Shown: positions 1-64,000 of the stretch, piece by piece | How the letters are laid out: every line of letters begins with the position of its first letter | Position numbering within the stretch: the stretch's first letter is position 1 | Origin: Letharia columbiana | Lineage: Eukaryota > Ascomycota > Lecanoromycetes > Lecanorales > Parmeliaceae | Assembly (NCBI RefSeq): GCF_014066305.1 | Contig: NW_023501166.1 | Span: 95,572-159,571, forward strand | Direction of reading: 5' to 3' | Length of the DNA: 64,000 nt | Translations under genes and position numbers: made by a program | Notes under the pieces: generated by a model | Databases searched by the model: none | The model's input: only the letters and a program-made list of their open reading frames with translations | Told to the model about the DNA's origin: nothing

Positions 1-403
1 ACCTGATCAACGGCAAACCTGTTTGAAGAGCTGCCTTTCGGAGGGTGACGTGATGTACCCCGGTGGTGTTGTCCAGGTCCACACTGTAACATTGCGACCT
101 TGCCTCTGGGAGCTTGGAGGGAACTAGGAAGGTAGCTCCATCGATGAAGGTGTTCCCCTTCCAGAAGCAAGCGTCCACATGATAATGTATAGACGCTAGA
201 GATTGACCATCCTCGAAGAATGCAGGCTGCATCAATTAGCTGGTATCCTATCATATTGATGATATCTTTGAACTTACCTTGGGTCCATAGACAATTGAAC
301 AGTTGAAATCTGCCGAGACATAGCCATACTTCTTCATCACCTGATGAAACAAAGATGGCTGGATTATTGGGATCCAGCTTGGCTGAGTTATTGAGTCAGC
401 CAT
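1..403 (-). CDS. hypothetical protein, 5' part (runs off left edge)
   Basis: I do not recognise this protein. The chosen ATG (position 403) starts MADSITQPSW and gives 42 codons, ending cleanly at a GTAAGT donor at 277. A 51-bp intron (277-227) has a CTAAT branch-like site and a GCAG acceptor. The second exon is open for 75 codons to the window edge, rich in aromatic and hydrophobic residues (YHVDACFWKG and similar). Two open exons joined in phase by good splice signals make a real gene likely. An in-frame upstream ATG at 441 would add residues, but an AG directly before the chosen start leaves open another upstream exon. Function, length and C-terminus are unknown because the gene is truncated here. 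Confidence 0.55.
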
Positions 404-2315
404 ACCTGTAATGATAGAAGTTGTTGTTTTTGATTGACACATGGTATTTGGATGAGGTCTGTAAGCAAGTATGAGGAGGATGGATCGATGGATGTTGACA
501 GACTGTATCCTCCTTGATGTGTGTTGACGGTAAAGTGTCGACCACAATCAGAGAGCTTCACAGATGCAGCTTCGAGTGATGATGCAGTGCAGTGTAAGAG
601 GGTCTAACAAAAAGGTTCAGATATGTCTGTGAGCGAGTGTTGTTGGATGCTGTGATGGTTTGACCACCAAAACAGTATGCACAACAGAGCGGTCACCACG
701 AGCAGACAGCCTCGCCTGTTGCAATATCGAAAGACGAAGCAGAGCAGTCAACTAAGATCAGAGTATGAAAGCCTGAGCCTCGGATATGCCTCAAAGTCTT
801 GGTGCTGGGAGTAGAAAGATGTCTATGAACGGTTGAAAACTTGCTGTTGAAGCATGGAGAAAGAACGAAGTTGTACTGCAGGAGGGGTTCAAATATGTGG
901 AATTTGAGAAGGGTTCACGCTGTGTTCGACTCGTGGCCAATCGGGTTGCAGAAAGGAGTGAAGATATCGAGGTGTTGAGAGCATACCTGTGTCAACAGTC
1001 CAAAGGAAGTTTGCCCTCTCCTCTACAGCCCTACCATCTCCGCAGCAGAACATCTCCTAACACATCCTCTGGGGGGCCTACACCTCTTGTCCACCAACTC
1101 CATGAGTGAATGCGTCTGCCAGCACGATCGTCCATGCTCCAAAACCAGGGGCAGAAGGATTGCAGAGCCAGGGGTACTCAGACCAGTGCTCGAAGCGACA
1201 TTGAGAAGCAAAAGTCTCTTCCGCTACGCATGAAGGCGAACATAGCCTTGCAGCATACTCTATCGCAGAAGAGTAGGACCCTCGTTCATAAGGTCGAAGC
1301 TCTATCCGAGATCAGCTTGCTCAAGTGGCGACTGAAGGGCTTTTTGGCGGGTATGAAGCTGATGTTCTGATGCTGCCCAATGGACATCAAACCGCTATGG
1401 CGTCGCCTTTTAGCAGGGAGTTGGATTCCGGGGAAATGTAGCTGACCTTGTGCTTGCGACAGTCATCGCACGAATATCTCATAGTCGACAACATCTCAAG
1501 GCTGCAAGCTCTGCTTCCTGCTTGCCCATTAATCAGGTATACAGCGACACTATCTCAAACATTAGCTTGCTCAACAAGGTAGTGATCACGATACTGACCC
1601 TCTTCCTGTGACACTTGTTGCATCCGGTAATCCTAAGTTGCAGAGACTTTAAGCCCTTATCAACGCTCATGAATACAACAGACGTATATGTATATAGAAT
1701 TCTGCTTCTCGTGCATATGGACAACAAGAAGAAGAAGAAGAAGAAGAAGAAGAAGAAATGTCTACGCATATTTAAAGAGCGCGATGGCGGCCACGAAATT
1801 ACGACTCAATTCATCGAAATTGCCAGCCCCCTCAATTCACAAGCCAAGGAGCATTAGATTGCGAAAGAATGTAGGGGAAATAAATTCATTGTGCGAAATG
1901 AGAGAAGACGGTATTGCATGACTGGAAACGAGCCAACGCCCTTGGTATGGCTATGGTGTATATTCCTTTTCATGAACCTTGTCTTGAGTTCCTAGTTGGT
2001 TGTGATTACATTTGATCCTGCCACTTATTGCCGTCCACCCCCTGTGAAGATAGACGAATCGTACCCTTTTGTCGTCAAGTAGGGCTATCAATTAGCAAAG
2101 ATTCTACAGTTTGGGGTATAAATTAGTAGTTTGCCCATTCATTGGGGTTAATGAACGACGCATAGAGAGTGTCATTGGACGCCGAAATTCCCAAAGGCTT
2201 GAATCGAGAGCCTACATATCCTTGCTACGTTATTTCACCGTAATCTGCGCCCTCAACTTACTAAGGGCAAGGCGTAGACGAAGTGCTTGAATTCTTGTTT
2301 TTAGCGTGTGCAGAA
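404..2315. other. intergenic region without a supported gene
   Basis: I see no gene I can support here. A plus-strand frame from about 897 to 1370 is interrupted only by one TGA at 1107-1109. Its second part (1110-1370) is helical and basic but matches nothing I know; it could be a decayed gene. A trinucleotide AAG microsatellite lies at about 1726-1757. Confidence 0.5.
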
Positions 2316-2758
2316 AACGTTGGAATACTTGGCACTGAGATTTTCAAAAAAAACCCACCAAAAGTAGTACTGAGTAGATGATCTTCTCCATATCGCATTC
2401 TACCACCTTCCTCATCATATTTGAAGCTCCTGTATATCTCGCTTAGCCGATCCTTGGTGTTTTGCCTTAGTGTTTCGAATCCTCCCAATGACGCAGTCAG
2501 GGGCCCCCCTACCGCCTCCTCCGGCCAGACAGTAGGGCTAAGAGGCGTCCTCCCGTGCCCAAGCGATTGCTGAGGATATCAGCCTCCAGACTGAAGGCCC
2601 TCATGCCCCCGTGAACGTGCGGCCCTGGAAGACAATTGCTAGGATATACAGAGCTTCAAATTGATGAGGAAGGTGGTAGAATGCGATATGGAGAGATTTC
2701 TTCGTACTACTTTTGGTGGGTGTGTGTGAGAATCTCAGTGCCAAGTATTCCAACTTTT
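2316..2758. repeat. long imperfect inverted repeat (~120-bp arms)
   Basis: The stretch about 2316-2440 reappears as its reverse complement at about 2640-2758. Both arms carry the same blocks in mirrored order: ccaagtattccaac, ctcagtg, accacc/cttcctcat, cgcattctacc and gatatac. Small gaps and substitutions separate the arms, and a ~200-bp spacer of unrelated, GC-richer sequence lies between. The right arm ends about 170 bp before the start of the dehydrogenase gene. This may be a decayed foldback or MITE-type element, or a duplication-inversion. I see no clear target-site duplication. Confidence 0.75.
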
Positions 2759-2925
2759 TCGCTAATTTGCAATCGAGAATAAGCGACTTTACGCGTTTAG
2801 CGATCTGCCCAATCAAGATCTTTGTCGATGACGATATCTTGTATTTGCTCGGTGCTACGAGACTACGAGTATCCCGCCACTTTCAACTGCCCTTGACATC
2901 CAATTGAGCGCGACTACATTCTCAC

Positions 2926-4094
2926 ATGCTTCCTAGAGCTGTTCGCCGCAACACTCTGTTCTTTCATGACTTTCTGAAGCCTCAATCCCAGAGCTCACGA
3001 GTATTTCTTCCCAACATACCCCTCATCTCGCACACAGCAAGACGAACAATGGCTACCGCAATGGCGAAACGCCTCGAGGGCAAGACAATCCTTGTGACAG
3101 GAGCATCATCTGGGATTGGCAAAAGCACAGGTCTCAGCGCAACCTCAACTTTCGACAACCACCACGCTGACGAAATCCAGCAATGGAATTCGCTCGAACC
3201 TCGCCTAAAAGTCTTAAGCTGGTTCTGACTGCGCGGAGGATTGATACTTTGAAAGTGATTGCAGAGGAGATCAAGGAAGAAGTTGGCTCAGGGGTCCAGG
3301 TACTGCCAGTGAAGTTGGACGTCAGCAACCCGAGTGAGGTGAAGGGCTTTGTAGATTCATTGCCGGCACAATTCAGGGACATTGATGTCTTGGTAAACAA
3401 TGCGTACGTCTCAAAAGTGGCTATGCATAAATTTGAAGAACAAATGCTGATGACTACCTTTTAGTGGTCTCGTCAAAGGCACAGCAAAGGCTCCAGACAT
3501 AGCTGATGAAGACATCGATGTCATGTTCTCCACCAACGTCACTGGCTTGATCAACATGACTCAAGCCATTCTTCCCATCTACAAGAAGCGTGAGGATGGA
3601 GGACGAGGAGACATAATCAACATTGGGTCGATAGCGGGCAGAGAAGCATACCCTGGCGGCTCGATCTACTGCGCAACAAAGGCGGCCATACGAAGTTTCA
3701 CAGATGCCATGCGAAGAGAGCTGATTGCTACGAGGATAAGAGTGATGGAAGTAGATCCAGGCCAAGTGGAGACCGAGTTTTCCGTCGTACGGTTTTATGG
3801 CGATAAAGCCAAAGCAGACGCGGTCTATGCGTAGGTATATTACCGTTTGCCAGTCCACAAGAAGCTAATTTCTCGGCAGCGGCTGCGAACCACTCACTCC
3901 TGATGATATTGCCGAAGTCGTGGTATTCAATGCAGCGAGAAGGGAAAATGTTGTCGTAGCTGATACGCTTATCTTTCCAAATCACCAGGTAAGGGTTGCT
4001 GCGCCCATCTCCTTTCATGTGATGCTTGCCATCACGGCAATGTTTGCTGATTTCTCTTCAGGCCGCGGCCACGGTCATGCACAAGAAGTCGTGA
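2926..4094 (+). CDS. NADP-dependent short-chain dehydrogenase, YMR226C-like
   Basis: Classical short-chain dehydrogenase/reductase. It most resembles fungal NADP-dependent 3-hydroxy acid dehydrogenases of the yeast YMR226C group, which oxidise L-allo-threonine, serine and related acids. Five exons splice in phase: introns 3131-3180, 3404-3464, 3831-3879 and 3989-4061, giving 311 codons. Seen motifs: cofactor loop TGASSGIG, NNAG rebuilt across intron 2, INIGSIAG carrying the catalytic Ser, and YCATK carrying the catalytic Tyr and Lys. The C-terminus is short (AAATVMHKKS). Two starts are possible: 2926 adds an Arg-rich, acid-poor extension resembling a mitochondrial presequence, while 3049 (MATAMAKRLEG) has a better context and gives the usual ~270 residues. 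I am sure of the family, less sure of the substrate and the start. Confidence 0.9.
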
Positions 4095-4190
4095 CACTCG
4101 TAGTTGAGCTAATCTTTGATAGGCTGGTACTGGTGGCGCGATGTACAAGAGGCCGTCATAGATCCCAACACGTATAAACTTGATTAAAGG

Positions 4191-4807
4191 CTATTGCTCG
4201 CCACCTAACTTCTCTTCGATCTTCTCCAGGTCTTCAGCCTCGGCCATCTCAATGACCTTCCCCGTTTCTGCGGTATTTCTCATCAACTCCTTTGCTCCGG
4301 CATAGAGCATTCGTAGTTCCGCATTGCAGGTAACCGGGAGATAGTAGAGCAGTACATAGGGTACCGAAAGACGACCAGATGGCTAGCTTTGTGTAAACGA
4401 GCAGTCTTCAATCTGGACCAACGGCAGAACGGACCAGATTCAGGGGATAGCTGAGCAGAACATAGCGTGGCGAGTGATCTGGCAGCTCGTCTGCTAACTC
4501 TTGCATGTTGGTATAAATTTCATCATCGACTTGTGCGATCTCCAAGGTGTGCTTATCGATCTGGTCTAGTTTGTAGAAAGCGGTCAGCTGATTGTTTCTC
4601 CATGTGGCGGCTGACTTGGTGTCCATACGGTGTGAGGGCAGTTCAGAACGTACAGATCACCGCTTGGGGGTCCTTTGCTCTTGAAGTCCCTAATCTAAAC
4701 TTCCGCAGCTTCTCTTTGGTCTCAGGTGAAAATGTGTACAACCGTGATTCCGAAGACTGCAACGGTCAGCTTAATGAAAGGTGCGCGCGGCAGCTCTGGC
4801 TCACCAT
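4191..4807 (-). CDS. glia maturation factor (ADF/cofilin-fold Arp2/3 regulator)
   Basis: GMF is a small ADF-homology protein that binds the Arp2/3 complex and promotes debranching of actin networks; the yeast member is Aim7. Four exons give 142 residues, the usual length. The first exon is only the ATG (4805-4807), followed by introns 4757-4804, 4566-4653 and 4383-4434. Key stretches match the family: SRLYTFSPETKEKLRKF near the N-terminus, FRLGTSRAKDPQAVIYQID, ELADELPDHSPRYVLLSYPL, GRLSVPYVLLYYLPV and an acidic helical tail ending KIEEKLGGEQ. All splices preserve the expected alignment. It is convergent with the dehydrogenase gene, only about 100 bp apart. An intron directly after the start codon is unusual but known in compact fungal genes. 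Confidence 0.93.
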
Positions 4808-5055
4808 ATTCGATAAATATCAAGAACAGCGTCTCCCAAGGTATAAATTCTAGGATATGAGCAGCTGATGACAGTGCAGTTCTGAAGAACTGCCCGCGTC
4901 AGATCCTCCTTTAGATTCATGAGATCCGATAAATCCGAGAAACCTTGGCGATCTCGGCAGATCTCGCCCCGCGTACTGCTGCATCTTGACTTTGATGACA
5001 TAGATAATGTCCATGTACTCCATTGCTGGACGGTTAACCTATTGTCCACACCTCA

Positions 5056-6214
5056 ATGTTTGCAAGACTTAGCCAATTGAGTCGACATCTGTCTCGGCCA
5101 CTTCCTTACTACGCACACTCCTCGGCAGCAGCTTCCAGCGCCTTCCCAAGAAGCAGCATCATGACACCAGTGACAGCAGAAGAGAAGAGTAAGCGCATGA
5201 TACATACAGCAGGATGCATTATCATTGGCGATGAGGTCCTCGGTGGCAAGGTGTGCCCCAATGCGCGACTGGACGCGGAGTATCCTCCCAGCTGAACAGA
5301 CACAAATCAGACTGTCGATACCAACTCGGCGTATCTTGCCAAGTTCTGCTTCAAACTGGGCATGAATCTGAAAAGGATAGAAGTGATAGGAGATGACGAG
5401 GGAGAGATAGTAGAAGCTGCAAGACGGATGAGTGACAACTACGACTTTGTGGTCACAAGGCAAGATAATGAAAGAGCCGATGAGAGAGTCGATGGATTAC
5501 ATTGCTGACATGTAGCAGTGGAGGAATTGGCCCAACGTAAGTGCGGCATGAAGTACCTGCCGCATTATGAAGCTTACTCAAGACACCACTAGACATGACG
5601 ATATTACTTATCAATCGGTAGCAAAGGCTTTTGAACTAAAACTCGTGGAACATCAGGAGGCTTTAACCCGAATGAAGAAGCTTTCGAAACCGCATCCTTC
5701 GCAACCTAATTTTTCATACGACGTACCATCGCCTGCCCTGGAAGCAAAGAAACGGATGATAAGGCTACCAATGGATACTTCAAGAGACGATGAGGGCCAG
5801 GTACTGTTTGTCGACGAGAGTTTATGGGTTCCTGTTTCGGTTGTCAACGGCAACATTCATATCTTGCCCGGAGTCCCCAGACTATTTGAGAAGCTTCTCG
5901 AAGGACTCAAACCCGGTTTAGTACCACGGCTGACGGATCCCGAAGGCAAGGGTGTATACCGGATACTGATCTCTACTCCAATGGCAGAAAGTGCAGTAGC
6001 GTCTTACCTGACCGAGCTAGCAGGGGAAGTTGAGTCGAAAGGAGTCAAAGTTGGAAGCTATCCACGTTGGGGAAGAAAGAGGAACTCTGTCACGCTTGTT
6101 GGAAGAGACGAGGAATATCTTTTGAGTTTAGTTGGGGAGGTAGAGAAAAATGTGCAAGGCAAAAGGGTAGAAAGAGAAGATGAGATGGACCAAAGTGACG
6201 ATCCAGATGAATGA
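5056..6214 (+). CDS. molybdopterin-binding-domain protein, FAD pyrophosphatase (Fpy1)-like
   Basis: Contains a MoCF_biosynth-type domain as found in yeast Fpy1 and the N-terminal half of human FLAD1, where it hydrolyses FAD to FMN and AMP. Four exons give 327 residues: 5056-5250, 5311-5459, 5519-5536 and 5593-6214. Seen motifs: GDEVLGGK (exon 1), TVDTNSAYLAKFCF and RIEVIGDDEGEI (exon 2), VVTSGGIGPTHDD built across exons 2-4, and NIHILPGVPRLFEKLL. The first ~35 residues are Arg/Ser/Ala-rich and could be a mitochondrial presequence. Two oddities: intron 2 (5460-5518) has a GC donor, and exon 3 is only 18 nt. Both are needed to rebuild the conserved SGGIGPT loop, so I trust them. The substrate is inferred from the family. 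Confidence 0.88.
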
Positions 6215-7408
6215 AATCCAGGATAGAGCTCCTTGGGAGATAGAATAACAGGTCTCTCAATAGAGCCTTATACTAGATAATACGCAACAACATGAAACAG
6301 TCGCATGGATGATCTTTTGGAGAAGCACGGAGATCGTCAGTGGCCCTGCAACAGGATATCGGAGCTTAATTAGCCCAAGCACATGGCTCATGCAGGACGA
6401 TGTCGTAATAGCCGTCCCAAGCTCATTTATGGCCTTATCGCCCATGCAAATACTGATGACTGCAAAGTAATGGCACAGAATTTTTTGTGGTGCGTAGTGG
6501 ATGGATGCCTTGCAACATGCTCCGGCCGATCTGGGCTGAGCATCAACCCCTTGCCACATCTCCTTGCCCACCACCTCTGTGCGAATACTTGAGCTCGTTC
6601 CCTCGCACTTTTTCCTTACCAAAACCCTCGCAGAAAAGGCAGCTGGTCATCGACAAGTAATCCGTCTTTCGTCAAGCTACTTTAGACAGGCATAAGCAGG
6701 CGGGGGATCCCAAGCTCTCTAGGCGCTCTTGGAATCTGCCTATCAGATCACCTCATCGCCCTCCTCTGCCGGAACTAGAGGGAACGGCGGGTCAACCCAA
6801 AGCCTCTCCCAAGGGACCCAGTCCCATCTTCCCCGGGGGTCCCAGCTATCTGAACTATCGCGGAGGTGTCCTGTTGGTCTGCGCTAAAGTCGGCACTAAG
6901 ACGGCCGTATGCTCCCCCTGTCACTTTTTTCCCTGTCCATGCTGCAGGTGCCATGAGATGCTTGTGCAGAAACTTTCACTAACACAGAACCTCAGCGGTA
7001 CCAACGCCATCACACTTCCTCTTTACATCAACCTCACCTCTTTATCAAGGCCAAGCTCTTTCGTCACACTCTTGCCCCAAGAGCACGTACCACCATACGT
7101 CTTAACCCTGGAGTGTCTTAGATCTCACACCACCCAATCGATCTGTTTGTCGCAAGCGCAAGACCGTCTCTCGCAAAGCTCGCAACCTTCTCCTCAAAGT
7201 CTCCTGAGCTTCCCTTCCTACACACATTTGAGCGGCTATTCTCTAGCGACAAGCGGACCTCTGCAAAATCCCCGCCACAGCTCCCTCGTACCCTTGTGCT
7301 CCTGTCGTCATCCGACATCCAGTCGGATACGCCAATCAACCTACGGGCCACGCGACTTCCACGTTTCTTAGGGACGATCTATATTGAGCTATACAATTTA
7401 CCGCAGCC
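6215..7408 (+). other. intergenic region and probable long 5' leader of the Ras gene
   Basis: No protein gene is supported. From about 6870 to 7370 the plus strand is C/T-rich (ccacc, ctcctc and tctcgc runs). This is typical of promoters and 5' untranslated leaders of strongly expressed fungal genes, and it leads directly to the Ras start codon. Confidence 0.5.
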
Positions 7409-8277
7409 ATGACTAGTAATAGTAATAGAGTTCGTGACCCTTTCCCTTTCCTGGGATATCCCAATGTGTCTTCGAGCCATGCGTTCTAACACTCCGCCTG
7501 TACAGTTTCTTCGAGAGTACAAGCTTGTGGTGGTTGGTGGAGGTGGTGTGGGAAAGTCATGTTTGACTATCCAGCTCATACAAAGCCATTTCGTCGATGA
7601 ATACGACCCTACAATAGAAGGTTCGCCTGGCCCGCTTGTCTGACTCCTAGAAGGACGGTGAGCTAACACAGCTTAAAGACTCCTATCGAAAGCAATGCGT
7701 CATAGATGACGAGGTCGCCCTGCTCGATGTACTGGATACAGCTGGTCAAGAAGAATACTCGGCGATGCGAGAGCAATATATGCGCACGGGCGAAGGATTT
7801 CTACTGGTCTACTCAATCACATCACGGCAAAGCTTTGAAGAGATCTTGACATTCCAACAACAAATACTGCGAGTGAAGGACAAAGACTACTTTCCCATCA
7901 TCATAGTGGGTAACAAATGCGATCTGGACTCAGAGCGAGAAGTCTCAAGGCAAGGTACGTTTGAAGCCAGTACCCATAATTCGCGAGAAGCTCTTTACGA
8001 CTCCGCGAGCTCTACTGCTATGGTGATCAGCTAACGTTTTTGATTTGCAGAGGGTGAGCAGCTAGCTCGCCAGTTCGGCTGCGCCTTCATTGAGACCTCC
8101 GCAAAATCCCGCATCAACGTCGACAACGCCTTCTTCAATATCGTCCGCGAAATCAGAAGATACAACAAAGAGATGTCATCCTATCCAGCGGGCGGAGGAG
8201 GGCCCAGTACGTCCCGGCCGCCACAGGACAGTTCAGACAGCGCGGGCTGCTGCGGTGGGAAGTGCATTGTGATGTGA
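7409..8277 (+). CDS. rasA: Ras-family small GTPase (RasA/Ras1 type)
   Basis: Plasma-membrane GTP switch controlling growth, polarity and cAMP/MAPK signalling in fungi. Four exons give 212 residues: 7409-7429, 7506-7620, 7679-7954 and 8051-8277. All diagnostic motifs are present: P-loop GGGGVGKS (the normal fungal variant), effector region [33 protein letters not shown] and ETSAKS. The hypervariable tail is Gly/Ser-rich and ends in two adjacent cysteines, GGK, then CIVM. That is a CaaX box with terminal Met, so farnesylation is expected, and the upstream Cys pair is a likely palmitoylation site. The effector loop is split by intron 2 exactly inside the Asp codon. The symbol follows Aspergillus usage. 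Confidence 0.97.
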
Positions 8278-11200
8278 TAGACCTGGCCAGCTACAGTGGA
8301 AAAGCAGGCTACCCATATGGAAAGGGCTTGGGAAGACTTTGCATGGATATACCAGAAAAGGATCAGAGCGCGGGGTTTGTGGAATGCTAGCTACTTGTTT
8401 GCGAGCTGCAACTTTTGCGGGGTTGGAGTTGTGGGGTTCAAGGCGAGATCAGATACCTTCCATGCGGCCGATCGCCTGGAAAGAGTTCGTGGCATTTACT
8501 GGCTCTATTATGAGGATCTGGGGTGTGAGGGTAGAATACTTTCTTCTCTCTACATCTGAATCTCATTTTTTATTTTTTTCGCTGTCAAAAAAGAAGTCTG
8601 CAAATGCCCATTGAAATGGTTGTTTGCCGCTCCGCTCGTCGGCATTTCCTACGCGGCTTCCTCTTCGGGCACGTCGCCATGTGCCCTTTCCTCCTCAAGA
8701 CGCAGGATGCATGATGCATGAAATGATACGAGCGGCAAGCCCGAGACCGCATGCGAGACCGCATGCATGCATTAGCTTCGCCACAGGCGTCACTTTGCCG
8801 AGACCGCAAGGCCAACTGTTTTTATGGAGCCTTGTCATTATGCACCGCTTCAGTATCGATTTATTGGTGGCTTCATCGAGACGCATGGTGTATGCTTGAG
8901 TATGGTCAGTAGTACTTCTTTCCAATTGCGAAAACGAAGTGTTTCCCCACTTTGCCGTTGATGCCTCAGCGAAGTCTTCTGTCCGTTCCTCTGCATCGGA
9001 GAGGAACCCAATCTGGACAACGCATCCGTTGGGTTCAGTTGGGATCGTGCATGAAAGACTACTGCATTTGTCCAATGAGAAGCAAATGACTGCTCAGCGT
9101 TAACAGAGCCTTATCGCCAAATTCCTCCCGTTAGCATGGTCTCCAATTGCGCCATTGATACAGACTTGATATATCTCGCTGGGAGATCAGGCCGGGACTT
9201 ATTATTGTACGATTACATGATGGCATCAGAAGCATCTTCGGCTCAGCATCACGAGGATCGAATAGACCCCACAAATTCTTGCAATAAAAACCGTACGGGA
9301 AAGCACTGCTTAATTCAGACAGGCAAGGCCTAAAGGTAGCTACTTCAGGATCTAGCACGTACATATGGCCTTCTGAATGACGAGTTTCTTCACGCAGATC
9401 GAGCCCTAAGTCCACGCTATGTCTATCGGGTGTACTCGAATGCATCGCAGGGTCTCAACTGCGAGGCACGATTCGCTCAGCCGCAGTCTTGAAGAAGTCC
9501 GAATGTCGCCTTGATTTTGATGAAGTTTCCCGACGAAGAGGCTAAAAACGTGGTGGAAAATCACTTACTCAGCAATGCAGATATAGCCTTGAGCTTCATC
9601 TCATGAACAAGTTCCTTGCTCTTTGCCCTTCAGCATGCAACCCGCGTAGACTAGTGTTGCCAAAATGGGACCAGCTCGAAGTTCCTAGCTAAACAGATCA
9701 TACAAATATGTGTTCTCGACACGCAGGGGGCAGAATCCTCCTCCCTATCCTCTGCCATGGAGTTGTTCGAAGTGTAAGACATTACCAATGGACGAGACTT
9801 GAGCCACGAAGATCATGCAGCAAATTACCATGCTTATGCAGAGCTTGAAGGTTCGAGTTGCTCGAACACACGCTCACTGCAACTGCTAATCACTTTGGCC
9901 TCTTCGACTCTGTACCGCACATGATGGACTCCAGGAGTGAGCAATATATGAGAAAGCGGGTATCAGAGTTCGGATCCGCTTCTTTCGCCGACATGTAATC
10001 GATATTACCTTCGGAGCTGGACCTAGCAGTGCGACTAGCGTAAAGTCTCGGCAGTGAATAATATTCAGCATGGTCGGAGCCGTTTTCGGCCTTTGTAAGC
10101 CCGACCGGAACGATTCAGAGTTTCCTCAAAATTTGCTAGGAGTTCGAAGGTACAAGGGTCAACTATTACTATACTCAAACGCAGTCGAGGGAAGCGTGCG
10201 GCGTCCAGACAGGAATGATAGTGGATAAAGAGGGTGATGTCTGGCCGGCCTCAGATCACATTTCTATTATCACCCATGCATTGGGACCGGGACGTTTGTA
10301 AGTAACATCACTGTCAATGCAAGGTATTCCGGCGACGCGTGTGATGTCGATGATGGAACGGAGCGGTTGAACTATGAGCCAGCCTGCAGGTGATTGTGTG
10401 GAAGAGTCAATGATTTTGAGTGGTTCGGTTTTCAGGGAGATTGGGAACGAAGTGCTAGTATCAAAATCTTTAGGGCGTCCCTAACTATCACCTAATACAC
10501 AGAGGAGTTCACAGAATGGAAATACTCTTATAGAATCTGGAATCGTTCTTGAGGCAAAGCAAAAGGCTTGTAGATATAAGACTGGCTTACCGTTGAATTT
10601 AGATTTACTAGACGGATCGTACAGTCTCCTTCTCTTCTCCGGCACCAGCAAAACCGCAATCACCGTCAGTGCTCAATCTCACTGTCCAACTTGTGCTGAA
10701 GTACATATAAAAGCAGCATCCAATCGGACGGTCTGCTCGTCCCATTGGTATCATTCAATGATTGCCTGACGACTTCCCTGCATGGGCGCTTGGTATTCCT
10801 CACCAACCTCAACCCAACTTGACTGTCGGGGCTGAAAACCTGTCTATACAACCCACAGGATTGCATAAAGAGTATCGCTAGGATTTGCTGTCTGCATCAT
10901 GAATGCCCAACCCCACCCACCGAATTTTATGGACCTGCAATGTTGCTCGACACCACCGGACCCGTCCGCCCTTTCCTTCCCGCAAGTACTCCCAAGAGAT
11001 CCTTCCGATCCGTCCGCGATTCGGTCCTCTACACGAAAGTGATCGCCGCACGGAGTACAGCCTCTGGCCATACAGCCCCCTGGCCTTTAGCCGCCCACGT
11101 CTCGCACCTTTCGGGGCAGTTTCCAGGTGCAGGTTCCAAGCTCGGCGGGCTGGCGGCGCCCCACTCGGGAAAGTGCCTCTATCTCGCTACCCTCGCGGTG

Positions 11201-12486
11201 CTTCTGGTATGAACAGGATCCTCTCCCCCTTTGGCCCACCCTTCCCGCACACACTCGCTCTCTTTCTATGCGCTAGACCCTGAAATGACTAGCCCTCCGG
11301 TGGTAAAGGAGTACCTCACTTCGAGAAGGGGGCGTTGAAGCGTCTCTCGGACGATGATTTTCAAAAGCGGCGTATAGCAGGACCTTGTTTTGGACGGTAC
11401 CCGTGAGCAGCGAAGCTCTGGGAAGTGTAAATCGCAAAGCGAGACATACCACCCGGTTTGGGAGGGTTGTACATTGAAAGCAATTGGGGTGTAACCGTGT
11501 ACGGCTCAAGAGATTACGTGCACTGCGATTCTATCTCTATTGTGGAACCTTAGCCGAGATGTCTCATTTGTGTCACTGCATCGGGGAGACACCTGATCCA
11601 GACAGCCCGTCCGTTCGGTCCAATCGCCATCGTGCACGGCAGAAGGCTGCGGTTGTTCAATGGGAAGGTTTGTCATCCGCTCAGGCTGCTAATGGCCTCA
11701 GATGTCTGGATGCATCGGAGGTGGCTGTGTTCTGCGAGATTACGAAACGGGTTTCAGGTTGGCTCAGACCATCGTCCTTGTCTGATCTCTCGAAGAGATG
11801 TCGCCGCAGGGCTGCGGTAGGCGGATTCAGCCACCAGCTTTGTCAATTAGACAGATGATCTTGGTTCTATGTGGGAAAGACAATGCTCTCACGTGAGCTC
11901 CAGACTCCCGTCAGTCACAACAGTGGCAGCGGATTGAAAAGCAGGGCTAGACGGTAAGTGATCCCACTACTCTAACCAAAATACGGTACATGTGCTGACA
12001 TCGGATAGCAGTCGAAGGCTGTGTACCTCGGTGTCAGTACAGGATCCCTTCCAGCGGATCCGCTTTCTTCTCATAAGGCTACAATGTTGATCGCCATAAC
12101 TCCCATATTCGGTGTGTTCAGTCATAGATCAGAGCGTTGACAGATGTCTCTCGTGAATAAACTAGCAGACTTCAGGTCAGGTATCAATCATTGACGCTAT
12201 TACATTGGGACAAAGTTGTCTTCAATTAATCATGGACTTGTTGAGGAACTTAATTTCCCAACCCTGAGGCAATGTTCTCGCTCCTCCAAATGGATACATC
12301 AGAGCTTCAAAAATCAGCACAGAGACTTATGCATTCCAGCACCAGGAAGGACATGCTGCTCTTTGTCTCCACCCGACTCATCTTCTGAACCACTCCGATA
12401 GCCTACAGATTCAATCGGGGTCGTGGGAATCAGCGGTATCATTTGGAGCTTTGATAACCCTGAGATTGGTTGAAGTTCAGGGTATA
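8278..12486. other. gene-poor stretch, no supported gene
   Basis: Over 4 kb without a coding frame I can support. Short direct repeats such as gagaccgcatgc occur near 8740-8770. The frames present here are short, lack consistent splice partners and match no family I know. This is probably intergenic accessory DNA, perhaps with decayed sequence. Confidence 0.5.
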
Positions 12487-13024
12487 TCATTTGGTGGCCG
12501 TATTGAGACCGTTTCCGGTGGCCCTGGATAGATCATCCTCTGACATCTCCGACTCCGTCTTCGACGGAGCAAATAAAGCAACCTCTGGGAGAATCTCGGA
12601 TTCAATCGAAGACCTTGCATGGTAATCGTTATCGGTACCAGCCACTTCTGATGATTCCTCGATGGCGTGAGGGTCCTCAGTATCAAGCAATCCTCGATCT
12701 CCAAGTTCTTTGATATATGGCTTATTGAGCCGCTTGTGCTTTCATATTATAGAGCTCGAGAATCCCTCTTCAACTAGTCCCTTTCTAAACTCTTTTCAGA
12801 CCGCTGTCATCGTTCGCGTAGGTTGTGAGGACCGAACCATCACGGTTCCTCGCAGACAACAGAGGTGCGGTCATCCCATTAACAGCAACCTGTAACTCCT
12901 CAATGTCTCCACCAGCATATTCCATCTGTTGCTCGACTCTGTCAACAGAGCCCATTGATATCATGTTCATAAACAGCGATGGGGCCGAAGTGTAGTATGT
13001 CAACTTCTCCCTCAGACCTCTCAT
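12487..13024 (-). pseudogene. decayed C-terminal part of a Pezizomycotina hypothetical-protein family
   Basis: The minus strand reads SVDRVEQQMEYAGGDIEELQ, then AVNGMTAPLLSARN, then GSVLTTYANDD, breaks, continues as LVEEGFSSSII, has an in-frame TGA, then continues as KHKRLNKPYIKELGDRGLLD with an acidic Ser/Glu-rich tail. From memory this block order (helical segment, AVNGxTA, GSVLTxYxNDD, GFSSS, KHKxLIKxYIxEL, GLLD) is typical of the C-terminal region of a common uncharacterised family in filamentous ascomycetes. A frame break near 12795 and the stop near 12745 disrupt it. A further plus-one frame (12942-13241) may hold more remnants upstream. I infer a pseudogene; an unseen intron could explain one break but not an exact stop between aligned blocks. 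Confidence 0.45.
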
Positions 13025-14304
13025 ATTCGCCAGCTCGCCATTGCCGAACCGTACCCTTTACCAGTCTCTTTGCGCTACGTTCTTTCTCATTCAAAGTGTT
13101 GTATTTCTGCAACCGCCGACAAATGCCTGCAGTTCTTCCCTTGCGCGTGTCATTGGGACGGTCGATTGGGCTCTTTGACTTGGAGATCTCTATTTCCAAA
13201 CGTCGAAGGACCAGGTGATGTGAGGTCATCGTGCTCCCCACAAGCTTTCCGAGAGTTCAGAACTGTTTTCCACGCTAATTGCACGAGGAGAACTGCATCG
13301 CCGACGGAGTAGCCAAACAACATGGCAGCCTGCTAGCCGCGCAGCTCCTCGTGTTGCATACCACGCCGTTCTTGAGGTCTGGCTTGGATGTAAGACATCC
13401 ATGGAAGCATTTGAGAAATGGTCTACCTTTGACAGTACTCAGACAAGACAGGACCGAAGCCGGGAAGGTCAACAGTATGGGAGGACATCAGACGGCATAG
13501 AAAGCCTTTGATTCACTGTGGGGAGGCCAATGGGCCGCAGCCCTTGGGAAAGAGGCCCACAGCCCTGCCTGGCTGGACATTCCTCGTAGGCACAGTGAGA
13601 CCGAGATGATCCGTACTCCATCTGTCCTGCATGGAAAATTGCGGTCCTCCACGAACGCAAATTATACATGAGTGCGATACCTTCATGTGGTTGACTCTAC
13701 CAGTCAAAGTAAGAGCACCGGCTACACAAAGCAGTGATCTTTGATGGGTCACAAGGAGACTACTGAGGAGATGCGTCTTTGGATCAATCAATGCAGAAAT
13801 CTCTGCGAGCCTTGAGCCTTGTTCGTCTTCATCTTCATCCGAACTTCCAGCACATAGAGGCTGTTGAAGTAGCCGCAGATGTACCTAATGATGTACTGGC
13901 GAGACTGGCAGGGATGCGTCTGGAGATCTTAAAGTACTCTAAGTTAAAGTAAGGTATTTGCGGAGCTGATTACTGAGAGATGAGTTAGTCCCAATTGGGA
14001 ATCGGGTCCGAGCTACCTCAGTCAGTACGTGACATCATGCATATTGACAATTCCAAATCATTCAATCCTCCTTCTCATTTGGAAACTCCACCCTTTCCGA
14101 GATGAGCGCTAAGTCAGTGCACCCGGGCACGCCGGGGAAAGAGGAGGCGCGCTTTCGGGTGTGGGGACATGCCAAAAATGTCCCCATGCTTCCGACAGCA
14201 GCAGTGATAAGCAATAGCCGAATCCTGGGCGTTCCAGTCTTACTCTGCCGCTTGCTCTGCTGCTTGCCCTCCTGTTCTGTGCCTTGATCTCTCCTTTCAT
14301 CAAA
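13025..14304. other. intergenic region upstream of the methyltransferase
   Basis: The part up to about 13800 may include upstream remnants of the decayed minus-strand gene, seen as short frames without clear splice joins. From 13800 to 14304 I see only the presumed promoter of the plus-strand methyltransferase. Confidence 0.4.
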
Positions 14305-15682
14305 ATGGGTACCCTTACTTCGCTTGCTGAAGAGATACTTGCGAATGCGAAGCGTCTTGACCAGCACCTCTCATCCCAACATGTGATGCCCACCTCTTTT
14401 GACCATGACAGCCTCGCAGACCTGCCATCCGAGCTGGAATCCACCAAAAAGGCACTCATCAACTCAACCCAGACGTTGAAACAGCTATGTCAAGGCCCCG
14501 TTGGCAGCTCGATGGAGATTATATTCAATGTACGCGCTCTCAGCCCAACATCACGGACTGAATGCCCATACTAGCATATTCTCAGTGGACCGACCTCCTT
14601 TCACTACGAGTGATATATGAATTTAAGCTCGCCCAAGCCGTCCAGGTTGAGGGTTCAACAACTTATCATGAGATCTCTTCAAAAAGCGGCCTTCCTGAGG
14701 CTTTGGCCCGACGTTTCATGCGCCACGCAATGGGAAACCATATATTCGCAGAAGTATCTCCTAACGCGGTCCGACATACAGCAGCTTCGCGAATGATGGC
14801 TACAGACCCCGATTTCTTTGACGCGGTTGGACTGGAGGCATCGGAGCTCGCGCCGACGGCAGGCAGAGTTATCGAAGCCTTGAAACGGTACGGCGACTCA
14901 GGTGAGCCAAACGAGTCGGCCTTCAGTATGGCGAATGAGACCACCTTGTCCATTTTCCAGTTTCTAGGTCAACACCCGGAGCGTGCGAGGCGGTTCGGTT
15001 CTGGTATGCGTTTCTTCACCAAAGGCGAGACTTGGGATCTGAAGCATCTCGTCTCGGGCTTCGACTGGGCTTCTTTTGACCACCCTGGCGCCACGGTGGT
15101 AGACATGGGCGGCGGCAACGGCAGCGTCTCACAATTTTTAGCCAGGTCAACTCAGCACATAACATTCATTGTCCAAGATCTCCCTGGCACAGTCGAGCAG
15201 GGCCGCGCGTCGCTCCCGGTGGAGTTCAAAGGAAGGGTCGAATTCATGGCCCATGACTTTTTCACCGAACAGAAACTGCAAAATCCTGACATCTACCTAT
15301 TTCGGTGGATTATGCACAATTGGAGTGACCCGTATTGCATGAAAATGCTGCAAAATTTAATCCCAACAATGCGCAATGGCTCCCGTATCCTTCTCTACGA
15401 ATGCGTCCTTGAAGATACACCAGCAACACTGCTGACGGAGAAAATGGGACCGTATGTCTTCTACAAAAGGTGGTATGTATCTTTAACAGGATTCAGCTGA
15501 CGAAAGTCGTTGATAGGAATTTAGACATGATCATGGCCGCCTGCTTCAACAGTGCCGAGCGCACAAGAGCTGACTGGCTTCGTTTACTCGAAAAGACCGA
15601 CAAGCGCTTTTGTCTCCACAGTATTTCCCAGCCAGAGGGAAGCACTATGAGTATCATCGAGGTACTATGGAAGTCCGCATAA
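14305..15682 (+). CDS. S-adenosylmethionine O-methyltransferase, family 2 (secondary metabolism type)
   Basis: Cytosolic O-methyltransferase of the plant COMT/fungal sterigmatocystin-type family, which methylates hydroxyls of aromatic polyketides and similar products. Three exons (introns 14530-14585 and 15452-15516) give 418 residues, the usual length. Seen features: helical N-terminus, winged-helix dimerisation segment (TYHEISSKSGLPEALARR), SAM-binding loop VVDMGGGNGSVSQFLA, VQDLPGTVEQG, and RWIMHNWSD, whose His is the catalytic base position of this family. NLDMIMAACFNSAERT and an ISQPEGSTMSIIEVLW ending complete the fold. No polyketide or peptide synthase lies in the window, so I cannot assign a product. 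It converges with the receptor gene downstream. Confidence 0.93.
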
Positions 15683-16061
15683 CAAAGACTGTGGACTGCA
15701 CGCGCATTCTAGAACCTTTGACGAAGGACGAGAGCATTGCATGTGAATTCCAGTGACAACCCTTCCATAGCTTGAGAAGGGCTAAGCTTGATATGATAAA
15801 ATTATCATACATTCTTCTCAGAGTAAGATACCTAGAGTTGTGTCGACTCGCCATGTTGTCTGACCCATGCAGCATCTCCTACATCGAGAAACCCAACACT
15901 AATTTCAGATGCGAGAGTTTTTGTCCTTAAACTCCTTTCAATTTTAAGGCATGTCAGATTGGCGGGTGTTGACTAGCCTCCGTCCTCATCAAGGGTATCT
16001 CAGTCTCTCGACTGCAGCCATGCGTGTTCACCAACCACTCCTTAGCCCTCCTCCGAATACC
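15683..16061. other. intergenic region between convergent genes
   Basis: I see no gene. It should hold the 3' ends of the methyltransferase (+) and receptor (-) transcripts. Confidence 0.5.
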
Positions 16062-17303
16062 TCATCCCCTTCTCCCACCATCTCCTCCAACACAGAAAGT
16101 ATCAAGCCCTACCGCTTGGTTTCCATTGTCCGTCTCCACGAAGATATTCCTCTCAACAAGTACTCCTCTTTTTGGGAACAGCCCCGAGATCTCCTCATCC
16201 AAGCGGTCGAACTCTAGGCTGCGGTGTGGCATTCTAGCGGTTCTTTGTTGGGATGGCGCATACGCTGCTGAAGAGGAGGACCCAGCGTGGCCATGAAGGA
16301 GCGGATGTACGAGGGCTCCTAGGGTAGGAAGGCAGGCACATACCACACCGATATTGCCTTCGATAGTGGACCAGATCATGACGGCAACGTAGTCCCAAGT
16401 AGGATCGTCGTTATTGATGGAGGCGTTGGCATTGACGCGAATGATGCTTACGGCCGACGTACTGTTCCCATTAATCGTATTAGATATGGAGCCGCCATTC
16501 CACCTGGCACATGGGGCGGAAACGGGAAACTCACAAAGCGCCAACGAGGAGGACGCCGCTCAAAGAGATTTTGCGTCCAGTGGAGAGTTTCAGCCGCCAG
16601 ATCTGCGGCATAGGCAAGAGCAGGATAGAGAAGTCGATGATGATGTGGGGGACGTTGGTCCCAACCAGCCACGTTCGAAGATCCATGCAGCGGCTGTTGG
16701 GTACATCGGCGTCCCAGGCTGCGGAGACGGGACTGCATCGGAAGATTGTGGTCAACAGGGTCGCGGTTCCCCACGCGATGACCAGGGTGAGGAAAACGTA
16801 GACGATGTTGGCGAAGGACTTGTTGATGCCGAAAATGCGCAGGTACAGGCACAGGATGGAGGACTGGACCGAGGTGACGATGGAGGCGTAGAGGAGCTCG
16901 TTTGCAAAGGTGTAGATTTGGTACTTTCTAATGTCGTTCGCATTCGCTATCGCTTGTACATGTCTACCCCCGCCGTTGTTCATCGCTGCCCCTCTGTCAG
17001 TCTCATCGAACGTAGGTCCTTCCACGGGACAAGACTCGCCTTCGTTCAAAAAGGCAAAGTTCAAAATGACAATCACCTTTAACCTCGTGAGCCTTGGGAA
17101 CAAAACCGCTTTCCACGAGGATCAACACCCACCGTCGCGACCAAGATGAGCCAGTCATCCCACCACAGTCGCAGGTTGGACACCCTCCGGGCCACCAACC
17201 GCAGCCCCACGGCGAGGAGCGGAAGGGCGAAGAAGATGCTGAAGATGGCGTACATTTTCGGCGCTTGGGTCGCGTGGAGATCTGTTTCCGTCTGGGCTGC
17301 CAT
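16062..17303 (-). CDS. Pth11-like/rhodopsin-domain seven-helix membrane protein
   Basis: Integral membrane protein of the fungal Pth11-related rhodopsin (SAT4) family, often proposed as receptors for surface or plant cues. The start at 17303 gives a short N-terminus followed by hydrophobic segments. Introns are 17077-17132 and 16462-16534; total 370 residues. Seen family features: LRLWWDDWLIL after helix 1, GGGRHVQAI, the loop FRCSPVSAAWD, PHIIIDFSILLLPMPQIWRL, SAVSIIRV and DPTWDYVAVMIWSTIEGNIGVVCACLPTL. A 54-bp in-frame stretch (17040-16987, approximately) has GC and AG ends and could be a further GC-AG intron. Removing it brings LNFAFLNE next to the GGGRH motif. No CFEM cysteines are visible at the N-terminus. 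The C-terminal tail is Ser-rich and variable, as usual. Confidence 0.85.
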
Positions 17304-18993
17304 GTTCGTCGCAGGACGGGCACGGAGACCTCGCGGGGCCGGATTGCTACGAGGTGGATTTCATGTAGAGTACACAATGCTTTGCAGCCTGCGTGCTCTC
17401 TTATACGAGTTCCCTCGCCCAGCGTAGGAAAGAGTGAAAGGAGCCAAAGGGTGAACGGTGGCTGTAGTGTGGTTGGGGAGTGTGGCGCACATCTGGAGAT
17501 GCTCGCTTTGCTCGCGACGGGTTTTACGCAACCCGGCTCGGGTTATCCCTTTCACACAACGAGATTTGCAGGGCCGGGAAACCCCTCGACATGCTTTATC
17601 TCTGACGTCTTTTTCCGTGGGAGGTTCATCACATCATTCAAACAGTATGTATGGCGTAAGGCAAATCGAGACTCGGGACCTATCAAGATACGGCCCGGGG
17701 CGTACCAGTCGCCCGGGCTCCCCACATCGCACCTGTGACCCCGGTCCATCTAGCGTATGCATGCAAGGTGAACTGCATCTGTAGCCCGGTGCGACGGTGT
17801 GATTCGTTCCTTTCGAGACCCACTCGCCCCGCCGGGGAACAGGGTCACGTTCAAGTCTTTCCATGCAGGCAGAGAGTGGTGAGATCATCGTACCGGTCGC
17901 GAGCCAGTTGACGAGGGTGGGATCATGGATGGGTTGTTCGACCTGGACAGCGCTAGTAGCCCTCCTTTCGGAAGGGGACCTGTACCGGCGGACTTTAAAA
18001 CTATTTTTCTGGGCGCGCGCATAGATTGAAAGACTTCTAGGTACCTATTCTATTGAGTGACAATAAGGGTGTTGAGCCCCACGGTTAGGCGTCATTCCGA
18101 AGCAGATCGATCTTAAGCGCACCATCCGGGCAGAAGTCTTGGCGTTTAGGACCGACCTCCGACCCCTTGCGAGCGTTTTGTCACACAGAGGCTGCTAAGA
18201 ATATGCGTTTCGTCTGTAGAACGCGTCCGAGAGTATCATGAGACACATGGCGATGCTGTTACGACTTGGATCCCGAAGGCTTCATGGCTCGCTCGACACG
18301 TCCCCTGATGCCTCTCCTTCCGAGAGCTTTTGTTCGATCGTCGTCGAGCAGGCAATGAAGACGCTGTGACCCGCCGTAGAGAGCTCGAGTCCTGTGCGGA
18401 CGATGGACTAGCGACGCGTTTGTTTTCGGATGGTGGCGGCCATTGGCTATGGATCGCCTACCCTGTTTGCAGTCTCCCACTAGGCCACCACTCCAAGTTC
18501 TCTGTATTTGCAATGCTGATAATACATATGACGGGGCAGTGTTCATTGGATACCCTCAATGGCGCGTATTTGACATTGAGCATGTCGCTGATTCGGACTT
18601 GATGGCAAAGACTTCGCTACCGTCGCCCCGTTCCTTCAAGCTTGGCTTTTCTTCGGCATGTTGTCGGGTGTGTTTGCAGTATCTGGCATTCGTATCACTG
18701 AGCGAGACATTATGGCAAAGAGCGTGGACAGTGCTTTGTAGAGTACATTAACACTGAGTGACCGTATCTGGGATCGGGTAGCCTGTGAGTGCGATCTGCC
18801 TCCAGGCACAGGTCGAGGAGATCTTGAGACTGGCGGAGCGACTCACAGAAGCGATCATAGCCGGGTTAAAGGTACGATCATCTAGGGGAGGAGACCTAGT
18901 ACGAAAAGACAATTGCAAAAAGCTCGAAGCGCTATCATCCAGGCGAGCTCGTAATACTTTTGGCAACTATTTTTGGTGAAGCCTTGTGTAAAG
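17304..18993. other. intergenic region, no supported gene
   Basis: I see no gene with good support. A plus-strand frame ending at 18979 (after a possible splice near 18810) is helical and charged, but I cannot link it to other exons or to a family. Confidence 0.4.
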
Positions 18994-19443
18994 CTAAGGA
19001 CCTTGCATTTGGGCTAGCATGTATGGTGTGTATAGTGCTGGTGGAGGCTTTCGCTGGGAGGTAAGCGGGTTACTTTGCAGGTTACTCAAGCAATCTGTGT
19101 GGTATCCTGGACGCATTGCTGTGCTGGACTCGACTTTCGAGTTGGAGTCAAAGAGCATTGTACCTGTTGAACCTAAGTTTTCAGGACCGGCACGAAGAAG
19201 ACAAAGACCGCTTCCAGTGCTCTGAGCCGCATTGTAATTCAGACCAATTTGATCGCCGAGGCTATGTGAACAAAACTCTGAAGTTTTGTGGGGCTGCCAA
19301 TAGTCTAGACTAGAAGAAGATTCAAGTTCGGCGGCGGCGATCCTTGGAGCAGGTGGCGGCGTACCATTGATTTCCGTCGAAGGAAAGGTTGGCGAGAAGT
19401 TATGCGAGAGCGCTGAAGGGCTGTGCACCGGGTCGCTCGTCAC
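18994..19443 (-). pseudogene. possible remnant of a fungal transcription-factor-like gene
   Basis: A 149-residue open frame, very rich in Ser, Pro and Asn in its first half (VHSPSALSHNFSPTFPS). Just upstream on the same strand, across a plausible intron (GTATGC...GATAAG), lies HGKKQRTGRK. That resembles the linker following a Zn2Cys6 DNA-binding domain in AflR-type regulators. The six cysteines themselves cannot be found in frame, and no intact C-terminal regulatory domain follows. I infer either a decayed regulator or an unrelated frame; the assignment is weak. Confidence 0.22.
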
Positions 19444-19856
19444 CTTATCAGAAAGACAAATCTATAGATGAGCTCTCCTTGGCCTCTTCTTTCTCGCATA
19501 CCTTTCGTCCCGTACGTTGCTTTTTCCCATGTGAGGGCGGGTGGGTGGCATTGATAATATTGGAAGAATTCACAAGGACAAGAAAAGAAAAAAACAAAAA
19601 GAAAAAAATCCAACCACAGCTGTCGTCGAACCGAGGAGCAAAAGGAAAATCACCCAGACTACAGGAGCTCAGCTTTATTTTATTAAAGACTGGCATATTC
19701 ATCTGGATGCAAACCCTCGAGCCGACGTTAGTGGCAATACTGTACTGGCCCAACGGTTGAGGAGTAAGGCCTCATCAAGTTAACTTGGGTATTCCAGTGT
19801 AAACCACTAGGCCATACTGCTCGATGGGACAAATATTACCGAAATAGTATATAACC

Positions 19857-20250
19857 TTGATTAAAAAGAAATTGTCAACACTGGCAAAACTAGCCGCACT
19901 AATTCTTCACCGCAGTGTGAACTGCGACGTTTGCAAGACCAACCAACCCGTTAAACCGAGCCATGACAGGATCATCCCCTTCTGGATAGACACCATGTAC
20001 CTGCCGCTCGAGACCGTTTCTCGTCGACTTGCGATCCAGCAAATGGCAAGAACATACGAAGACGCGATCAGGGTCATTGTCTTAGACTCGACACTCCACA
20101 TTTTCGCGTGCAATGTCACTCAAATTCATCTGAGAGGCAGACCAAAAGACGAAACTGTCTGCTCAGCCCATCTGAATGGCCTAGATGTCTCTACAACCGC
20201 TCCACAGGCTACGCACGAAGATAGTAGGAGGCTCTCTACCATTTAGTCAG
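19857..20250 (+). pseudogene. HET (heterokaryon incompatibility) domain remnant
   Basis: The translated frame contains PFWIDTMYLPLE, RRLAIQQMARTYEDAIRVIV and LDSTLH. This matches the HET-domain core, normally written FWIDTLCVP...R..AI..M..TY..A.KVLVLD. HET domains trigger vegetative incompatibility cell death when matched with a different allele. Here the usual Cys of the WIDTLC motif is Tyr (a G-to-A type change), and the region expected to encode the Trp-Thr-Leu-Gln motif has stops and a frame change near 20180-20230. No full-length frame exists before or after. I infer a degenerate gene, possibly mutated by repeat-induced point mutation. Confidence 0.55.
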
Positions 20251-20534
20251 GAACAATTTTCCCAGCAAATAATTATGTCTTGGTTACTAAGGACTTCCGA
20301 GATGACGGGTACAGGTAGGCTTCAGCTTCGTTTCTGGATATGGGCAGAGCGGTCGATGGTGGTTTGGATTCGACTGGCGTCCTGAAAGCTAATCTTCGTC
20401 AGGATGGACTCGAAGTCATATTCGCAGATCTTCTTCTGGATGCTTCCCAGGTTGAGCTTCTGCCAGATGGCAAAGAAATGACTTTCACCGTCAAAAATAA
20501 CCGCAGCTGTACACTGCAAGATTTCGTTCTTTGA

Positions 20535-21725
20535 AGCTCTAGCATGGGCAACATGTCAACAACGAAGGATAGATGAGATAGAAGATTGGATTGGTGCAGA
20601 CGGATGCCCTGCTTTCGAGAGTGCTAGATGTTTCACCGGTTTTCGTGTCGGTTTTGGAAAGCGTGCAGATGTCAAAAAAGGGAGTATTATATACCAGGTA
20701 TGAGGGCGTCGTTGCCAGAAAGCTCAGCAATCTGTCGTTTTGCACTTCCAGACCGATGCTCTCAATGAAAATGCTAACGACGTAGCAGAAATGGTGCATC
20801 AAATAAGATTGGACTCAACGACGAACGTATCTGACACTTTCACGGAACGAACAGGTACGTTGCTCCTCACTCCATACACCCGACCATCTCTCGCACATAC
20901 TTTTTGAGGCCTGAGCCGTTCACCGACCAACTCCTAGCTGCTCAACCCGAGCAACAAGACTTTCACGATGGCGCTTCAGCATTCAGTTGTCATTGTCGAT
21001 GAGATCTTGAAGCCGGATCGAAGCTAGGAAAGTCCTACGACGAGACTCCAACTCAAAGCGCAATGTGCACTGAACACTGATATCCCTCTATTCCTCACAT
21101 GCAGCTTCTGTACCAATCCGAAAACAACGAACCATCTCCCGTTCAATCCACGCATCGAAGCATACTCCTACCCGCCTACTGAAACCAACAGTTATCTTCC
21201 CATATCGGGATATCGTGCTTCACACAATCACAGAGACGTCAAATGTTCCCTGAGACCACAGAAGAATCGACCCCGAAAGAGCCATGGGGCAGGGTTTGCA
21301 GACACCTGATTGGACGAGACATTCTCTGCTTCCAGAGCCGCGAATCGGTCGTTGACGAACAGGACCGTTTTTTTGCCACCCGGGCAGCCGATTTTGAAAC
21401 CTTCCCCTGGAGCCCTGTGATACTCGGGTTGCGTTTGACTCAAACGGAGATGGGCAGTTTTACCAGGCCACTCCTCGTCTCGGGTGGGTGAGTCTGCTCC
21501 GCGGCTCGTACGCACGCACCTTTGTTTGTCCAATGCGCTGGCCATTATGACTTGTCAATCTTGTAACGTCGGGTCCACCTCGGCATCTGGTGGAGAGAGA
21601 AAGCCACGCCTCGGACGCCTGTGCGCCCTCCGACAGATTTTCCCCAGTCTCTTCTCTGCACCGCCCGCCTCCTGCAATCCTCCCAACATCTCAGACCCAC
21701 CAAAAGCTCCATCATCGTTATCATC
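20535..21725. other. intergenic region and promoter of the next gene
   Basis: No gene is supported. The last ~150 bp are C/T-rich and look like the leader of the small gene starting at 21726. Confidence 0.45.
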
Positions 21726-22144
21726 ATGTCATCGACCTCATCCCCCGCCGACACCTCGACTTCACCATCGTCATCCTCATCAACCACCAAGTCACCACCA
21801 CCGCACACCTCAAAACGCCGACCGTCAGTCCCCGACTTTTTCGAAAAATTCCAAAAGTGAGCCCCCTCCCCCTCCCTTCCCATATCCATCCATCCTATTC
21901 ACGCGCTTGAGAGAGAGAGAGAGAGAGAAACCCTCCGCTTATCCAATGCCTCAGGGCCATCCACATAGGTCAAAAGACGAAAGAATCCCGCTTTGCGGCG
22001 CGGCGGGACGACTGGCGCCGATGGGCCAATCCGGGTGGCGGAGCCGGGAGTCCGCCGGTCGGTAGGAGGGCAGATGCGAATCAGTTCGACGTGCCGGGGG
22101 GGCCGTGGGAGGATGGGACGGAAGAGGAGGAGGACGGGACGTAG
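21726..22144 (+). CDS. small conserved-looking hypothetical protein
   Basis: Two exons give 106 residues. Exon 1 (21726-21856) encodes a Ser/Thr/Pro-rich N-terminus and then RRPSVPDFFEKFQK. The intron (21857-21954) contains a GA dinucleotide run. Exon 2 encodes KESRFAARRDDWRRWANPGG, an Arg-rich middle, then NQFDVPGGPWEDG and an acidic end. The pattern of a disordered start and a conserved DFFEKFQK-to-DDWxRWANPGG core suggests a real fungal protein, but I recognise no function. The acceptor at 21954 is inferred: it is the nearest AG that keeps the exon 2 frame, and it inserts a few low-confidence residues. Confidence 0.55.
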
Positions 22145-22511
22145 GTTTGCTGAATCGGGGTCTGGTTGTGGAGGGTGTTGAAAATCATGCGACTTTTGTT
22201 TTAGGTTTTTCGCTGGTGCAAATACGATGGCGATCCCGGGCAGAATGTGAAAAGGGGGATTGAACCCGGAAGAGAGCAAGGACGCGTGTGAATATTCTGA
22301 CGTCTTTTGTTAAGGAAGGAGTCGTTGGTTTGAGAACCGGCGTGTAGCTTGAGAAACCGAATACAGAAAGACCATGTGCGATAGAAGTCTGTGAGAGAAT
22401 GGAAGAGTCACCGATGACTGAAAAAAGATCGTTGATTGGGAACATGGCCGTAAATGTCATCAAGTATCATACTACCATAACGTAAGGAAAGCTTACCCCC
22501 TCCCCTTCATA
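22145..22511. other. intergenic region between convergent genes
   Basis: I see nothing coding here; it should carry the 3' ends of the two flanking convergent transcripts. Confidence 0.4.
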
Positions 22512-25500
22512 TCAAGGTTTCTCCACCTGCTCGAACCCCTCCAGATCCTCCTCATCTTTCTTTTCCTCTTTCTCTCTCCCCTTCTCCAAGTGGCCAGCGC
22601 GCTCTCCAAATTCCCTCCCGATCTTTAGCATGGTTTCAACTTCCCTAGCTCCCAACATCCTACCCTTCCTCTCCGCCAAAACCCTTGCAGTTTGGACCGT
22701 CTTTTTGATCTGGTGCCCGTTGATGTCATCCTTGCTCCACTTCTGTCGAGCAAGCGTGCGCAAATCAGCAGATTGTGATGCGTTGATGGTGCCTTCATCG
22801 GACAAGTCCTGAATTTGATTGAACCAGACCCCAATTCTACGGGCACGGTCCAGAGGAGGTAGGCAGAGGGTAATATCGATGCGCGGCATGAGGCCTTCGT
22901 CGAATTTGCTGACGCGATTGGTGGTGATGAAGACGATACCTTGATAGTATTCGATGAATCGCACGAAGCTCGATACAAGATTGTTGCGTTTGAGATTGGC
23001 ACATTCATAATCACGTCGAGCTTGTAAGAGGACGTCTGCTTCATCGAACAGCAAGATGGCACCCCATTTTGTGGCATAATCGGAAATTTCTTCTAGTTTC
23101 TCATCAAATACCGGCAGGGAAGTTCCAATATCGCTGCAAGTGACAGGGAATAGAGGTTTGCCAAAATGTTCCGCGATAGATTCTTGCGATTTCCATCAGC
23201 AATGAACGGCGCTAGGACGAGTTCTCGAATACGTACCAGCAGTCAGCGTTTTGCCCACACCTGGCTCGCCGTGTAGCAGTATGCTAAGTCCTTTTCCACC
23301 TGCTGAACCTCTCAATCCAGCGACCTTCTCATCATGAGATGAGACCATGGTTTCTAGGATGTCTTTGTATTCTTCGTCGAGGAACAGACGGTCCCAGGCG
23401 TTTTCTTGGAAAGACACCGGCTTGAGTTGTGATACGTTGAGGAATTCTAGACTCAAATTAGATTTCGCAGGAAATAGCGCACTGTATACACTTACTCCAC
23501 ACTTTGTCCCGAAAGGAGAAGCCACGCACATGTTGCGGACAAAGCATCAACGTGAGCTCGTCCATCTCGGCATATGGCCGGATCAGATCGTATTTCTCGA
23601 ACTCGCGGACGACAACATGCGAAGGACGATCTGATGAATAACTTCGGCAAGGTTCAGCTTGAGGGTCCTCAGGTTTGTCGATGCTTTCGATCTCGTAGTC
23701 TCTGCTGCAGTATTCATCCTCAAAGTGGCGCACGAGGGAGCGCTGGGGTGTATAACGTCTTGATCGCCGGTCAACAGCGTCGCCACTTGTATCCCAATCG
23801 CTGTATCTGTTTTCTTTCCAGCTCCTGTCCTTGGCACTGGAGGGTCCGTACTTTCCATTGACGGAGATGAGCCACCCGTTGCGCTTCTGATAAGTTAGAT
23901 GATCCACCATGATACGAGTAGACTGTGAAGGAGAGATCTCGCTCTCTTGACAGTGCTGTACCTGAAAAGCACAGAACTTTCTTCCGCGAGATAGTAGCGA
24001 TTCTCTGATGGCGTTTCGGTCCAAAAGATATTTCTCCGGGACTAGGGACAGAGAGCTGATGTCCCGGACACCATGGAATGGAGCAACGCAATGAATGGAC
24101 CAAACGCGGCCATATACCTCACCGTCGAAATTCATGGACCATGCTCTGATATCGAGCCTGGTATGGGCGTGACCGTTGTCTGGCGACGGTTTTCGTATCT
24201 GCATACCATCGAGAGAGTCAACGACGAAAGCTTCCCATTCGCCATTGCCACGGCTGTACACCGTCGTGCCAGGTCGATAAAGCATCCACAAGTCACTGTA
24301 TTTGACAAGGTTCGGAGGCGTCACCGACTCAAAGTTGTCAAGCACTCTACTAATGTCGCTGAAATCGCTCCTCAGGAAGTTCAAGATAAATTTCGTGTGT
24401 TCCTTGACCTGTGTGGACTCTTTGGTATTCTCCACATAATCCGTGAGCTGCTTGCGGTTGAGGAACAGAACCATGAGGGGCTCCATAAGGTATAAAACAC
24501 CCTCGTGAAGGGCAAGGTCGCTAATGTTATGCCGAGACACTTGCTTGAGGAGGTCGAAGAAGGTTGGGGATGCAATTTCGATTCGCCTTCGCCAGAACTG
24601 GGTGCGATCATATTCAGATACGGCGGTCACAAGCGGCCAGTCAGGCGGGATTTCGAGAACGGGTGTAGACATTCCATCACGCACTGCCTCAATTCTTTGA
24701 TTCTCGCCAAGATGATTCCATCGCGCGACCTCAAGGCTTGGTCCCTCAAGGGCTTTTGCGTCTCGCTTCCCTTTCTTCACTTCCGGCTCGTAGCTTATGG
24801 TTTCATCATCAAAGTCTTGTGGGTACCTGGCTGCTCGACCGCCCTTGTGGCTAACGTCAGAGACCGAGTCTACAGAGTCTCCACTATCAGAAATCGAAGA
24901 GTTGGTAGGAGAGCCAGGGGCGCCCTCACACTCTTCGACACGGGACTGTAGATCGCTGATTTTTGACTCCAGCTTGTGTAAAAAGTCTACATCGACCATA
25001 GTTCTCTCGTTGTTCCCGTTTGGTTGTTCGGGACTAATGGTTGTGGGAATGATATCAAGCTTGGGAGGATGCCGAAGTCCCGATGTAACGATGTGCTTGG
25101 GCCTGAGGTGTGTGTCAAAGAAATCGAACCCTTTCCTCCCAACGTTGTCAGACGATTCCGGGCAAGGTGTTCTGCCGTAAGCAGTAGCTGGAGGCGCTAG
25201 CACATGGGCTTCCTCAACATGTTCGAAAACATCCTCCTCGTCTCCAAAATCGTTGCGTAGAAAATGGTCACAGTCCTGGAAGGAGCACCCATGTTGATTC
25301 TTAGAGGGGTCGTGCATTCTGTGGATGGCGGCGTCTCCATGGACGAGGAAGGCCTTCGGTCCGTGACCATGCATTTTGTGGACTTCTCTCTCGTGACGCA
25401 GCAAGCAACCAGCGGACGAGAATTGTGTGCCGACACATTCGCCGACGTCGCAGCGGTATGGCTTCAAGTGCGAGTCTAGGTGTTTACTAGAGCGGCGGTC

Positions 25501-26080
25501 AACTTTAGTGGGTAGAGAGATCTTCAGACATGACTGACTCGAAATTGGACTTCAACTTCTGTGGTCTGTACCAACACACCTCCAGAGCCGCGTACGGACA
25601 GTGGTACCGCCCATCCTCGTCTGGTTTCATTTTGTAAAATGAATGCTGACGCGCAATTCTGAGCCTGGTACCCCCGAATGTTTCATGGACAAATGCCTGC
25701 CCAATCTTGTGTCCGTCTTCATCGAGTACCTCACCTTTCTCGTTGAGGGGGAATCCTTCCAGCTCTTCTGGGTCCGTCAGGCTGTCGTCCTTAACTTTGC
25801 CGAGCAGTGTACCATCAGATCCCCAGATCATCCCTGCTTGGCCAACTTTGAGACCTTTGAAGACACTCGGTACTGAACGCTGTGCATCTTCCGTTTTGCC
25901 TGGGCTTGTGGGGTCGTCGTCTGTGCTATGAGGCTCGTCAATGTCACGATTCGCGGCTTGCCCATGAGTTGATTGCCAACGGGAAGCAAAACGCTTGAGC
26001 TTCAAGTCAGCCATCCTCGATTCGTAGGACTGGCGTTCGCTCATCGTGCCGGGGCGTGATGATGGTAAGGAAGATTGCAT
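22512..26080 (-). CDS. large AAA+ ATPase with LEA-like and C2H2 N-terminal modules
   Basis: Four exons (introns 25487-25538, 23447-23495 and 23183-23236) give 1137 residues. Domains in order: a LEA/DUF3659-like stretch around residues 80-145 (GSDGTLLGKVKD, LNEKGEVLDEDGHKIGQAF); C2H2-like zinc modules from about 165, with KHLDSHLKPYRC rebuilt across intron 1; a linker with a helical segment; the DUF7025-type region that normally precedes this ATPase (PGTTVYSRGNGEWEAFVV, LMLCPQHVRGFSFRDKVW); and one AAA+ module. The module has Walker A GEPGVGKT near 904-911, Walker B LLFDEAD near 958-964, sensor-1 FITTNR and a C-terminal lid. The tail is charged and helical. The family is common in filamentous ascomycetes but its substrate is unknown. 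The start could be the ATG at 26044 (MSERQSYE) instead. Fusion of LEA-like and zinc parts to the ATPase is the unusual point. Confidence 0.85.
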
Positions 26081-26910
26081 TGGGCGCTGCTCTACATCTT
26101 ACATCCAGGCTCCAGGCTGCCATGACCCCTCACTTCGCGGGGCAATACATCGGTTCAGGAGGATCAGTGCATTGTCTCAGCCTCAAGGAAGCAGAGCCAA
26201 TCGATTCGTCGAAGCTGAACGTCAGCAAGAACTAGCTTCGCGACTGTCTGAAGAGCCGGCAGCCAGGTTGGGCTATGCCTGCATTCGATCGACATGATTT
26301 CTTCACCCATGTTCGTAGCCTCGCCTCTCGCGCAATTCGGGTGACAGTCGGTATAGAATAGGGAGTATTTGGAGAAGCGGACAAGACCAGCGCAGCAGGG
26401 CATTGCCTCAGTCCCTCAGACCTGCCTAGCTCTCACTAAGTCCCTTCGGGTTAGCTTGCTGACAGCGCAGCTTAGTGGTAGCGCTCGTTCCATTACTAAG
26501 CGCGAGCCACTCACCCATTTTCGCGCGCAGCATTGATTACTAAGCACAGCCCCCAAGAATTAGCGGTATTTCGCAGTTCTATAGTCTCGGGGTATTAAAA
26601 CCTTGAATGAGATTAGTGGTTTTTAGCGTGCGGCTTTCCTTCGGCATGAACAGTTCTGCGGGACTCGACAGTTGCTTCTCCATGCTTGATCGTTACATGT
26701 TTATTCCTAGACACGGTTCCCGCCACTTCAGCATCCGCCAGATGTGAAAATAACAATACTGCTAGAGCAAGAATCAGGTGTATAATACTCTACAGCTGTC
26801 ATTCTTGTCCTGTTTTGATTGAAAGCGGCTCGGAAATTTCTCTACAAGATCATCCAAACGGCCACTCACCATCTGCTCCAATCTACAATTTTTTTATATG
26901 TAAACACCAG
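26081..26910. other. intergenic region between the ATPase gene and the MITE
   Basis: No gene is supported. Sequence from about 26430 onward has several ctaagc/ttagtg motifs but no clear unit. It becomes AT-rich toward the element at 26911. Confidence 0.4.
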
Positions 26911-27432
26911 GGCAAATTACATTGTCAGGTACAATGGTGTTTTCTATATTCTACTATAGGATTCTTACAAATTCATACCCCCATGAGGTATGAATTTGTA
27001 AGATATTATTAATAGGGGTATGATTTTGTAAGTTACTATAGTAATTTGAAATTGCTATCGGTTTCTCGTGGGTAACGTTAATATCAAATAAGGGTGGAGT
27101 TTTAGAGTAAGGTTTCGAGGTGGGTTAAGGTAAAGTAGGTAGTCTGAAACCCGCCTTAAGCCGATAACCCGATAACCTCTAAAAGCGTGAAATATGATAA
27201 ACGAATTTAGTCTTACAGTCTATCTATACTCTATTCTTACTACATAATAAGACTCTTATATATACTCTAACTATATCTCTAATTAATTTATAGATATAGG
27301 GCTAAATATATCTATAAGTTGATGGTCTCTCATATTTTTATATTCTAAGAAATGATAATTTACAAACTCATACCCCATTTTTGGGTGTTTTGTAAGAATC
27401 TCATATTTAGGGGTATGATTTTGTAATTTGCC
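26911..27432. mobile_element. MITE-like non-coding element, 522 bp
   Basis: The ends are a perfect 11-bp terminal inverted repeat, GGCAAATTACA at 26911 and TGTAATTTGCC at 27422-27432. A subterminal motif, ggggtatgaWtttgtaa, occurs about five times in both orientations (26964-26981, 26987-27002, 27015-27032, 27359-27376 and 27410-27426). Two of these form a ~20-bp-arm palindrome at about 26963-27003. The interior is AT- and TA-rich with no coding frame. This is what a miniature inverted-repeat element looks like, perhaps later altered by repeat-induced point mutation. No convincing target-site duplication is visible, so the exact ends could be a few bases outside. Confidence 0.7.
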
Positions 27433-27485
27433 TGACTACCTATTCATGGCCTAAGAAATACGTGAGCATCTCTTGAAATGGGATC

Positions 27486-28931
27486 ATGTCTTCCCCGAGT
27501 ATTGGCTTATACAGACGTCAGATCAAAGGACTGACGATGGTGGATAGCCAAGTCTACTGTGCAGAAGATGCTAAGAAATCAGGCTTGTCCTGGATGAGCT
27601 TGGTGATACTCCAAAATCCGGCGTATCGGAATGCCTCTGTCATGTGTGCTTTAAGTCTAAACAACGCGGTATTCGCCCAAACCCCTCCAGATTTTCGACT
27701 TACAATGATCTTTACCCTAAAACAACGAAATCCCTCACGGACCACCAATACTTCCTCTGTCCTCCAGATGTCTACGCTTATGTTTTCAAAACTCGAGCTT
27801 GGGGTAAGAGTTTCCCGGTGGGCCGGTTGACGACTTACCTTTATACTGGGGCAATTTATATGAGGAGCGATGCTGACAAAGGCATTCGCTTGCATAACGC
27901 CTAGAGGTATACTGCTTTTCGGATCCCATATTCGATACCGGGATGATGGATACACTAGTCATGGAAGACGAACGAAGGCGATTGATCAAAGCATTGGCCA
28001 AAACTACCAAAATGAAACCGACCCGAGCAGTCAACCGGCCCACAAACCCTAGGCAGCCGACTTCGTAGCTGGGAAAGGAGAAGGCAAGGTCTTTCTGCTG
28101 CACGGCAAGCCCGGCGTCGGAAAAACCTACACAGCAGGTATTGCCTGCAGATATACCCCAATCTCCCCCTGAAGTGTACTGATAGAATCAGAATGCGTCG
28201 CCGCATACTCCAAGCGTCCGCTCCTCTCCCTGGCTACAAGTGATATCGGCCGAGAGAAGGCTCAATCACTATTTTACGCGCGCGAAGCAGTGGAACGCCA
28301 TCCTCCTCATTGATGAAGCCGACATCTACATGGAACGGCGCGAGACTGAAGACTTGACTCGAAATACCCTCTTATCAGGTATCCCTATGATCCTTACTAC
28401 CTTCATCTCCACAGATATTAATCCCAAACACCATCACAATGCTTACAAAAGTTTCACAGGTTTCCTCCGTGCAATGGGAAATTGCCAGAGCATCCTCTTT
28501 CTAACAACTAACCGCATTGGCTCCTTCGACGACGCTTTCGTCTCCCATATTCCCCTCTATTACCGCGAGTTCATCCAAAAGGATCGACTCAAAGTCTGGA
28601 AGATATTTTTCGATAAGTTGGCTAGGGATCGTAAGAATGTCATGAACATTCCAGCAGAGACGATACCCTATACGACTGAACTTGAAGTGACGAGCTTGAA
28701 TTGGAACGGGAGGGAAATTCAAAATGGTGAGTGGGGTTTACTTTACCCACATTTTGACAAAATGTTGGGGATGCGGAGGGCTGATTGCGGGTCTGACACA
28801 CAGCGCTCCAAACAGCAGTTGCCCTAGCCGATTTCGACGGCGCAGATGAAGATGGAAAGATTACCCTGCGCAAGACGCATATCCAGCAGATCGTGCGCAT
28901 GTCTTGGGAGTTTAAGGACTATCTCAAATAA
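27486..28931 (+). pseudogene. frameshifted AAA+ ATPase (DUF7025-AAA family)
   Basis: A second member of the same ATPase family as the gene at 22512-26080, on the opposite strand. Recognisable blocks in order: TMVDSQVYCAEDAKKSGL; YNDLYPKTTKSLTDHQYFLC and PPDVYAYVFKTRAW; ADFVAGKGEGKVFLLHG and PGVGKTYTA (Walker A); ECVAAYSKRPLLSLATSDIG after an intron; AERRLNHYFTRAKQWNAILL with IDEADIYMERR (Walker B); LFLTTNRIGSFD (sensor 1); and a C-terminal lid across an intron (28733-28802, approximately). Joining them needs frame changes near 27650, near 28050 just before ADFVAG, and near 28235 between SDIG and AERRLN, where several residues are also missing. No intron explains these. I infer a pseudogene. 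Sequencing error is the alternative, but three separate breaks argue against it. Confidence 0.75.
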
Positions 28932-30167
28932 TTGCACCGTGGAGATGAGGCCAAGAGGGCGGATGCGCAGCGAATCCGGTATGTGAATTTTGATGGCATA
29001 AAGTGGAAAGATATAAGTCGCCAGAGTGGGACTGGGGGTTAGTGGGTCACATGATACAGCCCCTGTTCCAGGTCTCCTGTCGATACCCTGTCCGTTCTAG
29101 GAGAAAAGTATCCATCAAGAACTATGTAGTTGTTGCACGTCGTTCGTGGGTTAAATTTACCTATGGATAAAACACCTCACCCATAAATAGTATAACCTTC
29201 CGTTGGGAATATACTTATTCATAGTACTAATGGCACCCATCTCATGGGCAACTTCCCATCAATATCATAAATCTTCCCACGAATAGAATAGGCTAGCTAT
29301 GGGTAACATGTCTTCTTCGTATTGAATGTAGAAGTCAACTACTACTACTACTACTACCACTACTACTTCCTTCCTCAACCCTTTCCTCTTCCTTCCCCAC
29401 CTCCCTTGCTACTACCACCCCTCATTCCCCCAATATCCCCCCTTACCAACCAAACCGCCCCTTACCAACAGCCCACCGACCGTCCCACAAAGTCACATAC
29501 GCTCACAGGCGTAACCCTTGCGACCCACCCAGCATGACATGAAAGACCTGACGCGCACAAGTGTCAAACAAGTAGCTCAATCTAACCACGAGAAGACGAA
29601 CGGGACAGCTCAAAAGAAACTTCAAACAGCCGGAACCGCAGAGTCGTCGAGTCCCGCCGGGGTTAAATCCGTGCGCGTTGTCCGCGAACGACTTCATCCG
29701 CAAGATCTTGCTCGTACTGAACAGCTGAGGATATCCAACCCGACCAATTCGTCGTCGTTTTTCGCAGCTCAGATTACCAACCTCACATATCATACGTCGC
29801 TGCGAGCGCCACTGGGACGGCGGGGGGAGGGGAGACTGGAGTGATTACGATTCGCAGGCATCATCGGCCTAGGAGATTGGTCGACTGAGCTGAGATTCCA
29901 CAGCTGGTTGTGACGAGTGAGGACGAGTATGATTCCTGTACGGGACACTACCTGTCGCGGACGGGCGTGCATGTCGATTAAGACTGACTCTGCCACTAGC
30001 TGGTGCACTGGGCACTTTGCATTTCTGGGGAAGAACAACCTCCCTCTCCTCCAGATTGCGGCGAAGGTGAGGAGGAAATTAGAACTGTTATATTAGGATT
30101 CGGGTAGATTAAACTTAGGCGATGGGATTACGCGTTACCGAATTGCAGATTGTCAATCTCCCTGCAT
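28932..30167. other. intergenic region with an ACT microsatellite
   Basis: No supported gene. An imperfect ACT trinucleotide run lies at about 29338-29368, followed by a C-rich stretch. A plus-strand frame at 29518-29844 has no splice partners and matches nothing I know. Confidence 0.4.
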
Positions 30168-32726
30168 TCAGTCCTCATTCCCATACTCCTCCCCCTCCTC
30201 CACTTTTCCCATCTTCTCCCGTTCCTCTCCACCAATTAGCAACTCCACCTTCTCTTCACCTCCGCCAGCGCCAGGCCCAGACGTCTTCACGCGGGTATTT
30301 CGCGCCATTGTTGAAAATCGCTTGATGCCCGCGCTGGTGTTTCTCAAGTCTTTTGTATCAGTCCTAGAAACCTGCGCAAGCACGATGAGTTCTTCCATCG
30401 TTTCCCAGGAGGCGGAGCTGAGCTGCGTAAAGAGAAGGTATAGCGTATGGATCAAGGCGACCACCATGTGAAGCAGTAGGACGACGATGGAGAGATAATC
30501 TGTAACTCTCGAGGCTTTATAAGCGTAGCCTGTCATATGAAGACTTGTTAGCGATGCCTCTTGGTCCTTTTCACACACTCACCGGTCAAATAGCCATGGA
30601 ACTTTAACGGGCTAGACTGAGTGTAGGGTGGAGGGCCTGGGCACCATTTCCGAGGCGTGGCACCTCGGATGCTTGTGCACTGTGTCCCAAAACTGGTGTA
30701 GTATTTAATGGTGCTGTACTGCTGCCCGAGGCCAACGCGGGAGATGGCATCTGCCATCGCAGTCGATGTGATCGTCTCAATATTTTGTATCCAATGTCTT
30801 CCCTCACCTTCCGTAAAATTGTCTGTTTTCAACCTAACATCACCTGCGATGAATAGGTTAGCGAGAGCTGTAGTCATGGTGGATTTGCTCAGTGCAGTCT
30901 TGGCCTCATCCATCCATTGGGGTATAAGAGGCGTCAAGCCGTCCAGCCATCCTTGTTCAGCCGTGATATGTCTCCAGCTCCCGTCATTGATTGGCAGAGC
31001 CTTGGTCAGGATAGCCTCATTGTTGCGCTGGCCACTCTGTAAGACGCTGATATCGCTACCGGTGTTGTCATAAGCCATGTTTCCCCAAGCTGTAACGGCG
31101 TTTCCACTTCCTGTCAACACGTGCTTCGCTTTGTTCCATCGGCCGTCGATAGAGCACACTACCCCGAAACGGTGGGTGGCCGATGTCGAGGTAAGGGGGC
31201 CCAGAATTACAAGGCCTGTGGTGACGGATTCCATATCAGGATTGGCCGGGATCCACACCGTTGTGAGTCCTATCTGTTCGGTATGAGCACCCTTATGGTG
31301 TCCCCAAAGTGGTCTGGACAGCTTGATGTCTCTGTGTTTTCCTGATCGGTCGTTTCCTTTAGCCCAGAGGTCGTATGCCGGAGGATTGGGTAAAGACACC
31401 TTGAAAGTTGCATTTGAAAAGGTCAAAACCTCGCGGGTGCAGACGGTACGCACCGCTGCCGCCTGGGAGTATGTTTCCGCATAGCGGACTCCCCTGGGGC
31501 GAAGATTGGTAGGATACCAATGCGGATCATACCAAAGGTCGTTCTTGAGCAAAGAGGTGACTGCGTGAGGAGCAACAGACCATGCCTCCGCACTAAGACC
31601 GGCTTGCCTTGGGACTGCTTGTAAGGTCCTCGGAAATTGTGACTCTCGTGTGGAAATCTCGTAACTGCTCTGGGTGCGGTCATAGTTATAGAAGCTCTCG
31701 AGACTCGATACGCCTTTTGCGACACATTCTATTGTGTCCAGGCCTTTGGCACTTGAACATCGAGGCCCACCGAGATGGTCAGAGGTTAAGACAGAGGGCC
31801 AGTAAACGTCTGCTGTTCCGTTGAGCCAGAATTCTGTAGTAAACCCGGGCCAATTCTGCAAAGCAAACAAATCGGGATTAGCTAGTAACCACATGGGAAT
31901 ACACTTTGGAGATAAGGTCCATACCGTTGGTCGAGGCAACATTAGGATGGCGCTTGCAGGCCCTGCTGCTACCGCTATAAGGCCTCCCAAAGTAACCAGG
32001 CTTAGAAGGCATACGTCTTGAATCCTGCGGGAAGTGACGAGGGCCGAGATAGCGCCCCACAGCGCTGGTGACCAGAAGTAGCCTACACGAGCGAAAGAAA
32101 ATCCCGATGTCGCAAGCCCTAAAGGGATGCCTTCACGCAACAATCTATCTCTGGTGACTGAGAAAATAATGACACCGTAGCTTGAGATTACGAGAAGCTC
32201 CTATCTCCATCAGCCCTTTTCTTCTTCTCCTGGTCCTGCAACGCGTGTTTACCTGAACCTTTGCTGCAACCTGTATCAACGCAAGTTTCACGTCATTTCC
32301 TTGGTCCGTTAGGTCGCTGCTGGATTGTTGTGCGAACCCATGTCCGATGTAGAAGCCCCCGAGGTTGAGTCGGAGCAGGACCAAAGACACTGTAACAGGC
32401 AAGATGTGGATTAGACAGCGGCTGAATGCCACCCAGAGAGATTTTTTGACTACCACTTTCGTTGGCTCTGATTTCGAGTCGAAAGCAAGAATCTCAAGTC
32501 CGAGATTGCGCAAAAAATACGTTAGACTGCCCGGAAGCTGCATTGTCGGTGGGCCTTTGACCAAGACCAGCCGGGCGTTTGGACTTACATATTCTGGAGC
32601 ATACGAATTATGTGTCCGACCAACCTCAAAGAGGCTGAGGTTTGCGGGCGGATCGCCTTGAAACATGTCCTCGCTCTGCATTGGGAATCGATCAGAGGAT
32701 GCCTGCCTCTTGGTGGCTTGCCACAT
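30168..32726 (-). CDS. large fungal integral membrane protein, function unknown
   Basis: Three exons (introns 32201-32252 and 30530-30582) give 817 residues. The layout is typical of an uncharacterised Pezizomycotina family. A soluble N-terminus is followed by a helix near LIHILPVTVSLVLLRL, the motif LGGFYIGHGF, VAAKVQELLVISSYGVIIFS and then LLREGIPLGLATSGFSF. Further membrane segments follow, ending GPASAILMLPRPTVW. A ~380-residue, probably extracellular domain with several NxS/T sites and paired cysteines comes next. A last membrane helix (LSIVVLLLHMVVALIHTLYL) leads to a cytosolic, Glu/Lys-rich tail. Both splices restore family motifs exactly. I know of no assigned function; members are widespread and often duplicated in plant-associated fungi. 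Confidence 0.85.
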
Positions 32727-33699
32727 GACGTGTCATCAATGGCGCTATGTCCCCGACACGAGATACCGTTCAGTATTGGAGACTTTGTGTCATGTTTGGC
32801 TGATTCTTGGTGTCCCGCCGCAAATGTGTTATCAGAGGGGGTTCTGCGATGGAAGCTGATTCGCTAACCCTCGCAGGCAGGACATTCCTCAGGAGGGCTG
32901 AGGCGAAGGGGTGCATGTAATCAGTGGGATGATGAGTATGCAGTCCGCATTAGCTTCACCTGTGGTGGAGATGGCAACATGCCAGGTTGATCGTTTGCGA
33001 AAGGCTTGAGCTTTAGCTTGCCAGCCTTGTAGGAAGACATTGTATCAAGTATTCGGTCAAGTAGTGGTCACCGTCAATGATCTACCGATGCGATGAAATT
33101 GCCTGGCTTTCGGCAAGCGAATGCACTCAATCAGGCTGAAAGGGACCACGGTAGCCTGACCATATCGAACGTTCCTTCAGCCTCGTTTTCGTTTTTGTTT
33201 TGATCATGACAAGGGCATGTGGAAAACAAAGGGAAATCTGGCTTGTCTGACAAGATACTTGATTGGGGATTGTCGGGACATGAGACCAGTGTGGATGCGT
33301 TTGGAGACCAATCATTGGTCGTGAGAAGCGTGAGTCCTCTTTCCGTCCCTTTCGACCACGGCAGGATGGGACTCCGCGTTCCCATGCGGCAGTCATGACC
33401 AGAAATACAGTATGTACAGCCTTGTCAATCAAAATCGCCTACACCGAAGAAGGGGGGTTCTTCTTGAGATGTGGTGAAGATAATGCTTGCTTATTTATCT
33501 ACTCAGGTGGGGAAGCATTCTCAATGTAATTGTGTAAACAGTCCAAATAGTCGGATTTGACGCGTATATCAGTAGTTTCATGGTAGAGCATAGGTAGAAG
33601 TCTGCATGCACCCTAGGCAGCCGTTCTGAAAACTACCGACTGATACCGTTCGCTAGGTTGTATCTACATCTCAGCTGCGTACTCACGCAACCGATCATT
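32727..33699. other. intergenic region, no supported gene
   Basis: I see no gene. Short minus-strand frames at 33127-33432 have no family resemblance or splice partners. Confidence 0.4.
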
Positions 33700-34335
33700 C
33701 ACTAATTGGGCATACTTCCAATTGGAGCTTCTTCAATGCGGTGTTACTGGCCAATGGCTTCCAACTCGTCCTCAGCTTCTTATACTATTTATACAACGGC
33801 TTACTTACATGCATGGTAGCCGCAGCGGAAATCAGCCGCCATGGGCTGGAACGCAAGCCGTTGCGAGTATCAGAACCTCGAGGCATCCAGCGATCGACCT
33901 TCTTCCTCTCTCTGCCCTACAGATACGGCCTGCCTTGCACCATCTGCTCCGGCCTTCTCCATTGGCTCATATCGCAGAGCATATTCCTGGTACGCACGAC
34001 CACTGTACAACAACGATGGGAGCCGAAACCCGGCCGAGGACAGTTCCCGTGTGGGCTTCTCGCCTATAGGCATCATCATGGCTCTCTCTCTCGCCGTGAC
34101 TGTGATCATCGCTCTTGTCGCCCTAGACCTTTTGAGACGGTATCCCGGCGGGAAAGAAGCAGTCCCGATAACGTCTACCCACAGTGGTGTGATTAGCGTC
34201 GCTTCTCACCGTCCTCCGGGCGATACCGAGGCCCACTTGCTACCCGTCCAATGGGGAGCAGTCATTTCGGAAGACGGCGTGGTACGTTGCTCCTTCACAA
34301 CGGCCAGAGACGTCAAGCCCCTCATGGTAGGCTAA
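33700..34335 (+). pseudogene. C-terminal remnant of a DUF6536-type membrane protein
   Basis: The plus strand reads SFFNAVLLANGFQLVLSFLY, YNGLLTCMVAAAEISRHG, KPLRVSEPRGIQRSTFF and LSLPYRYGLPCTICSGLLHW, then LISQSIFLVRTTT. It shifts by one base near 34010 and continues RVGFSPIGIIMALSLAVTVI, SGVISVASHRPPGD, LPVQWGAVISEDG and CSFTTARDVKP. From memory this order is the conserved C-terminal half of fungal DUF6536 membrane proteins (FxNxPQ..LSFxYF.YN, PLRVS.P.GxQRSTYFLSLPYR.., GYSPI.I, ISAACHPP, W). The N-terminal half, including the first membrane helices, is absent upstream. I infer a truncated and frameshifted gene. Confidence 0.6.
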
Positions 34336-37300
34336 TAGTACCGCCAAACCACGTAATCGGTGCGGAAAGTTGGTGCTTTCAGGGAATCCAAAGTCGACTG
34401 GGTGGGCATAGAATAGGCTTTTCCAGCGAGATATAGCCATCGTATCGCACCCACTTCCCACAAGTAGCGTCCTCCAACGCCGGATCCTGCATTCATAAGT
34501 GCCTCCGTCACGGAGGGTAGCACTGGAAAAGCCCCAGACGGCGCTAAACACAGTTAGCGTGTGCACAAACCGTTGGGATCCTTGGCGCTGAGAGAGATCG
34601 CACACACACACACCTGTCGACTACCTTTCAGCTCCGATAGAGCTATCATTCATTACGTATTAACATTCGAGAATCAATTTCCAATATCAGAGATAGGTAG
34701 TGGGATCTTGGCCTCCAGGACGGTTCAATACCGTTGGTTTTTTGTATAGTGCCTTATTCTGCACCCCTCACTGGATTTTCCACCCTCGCGCTAGCGTCGA
34801 AGGAGCCCGGGCTACGTGTCTCGGATGGGGGGTAACCATGGGTCTCCGAGACGGGCGGGGAACGAGGAGGCTGAGGTGCAGTAGCTAGTCTACGTCTGCC
34901 TGAGAACAAGGGAGGGACGAAAGCTGGCTTCGGCTTCATTCCGCTCGTTCGTTGATTCCTCCGCACTCGATACGGGTGCGGGATCGATATCGAGCACCTA
35001 GGTGGACTATCTTTCCAAAGTAGGGATGTCTGACAGCGGGGTTCCGATCTCGATTTTGCGTATGGAGATCAGGCGCAGGGTGTGATCGCTTGGTCGATTG
35101 GTCGTGAAAAGGATGTTGGGAAGACGCTATGAGCCATGCCACGTAGAAAAGGGCGTAGACTACCAAAAAGAGTGTCCCGTTGACTACGTGATAAGAAGCG
35201 CTCGCTGCCACGATCACGATGACTGTTCGAAAAAGCCCCAAGGACCCTTTTCGATTGCCATCCGACAGTCGCGCCGATCATCGAGCCGTGCGATTGACGC
35301 ATTCCCAAAACACAGCAACGCGGTTTTCCCACACGGCTCCGAATCAAATTCCCATCGCGGTACCACGTAGCTCCCTCCATCCGCAGAAATCTCAAACCCG
35401 ATCGTTCGGACCGCCTCGTTTCCGTCGGAAAGAACTCTCTCTCTCTCCACTCGCCATCCATCCCCAACGATTGCCCCACCGCCGCGACGATGTGACATGA
35501 GGGGGGGGGGCGAGGTTTGGAACCGCCAAGGGGCCCTAACTCCGCCTCCCCAAGATTTTCCCCCACCGCCTAGCTGCAGCTGTCACATGTGATCGCGACG
35601 TGCATCGTCGATGAATTTCCCCATCGGGCCTAGGACGCCCTCGTGCGAGGGAGCTGCGTGGCCAGCGCACCCGTGTGTGTCATGCCGGACGAACGCCCCC
35701 ATTTTTTAAATTTTCTTTTAAATTTTGATTTTTTTCGTCTTCTTTCCCCAACAGCGCGGGAGACGGATGCGTGCTTGTGGATCCCCGAAGGACCCGGCGA
35801 AAGGGATCACCGATGGGAAGAGGGGGGAAAGGGGGGGGAGGGGACGTTTTACACAATTCCGCGTCTCGCGAGTTGCCCATCGGCGTCCCCTTTGGCCCGA
35901 CCCTTTTTTCTTTCTTTTTCTTTTTCTTTGTGACGAAGTGGCTTGAGTGATTCGAGGCTTGACATAGGGCCGGGGGGGGGGGAATTCGGGTTCTAGGCGC
36001 GATGCCTGCCACGCGGTGGAGTCGAGATTCCTCCAAAAGGGGGCCCGGAGTAGATGTATACCTACTTACCTAGCCAGAAGATGTCCTCACCATCTCGCCA
36101 GCCTCGCTTCAAGGCCAAAGTGCGTGGTATCGATCGAAGATGCTTCAGCAACTGTCCCCAGCGTGCCGTTCGTTCGTTCTCCATCGGCCCGGCTACCGAG
36201 CCGCCTCATCCTTACCCTAGGGCTCCGAAATCGATACTCACCTTACCTTACCGGTTACTGCTTAGCAGATTGCGACCCTATTCCGGTGGTAAGCACCCTA
36301 CCTTCCTTACATCATCACTCTCCACTCCACTCCCCCCCCCCATCCCCTTCTTTGACAGCCCGATCAAAAAAAATCTCATGCACACACTGCAGTAGCGGCG
36401 TCTTGACAGGTGATTATCGCGTCGTCGCCATCTGTTTCAAACGTGTCGACAATACAGATCTACTACAAACTTTTAAAATTCCGGCACCCAAATGACCCTC
36501 TGCCAGACTTTCATCAAATGACGTTTAGCATGACAAATATCCAACCTTTTTTTACGGGTAAGTAAGGTAAAGTAAAGTAAGAAGATGCCTCCCGATCAGG
36601 CCAAGCGTCCTTGGCGTCTAAAATTTCCCACCCCGAGCCGTAAGGGGGTATTCGTATCCCGTCCAGAGCCATGGACCCGGATTGATGCACCAGTGGTCGA
36701 CCAGATGTGTCAAATCGTGGTTCGGGGGAGGTTTTATGAATACATGATGACACGGATCCCGATCGTTCTCGATTCCCAACCCAACCCAAGCAAGCACCCA
36801 AGATGGGTTAAAAAGCCAATCTGTGCAAGCTCGAACCTTCGTCCCCGGGCGGATCCAATGAAAAAACGGTGGCGGGCCAGTCGTCGAGGTCATCTACCTA
36901 TGAAACTTTGAAAAAGCGAGTGGAGTTGGAGTTGGAGTTGGGCGGCGGGTCCAGGGTCCACAGGTGACGGCTTTGCCGCCCCCATGGCTTGAGCCTCTTA
37001 CGACCCGCCGTCGTGCCAAAAGTCAAACTTACTGGGGATGGGGAAAGTGTGTTTTTGGGGACCGTCCCGACTTGAGAGGCTGTCGAGCGAGGCTGGGCAG
37101 GGGCATCCTGGCACAGCGACGCGAGATCCGTTGGTGGTATTCCGGGGCGACCGACATGGAGAAAGTGAGGAGAAGCAAGGACGGAAAATCATCACGTGAA
37201 ATGAAGGCAGCAGTCTCATGGTGGTCGGTTGGTCGATGCCATCGTATGGTTATGTGGGTATGACATGTTTTTCAATCAGTGGTGAAGGAAGTCAGATCGA

Positions 37301-37473
37301 GTTGGAGCTGGAGTGGAGAATGAAAGCGTTCAGGGTAAACGCTACAACTGAAAACATAGGCCGCTATCATAAGCAAAATCGCTCACATCCGTATCGTTAA
37401 GCATTAGAGGTAGGCAAGCAGCACACATTATATCACCGTAGTCGTAAAGAAAATCTCATCTATCGCTCGCGTG
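34336..37473. other. 3.1-kb gene-poor stretch with many homopolymer runs
   Basis: No gene is supported. The stretch has long G or C runs (about 35500-35511, 35820-35845, 35972-35982 and 36335-36346), T- and TTTC-rich tracts near 35700-35930, a CA run near 34600, and a GGAGTT repeat near 36920-36945. Frames here are short and low-complexity. Confidence 0.5.
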
Positions 37474-38681
37474 TCAGGCAGCTGATGCCTGGGGAGACAC
37501 ATCCAAAGTTTTCATCCGCTCTTCCACACTCTTCACAGCCTCGTCGTCTAGTGTTCGTTTGACTGTCTTCGGAGGCTGACGGGGGCACTCATTACACTTT
37601 TCATGCCCGCAATGACCGCAAGTCTTCTCCGTATCCTGGAACAGCGTTTCGCACTTCTCGCAATTCCATCTCACGTGGGTCCGTATGCTCCTCATTTCTC
37701 TTTTGGCCAAGGGAAAGGTCTCTTCGGTGTCGCCTGGATAACCCTCGAGATATTTGTCGGATTTAGGTCTGGGAGGAGTCAGCGATGAAGTTCGGATGCT
37801 TGGAATGTGTTGACGTACGGGTCGCGTGGGCATGTGGGGCAGCGCAAATGCTTGCAATTCTCGCATTGAGTAGCCTTGCCCTGGAAGAGTGTCTCGCATT
37901 GATGGCACGTCCTGCGCACACGCTGCGTCGGTGCTCTCCTGGTCATCTCTTTCCCACTTGCGCGGTGTACCATGGTGAGAGCACCAGTCTTCTTCTCTAG
38001 CCCGTCGTCGGCGGCGAGTCCTTTGCCCTTTGGTACCTGAGACTTGGAGCCCGGGAAGCGAGGGCATTTCTTGCAACGGGTGTGCTGACAATTGCTGCAG
38101 ACCCTGTCCGCGCCGAATGTAGTCTGGCACCGATGGCAGGTGCGATGGATCCTCATGCGGACCTGCTTCTCCACTCTAGGCAACCCCACTGTGGCCGGCA
38201 CAGTCCACTCTCCAGGCTCTAATGTCAAGCCATACTTGGCGAAAAGAGCGCGAGCTTTCTCTTCTTGGATAATGTGGTTCTCTTTGGCCGTCATGGCGCC
38301 TCTTGTTTTGCTGGCAGCGAGAATGGGTCTGTTTTCCTTGATGATTTGGGAGATGCCAGCAGGGACGGATAGAGTCGGCGTGGTGTCGGCCTTGGTCACT
38401 GCTGGTGCTGTGACAGGAGGGCTGTATTTGAGTTAGACCAGGTTCTGAAACCGAGGCTGGGACCAGGTGTCGAAACTTGCTTACCTTCTTGTTGGAGTCG
38501 AGCTCGACTCCACTGGGATGACCGGGTCGCTCACAGGCGCAAGTTCCGAGGGACTGGACATGGACTGCCTTTTAGATTTGTCCCTCCTCAAGACTAGGCT
38601 TGCTCTTCTCATGAACTTGGCCAAGCCTCTGGGCTGCTTGTCCTCAGGTCCTCCCGAACCACCTTGGCCCGTCGAAGTCAT
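37474..38681 (-). CDS. protein with three tandem Cys-rich zinc modules
   Basis: Three exons (introns 38422-38484 and 37769-37818) give 364 residues. The N-terminus is disordered and Ser/Arg-rich. The middle has a helical segment containing KARALFAKYGLTLEPGEW. Three homologous cysteine modules follow, each of the form C-x2-C, spacer, C-x2-C, x4, C-x2-C-P-R: TCHRCQTTF with CSNCQHTRCKKCPR; TCHQCETLF with CENCKHLRCPTCPR; and NCEKCETLF with CGHCGHEKCNECPR. The spacing should bind zinc. The tail contains KTVKRTLDDEAVKSVEERM. I recall similar unnamed proteins in other filamentous ascomycetes but no function. Intron 2 separates modules 2 and 3. Confidence 0.85.
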
Positions 38682-40565
38682 TCTTGTCGAGGGCTGTTGA
38701 ACCGTGAGGTTCTATGCTGGTCCAATGCTCAATTGAAGTGCCAAATGATAGTGATAGTCAAATGGGAGGCTTCACGGGTGGTGAATCCCATCTATGATGA
38801 AGGAGTAACAACTTCCCCCACTCGATGGATGGATCTGCGAAGACGAATGAGGTTCTATCATGAAGAGTATCAGGTACGTTGGTTTCCAGGCGTGTTTGTT
38901 CCGAAGGAATCCAGAAGGAGGGGTTTTAGTATGCTGATGCTCCTGATGCTCCTGATGCTCGAAGTTCAGTAGTAATGAAAGAGTACCAGTAGTGGGTGGG
39001 GATATTGAGACGACTACGGTACTTTTTTGCTGGACAGCGCTAAACCAAGCCCTCGGGCTGGTTCGCGCTAAGAATTAAGTCAGAGGTAAGGAACTAACAA
39101 GCATTCTGCATTCTGCAAGCATCTGCAAGGTATAACAAGGTATAAGAAGGTTAGCTAACGCTTGGGAACTTGGGAAGCCAGTGGCCCAAATGTTGGGAAG
39201 AGCGGGCATAATTCCGTGACGCCAAGGCCGAATTTGTTTAGTGCCCTCCTTTTTATCTTTTTTATCTGCGCTGGTTGAAGGTTTTTGTGGAGAATAAAGT
39301 GTGATAATGGAGATTGCTCCACCCTTGTCTTCAAATCAAAAGTTGGATGTTGATCTACCGCGGAGCCATTAATCTCCTCATTTATATTGGCTACTACTGA
39401 GCATCACACCACTCGATGAGATGACTTCCAATTCATCCACAGTCGCACATCCCAAAATCTCTGCCAAGCCGATGCAACCTTCCCCTCGGTCCCCATCCTC
39501 TTTCATCGACTTGCATGTTGGCAAATCGCATTTCCCCCAACAATGATTCCTCCTGCCAACGACTGCCATCCATCTGTGACCTGTCGTCACAATGCGTCGG
39601 AAATTCCCAGCGCGCGGGATGGCTTGTTAGTCTCTCGGCATTACATGACTATATTCCTGGCGGGCTCCCGATGCCCGTATCGGTCTGGAGAGTAGGGGCC
39701 CGGGAGAGTAGCACGAGTGAAGTGAAGCTTTATTTTAATTCAGCACGTTTTGCCGAAATAATCCACAAGTCACATGGAAAAACGTGAGAGCGTTCTGCAT
39801 ATCACCATTGCTCGTATACACAACCACAATCATCCATAGTGATTCGAAGCGACATGCACTTACGGACATACCTAGCGCTATCACAGTTGATTGTTACTGC
39901 ATACAGTTCGTGATCGACGATGTCTTGATAGAGATGATGAATTGTGCTTCATCACTACACTACATTACTTTACTTCAATAATCAGTAATCAATCCAAGTT
40001 AAAAATGGGGGTTTGTCCGGTATGATGGTTCTCCGTATCTCAAACATGGTCCGTCAATTTAGATCCAAACTTTCTTTTTTTAAGGTGATGACAGGCTTGG
40101 TAGCTTGGCAGCTTGGCAGCTTGGCAGCTTGGCAGCTTGGCATCCCTGCGTCTTCGTTTTGACTCTTGAGCCTTCGCTTGCGACCCTGCCCTGCCCTTGG
40201 ATTCATCTTAACTCTACTTTACTTTAAATCTTAACCCCAACCCATTCATTATTGGCTACCAACCTAATCCTTATTCGGCCACCTGCAGTCAGTCTTTAAG
40301 GCTGAGCCAGAAAGTTCAAAGCTCTGTCATACCTATTGAATTGCTTTCCTCCAATCTCGAGAACACGAAACGAATCATGTGATGAATTGGCATCAAGACA
40401 CGTATGAAGAAGCCCATTGCTCCTTCGTGCTTATTCAGCTTCAATGGCTGCAGCCTAAGGTGCTCTTATACCCGATCGCGTAGTCGCTAAAGGAAAACTC
40501 TCACAACATTTAGTGACTTCGTTAAGTGACTTTATCTTCTTTCCTCCCCAGATATATTTGCGGTG
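38682..40565. other. intergenic region with an 8-bp minisatellite
   Basis: No gene is supported. Five perfect head-to-tail copies of agcttggc lie at about 40102-40141. A smaller run of gatgctcct repeats is near 38935-38960. The end of the region is the presumed promoter of the F-box gene. Confidence 0.5.
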
Positions 40566-43030
40566 ATGTCGGTTCGGGGATTCCACAAACCCGTGGCGCA
40601 GAGCAGGGCGAGATTATTTGACCGTGCAGGACGGAGTGGCTCAGATTTCTCTCCTTTAGTTGATGCTTTTCACCCTTCCTTTCCAGCCTCGGTTGAGGAT
40701 TACATCTCAGAGACGTGTGAATTGAACACGGAAGCCCCAACACTTGGCCGGCTCGCTAATGATAGTAATTGCCTAGACGGGTACCCCTGTCATGGTAACC
40801 GCTTCGGGCACAATGCCCGATCTCGAGTGAACAACGCCTCAATGAATTGGGACTCTGCTGAGACTGACAGCGCAAGCGATGCCCATTGCTACCATGCAGA
40901 GGGTCATGGAGATACCCTTTCGCGTGGCACTAATGGTCTCCTATTCAAATTGCCTTCGGAGGTGTCAGACCTGATACTATCATACCTGTCACCGGCAGCG
41001 CTCGATGCTGCTAGGCACACTTGCAAGGGTTGGCGGACGAGGATTTTGTCCAATACTTGGGTATTAGCCTCAGTTCTCGGCGTCGAAGAGAAAAGGCCAC
41101 CGTTGGATGCATCATCAGGGGGTAAAATTAGCCATCGAGATCTTCTGAAGAATCTGGACTGTGACAGCGACCTACCGGCGACTTCCCAGCACCCGGACGC
41201 CTGGCGTACCCGGTTCCGAACACGAAACTTGGAGTTTTCAATACCGTCGCCATCTTCGACACTGACGAGGCCTGCTTTTGTTGCTGCCGCGAGGACGGGT
41301 ACTCAAAATGGATTTCTGGCCTTCCAGCTACAAGACTCGGCCCAAAGTACAGGGAATCGCTTGAAAAACACATTGGTTATCTACCGCTTCGATTCGGCTG
41401 ACCTTCCATGGTATGCTGGCTCCATTCATAATGTTGGAGGCCAGGGCGCACTGCGTATCATGGGTGTAGCCGAAATCAGACGGCACGCGGAATGGGTACT
41501 AAAGATAGAGATCGGCGATACTGCTGGGCTTTACTCGTTGACTGCTCGCAAAGCCTTTTCGAAGTCTGATTCCCGGTTCTCATTGACAATGTTGAAACCT
41601 TGGGAGAAAATACCTGGCATATCACATGACAGATTCACAATCCAAGGAGTCGATGGACCTCCTGAGTCCCTCCCGAGTGGCGACCAGTCTTGGAATGTTT
41701 TAGCACCTTTTCCGCCGAACGGAGGAGTATGTGTATCACCCACTTTTCGTTAGAACTCTGGCACTACGATGCTAATATGGTGCAGCTTCGCCATGTTTGT
41801 TTCTCAAAAGGCCTCCGCAAACACACAGAGCCTCGCTTCCTGGCTGAGCAGACGAAAACCGGCAATATACATGTTATAATGGAAGTCGACCCCTCCGAAA
41901 GGCCGTCTCAATACGCCAGCTATTCGCAGTCAAAATCTCTGTCAAATGGTTCTGAAAGAGGCAATCACTACTTCACGGGCACAGCGCTTCTGTCCCGCCC
42001 TCGACCAAATTCGGTCTATAAAAATGTTGCAGTCGCACCAACCACTGTTAAAGATGGGGGTATTCGAGCCGCCATTATTTGGCAGACCACAGATTTGGAG
42101 GAACCAATATCCGAACTCTACATTTACGATATCCCAGAAGCGATTTACTATGAACCCTGTAGATCATATAACCAAAAGATCTCGGTAAACGTCTCTGCAA
42201 CCTCTGGAGAATTCGGTGAAGGTGCAATCCTACGACCTTGCCGCCTTGTCCAAGGGAAGCGCGTCACGTCCCTCGACCAGCACATGGGTGGCACCCATCC
42301 ATCTAGTCCTCTCTACCGCCGTGCATTTCCACAAGAGACAGCACTGGGCGGCCTCCAATTCCCTCATACGACTGAGAATCAGGAGACCTACCCACGAAAC
42401 GTGCAGTACCAGAAGTGCTTTGCTTGGGGTCCAGCCACTTCTGATGGGGCATGCACACAAATATCCTTCAAGGTCTTCGATCTCAGCTTCGCGGACCCGC
42501 AACGCTTGCACTCCCTCATCACCCACGGCGTAGGAGCGGGGCAGCGACGGGATCAAAAACATCACAACATAGCGCTCAATGCCCTTCATTGCGCATGCGC
42601 GTTGCACGACGATGCTTTCCGGATCGTTGTCCCCGACGTCACAATCGTCGAGGCCAAGCCCGCCACAAAGCGCGACAATGCGTGTGAGAGCGCTCCGTCC
42701 TGGCCGGAGAAACCCGCTACTCCGAAGGAAATCTTGTCATTCAGCGGGATCGGGTGGTCCTTTTGGCCGCAGCGGAAACCGACGTCGGCTCCGGACAGCG
42801 CGCCAAGCGTCGGTAGCTTGTCGCGCGATGATTCATCGGCGAGGCGGGCGGCGCTGGAGAGACGGCAGGAGTGGCTGCGGGGTCGTATCCTGGGGATGAA
42901 AAGGGCGGGGCTGACGGATTTCGAGATCGCGGAGCTCTGGAACATGAGCGCTTGGACGCAGTACGGGCAGGTTAGGAAACCGGAGGGATGGCAGGAGTTG
43001 GGGAAGGGTCACGGAGGAGAGTGCGTATGA
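40566..43030 (+). CDS. F-box protein with large C-terminal domain
   Basis: Two exons joined at intron 41727-41785 give 801 residues. After a ~120-residue low-complexity N-terminus comes an F-box, around LLFKLPSEVSDLILSYLSPA and then CKGWRTRILSNTWV. F-boxes recruit Skp1-cullin ubiquitin ligases. The remaining ~600 residues look like a beta-rich, repeat-less domain (LVIYRFDSADLPWY, LRIMGVAEIRRHAEWVLKIE and similar) that I cannot name. The C-terminus has a helical, Arg-rich end with GLTDFEIAELWNMSAWTQYG. The first ATG is at 40566. Codon use and frame are continuous across both exons. Substrate is unknown. Confidence 0.85.
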
Positions 43031-43215
43031 TGATTTGACGGTAGCGTAATATCAAGTATTTTTTTTCCCGCAAATCGAGCGCGAAATGTACGGATGAATG
43101 TGGAAGTTGTGGATGGCTCGAGGTGTTCGAGACGAGAAGATGCAGCCGAGATGGAATGGCAAGGATATATAAAGACTTAGGAATGAATTCTTTTGTCAAA
43201 GCTTCTGAAAAACTA

Positions 43216-43298
43216 GGTTTTGTAGTGTAGTGGTTATCACTCCGGATTTTGATGTGGCCAATATTCCGGCAACCCCAGTTCGAATCTGGGCAAGACCT
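43216..43298 (+). tRNA. tRNA-Gln (anticodon TTG) with 11-nt intron
   Basis: The sequence folds as a cloverleaf. The acceptor stem GGTTTTG pairs with CAAGACC (one T-G pair), followed by discriminator T. The A box contains AGTGTAGTGG, the anticodon stem is CCGGA/TCCGG, the anticodon TTG is at 43249-43251, and the T arm is CCCCAGTTCGAATCTGGG. An 11-nt intron (43253-43263) sits one base 3' of the anticodon, the canonical position. It matches the body of fungal tRNA-Gln genes. A T-run from 43308 can terminate RNA polymerase III. Confidence 0.95.
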
Positions 43299-44340
43299 CA
43301 CTGAACCTTTTTTTCCTTTCTTCGCTTTCTTTGCTTGTTATTTTGTTCGTCGATCGAGTTTTTTTTTTTTGGAGGGATCGATCGGTGCGCGGGAACGCGT
43401 AGCCGAGTTGAGTGAGGTCTCGTCATCGACCTTTCATTCCTTCTTCGTTTTTCGCCACCGAGCAAGCAAGCGAGCATCCCTTGTGAGTTTGCGAATGTCA
43501 AATGCGATGGATTGAACTAGGTAGGTAATAGAACGCTGTATACATAGATGAGTTAAAGGGCATCTTGTGATACATAAATATCATGTTCCGGACTAGAACA
43601 TGGCTCAGTACTTCAAAGGTGCAGCCCGAACACATCAGCCTGTCTCAACGACCTTTTCTATTCCCTCCCAAACGGCTTCGACTCCCCCCGATCGCTGCCG
43701 CAGATCGATCGGTTCAATGTGACATACGGAGCGTGGCATTTGGCCTGAGGACAAGCAATCAGATTTATCGATAGGATATGCGACGTCGAGTTCTACAAGA
43801 GGAGGATGAGAGTTGAGGAATGGGACATGGTCCGAGGAATAGAGGAGATCTAGCTATGGTGGACGGGTGTTTGAGACGGGGATGAACGGTTGCGGCTTGT
43901 TTGGTGTACAGATGTCTATTGAGCGGTAGGTCTTTCTTTCAAAGACTTTGCTTGAGTTGTTGTTCGTTGGTCGAGAAAGCTGCCTTTTTTTTCTTCTTTT
44001 TTTTGGAGCGAGGCTGCAATGTGGACATTCTGTATTTCAATTTTCTTGATTTCATCATTAGAATCAATTCGTGGGTAAATTATAGAATCGGATATACAGG
44101 CAATACTAATACAACAGACGGCCATATGGTTTTGTAAATTGTAAATTCGGTACATTGATATGACAAATGTACGTGAGCTTTAAGCTTTGGCGCTAGAGAC
44201 CCCTGCCACTTCCTACTTCCGAGGGCCCAAGGCCTTTGTTTACATTTTGCGCAAACGCAGAACACCAAACACACCCACCTCATTTTCGAGCTTTGCTCTT
44301 TCCTCACAAGCTCCTGTGGCAAAGCCTTTACGCAGCCCGA
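43299..44340. other. intergenic region, no supported gene
   Basis: No gene is supported. T-rich runs near 43355 and 43985-44005; the last part is the Nuf2 promoter. Confidence 0.45.
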
Positions 44341-45899
44341 ATGGACTACAACAGCACCCGCATGAGCCAGCAATTCCGCTCCCAAAGCCAGCCCACTGGC
44401 GGCCGAGGGAAACAACAACAAATTGACCCCGACGTCATGATGCGCCTGGTATGTCGCAATGCCTCCATAATCCCGCACTGCAGTCGCTAACGGCGCGATA
44501 CCAGCCCGACCGAGAAATCGTCGGATGCATCAGCGACATCGGCGTCCAATTCGCACTGGAGGACCTGCAGAAACCCAACCCGCAGCAGATACAGAAGATC
44601 TTCGAATGGTTTGCGGAATTGCTCATGAATACAACGCGGGAGACGGTGGAGCCGGCCATGCGTGCTGCTGCGGAGGAGATTTGCGGGGAACATATGGAGA
44701 TCGTGCCGCCGGATACGAGGAATTTGATGGGCTTTTACGTGTCGCTACGGAAGTTGCTGGTCGAGGTAGGACTGCACACTGGGTGCTGTATGTGTAGTGG
44801 GCTAACGGGTCTGCAGTGCGGCATTGCAGATTTTTCCTTCAATGACCTGCTCAAACCTACGCACGACCGCCTCGTCAAGATCTTCTCCTACGTCATCAAC
44901 TTCGTCCGTTTCCGAGAGTCGCAGACCGCTACTATCGACGAGCACTTCAACAAGGCCGAAAGAACCAAATCCCGCATTGAGACGCTCTATCTTGAGAATC
45001 AAGACATGGAGTCACGGCTTGACGAGATGAGGCGGGAGCGCAAGTCAATGGATCAACAGGTCAAGGAGAAAACGAAGCGCAACGACGAGCTGAAGCAGCG
45101 GCTGTTAGAGCTCAAGAAGGGCCAAGAGCGAGTGGCGGAGCGGTTGGAGAGAGTACGAGGCGAGAAGGGCAGGCTGACGGGCGTGCTGGAAGAGAAGACG
45201 GAGAGATGTCTCGGCGTGAGGCAAGAGTCTGAGAAGCTACGACCATACGTTTTACAGTCGCCGGCTGCTTTACAGGCGAATCTGACGGAGCTGTCCGAGA
45301 ACCTGGGACGGGACAGATCACAGATCGACTCGCTAGAGAAGCGAACAAGAGCCCTCCAGACCAGCACCGACACATTCGGCGTAGTGACGAACGACGTCGT
45401 CTCTTGCACCAAGATCCTGGAAGAAATCTCAAACGAGCTGCACAAAGAAGACGAAGAAAACCTCAAAGCCGCCAAACGACGGGACGCCCTCTCGGAACGT
45501 GGCAACAACGTGCGAGAAGTCGAGCGAACGGAAGCGGTGCTGCAACGGCACTTGAAGAGATGGCTGGAGCGAACGGAGACGGTGAGGAACGGGAGCCGGG
45601 AGAAGGCGCAGTCGGCGAAGGAGAAGATGGAGGAGCTGAGGAGCGTACACCGCCGACTTACGGAGGAGAGGGTGGATAAGGGACGGGAGATGGAGAAGAG
45701 GAGGGTTAGGATTGAGCAGACGGAGAAGAAGGTATGTTGAGGGTCCAGACAGTCTTGAGCGCATCCACTAATCAGATAACGTCAGATGGCCGACCTGAAA
45801 GAGAACATCGAGGACGAGATCCACTCGGCTCACGACCAGTATCTGAAGATGGACTCGCACGTCAAGCTTTACATGAACGAGATCGAACATCTGATGTAA
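44341..45899 (+). CDS. NUF2: Ndc80 kinetochore complex subunit Nuf2
   Basis: Nuf2 pairs with Ndc80 to form the microtubule-binding arm of the outer kinetochore. Four exons (introns 44449-44504, 44766-44816 and 45732-45785) give 465 residues. The N-terminal third is the calponin-homology head: [56 protein letters not shown] and [20 protein letters not shown], all family hallmarks. From residue ~165 a long coiled coil runs nearly to the end, with heptads rich in Glu, Arg, Leu and Lys, as expected for the rod that joins Spc24/Spc25. The short last exon gives [20 protein letters not shown] and ends HLM. All splices keep the alignment. Confidence 0.95.
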
Positions 45900-46811
45900 A
45901 CGGAGGAATTGAAACTCTAGAGCGATGATAAATGCAATGCGATGCCATGGCAAACGGCGTTCTCGTGTTGTGCAGTTGGATAACAACCTCACATGCAATC
46001 CTTTCCGTTTCCATACTCCAAGATACCACCACGATCTCTCTTGAGACAACAGCCGCCATGAACTTGCAGTCATAGATCCCTGCGGACTTTTTACAACAAC
46101 GACTTTCCCAACTCCAATCCTCTCTCCCTCCCTCCCCCACTCTCCCGTCTCATTCATTCATTCATTCATTCAGCAAGTAGTGCAGAAGAAAACCAATCAC
46201 ATCCGCCCTCTTCACCATCCAGACAGACCAAACATCCATCCATCAATTAACAGACGCGAACATCGCAATCGGCAGAGATCATTCTTCCCGCTCCTGCACC
46301 TATCCGCCCAACGGATCCATCGTCCTTTGAACTCCCTCCCGACAGACCGGTTTAGACGGCCGTGATGAATACCTGGCTGGCTGCGCTATCGGATGCAGAG
46401 CGTGCGAGAGGAGGTGGTCGGAATGGTTATTATGATGTATATCTTTGGGTTTGCTGGTAGAGGACTTTGCGATCTTGCGGCAATGAGGGGTTCGGATGGG
46501 TTAGGAAGGTTTGTTGGAGCATGCTTGGCAGCGTACGTAGGTAGGGGTTGAGGGAACGGATACGTATGGGTTTGGGTTGCGGGGTGCGGGGGCTTATGGG
46601 AGTGGGTTGGATCGCGAGGGTGTGCCGAGCGAAGCTGTGGCGGAGGGATGATGGAAAGCTGGGGATGTGGAGGCAGGGTTGAGATTGTGCGTGTCCATAC
46701 GGTATTCCTGAGATGCGAGGGATGGGTGCGTTGACGGGGATGGAATCAAGTCGCCTTCACCATTCTTTGATACCCTGATTCAATCCGGGCTTGTGATAGT
46801 ACCGCGCGACC
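45900..46811. other. intergenic region, no supported gene
   Basis: No gene is seen. A short ATTC repeat lies near 46150-46172; G-rich stretches follow. Confidence 0.45.
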
Positions 46812-47273
46812 TCATTTCAGCATGGGGAACCGTTCCCATTTTCTCGTCTTCTTCCCCACGTTGCTCTCCTCAATTCCTCCATTCCTAAACGCCAGCTCGT
46901 AAACTGTAAAGAGCAATCGCAGGCTGGAGACGCTGCGTGCATCCCTGATCTCCGCTCGTCTCTTCGTCAAAACCATCAATGCCGCCTCGCTATCTTTCCC
47001 ACTGCGGATAGGCACTTCCGCGTCAAACTCCGCCATGGGCTCGTCAGGCTGCTTCGTATATTGTTCGTCTTCAACCTCGTTCCAAATGCCGATCGGAATT
47101 TGGTGTAGTTTCGGCACATATGTCGGCTGCTGGGCTGCAAGATCTCGGGTCAGTCTTTGGAGCCTGTTGCGATCTGCTACTTCGAGAGACAACCTATTTG
47201 CCAGGTCCGCGACCCGTCGGTTGAGGAAGTCGGTGGGCAGTAGGTTCAAACCGGGCCGCCGCCGTTGAGGCAT
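46812..47273 (-). CDS. hypothetical protein, 153 aa
   Basis: A single uninterrupted ATG-to-stop frame. The N-terminus is Arg/Leu-rich with an amphipathic helix (FLNRRVADLANRLSLEV). The middle carries PIGIWNEVEDEQYTKQPDEP, and the end is basic. It has sensible composition and a good start (ggcATG on its strand), but I recognise no family. A short conserved-looking region around LRLLFTVYELAFRNGG is the best anchor for a search. Confidence 0.5.
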   Translation of the reverse strand: MPQRRRPGLNLLPTDFLNRRVADLANRLSLEVADRNRLQRLTRDLAAQQPTYVPKLHQIPIGIWNEVEDEQYTKQPDEPMAEFDAEVPIRSGKDSEAALMVLTKRRAEIRDARSVSSLRLLFTVYELAFRNGGIEESNVGKKTRKWERFPMLK

Positions 47274-48851
47274 TTGGTGGATCAGGTGTGTTCATGGTTG
47301 CTGGAGTGGAAGGTCCGCAGCCTATCGTTTGATAGGGTTTGTGGATGGATGATGCTTGGCGAGATTGTAGGATTTGCTTCTCGGTTGATGAGGAAAAACA
47401 TTGGGAGAGAGAGGATAGAGTGGATGTTTAACTGCTAGCGGTGTTTGTTTGCGTGGTGGAGATGGGGTTGTGAGCTGGTCGCAGAGCGAATGGTTGTAAT
47501 AGTGTCATGTTTTAAACAGGATTTACTGGAAGAAACGTGATCTCTTATTCAACGCAGATCCTGGACCTGTGAAAATCATGTTCCTACTCCCGTACGTGCT
47601 TCTTGCATCTTTGCAGATAAATAAGCCAACAGGCTCCTGGATTATCATGTGGAGCAGATTTTGTCCATAAAAGTGCAGCGTTGCGTGCTTCGTAGATAAC
47701 GGCTCTTGCCAATTGTCGACATCGTATCTAGAAAGGCCTGTGGATTCGCTGAGAGATAACCCACTGTAGACTGATTCAAAACAGGCGCATCGGGTTTGAT
47801 GCGTACTCTAAAGATGCCCTGCTGCATGCTTCCATGATCATGTTTCTCGTCGTCTTTCAGATACCTTTCTGGGACAGCTCAGAAATTTAGCTAATGGACA
47901 GCCCACTATTAAATTGGTAACGCAGGTGAAGTGCAATCAATGCATACAGATACCGTATTGCATGATGCCCTCATGCATTTCTCGCTGGTACTCGAGGTCG
48001 CGCCCCACAAACGTCCAAAGACTCGCTGGAAAATACCCAGTTGGAAACTTCGTACCAGTCTGACCTTTCCTGTGTAGGACTCCAGAACACCTCGCCCTAT
48101 CTTGAAGGGCCATCGAATATATAGTCAGTCCAATGTCTCCAAATATTCGTGTCGCTCCAAAGCCTCAGCCGTGCATGCTTTGCATAAACCGCGTCGCTTT
48201 AAGCTTTGAATGGGTTCCCATGTTAAAGAGCTTCATTAGATCTACGTCAGCTTTCAGTACTTGATTATCCCAGCCGGCTACCTTATCTAGTAGCTTGGGG
48301 CTTCCGAGCTTAAGCTTGGGAATGTCCCAGAAGGGTAGATGGCTTTGACTATTTTCAGACGGGCTTCATTGAAAAGCGCATCAAACAGCATTTTTCACTT
48401 GTAACCACGATTGTTGAGGATGGAGAAATATGTAACCTAGTCGTGCCACTTCGATGTTCGGCGCGCGCTTGTGGCGGCTAAACTGCTTACACCAAGATAA
48501 AGGAGCAAGAAACTAAGTTTGTCCCTCTTAATATTGTCACGTCTTAATATTGTCCGAAGAAAGATGCTTTATTAGCTATTTCAAGAAGTTGACCGACCCT
48601 CTCTATCGTCAATGGAACAACAAACACTCGCGTTGAGGGCCATGGTTGACGAACATGACTCCTTGAAAGAGTTCGATTGTGGACGAGGCCTAGTCTCAGG
48701 TAGGTTGTCTTCCTATTTTTGTCCGAAGAGTGACGGGGAAGCTGTCTACATAAACCATGATAAAACCTTCTCAGTCTCGACAGACACAACCATCTCTCCA
48801 TCCAATCTATTAATTTCAAGTTCTACATCTGCCGTACAACTCAAGCCCGTC
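47274..48851. other. intergenic region, no supported gene
   Basis: No gene is supported in about 1.6 kb. A frame open upstream of the secreted-protein start (from 48612) is in frame with it, but the signal-peptide Met at 48852 is the more sensible start. Confidence 0.45.
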
Positions 48852-49339
48852 ATGCATTCCCTCACTCTTGTGAGTTCCATCCTTTTGGCATTGAGTGCCG
48901 GCACTCTCGCCCAGAATACCTCAGCATCAAACAAAGCTTCCAACATGATCATCACCGTCTCGGACGGCTTGAACTGCAACCAAAATGGGACCGGCATCAA
49001 CTTCACTACACCGCTGCTTTACAACGTACAAACAACCAACTTCGACAACAACTCCATGCAAATCTTATCCTACTCCCTCAGCCGAGCTACCACCCTCCAG
49101 GAACAGCTCGACTTCAGCGGACCCACAAGGGGTATGGGCACTGTCAACGGCGACCCAGAGCAGTGCACGTTGTTCCACGAAACGACGAGCCCGAATTCGA
49201 ATGGTAATACTTTGGTCGCGAACCAGTGTTATGGTCTCCTCCTGGGGCCAGCAGAGGTGAGTATCCTTTCACACGGACACCTTGTGCGGCAGCTACTGAT
49301 TGTTCCTCACAGTGCCTCAGATTCTTTGTACACAGTTAG
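48852..49339 (+). CDS. small secreted protein, 143 aa
   Basis: The first ~20 residues (MHSLTLVSSILLALSAGTLA) form a clear signal peptide with small residues before the predicted cleavage. The mature part is Asn/Thr/Ser-rich with several NxS/T glycosylation sites and four cysteines (LNCNQNG, EQCTLF, NQCYGLLLG and AECLRFF). One intron (49257-49312) joins exon 2, nine codons that supply the last Cys and the stop. I recognise no family. A short, cysteine-containing secreted protein in a gene-poor neighbourhood could act in the cell wall or toward a host, but that is inference. An in-frame upstream extension to 48612 would hide the signal peptide, so I prefer this start. Confidence 0.7.
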
Positions 49340-50087
49340 CCGTGCAAGGGACCAATGACAATTTGTTGCCCTATGTTTGGTACCGTTTTGATATTTTCGA
49401 GGTCTCTACGCAATGGTACAAAGTAATAGTGGTGGAAGTAATGGCATGGTACGTTTTGAAGTAAGGTGATAATGATACGAGACAGTCAGACTGAGTAGGA
49501 AGCTTTATACATACTTAGCGTGTTCAAAAAAATGTCGATAAAATGGCATCTGCGTCGGGTTCCCCCCCCCAACCTGTTGCAATGTAAATTGAATCTGGAT
49601 GAACTTTGACGCTTCTTGCGCAGTTTCTGTTTGGCGTATTCATAAATCCTGAAACGCTTGACATCGTCACTTGTCACCCGCACCGGCGTTATAACTGCGT
49701 GATTACTATAGATAGGTGGAGGGCGATCCGACGCAGATGCCAAGAGATCGAAATCTTTTGATATTCTAAAACTGTTGGCATTCCCCGGAAGCCCCCTTGG
49801 GTACCTGTCACCCCCCCGGCTCAACTGAAGGGAAGGATGAACCATTCGTACTTCAAAACTTTCTGTCTAGTCGTTTTTGTCTGCCATACCGTCCTTGTCT
49901 CAGCCAAGTACACAGTACTCCGGGTTGTTCGACATCCGTCGCACAATTGCTCATTCGCATTCAAATCTCGTCCGCAACCCGACCATCCCCCCCCTTCCAG
50001 GACGTCAATATAGATTCGGCTTTCGCAAGTCCAGAACTTGTCTGTAAGCTCACTCTCGTCCGCTGCTCCTTTTCTTGATCCTTCAAA
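49340..50087. other. intergenic region with one doubtful minus-strand frame
   Basis: A minus-strand ATG frame at 49486-49845 (119 codons) reads protein-like in part (VTSDDVKRFRIYEYAKQKLR), but it lacks splice partners and a recognisable family. C-runs occur near 49561 and 49811. Confidence 0.35.
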
Positions 50088-50946
50088 ATGCCAGGCGATA
50101 GTGGCACGATCGAGAAGTTGCCAAAGGAGTTTCTCCTACGGATCTTAAGATATCTGTATCCTCCAGCTGCATTCCAACCCTTTGACGTGGAGTCGAATTG
50201 TCAGGAAGACGGCGCCTGGCATGATAGGCTGCTAAGCGCTCATTTCGATATCGTGAGCGTCTCCGCGGTTTCCCGCTTGTTCCATGCTCTATCAGTCAGC
50301 TTCGCAACAAAGCCACTCTCGACTCCTCACCGAAGAAAAGAAAAATGACCTCATACTCCGTGCAGTGAATGAATTCAGTCTGGCTTACGTCGAAAATACG
50401 GGCATGATGCGCAGGCTGGAACGGGACTACCACCGTAGCAGTTGGGGATCCAGCAAGACCTTGGCCACAGGAGTTTCATTCAGACAGGTCTTCCAGGCAG
50501 GAATGCGTGCGATTACAAGCAATATTGTTGCCAAAGAATGAGTTGGCTTGATGTCGGATACAATCACACACGTCGAGCAATACGGTGCAGGCAGATTCTT
50601 CGACGCCCTGGAAAACTCGTGAGAGACGGTCACATCTCGCGCTTTGGGGTTGGAAAGGATGAGTGGCTCGTGAGGTGGTTGGCGGTACTCGAGACGCGAG
50701 AGCAGCTGCCGCTTCAAGTCCTTGCGTTGACGGTGTAGGCTGGGATTCCGTTGCGAGCCGGTGAGAGGAAGGATACCTGCGGGGAGAAAGTTGTATTCGA
50801 TCACTTGCAACAACGCAACCACCCAGTCCACTCCAGCTCCGACCTGTCGAATCTGCGGGAGTTATAGCAGTCAAGACAGAAAGGAGATAGATGAATTGGG
50901 CGTCTCCTGGGTACAGAAGCTTCCCCGAGTCGAAGAGCAAATCTAG
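50088..50946 (+). pseudogene. F-box-like gene, broken
   Basis: Starts MPGDSGTIEKLPKEFLLRIL, an F-box-like beginning, and runs to LFHALSVSF. The sensible reading then moves to another frame (LLTEEKKNDLILRAVNEFSL, then RRLERDYHRSSWGSSK, ending SNIVAKE). After a TGA it continues in the same frame with VEQYGAGRFFDALENS, meets further stops, and ends with TCRICGSYSSQDRKEIDELG. Coding-like sequence on both sides of a frame change and several stops suggests decay. A hidden intron could explain the first break (possible GTGAGC donor at 50252), but not the later stops. Confidence 0.45.
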
Positions 50947-51675
50947 TGGCCCTTCATCGAAAATTTCGCACTTGTCTTCTCAGCTCGAACTGACTCTGTC
51001 GTAATTGATCTCATCCCTCCAACGCCCTAATGTGTGCATCCTGCAAATCCCGGTGAGGATGGAATGAGGCTTTGCTTATCTCTGTTCGACGAGTAGTCGC
51101 GATGGGACTTCACTAATAGACAAACGCTGATGCAGATGTACGCGAGAACGTCACGGAGGAGCGCGGGAGGTGGAGGGTTGGTATCAGAATAAGAGAAGAC
51201 AAAGAAAGGATTTTGCACAGTGAATCAGTTGAATCTAGATTGAAGGCTCTGGAGAACCACGCACTGTGTTTTTGAATAGAACAAGGGAATGTGGGAAGAT
51301 TGCCTGTTGTTACGGCATTTGCCCCCGACACGTTTGAGCAAAGTATTAGGCGCTCTCTCCCTCCATCAAAGCCTCCGTTTGGATCGAAATCAAGCGGGCT
51401 CTCCATAAACAAGGTTTCGCTGCCAGCTCCCGCGCAAACCCCTCTATTCAATCCATAAATGGTCTGCTGCCGTTCTGGTAGCCCATTGAAAAGCTTTGCT
51501 CGTTTGACTTATCGCCAGAGGACGGCAACAGAAAAAATCGCAATGAAACAGTCGCTGCACTGATGTTGCTATCAGAACCGGTGATTCAATAAGAGATCGA
51601 AGTCATGGTCTCCTTCCGCGTCATCTTGCATCCATACGTTAGCCACCCAGTCACCCTAGAATCTCGGATGAAAAC
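50947..51675. other. intergenic region, no supported gene
   Basis: No gene is supported. The 3' end of the minus-strand F-box-like gene probably lies near 51590-51675, where a minus-strand exon ending QDDAEGDHDFDLLLN can be read but not joined in phase. Confidence 0.35.
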
Positions 51676-52143
51676 CTACCATAGCTCTCCACGTGCTCTC
51701 TTCCTCATCTCTTCCTCTTCGTCTTCAAAGATAGGCTCCAGAAAGCGGCCGTAGACCTCTTCACGTTCATCCACCGCCCGCACAACCATTTCCCACGTCA
51801 GACAATCAGCCGAAGCCTGAGTCGTTGAAGACAGAAGCGATGTGCCCTTGGCACGCATGACCAATATATCCCAAGATACTTCACGCAAACGATGACTGCC
51901 AGCCACAATCCCCTGCATAACCAGGTCTGCCTTTCGCAGTGCTGCCCAGTACTGGCAGGAACGATCGGACTCGGTATACGATACGCATCTTGAGGGTTTC
52001 CAACCGGGCGTCTGGTAGGAGTGCGGGGGGTGAAGCGTTTCGTCTGCAAGGGTATATGCCGCCAAATCATCCCAGGCGCCAGGTGGGTTTAGGTCTTTGA
52101 GCACCTGGAGGAGAATCTCGTTGGGGGGAGATTCGAGAGACAT
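51676..52143 (-). CDS. F-box-like protein, first exon
   Basis: A 155-codon frame from a clear ATG: MSLESPPNEILLQVLKDLNP is an F-box-like start. Helical sequence follows (ALRKADLVMQGIVAGSHRLR) and then a Glu-rich segment (EPIFEDEEEEMRKRARG). A GTAGGT donor lies at the end (about 51679), so at least one more exon is likely. The candidate downstream exon (about 51590-51655, acidic) is not in phase with any acceptor I can find. It shares the layout of the broken plus-strand F-box-like gene 1 kb away, so the two may be diverged inverted paralogues. Function beyond probable Skp1 binding is unknown. Confidence 0.5.
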   Translation of the reverse strand: MSLESPPNEILLQVLKDLNPPGAWDDLAAYTLADETLHPPHSYQTPGWKPSRCVSYTESDRSCQYWAALRKADLVMQGIVAGSHRLREVSWDILVMRAKGTSLLSSTTQASADCLTWEMVVRAVDEREEVYGRFLEPIFEDEEEEMRKRARGELW

Positions 52144-53100
52144 GGTGGGTGGTAGTAGGACGAAGAGCGGTGGAAAGGCGATGTCTAGGGTATGACTTTA
52201 AGAGGTATGTTGCTTCCGTGGAGTGTGAACCATACACTTGGGAGGAGGTTTGATTGGAAGACACGACAGAGCGGTACAGCTGTGACGATCGGGTTGACTG
52301 TATGAGTTGCGTTGGTCGTTACTCATGCACCAACACAACGTGAGTCATACACTCACAGTGAAATAGCAGAACGACAAAGGAGAGCGGAAGGTGTAACTAT
52401 TAGACTGATGGCAAAGTGTTATTAGCACGTGCAAGGTGCGGATCCTGCATGAGAGTGCCGAGACAAGAAGCGTGTAACGCGCATACTAGCCTCGCCAGGT
52501 AGCAGACAGGTATAAGTCATACCTTAGATACGTAGTTGAAAGATCCTGGCAGGACAAACACGAATGCAATACAGTAATGCTTTAGTCAAGAGATTCAAGC
52601 ACAAATACTGAAGGACTTTGATCGTTTACACATGTGCATGCATTCCGGATCATTCTTCTCTAAGCCATTCATGACCAGGGCTGCGACTTTCTTGGTTTCT
52701 CTCTTTCAGAGGGTTCCAAATACGACAAGCATGGGCTTTCACAGGTCTCTACCCCTACCTCTCCCTTGCTATGATTGATCTCCTCGTTTACTCGCAACGA
52801 GCTAGCAGTCGATTCTGTCGTAGCTAGTCGAACTTCCAAGTCCATCGTGATGAGCGTAGGCCTAGGAAGTCCAGGCGATGTGCTCAGAGGGTAACAAACA
52901 GGTGCTTGCTCACGTGCTCACGCAATGATGCTTGATGGCTGTAGTATGGAGAATGTAATGCGCTTGGCAGCAGCCGATCGCTTATCTGCGCACTAGGCGA
53001 GCGCCTACCACGTCTAATCAACCCGTTCGAGGTCATCGAAATATCCCGCTGCAAGCCATGGCCTTCGTCTTGCGCTTCCATTGCCACCGAGCTTGTTGCA
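52144..53100. other. intergenic region, no supported gene
   Basis: No gene is supported in this stretch. The repeat module of the three-gene family starts at its right end. Confidence 0.45.
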
Positions 53101-53322
53101 TCAGACGAGAGTGTGATGTGGCTTGGGAGGCCGAAGCTACATCATTTGATTATGTAAACCATTGAGTTTATTTAAAATTGGTAGAAGGGAATATGTTCTC
53201 GGCGGAGGGGGCATGCATGTAAAAATGAAAACTACTACTCTAAAAGTGTGTCTTGGCGAGAGATGCCAGCAACGCATGATAAGTACTTTTACACTGTACC
53301 CAACAAGCAATATTAGTCGGGG
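53101..53322 (-). repeat. 3' flanking repeat module of family gene A
   Basis: This stretch matches, with scattered differences, the flank at about 55120-55331 beyond gene B. Shared blocks include gggaggccgaagctac, ggcggagg, atgccagcaa, gcatgata and caagcaatattagtcggggctaa. It contains the stem-loop at 53299-53322. It lies downstream of gene A on that gene's strand, at its expected 3' end. Confidence 0.7.
53299..53322 (-). promoter_or_regulatory. conserved 3' stem-loop, copy A
   Basis: On the minus strand (sense for gene A) CCCGAC and GTTGGG pair around an 11-nt loop TAATATTGCTT. One position is a G-U pair where copy B has G-C. It lies about 160-183 nt after the stop codon of gene A. Upstream of it are the family blocks caaagacactctttt, cttgcgattt and gttagc. 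An RNA 3'-end or stability element is inferred from conservation and position only. Confidence 0.55.
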
Positions 53323-53481
53323 CTAACAGTTAAATCGCAAGCCAAATTGAGACATGAAAAGAGTGTCTTTGCCGAAAATCAGAAAAACAAAACCCTCAAC
53401 GCTGGCCCGTGCATGCGTTTGCAAATCAAATAATCCGTCTCACTCGCATCCCCCGAGTCTCACTGTCTTCTTCCACACTAC

Positions 53482-54404
53482 TCATTCGACCTCCTCTGGT
53501 ATTAAAGCTGGGTTCATCAAAAGTCCCAATTTGGTACACTCCCGATGTAGAAGATCAGCCTTGCGTCCAAAGTGTGTTGCGTGTTTGTCATCCCTCAATG
53601 CATTACTCACCATCCTGGAGGTCCAGTTGGCTGGATCTGCCAGGGTTACGTAGGGCTCGAATCTCTGGTCAATGCGAATGTCGATGTTGTAATGGTGGCC
53701 AACCATTGTTACAACATCCCACTCGGTCGGTAGGTCGCCTTCGTCGTCCGTGCACTCATTACAGAGCCAGTGAATGAGGTAAAGTTGGTCATCCCGACAC
53801 TCTTCACCGTCGATGGTCGGTCGTTTCCTGTACCCAAAAGCGTACAGCGACCGCGTCCACCACAAGACATTCAGCCTCCCTTCACTGCAAGGCAGCAAAA
53901 CGACAAGTCAGCAAACATCTTTCCACAAAATCACATCCCGACTTACAATCCAATGAGATTCTGCGCTCTACTCTGGGCGCCGGGAGTCACCTTGAGAAAG
54001 TGTTGGAAACAGATTTCGGCCAGTCTTTTTAAGTCTTGTTTCTTCTGCTCGTCCAGAAAGTTGAGTACCCGTGTCGTGTTTTCAGCATCAGAGCTCTCCA
54101 ATCGGTCGAATAGTCGAAGACGGTGTAGCGCGTGGAAGATCTGGTCGGGGTAGAAGATGTGCAATATGCCTTCGAGCTCTTCCAAAGTCAATAATCTTCC
54201 ATCAGGCCGAACCCACCAGTAGCTAGCGAAGGCGATGGAGAATATGGGAACAGGCATGTGAGAGACGGAAAGCAATGGCATGTCAGACGTCATCAAAGGG
54301 ACCTCTGGGAGCGCTGGTAGCTGTTCCCCAGCGCCGCTCGACACTTGTACTAACGACCATATGAGCTGCTGCGTTGCCTCTCGCGTTGTAACTATGGGTC
54401 CCAT
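53482..54404 (-). CDS. three-gene-family protein A (short form, no Lys/Gly tail)
   Basis: Unknown protein of 286 residues, two exons, intron 53885-53946. The start at 54404 is chosen because its surroundings align with the starts of genes B and C (cacttcatctatcgtattcg upstream); an ATG at 54455 lies in the shared leader. Exon 1 has PDGRLLTLEELEGILHIF and RLRLFDRLESSD, ends AQSRAQNLIGF, and breaks in phase 2, exactly as in B and C. Exon 2 has VVTMVGHHYNIDIRIDQRF then YVTLADPANW, comparable with gene C's HYYNW...SVTFADP. The third exon of B and C is missing and the shared 3' flank follows about 40 nt after the stop. No signal peptide or membrane segment is evident. Function unknown. Confidence 0.7.
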
Positions 54405-54529
54405 TATGGTGCCGAGGTTTTTGCTCTCGAATACGATAGATGAAGTGTCCGTCACCAGGAAATGGGTCGATCAAGGATAATGATACGTGGATCTCAGAAT
54501 GGAGAGGGCGAGGAAGACTTTTGGGGAGA

Positions 54530-54775
54530 GAATCAGCAGATGAAGGATTATACTGAAGGTGTCTTATCAACAATCTGTGAGCCGATGAAAGAATGTACGA
54601 AAGATGTCTTACGGGGAGTGTCTGTGTGTGAGCAGATAAAAGAATGTATTGCAGGTGTCTTATGAGAAGTGTGTTCTTGTGAGGAACTTGTGGGCAGATA
54701 GAGGAATGAACTGAAGATATGCTGTGAGAAGGAAAACAGCAGATGAAGAGAAAGGCCCCATTTATGGAAAAAGGC
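54530..54775 (-). promoter_or_regulatory. gene A leader: imperfect ~44-bp tandem repeats and TATA-like box
   Basis: On the minus strand, downstream of a TATA-like CCATAAATGG (about 54760-54769), a repeat of the general form cataagacacctt, cagtacattc, tttcatctgc, tcacacac occurs about four to five times with substitutions and small gaps. The same arrangement precedes genes B and C. The distance from the TATA-like box to the ATG is about 360 bp. It probably forms the promoter and 5' leader. Confidence 0.6.
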
Positions 54776-54846
54776 AGATATGTCCATCCTTCCTCTAACC
54801 TTTTTGAGGGAGTATATTTTATTTTAGATGTGTGATAGGCAAAATA

Positions 54847-55210
54847 TCTACGGCGGAGGTAGTCAATAAAGGTGCAACGTTTCAGCTGCTCAATTCTACC
54901 AATTTTAGTTTCGAGATTGTTATATTAGAGGGCGAGGGTGAGATATGCCGTGGGAGATTGAAGCTACTTTCTTTGACACTTTGAATTGTTACAGTTGTCT
55001 GAGATTGATAGAGGGGTATGTGCTCTAGGCAGAGGTGGTCGACAAAGGTGGAACGTTTCAGATGCTCAATTGTACCAACTTTAGTCTAGATATTGTTACA
55101 TCAGAGGGCGAGGGTGAGATGTGCCGTGGGAGGCCGAAGCTACTTCCTTTGATACTTTGAATTGATACTTTGAATCGTTACAATCGTTTGATATTGGTAG
55201 AGGGAATTGT
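54847..55210. repeat. two tandem copies of a ~176-bp unit
   Basis: Copy 1 (about 54847-55020) and copy 2 (about 55023-55200) share cggaggt, aaaggtg.aacgtttcag, tgctcaatt, taccaa, tttagt, attgttat/aca, gagggcgagggtgaga, tgccgtgggag, aagctact and actttgaattg, in order. A partial third copy continues into the gene B flank and another lies at about 53101-53215. No coding frame is present. The units separate genes A and B and are probably duplicated 3' or promoter flank. Confidence 0.75.
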
Positions 55211-55307
55211 GTTCTGGGCGGAGGTGACAAGCATATATGTCGACTGAAACTAGAATCATCTCTTGGCAAGAAATGCCAGCAATGCATGATACTCTATTAA
55301 CGCTATA

Positions 55308-55331
55308 CCCGACAAGCAATATTAGTCGGGG
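55308..55331 (-). promoter_or_regulatory. conserved 3' stem-loop, copy B
   Basis: On the minus strand CCCGAC pairs perfectly with GTCGGG around the loop TAATATTGCTT. It lies 76-99 nt after the stop of gene B and is preceded by tttcagcttgcgatttgaat, as in gene C. Same candidate RNA element as at genes A and C. Confidence 0.6.
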
Positions 55332-55406
55332 CTAAAAATTCAAATCGCAAGCTGAAATTCCGTTTTCATATCTTCGTCTCACCCCACCCGTATCTCCCTC
55401 ATCTCA

Positions 55407-56670
55407 CTATTTTCCACTACGACGGGGTTTTTTTGGAGCCTTTCCTTTCCCCTTCCCAGATGTGTCTCCTGGTGACTCAGAACTAGACTCATATGCCCTC
55501 GCCTTGCCCTTGCCCTGGATGGTGCTGTCTGGCTCCTTGCTTCCGCTTGGACTGGGGGTGGACAGAACATTGTGGGGATAGAATGGCTGTTTTGCCTTTT
55601 CCCTTCGCCCTTCCTGTTCCTCCTCTTCTTCGTTTGACTCTTCCTCTTCTTCGCTTGACCCTTTCTCTTCTTCCCTGCCTTGCTCTTCCGTGGAGGGACC
55701 TGACAGAGGATCATGGATGTTTGAGCGATGCGGACCTCCTCGGGTAGGCTGGCCCGAAGCTGAAGCGGTTGCTGTTAAGGTGGAGGACCTCATTGTTTCG
55801 GTGACAGCTGCAATAGGATCGCTTTTGGATCAACTTGTAAGCATATTCTCCTCTGCGCCAATAGAACATGGATCATCTTACGGGGGTAGTCTAAGCTTAG
55901 GTAATGGAAACCCCTTGTCTTGTGTATATCGCACATGCATCCCATGAGCCTTGTTCGCAAAGTGAAGCAGAATTGCTCTGTCCATCATAACCCCAGCCAC
56001 CGCTTTGGTGATATCTTTTTCTGGTGTTGCTAATAACTCGAATACACGAATTGAACCGGCCTCGACTTTGAACACATAAATTCGGGCAACTTGTATGGCC
56101 ACAAATTCGCTTATGTGGTTGTCTTCGTCGTCGCGGCAAAAATGGTATAAAGGGTATAGGATGCAGAGCTGTTCAAACCGGATTCTTTTTTGGTTCCATT
56201 CAGGCATGACAAAGAACCGCATTGGCAGTCTCTTTAGTCTATGATCCAGCAAAAAGAAGAATTCAGCGATGTAACAGTTGGCAGAATCATGTCTGGACTT
56301 ACAGCCCCTCGAGAATCTCGATTCTGTCTGTAGCATCCCCGCCCTTTGCCTCGTCTTTTGCCCTCCATGTCTCAAGTAGGTTTCCGACTTCGTCCTTTAG
56401 GTCTTGTTGGTGTTGATCGTCTTGCTCGACCAAAGCTCTGATTTTGATTGTCAATGGATCTTTGGGGTCGTCGAAATGTTCCAACAACTTGGAACTGGGG
56501 GGAGAGTCGTCTAGGTCGCACATGATGCTGATTATCCCAAAGACCTCGGGTTGAACTAGAGGCCTTCCCCTAAGATCGAACCGATTGTTGGCAACGAAGA
56601 TACGTTCGAGCTGGTTAGTGGAGATGGTTTGACCGCCCGCGGACGGCACATATCCGGGCTTTTTCGGCAT
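55407..56670 (-). CDS. three-gene-family protein B
   Basis: Unknown protein of 379 residues in three exons (introns 56239-56302 and 55822-55881). Exon 1 begins MPKKPGYVPSAGGQ; it has GRPLVQPEVFGIISIM and LLEHFDDPKDPLTIKIRALV, comparable with gene C's LLERFDNPTDGITIAFRRV, and ends in phase 2 after ILEGL. Exon 2 is acidic and aromatic (LYPLYHFCRDDEDNHISEF). Exon 3 starts near TLTATASASG, like gene C's LTATASSSS. It has a long Glu-rich run and ends with GKGKARAYESSSESPG then GKGKGKAPKKPRRSGK. This tail, shared with gene C, is basic and disordered and could be nuclear or nucleic-acid binding; that is inference. No recognised domain. Confidence 0.72.
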
Positions 56671-56789
56671 GTTGGCAGAGATATCGTTTGAATAAGATGG
56701 ATGAATTGCCGATCTTCAGGGAAAGGAATTGGTCAAAGAGGATGGTGTGCGGAACTTTGATAATGAGAGGGTGTGCTTTGTGTCGAAGG

Positions 56790-57030
56790 TGGCTTTTGGA
56801 GGAGAGAATCAACAGATGAAAGAACGTGCTAATTTTTTTATGAGGAGAGCAACAACTGACAGAAAGATTTTTTGAAGGTGTCTTATGAGGGGTGTGTGGG
56901 TAGGTGAGAGAAAGTGCTGATGTTGTATCATGAGGAGTGCGGGAACAAATGAAAGAGTGTGCTGAACTTGTTCGATGAGGAGTATGAAGAGAAAAACAGA
57001 AGATGGAGGGAAGGAGTCCAGCTTTTATAA
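56790..57030 (-). promoter_or_regulatory. gene B leader: imperfect ~44-bp tandem repeats and TATA box
   Basis: A TATA box, TTATAAAAGC, lies at 57021-57030 on the minus strand, about 350 bp before the ATG. It is followed by about five imperfect units such as actcctcat, gaacaagttcag, cacactctttcattt and cccctcataagacacc. It aligns in layout with the leaders of genes A and C and shares the end cttattc.aacga.atctctgcc with gene C. Confidence 0.65.
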
Positions 57031-58210
57031 GAGAAAGACAGACATACTGTCTCACCATCCCCTCCATAGTTCCCTCGGCACTTGCACGATGTTCAGAGTA
57101 CGAGGATTCTGAGACAGTGCAGCCATGGAACTCGCCCTTTTTCGAAGGCAGAGGCGTCCAAATGGGAGGCTGCATGCTCAGAGAGACATCACTGTTTGAG
57201 ACCTGATGTGTATTCGAGTCTCTGAGGTTGCAAGAGCATGTCTCAGGCTCCCAGATGACAGAGATGCGGTATTATGATTGGTGACAGAGAAAATTTCGAA
57301 GCCTAGAGTGGGTCTGTATCTGAGAGCTGAGGTGTTTGAGCCTCCGAAGTTGCAGGAGCGTTTCTCAGTTTCCCTGGCGAAGGAAATGAGGCAAAGCTGT
57401 TGCCGAAGGAGAGGGTGCCCCAGCCTAGAGTGGGTCTGCATGTTTGTAATGTGGGTCTGGAAAGCATGTGCGGCTGCCGGCGTGCCAAAGCCTGCCGCAA
57501 AAATTGCCCTGACATGCCGAGATGGTTCGCTACTGGTCCTCGAAACCATACCGCTGCCTAGTGTATGCCCGTCTGGGGCTGCTCCTGTGACAGCATCCAT
57601 GAGCACATCAGGCGAGGACGCAAGAAACCGACCGTACAAAAGCTCGGCCTCGAAGGTTTTCCTGTTTCAAAATTGTCGCCCAACAGTCATTTGCCACGAT
57701 CTCCTCAACGATACCACTACCCTGGTGTTTTATTTTTCTATCCCCGGCCGCTGTGACAGAGTTCCTTGTGCCTCAGCCGTGGGCGTCAATGCGAAGACAC
57801 AAACGCGGTGTCGCAGCGTGGTTGGAGTAGATCTGCCACCCATAGACGCTGTCTCCAAAGTGCATCGGAACCTCGGCGTAAAGAGCGCGGCATGGCCTCG
57901 AAAGGTTGCCCGAACTCGAAACGTTGCGATTAAAACATTTGGCGCTGATGCATTATGTGCCAAGAACTTAGAAATGGGCATGAATCGCTGAAACATTTAG
58001 AATCAAGGTGACCAAATCGCGGCGCCATTTCCGTCAAACAATTGACCAAGCATCCGAAACAAAATTGGTACAATTCGGCAGCTCAAACGTTCCGCCTTTA
58101 TCGACCACCTCCGCCGAAGAAGTTTTACCTCCTACACACTTCAAACAGGATATGCTCCCTCCAAAAAGTGTCAGGGGTAGAATAGACAAGGCAGCAAATC
58201 AGTGTTCTCT
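57031..58210. other. shared promoter region between divergent genes B and C
   Basis: About 1.2 kb lies between the two TATA boxes. It holds imperfect direct repeats: one of ~60 bp (about 57203-57265 and 57327-57388, sharing gaggttgcaagagc/gaagttgcaggagc), and GCCTAGAGTGGGTCTG at 57301 and 57423. Long frames on both strands exist but start with TTG, not ATG, and match nothing I know. Confidence 0.45.
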
Positions 58211-58440
58211 TTATAAAAGGCTTCTCCCCTCCTTCTGCAGTCCTTCTTCTCGCAACACACCTTCAACTTCTTCTTCCATCTACCCACACACTCCTCCTAA
58301 GATCCTCCCAAGACACCTTGGGCATACTTTTACCTCTGCACACACTCCTCATGAGACACTCTCTGTATACACATACTCCTCATAAAACACTCTCTGCACA
58401 CGCACGCACCTCATAAGACGCTCTTCGCAGAAAGCAGACT
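58211..58440 (+). promoter_or_regulatory. gene C leader: TATA box and imperfect ~44-bp tandem repeats
   Basis: TTATAAAAGG at 58211-58220 lies 320 bp before the ATG. The leader then holds imperfect units ctcctcctaagatcc, ctcctcatgagacac, ctcctcataaaacac and cctcataagacgctc, each with a tctgcacacac-like linker. This matches the layout of genes A and B. The end, gtccatcttattcgaacgac, is shared with gene B almost base for base. Confidence 0.65.
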
Positions 58441-58539
58441 CACTCCTTATCAAACAGCTGCACATCCTCACCCTATTCCAGCTCCTTTTCTGGAGACCGA
58501 CACTTTGTCCATCTTATTCGAACGACATCTCTGCCCAAG

Positions 58540-60182
58540 ATGTCGGCCAAAATGCCGGTCAATATAGCTTCCAAGCTCACGTCAGAAGCAGGGCCTTCAA
58601 ATAACCGACAAGCAGCGGCAGGTGGTGGACAGGAGCCACTTGGTATCGGAGAGAACCGCGGAGCCGTCGGTTGGGTGTCAATTACAGGGCCCGGTGGCGA
58701 GCGGCAATTCCAGCCCAACATAATATGGCCCAACGGCAAGAAGGAACAGCTCCCAATACTTCCAGCCATCCCTATGACATTCGGATATGGGCCATTGCTG
58801 GATGCCAGAAACGCGCCCGAAGTTGTCCGACTCACGATTACTTTACACGTCTTCTCCATGTATGTTTGCCACATGTGGTACGAGTACCTCGGAAGGCTAT
58901 TGGTTCGGGAGGAAGTCGTGGGCATAATGCGCATGGTTTTTCACGGCAGTCAGTGGGTCGCGCAAAAGGGACTTCTCGAAAGATTCGATAACCCCACAGA
59001 TGGGATCACAATCGCATTTCGAAGAGTGACCGACGCAGTGAAAGACACAGTGAGAGAAGAATGGTGCCGCCACGTTGATGGTTGGTTCCAGCACTTTCGA
59101 GCTGTTGACCCTGCAGCCAAAGTTAGAGCCGAAGAGCTTTATGGTTTGTAAGTCCGATCTTGGTTCTTTGGACTAGAATACTGCTGAATCAACTCTTTTT
59201 TGCTGCACTGCAGCATAGGGAGGCCGCCGTTGGTTCTTGATACTACGCGTAGGGATTATAAAGTGAACGCGGAACAGATTGAACCCTACCAGGCCTGTAC
59301 CCATTACGGTGTAGTCAATTGGGGCACAAATCGCGACAACGAAAAGTTGAGAGAAGAGGATACCAGAAAAATTCTCGGCCACTATTACAACTGGAAGTCT
59401 CCTGGACCAATACGCCTCTCCGTGACCTTTGCAGACCCAACTTACCAGGCCACTAAGAATGTAGCTTTGGTGGCTAATGATCCAAAGTACAAACCATTTT
59501 TCAAAACTTTGAGCGAGCAGTGGATTAGTAAATATGAGGTAGAAGTTCTGGGACTGAAAGCTCGGCCCAATACAGAAATGTAAGTTGATCTATGTTCTAT
59601 TGAGGGAAAGGAGGAAATGCTTACATCTGTAACAGCGCTTCTCAAAGCGGCCTCGTTTCAGCGACGACTTCAAGTCTTGGAGCATTATCATTGACGGCAA
59701 CCGCTTCAAGTTCAAGTCAGCGCACCACGTCAGGTCTAAGCCAGCTGACCGATTATAAAGCAAGTTATGGATTCAAACCCATGATAGCTCCTGGACCCCC
59801 CAGTGCCACCCCCAGTGCAGCCCTCAGTGCATCGCCAAGTGCATCCCCCAGTGCACCCCCCAGTGCACCCCCCAGTGCATCGCCAAGTGCATCCCCCAGT
59901 GCACCCCCCAGCGAAAGCAGCAGCAAGGCGTCAAGCGGAAAAGGCAAGGAGAAGGAGACGACTCCAGAATATTTCAGACAATTCACCGATTATGATGACT
60001 ACGCTAGGAGTGAGTCCGCAGGGTCTCCGCCACCTCCTGGAAAGACCACCAGCGACGATCCAGCCAATAAAGGGAAAGGCAAGGCTAGGCGACGAGAATC
60101 TAGTTCTAATTCACCACCGAAAACAGAAAAAGGAAAAGGAAAAGGAAAAGAAAAGGTGGAAAAACGTCAACGTCGTGATTGA
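58540..60182 (+). CDS. three-gene-family protein C (longest member)
   Basis: Unknown protein of 506 residues in three exons (introns 59148-59213 and 59580-59635). Exon 1: MSAKMPVNIASKL, a Gly/Pro/Asn-rich stretch, then GRLLVREEVVGIMRMVFHG, LLERFDNPTDGITIAFRRV and AEELYGF, with the intron in phase 2 as in A and B. Exon 2: GRPPLVLDTTRRDYKVN, KILGHYYNW, IRLSVTFADPTYQATKNVAL. Exon 3: LTATASSSSQRTT, then a Pro-Ser-Ala array encoded by ~9 imperfect 12-bp units (about 59805-59916), EYFRQFTDYDDYARSES, and a tail GKGKARRRESSSNSPP with GKGKGKEKVEKRQRRD. No signal peptide, membrane helix or known domain. The array should vary in length between isolates. Confidence 0.75.
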
Positions 60183-60299
60183 AAATGGTAGAACGTGCAT
60201 GAAAGGTGTGGAGGGCAGTGGTGGAAAGGAGATGCGGGTGGGGTGAGACGGATATTTGAAAACGGCTGCACGGACCGGAGTTTGGGGATTTGATATCCG

Positions 60300-60530
60300 A
60301 CAAAGACACTCCTTTTCCTAATTTTGATTATTAGCCCCGACTCATAACACTCCTTGTCGGTTGGTTGCAGCGTGGAGCCTTAGCATGCGTTTGGAGGCGA
60401 TTTTTTGCCAAAGACACTCTTTTTGTTTCAGCTTGCGATTTGAATTTTTAGCCCCGACTGATGTTGCTTGTCGGAAGCATGCGTTGTTTTTCTTTGCAGC
60501 AGCCCCGACTGATACTCCTTGTTGGGTGCA
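60300..60530 (+). repeat. gene C 3' flank with three stem-loop copies
   Basis: On the plus strand (sense for gene C), stem-loops lie at 60336-60360, 60453-60474 and 60504-60526. Each has CCGAC pairing with GTCGG or the wobble form GTTGG, and a loop ending CTT. Each of the first two follows caaagacactc and a T-rich stretch; the second also has the family block cagcttgcgatttgaatt. The first copy is 154-178 nt after the stop, the same place as in genes A and B. Confidence 0.65.
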
Positions 60531-60803
60531 GCGACAGCGAATAGATAGAGCTTGCATTCATTGACTTAGCGACTAGCCTTAATAATCCATGCGCATCACA
60601 TCCTAAGTTGTGGCGAGTGCTGATCAGTGAGCATGCTGCTAGTGACTTCTTGGAAACATTGTCCGGACCTCGGTGTTCGGAGCACATTTCACTGAAAGCG
60701 GAGGAGCTACCATAGATATATCCGTGCCTCTGAATTCAATACCCCGAACCTGCCTATTCACCTAGCGTGGAGTCCCGAAAAGCCCTAGAGTCTACATACA
60801 CAG

Positions 60804-63035
60804 TCAAGAGAGCGATGTCGAGAAGTTTGGTAAGAGGGCGACTCTGCCTTCTTCAATGTGTCGGAGAGGCACATCCTCCGTTGGCGTCTGCGTTGGAGAT
60901 ATCTCTGGGGAAGAGAGGGCCGAGTGAAGCGGATCTAGGTTGCCTCTATGTATCGATAGGTGTTTGGAATTAGACGGCTGCTCGGCAGTATCCTCGAGGC
61001 GTGCGCCGCGCTTCTGCGTTCGAGGCCAACAGTTCGTGCAATAGCCCTGGTCACAATCTGTACATTGATACTTGACCGACCCCGCTAATTTCCTGCATTT
61101 GTCGCAATGGAAGCTTGAGACTTGGACTTCTTTAAACATCCTATGAGGCTTTTTGACAGGAATTTTGGCGTCAACTTTCCCACCAGATTCCTTCGGTGGT
61201 TTCAATGGCTCGTGGAGCGAGCCCTCAACAATCCAGTACTTGAAGTCTTGGAGCGTTACACGGACGTCCATCCATAGATCTCTAAAGGAACCTCGTTTTT
61301 CCTGTACACTAGCGGACACCGCCACTTGAGACTTGGTTGATTTTCGATCTTGCCAGGCTTCACTTATCGCCTGGACAGTAGCCGCAATGATTGCAAAGGC
61401 TGCGGCAACCCATGGACCCCACTTTTATATCTTAGCAGAGTCTTTTGACTTGTTTTTCAGCGGTTCCTACCTGTCCCACGGCGTCATAATCCTCCCTAAA
61501 CGTGGAGAGCAATGACGGACTCTAGGACTCTGAATTGGACGATACTTACGCGACTAGCCAGCTCCATGTCACGATCTCGTTGATGATCACTGAACTGATG
61601 AAGACAGGCGGACACAATACCGTCACTACTATAGCAGAAGCAAACAAGAAAACCTGCTATACATTTCCCCATGTGGTGCCGTATTTTTGAGGATAGACTT
61701 TTTCGTGAGCTGCGTCGGGTGGTCCCACTGAGCCGTCGGAAGATGGTGTCTCGTAAATGCTGTTGACTCCACGATGCTTCTATGAGGCCTAGAATGCCGG
61801 GTGATAGGATGAACAGGAGGAAAAGCGCATTTACAACAAAGGCGTAGTAAACGGATGACTTCTCGCCTAAATTATGCAATCGATCAGACGTCAGGACTGC
61901 TTGCAAGCTTTGGCCTTTTCTGAATGGAAAGCCATTAGGAACTACGGCACCGCAAGTGTCGTTGCATTGACAGCGATCGTAGGTCGTCGAAGAATAGATT
62001 CCATATCCATCGTTGTAAAGTTCATCGAAAGTGCAGTTGATAGCTGCGTTGGTGGGACAATAAGTAACCTGATTAGTCACCTCGAAAGGATAAAATCCTC
62101 TCACGCTAAAGATCAAGCTCGGGATTACTGCTGCGAACATCATAGCTCCCCGTAATATGACCACCGGTTTCGCTCCCTTGGACCCCCTTAAAAGATAAGA
62201 CCAGTTCAGGATCGGGGGCAGAGCTATACAGCCAGCAACAAGGATTGGAAATATCCCCTGCAGATCGATGTCCCCGTAGTACTTTGGTGCCATCGTACTA
62301 TACCATGCCGTAGTGTCGTTATCTGGCCAGTCGTATTTGTAACGCCTACAGTGGACTATCAGCTAAGTAGCAGACGCAGAAAGTACTATTGGACTCTTAC
62401 GCGAACAGAGCAAAAGCGTGCAAGCAGGCGCCGGCTGAGTACGACATAGCAATGCCTAATTGCACGTTTGAGCAAGTCCATTAGGAAAAAACTAGGCTAA
62501 GACAGGGCCCACCTAAAGCTGCCTATGCATTGATGAAGTCAGTATTTCTTCGCTGAGGGTGTTTTCTGAACCATCAGAGACACGAAACTGGAGGGGCAAT
62601 GGTAGCGTCGCGGAATCGGCGACTCAAGACTCGACAGTGATCGGCAACAATGAATGAACGTACCCAACAAAGCCATGAATTAGATGCCGCAAAGACAGCA
62701 AAGAGTATCAAGCAGTAGTACAATAGTCGATTGAGGAAGCCATATTGACCTGCAATCAGATTGTCAGCAGTCACAGAAAAGAAGAAAAAAAATGGATCAT
62801 CTCTCATACCACTTATAGGGTATGCAAACGCTTGAGAAACACTAAAGATGTCTGGGGCGAACAGATGTCCAATTGCCGGGTTGAGAACAGAGACGCTTGT
62901 AATGCTTGGGTCAATGAAAATGGCCCCGACCGTCGCGTTGAACCACAAAAGTGTCAAATTTCCATAGTTGCCATGCGCTTGGTGTGCTGCCATTGTGAGG
63001 AACTCTGCAACGCTGGTGTTGACCGATGCATTCAT
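60804..63035 (-). CDS. multi-pass membrane protein with C-terminal B-box-like zinc module
   Basis: Eight exons give 603 residues: 63035-62810, 62749-62664, 62522-62513, 62455-62401, 62345-61550, 61491-61471 and 61421-60804, all joined in phase (seven listed blocks; the first contains the start). Exon 3 is only 10 nt, needed to join NSWLCW to ALGIAMSYSAGACLHAF. Hydrophobic segments occur at LLYYCLILFAVFAASNSWL, IFPILVAGCIALPPILNW, GAMMFAAVIPSLIF, AFVVNALFLLFILSPGILGL and WVAAAFAIIAATV. A Cys-rich loop (CPTNAAINC, CQCNDTC) is probably outside the cell. The tail (about 504-530) has C-x2-C, C-x2-C and YCTNCW, a B-box-like zinc pattern, then a Ser-rich end. Uncharacterised fungal membrane family. 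The short exon 61491-61471 uses a GAG acceptor and is the weakest join. Confidence 0.75.
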
Positions 63036-63726
63036 GATGGGACAAGAAGCTTGAGCAACTCGTAACAGGAGTCAAGGAAAGGATGTTTGGCGGATCTTAT
63101 AGAAGTATAAGATGGCGAAAGCGCACTGCGCATATGATCCGATGTTTGAAACCAAGAGGATTGCCGCTTTCTTATGATTCCAGAATCAGCTCTCCAAGTC
63201 CCCCCCACCCATGTTCATGCGGCTTATGTATTCTGACTCACCAAGGCTGTGAGTTCAACAGCGACATTTAGTGGTTGGATCCTGCAGAGCGCCATGCCTT
63301 GTCGCTCAGCTTTCGACCCAACCCTGTCCAGACTCTATATTCGACAACAGGAACCGGTCGGACTTTCGCGAATCCGAGCCATGGTCACCCACACCGCATC
63401 TACGTGCAATTCCCACGAGGCTGCGTGGAGAGGACGTCGTATCGGGAGAATCCTTCCCGCAACATAAGCCCGAGGTACCACGCGAAGCTGAAGTCAGACG
63501 ATCAGACAATCTGCAGGGACGGGTCATCAGCCAGCCGGTAACCAATCAAATCACAACAATGATAATAGATCTTTATTTTCGAGTAAGTCTTACCGAAATC
63601 TGAGGTGCATGCATGAATTTATAAATAATACTACCGTAGAGATATCTGTGCTGTTTCACCTAGTGCAGAGGTCCCAAGAAGCTCTAGACACTAAAAACAC
63701 AGTTCTACGCATCGCCAGCACGACCC
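63036..63726. other. intergenic region, no supported gene
   Basis: Several overlapping frames exist on both strands at 63250-63600 but none has family resemblance or splice support. Confidence 0.4.
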
Positions 63727-64000
63727 TCAGAGCTTGGTCTCTTGCCGCGTCAAGTCACTCAGCCTTCGGATGGGCAATTCAACACCTCCACTCGGACCTT
63801 GTGACCTTGACGAAGTACCTGCGTCAAGATCTCCTCCGGTCTGGCTCCTTGCCATAGCCACCCTTTGCTGATTCTGCAGTCTCGCGCTCACAAGCCAATG
63901 GAGTTGCAAACGCATGGCCCCGATCGCAGCATTCATGTGTGAGGTATCTTCTTTGACTCGCAGACTCTCGTTCATGACAGTCATCGTTGTCCGAGCATCG
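63727..64000 (-). CDS. hypothetical protein, C-terminal part (runs off right edge)
   Basis: The minus strand is open from the window edge to a TGA at 63727, about 90 codons. The visible part begins DARTTMTVMNESLRVKED, is helical (IGAMRLQLHWLVSARLQNQQ), then disordered (GGDLDAGTSSRSQGPSGG) and ends SDLTRQETKL. The helical, coiled-coil-like character resembles parts of fungal signalling N-terminal domains, but too little is present to name it. Start lies outside the window or at an internal Met. Confidence 0.4.
   Translation of the reverse strand, partial: DARTTMTVMNESLRVKEDTSHMNAAIGAMRLQLHWLVSARLQNQQRVAMARSQTGGDLDAGTSSRSQGPSGGVELPIRRLSDLTRQETKL

Follow-up and report, generated by a model that had tools for sequence, protein, structure and literature searches.

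An undescribed small gene family in the lichen fungus Letharia columbiana, four members of which seem to have swapped control regions

The trypanosome VSG and Pneumocystis MSG genes form variant-antigen cassette families, in which divergent coding parts are combined with common 5' and 3' elements and exchange takes place. The fungal HET/NLR heterokaryon-incompatibility genes vary and occupy several loci, and their variable part is a repeated unit; exon-encoded repeat proteins have symmetrical exons, with one unit per exon. In the part of the source drawn on here, the variable AGL cell-surface genes of arbuscular mycorrhizal fungi, which have ER and GPI signals and for which the comparison was one of orthologues, are reported to have introns at 63–71% against 42–61% for the mature coding DNA (PMC8786786).

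The genome of Letharia columbiana (wolf lichen) carries three loci, A, B and C (Table 1), that belong to a small undescribed gene family. An earlier note on this DNA had put forward a family of three genes; A, B and C are indeed related, but own-genome searches enlarged the membership to at least six by adding D, E and F, located on other contigs. The members were linked by single-protein searches with each of A to F, exon by exon. In its own genome, query A retrieved C (E = 6.7e-8) and query C retrieved A (3.5e-8), C and B retrieved each other (0.005 for C to B and 0.008 for B to C), no direct match was found between A and B in either direction, and D retrieved all of A, B and C. Exon 2 of A matched exon 2 of D with an E value of 3.2e-14. 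The A, B and C proteins are, as judged from their sequences, homologous but remote: over 143 core codons, the six pairs among A–D had 25–38% protein identity and 44–54% DNA identity. In profile comparisons, unit 1 of A–D matched the E–F units with a probability of 96.9% (E = 1.3e-10) and unit 2 of A–D did so with 96.0% (4.2e-9), all of the 60 column shuffles run for each giving 1.1% or less; unit 2 of A–D against unit 2 of E–F alone gave 2.4% (best shuffle 1.9%). The homology of the six members, the repeated unit and the exon plan were all computed in this analysis, as were the sharing of flank sequences among A–D and the disagreement of their 5' and 3' trees described below.

Two further candidates were rejected. 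A possible seventh member at a hairpin match on contig C2 had, by eye, no family exon among the ORFs of at least 70 residues, and its element lacked the stem; a match of A on contig C11 (E = 0.35) lay inside an ORF of 769 residues that, again by eye, looked unrelated. One variant ORF close to exon 1 of A (P0004) had 6 differences in 170 residues, with the first residue left out, and P0005 is the same ORF as exon 2 of B.

The core plan, with unit 1 in exon 1, a phase-2 intron and unit 2 in exon 2, was found in all six members. The rebuilt models bore out the phase-2 intron that had been read after exon 1 in A, B and C, and E, the annotated gene HO173_000568, has the same intron. Intron 1 of A was 76% identical to that of D. 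The second intron said to be common to B and C is a phase-2 intron in both genes (83% over 46 nt); intron 2 of B was 77% identical to that of C and 75% identical to that of D. The reading frame of B is kept only by the weak acceptor of this intron, and the use of a TTGCAG acceptor gives a truncated protein. D and F have the same three-exon plan and basic tail as B and C, so that exon 3 with a basic tail occurs in four of the six members, and exon 2 is of phase 2-2 in these four genes. A has neither exon 3 nor a tail, and E has a tail and a third unit, lacks intron 2 and has units 2 and 3 encoded within a single exon.

Table 1. Features of the A, B and C loci, numbered from the first nucleotide of the window (the whole stretch of DNA analysed, 64,000 nucleotides)
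Feature	Position	Strand	Remarks
Gene A	54404-53482	-	two exons (rebuilt model)
Gene A exon 1	53947..54404	-	N-terminus and helical unit 1, phase 2 end
Gene A intron 1	53885..53946	-	62 nt, GT..AG
Gene A exon 2	53482..53884	-	unit 2 and stop
Gene B	56670-55407	-	three exons (rebuilt model)
Gene B exon 1	56303..56670	-	unit 1
Gene B intron 1	56239..56302	-	64 nt, phase 2
Gene B exon 2	55882..56238	-	unit 2
Gene B intron 2	55822..55881	-	60 nt, weak AAAG acceptor
Gene B exon 3	55407..55821	-	low-complexity tail, Lys/Gly/Arg-rich end
Gene C	58540-60182	+	three exons (rebuilt model)
Gene C exon 1	58540..59147	+	long N-terminus and unit 1
Gene C intron 1	59148..59213	+	66 nt, phase 2
Gene C exon 2	59214..59579	+	unit 2
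Gene C intron 2	59580..59635	+	56 nt, phase 2
Gene C exon 3	59636..60182	+	tail with 12-nt tandem repeat, basic end
5' flank of A	54624..54913	-	CATAAA at 54766; 74% identical to C over 280 nt
5' flank of B	56894..57246	-	TATAAA at 57029; 75% identical to D over 333 nt
5' flank of C	58055..58345	+	TATAAA at 58212; matches A 5' flank
Leader of A	54531..54750	-	~45-nt degenerate direct repeats (repeat families D2, D4, D9)
Leader repeats of C	58285..58431	+	31-nt unit, 4 copies (repeat family D8)
34-nt 5' element, copy 1	54856..54889	+	upstream of A
34-nt 5' element, copy 2	55032..55065	+	between A and B
34-nt 5' element	58078..58111	-	upstream of C
3' flank of A	53093..53342	-	80% identical to B 3' flank, 243 aligned nt
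3' flank of B	55093..55352	-	matches A 3' flank
Hairpin-like 3' element of A	53300..53322	-	
Hairpin-like 3' element of B	55309..55331	-	
Hairpin-like 3' element 1 of C	60335..60360	+	
Hairpin-like 3' element 2 of C	60452..60474	+	
Hairpin-like 3' element 3 of C	60503..60525	+	

Exon 1 encodes a probably helical unit of about 100 residues and exon 2 a related one. Across A–E, unit 1 matched units 2 and 3 with a probability of 96.7% (E = 3.8e-10; shuffles up to 0.8%). The corresponding value within E–F alone was 93.7%, and that of unit 1 against unit 2 within A–D alone was 34% (E = 4.2e-4; best shuffle 1.6%); taken singly, unit 2 of B and unit 2 of C did not exceed the best of 1,800 shuffles. 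That no known family is recognisable, as the earlier note had put it, agrees with our searches, which yielded no convincing curated model or solved structure. Pfam gave no match for A, D and E or for the units of B and F (scanned without the tail), and its sole match for C was SAP130_C (E = 0.94), over the low-complexity tail. NCBIfam gave none for E, the P0004 variant or the D units, and the best hit in the sequence search of solved structures had an E value of 0.097. The N-termini, inspected by eye, showed no hydrophobic leader or obvious signal. Structure prediction and fold comparison, which had been proposed as a check, lent no support to the units (AlphaFold mean pLDDT of 31 for E and 52 for exon 1 of A), and we gave no weight to the Foldseek list, in which nothing was below E = 1.5, because both predictions were poor.

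The succession of helical units and a basic tail is reminiscent of capsid-like proteins, and the family might on that account be what is left of a mobile element, since domesticated, or of a structural gene from a virus. We consider this origin barely credible, given that the A–F units had no Pfam match, that no fold match was significant (with a poor model), and that the introns and shared promoters are unlike those expected of recent insertions. The tails themselves, of 105–186 residues, have 9–16% hydrophobic residues and, over their final 40 residues, a net charge of +7 to +11; those of both B and C end basic, as had been noted earlier, and the ends of the B, C and D tails are 51–59% identical, partly through their common Lys/Gly composition. 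These features are consistent with regulators that are nuclear or bind RNA: the basic tail would bind nucleic acid, the units would dimerise, and the rapid change would be due to conflict with mobile elements or to relaxed constraint. A is tail-less, however, the Pfam scans revealed no nucleic-acid-binding domain, and charge alone is no proof of binding, so that we regard such a role as possible but rather unlikely. This reading concerns function and is compatible with an exchange of flanks.

The flanks of A–D were more alike (74–80% identity in the aligned stretches given in Table 1) than their coding DNA (44–54%), in agreement with the contrast first noticed between the three genes. In local alignments of the A and C 5' flanks, the A and B 3' flanks and intron 2 of B and C, all 50 shuffles per pair scored far lower, and the 12 flanks gave no match to any of 40 control pieces of this genome, among which there is overlap. 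DNA searches with the C 5' flank missed the known copies at A, and their negative results were set aside. The shared TATA position held for B and C, with TATAAA at -359 and -328, but not for A, which has only CATAAA, at -362. The 34-nt 5' element had three sites in the genome, all within the A-B-C cluster, and we attribute it to no genes other than A and C. The hairpin-like 3' element was present in all four genes of the A–D subgroup, which accounted for six of the seven sites with this pattern genome-wide, and was absent from the 500 nt behind E and F. Covariation in the putative hairpin RNA amounted to a single pair, a level that shuffling matched (253/500), and Rfam gave nothing at E = 1 over positions 53000–60700.

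The earlier note offered diversifying selection as one explanation of this contrast, and plain selection of this kind on the protein after a recent duplication, as for venom or effector genes, would make the flanks the true measure of age, with only the amino-acid sites having raced ahead. The greater likeness of flanks and introns than of coding DNA is in keeping with it, as is the comparison of two full-length variants of E, which differed at 2/112 positions in exon 1, 20/126 in the unit 2 stretch, 25/114 in unit 3 and 12/186 in the tail, that is, mostly in units 2 and 3 (the heterogeneity test being run with the border one residue before the true exon border). A third, partial variant (P0003) differed from P0001 at 1/91 positions in unit 2, 7/114 in unit 3 and 8/186 in the tail; here the change was not clearly concentrated in the units, and the two-variant pattern was not repeated. 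Synonymous sites in the A–D pairs are, however, near saturation (pS 0.65–0.78), far beyond the divergence of the flanks, and identical residues used the same codon in 0.40–0.53 of cases (0.32–0.34 expected). In addition, dN was lower than dS in all six pairs, in a test of little power at such divergence. Diversifying selection on the protein is by itself unable to account for the contrast, because even the synonymous sites differ more than do flanks and introns; near-saturation rules it out as the sole cause, and we find the scenario of recent duplication very improbable. Repeat-induced mutation was not seen either (TA/AT 0.65 in the cluster and 0.67 in the window; GC 0.486 and 0.502). The description of the setting as accessory DNA was not upheld: the core kinetochore gene Nuf2, identified by Pfam scan, lies at 44427-45737, about 8 kb off, and the GC content of the cluster is unremarkable.

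The proposal that flanks are converted or exchanged found support in the conflicting trees of A–D. For the 5' flank, the AU tests retained only AC/BD (rivals p<4e-4), and for the 3' flank they retained only AB/CD (rivals p<0.02), from flank alignments that are fragile owing to repeats. For the protein, AB/CD was rejected by AU (p about 0.01) and not by KH and SH, and AD/BC was not separated from AC/BD (AU 0.30–0.40), so the protein tree was not distinguished from that of the 5' flank. There was no tree signal in the leader and a weak one in intron 1. Since the 5' and 3' flank trees conflict, exchange between loci is likely, and these four members seem to have swapped control regions. Constraint could also act without exchange, if old paralogues had kept promoter, leader, intron and 3' elements alike through common regulation. 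Sequence is shared in patches, among them the TATA region, the leader, intron 2 and the 3' hairpin-like element; intron 2 of F is still 60–64% like that of B–D, though the proteins are very remote; and the coding tree is not in significant conflict with the 5' flank. One tree should then fit all parts, yet the 5' and 3' flanks differ, and the stretches of 280–333 nt are best common to particular pairs; constraint by itself thus appears a somewhat improbable account. We consider a gene family with exchanged flanks probable, though less so than at first, since no significant difference separates the coding part from the 5' flank.

The best explanation as a whole, in which our confidence is evenly balanced, would be a modular family with reassorted flanks that encodes recognition or adaptor proteins. 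Each gene is built of modules: a promoter with a leader made of repeats, then exon 1 carrying one unit and exon 2 a related one, followed in most members by a tail that looks disordered and ends basic and, in A–D, by a 3' flank with the hairpin-like element. Ectopic conversion or recombination would reassort the flanks between loci and so keep them alike; functional constraint on some elements would contribute to this, and the coding parts would drift apart. In the weakest step of this explanation, the proteins would serve inside the cell in recognition or as adaptors; their variable units would bind a partner that itself varies, and the basic tail would determine where they act. Taken separately, a recognition role is doubtful; self/non-self or partner recognition would be its likeliest use, and the one observation pointing to a self/non-self role is that two E variants differ unevenly along their length, a pattern which the third does not repeat. 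It is most unlikely that the shared promoter/leader repeats and 3' hairpin-like elements serve as homology arms in a cassette-like diversification, moving divergent recognition units between loci and feeding a self/non-self or partner-recognition system new to lichens.

No described relative emerged from these searches, and the only named host is Letharia columbiana; among the papers listed, no title or opening of an abstract on the genomes or gene families of Letharia, HO173 names, lichen allorecognition or incompatibility, or flanks more conserved than coding sequences concerned the A–F family. Triploid-like, hybrid thalli and several thallus genomes are described for Letharia in the part of the source used here (PMC10512270), and a variable recognition family would therefore be directly testable there.

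Among the systems considered, the HET/NLR genes resemble A–F in their variability, in their number of loci and in having the variation in a repeated unit, but A–F had no Pfam match to HET, NACHT or WD40 (B and F scanned without tails). Exon-encoded repeat proteins share the principle of one unit per exon, and the phase of exon 2 in B, C, D and F fits this pattern; here, by contrast, the unit has no known relative and E has two units in a single exon. The VSG and MSG families are like A–D in having coding parts that diverged between common flanks, with signs of exchange, whereas only six genes are known here, from sequence, and no surface signal was seen. The AGL genes, as far as the part of PMC8786786 used here describes them, have in common with A–D a conserved gene structure and introns more alike than coding DNA; they differ from our genes, the N-termini of which have no obvious signal by eye and which are paralogues with conflicting flank histories. 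The combination of exon-sized units with such histories provides a clean test case, among fungal gene families, for inter-locus exchange against point selection alone.

The earlier note put genes A, B and C forward as a candidate gene family. Their homology was borne out by sequence searches and profile comparisons, but its extent was somewhat understated, since the family has, judging from sequence, at least six members with the homologues D, E and F on other contigs. The genome (52.2 Mb in 161 contigs, the window lying on contig C131) was searched with A, B, C, D, E (units 2–3 only) and F, a unit being a probably helical repeat of about 100 residues (unit 1 in exon 1, unit 2 in exon 2, unit 3 in E). 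Genes A–D were mutually linked (for example, exon 2 of A retrieved D with an E-value of 3.2e-14, and D retrieved A, B and C), A and B not retrieving each other directly, and E and F retrieved each other (E-values 5.7e-12 and 2.2e-12). Plain sequence search joined A–D to E–F weakly (B to E, 0.09). Compared as profiles with all E–F units, unit 1 of A–D gave a probability of 96.9% (1.3e-10) and unit 2 one of 96.0% (4.2e-9), and unit 1 of A–D matched unit 1 of E–F at 95.1%; in none of the three comparisons did any of 60 column shuffles exceed 1.1%. Unit 2 of A–D against unit 2 of E–F alone gave only 2.4%. The three-exon plan was found in D and F, and E has intron 1 only, identical to its annotation (HO173_000568). 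The five introns of A, B and C are all in phase 2 and 56–66 nt long. Gene B may be subject to mis-splicing or in decay, and the 12-nt repeat of C perhaps varies in length.

Features of the window and of two further loci (window positions unless a locus is named)
Feature	Position	Strand	Remarks
Gene A	exons 54404-53947, 53884-53482	-	286 aa
Gene B	exons 56670-56303, 56238-55882, 55821-55407	-	379 aa, given weak AAAG acceptor
Intron 2 of B	55822-55881	-	tail in frame only via weak acceptor
Gene C	exons 58540-59147, 59214-59579, 59636-60182	+	506 aa
12-nt tandem repeat, exon 3 of C	59780-59947	+	codes for Ser/Ala/Pro-rich repeat
Nuf2 kinetochore gene	44427-45737	+	core gene; Pfam E-value 5.5e-41
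F-box-like protein	40530-41750	+	E-value 2.4e-7
O-methyltransferase domain	14562-15497	+	E-value 9e-23
Large ORF with DUF7025	23464-25551	-	E-value 2.1e-20; zinc-finger-like motifs by eye
Direct repeat upstream of TATA box of D	L019 5400-6000	-	about 200 nt, three copies by eye
Glycosyltransferase-like ORF	L052 1179-2456	+	DXD region

Unit 1 also resembled units 2/3 of A–E (96.7%, 3.8e-10; shuffles at most 0.8%, reversal 0.1%), with 93.7% inside E–F alone and 34% (4.2e-4; best shuffle 1.6%) for unit 1 against unit 2 inside A–D alone. Among single units, E2, A2, D2 and E3 scored above all of 1,800 shuffled sequences, and B2 and C2 not above every one. In line with the earlier note, which recognised no known family, these searches yielded no known relative: Pfam had no match for A, D or E, nor for B and F scanned as units, and for C a single weak one in the tail (tails being the low-complexity C-terminal parts), NCBIfam gave none, Rfam none in the A-B-C cluster, and solved structures, searched by sequence, no convincing one. 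About 5.8 billion proteins were searched by a method that requires common 5-residue words and restricts length, so that distant or split relatives may escape; residues 1–335 of C had no match at E≤0.001, E matched itself and two close variants (E≤0.1), and the profile search suggested earlier, run with A–D, returned one variant ORF of exon 1 of A and the window's own B ORF (E≤1), with no NCBI-named protein among the A–D matches. Structure prediction, likewise suggested, gave all-helical but poor models for exon 1 of A (mean pLDDT 52, seven alignment rows) and E (31, three rows), and these had no fold match.

Best local alignments reached 74% over 280 nt (A–C) and 75% over 333 nt (B–D) in the 5' flanks, 80% over 243 nt (A–B), 96% over 49 nt (B–C) and 80% over 86 nt (C–D) in the 3' flanks, and 79–85% over 46–47 nt in intron 2. 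These scored far above 50 shuffles per pair, whereas some exon pairs, such as exon 2 of B–C, did not, in keeping with the earlier observation that flanks are more conserved than proteins. Global alignment gave 54–76% identity for intron 1 across A–D and 75–79% for intron 2 among B, C and D. With blastn (12 flanks and 40 control kilobases, E≤0.01), all six pairs of A–D 5' flanks and four of the six 3' pairs matched, as did the 5' flanks of E and F; A–D flanks did not match those of E and F, nor any flank a control. The 38 control matches were between control pieces that overlap, and the pair B 3' and A 5' is one and the same DNA. Parts of the direct repeat upstream of D also occur upstream of B (blastn).

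A 34-nt 5' element had three genome sites (≤3 mismatches), two before A and one before C, and a hairpin-like 3' pattern had seven, of which five fall within the window, a sixth behind D and the last on contig C2, where no family exon was recognised and the stem is not formed. Both patterns derive from these same copies, and their informative part is rarity elsewhere in the genome. The six 3' elements of the family have folding energies of -8.0 to -12.4 kcal/mol, with z from -0.7 to -2.7; one stem pair occurs as G-C, G-U and A-U, no better than shuffling (253/500). The glycosyltransferase-like ORF lies near the C2 site.

The earlier note took the flank contrast to suggest strong diversifying selection or conversion of the flanks; its interpretation is half right. 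A dN/dS comparison, which it had proposed across isolates, was run among the A–D paralogues over 143 core codons and gave pN 0.41–0.53 and pS 0.65–0.78 (dN below dS in 6/6 pairs, a test of little power at such divergence), and codon identity at identical residues was 40–53%, against 32–34% expected. Synonymous sites are more diverged than flanks and introns, a contrast that protein-diversifying selection alone does not produce and that flank constraint or flank exchange does. Exchange is favoured by four-taxon tests (six segments, two alignments each), the main caveat being that the flanks contain repeats and are unevenly homologous. From -600 to the start, and likewise from -600 to -250, the 5' flank favoured AC/BD (A with C, B with D; rivals AU p<4e-4) and the 3' flank AB/CD (rivals AU p<0.02), so no single tree fits both. 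The leader had no tree signal, and intron 1 leaned to AD/BC (rivals AU about 0.08). The protein preferred AD/BC without distinguishing it from AC/BD (AU 0.30–0.40); AB/CD was rejected by AU (about 0.01), not by KH or SH. The coding part is thus nearer to the 5' side than to the 3' flank. We consider A–F to be an orphan family in which flanks have probably been exchanged among A–D.

The full-length forms P0001 and P0002 of E differ at 59/538 residues, unevenly (exon 1 2/112, unit 2 stretch 20/126, unit 3 25/114, tail 12/186); none of 20,000 random draws was as uneven (border one residue earlier). The partial form P0003 (residues 148–538) differs from P0001 at 1/91, 7/114 and 8/186 residues of unit 2, unit 3 and tail, and does not repeat this concentration in the units. 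At 250, 258, 261 and a small number of further positions its residues are P0002-like, which would fit either recombination or an old variant held in common. Sites that vary between P0001 and P0002 occupy corresponding positions in units 2 and 3 (17/18 within two residues), a coincidence equalled by 3/100 circular shifts, in a frame picked after the data were seen.

That the probably helical units vary suggests that they bind a partner which itself varies. The basic tail end common to B, C and D (51–59% identical over 32–37 residues, partly composition) suggests one common place of action; the tail-less A might act as a competitor or represent a degenerate copy. The description of the setting as accessory DNA is not supported, the core gene Nuf2 being about 8 kb from A. 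The O-methyltransferase domain possibly belongs to secondary metabolism. A passage of PMC10512270 describes the existence of vegetative incompatibility in lichen fungi as unclear; the A–F family is a candidate to examine for it, and nothing more.
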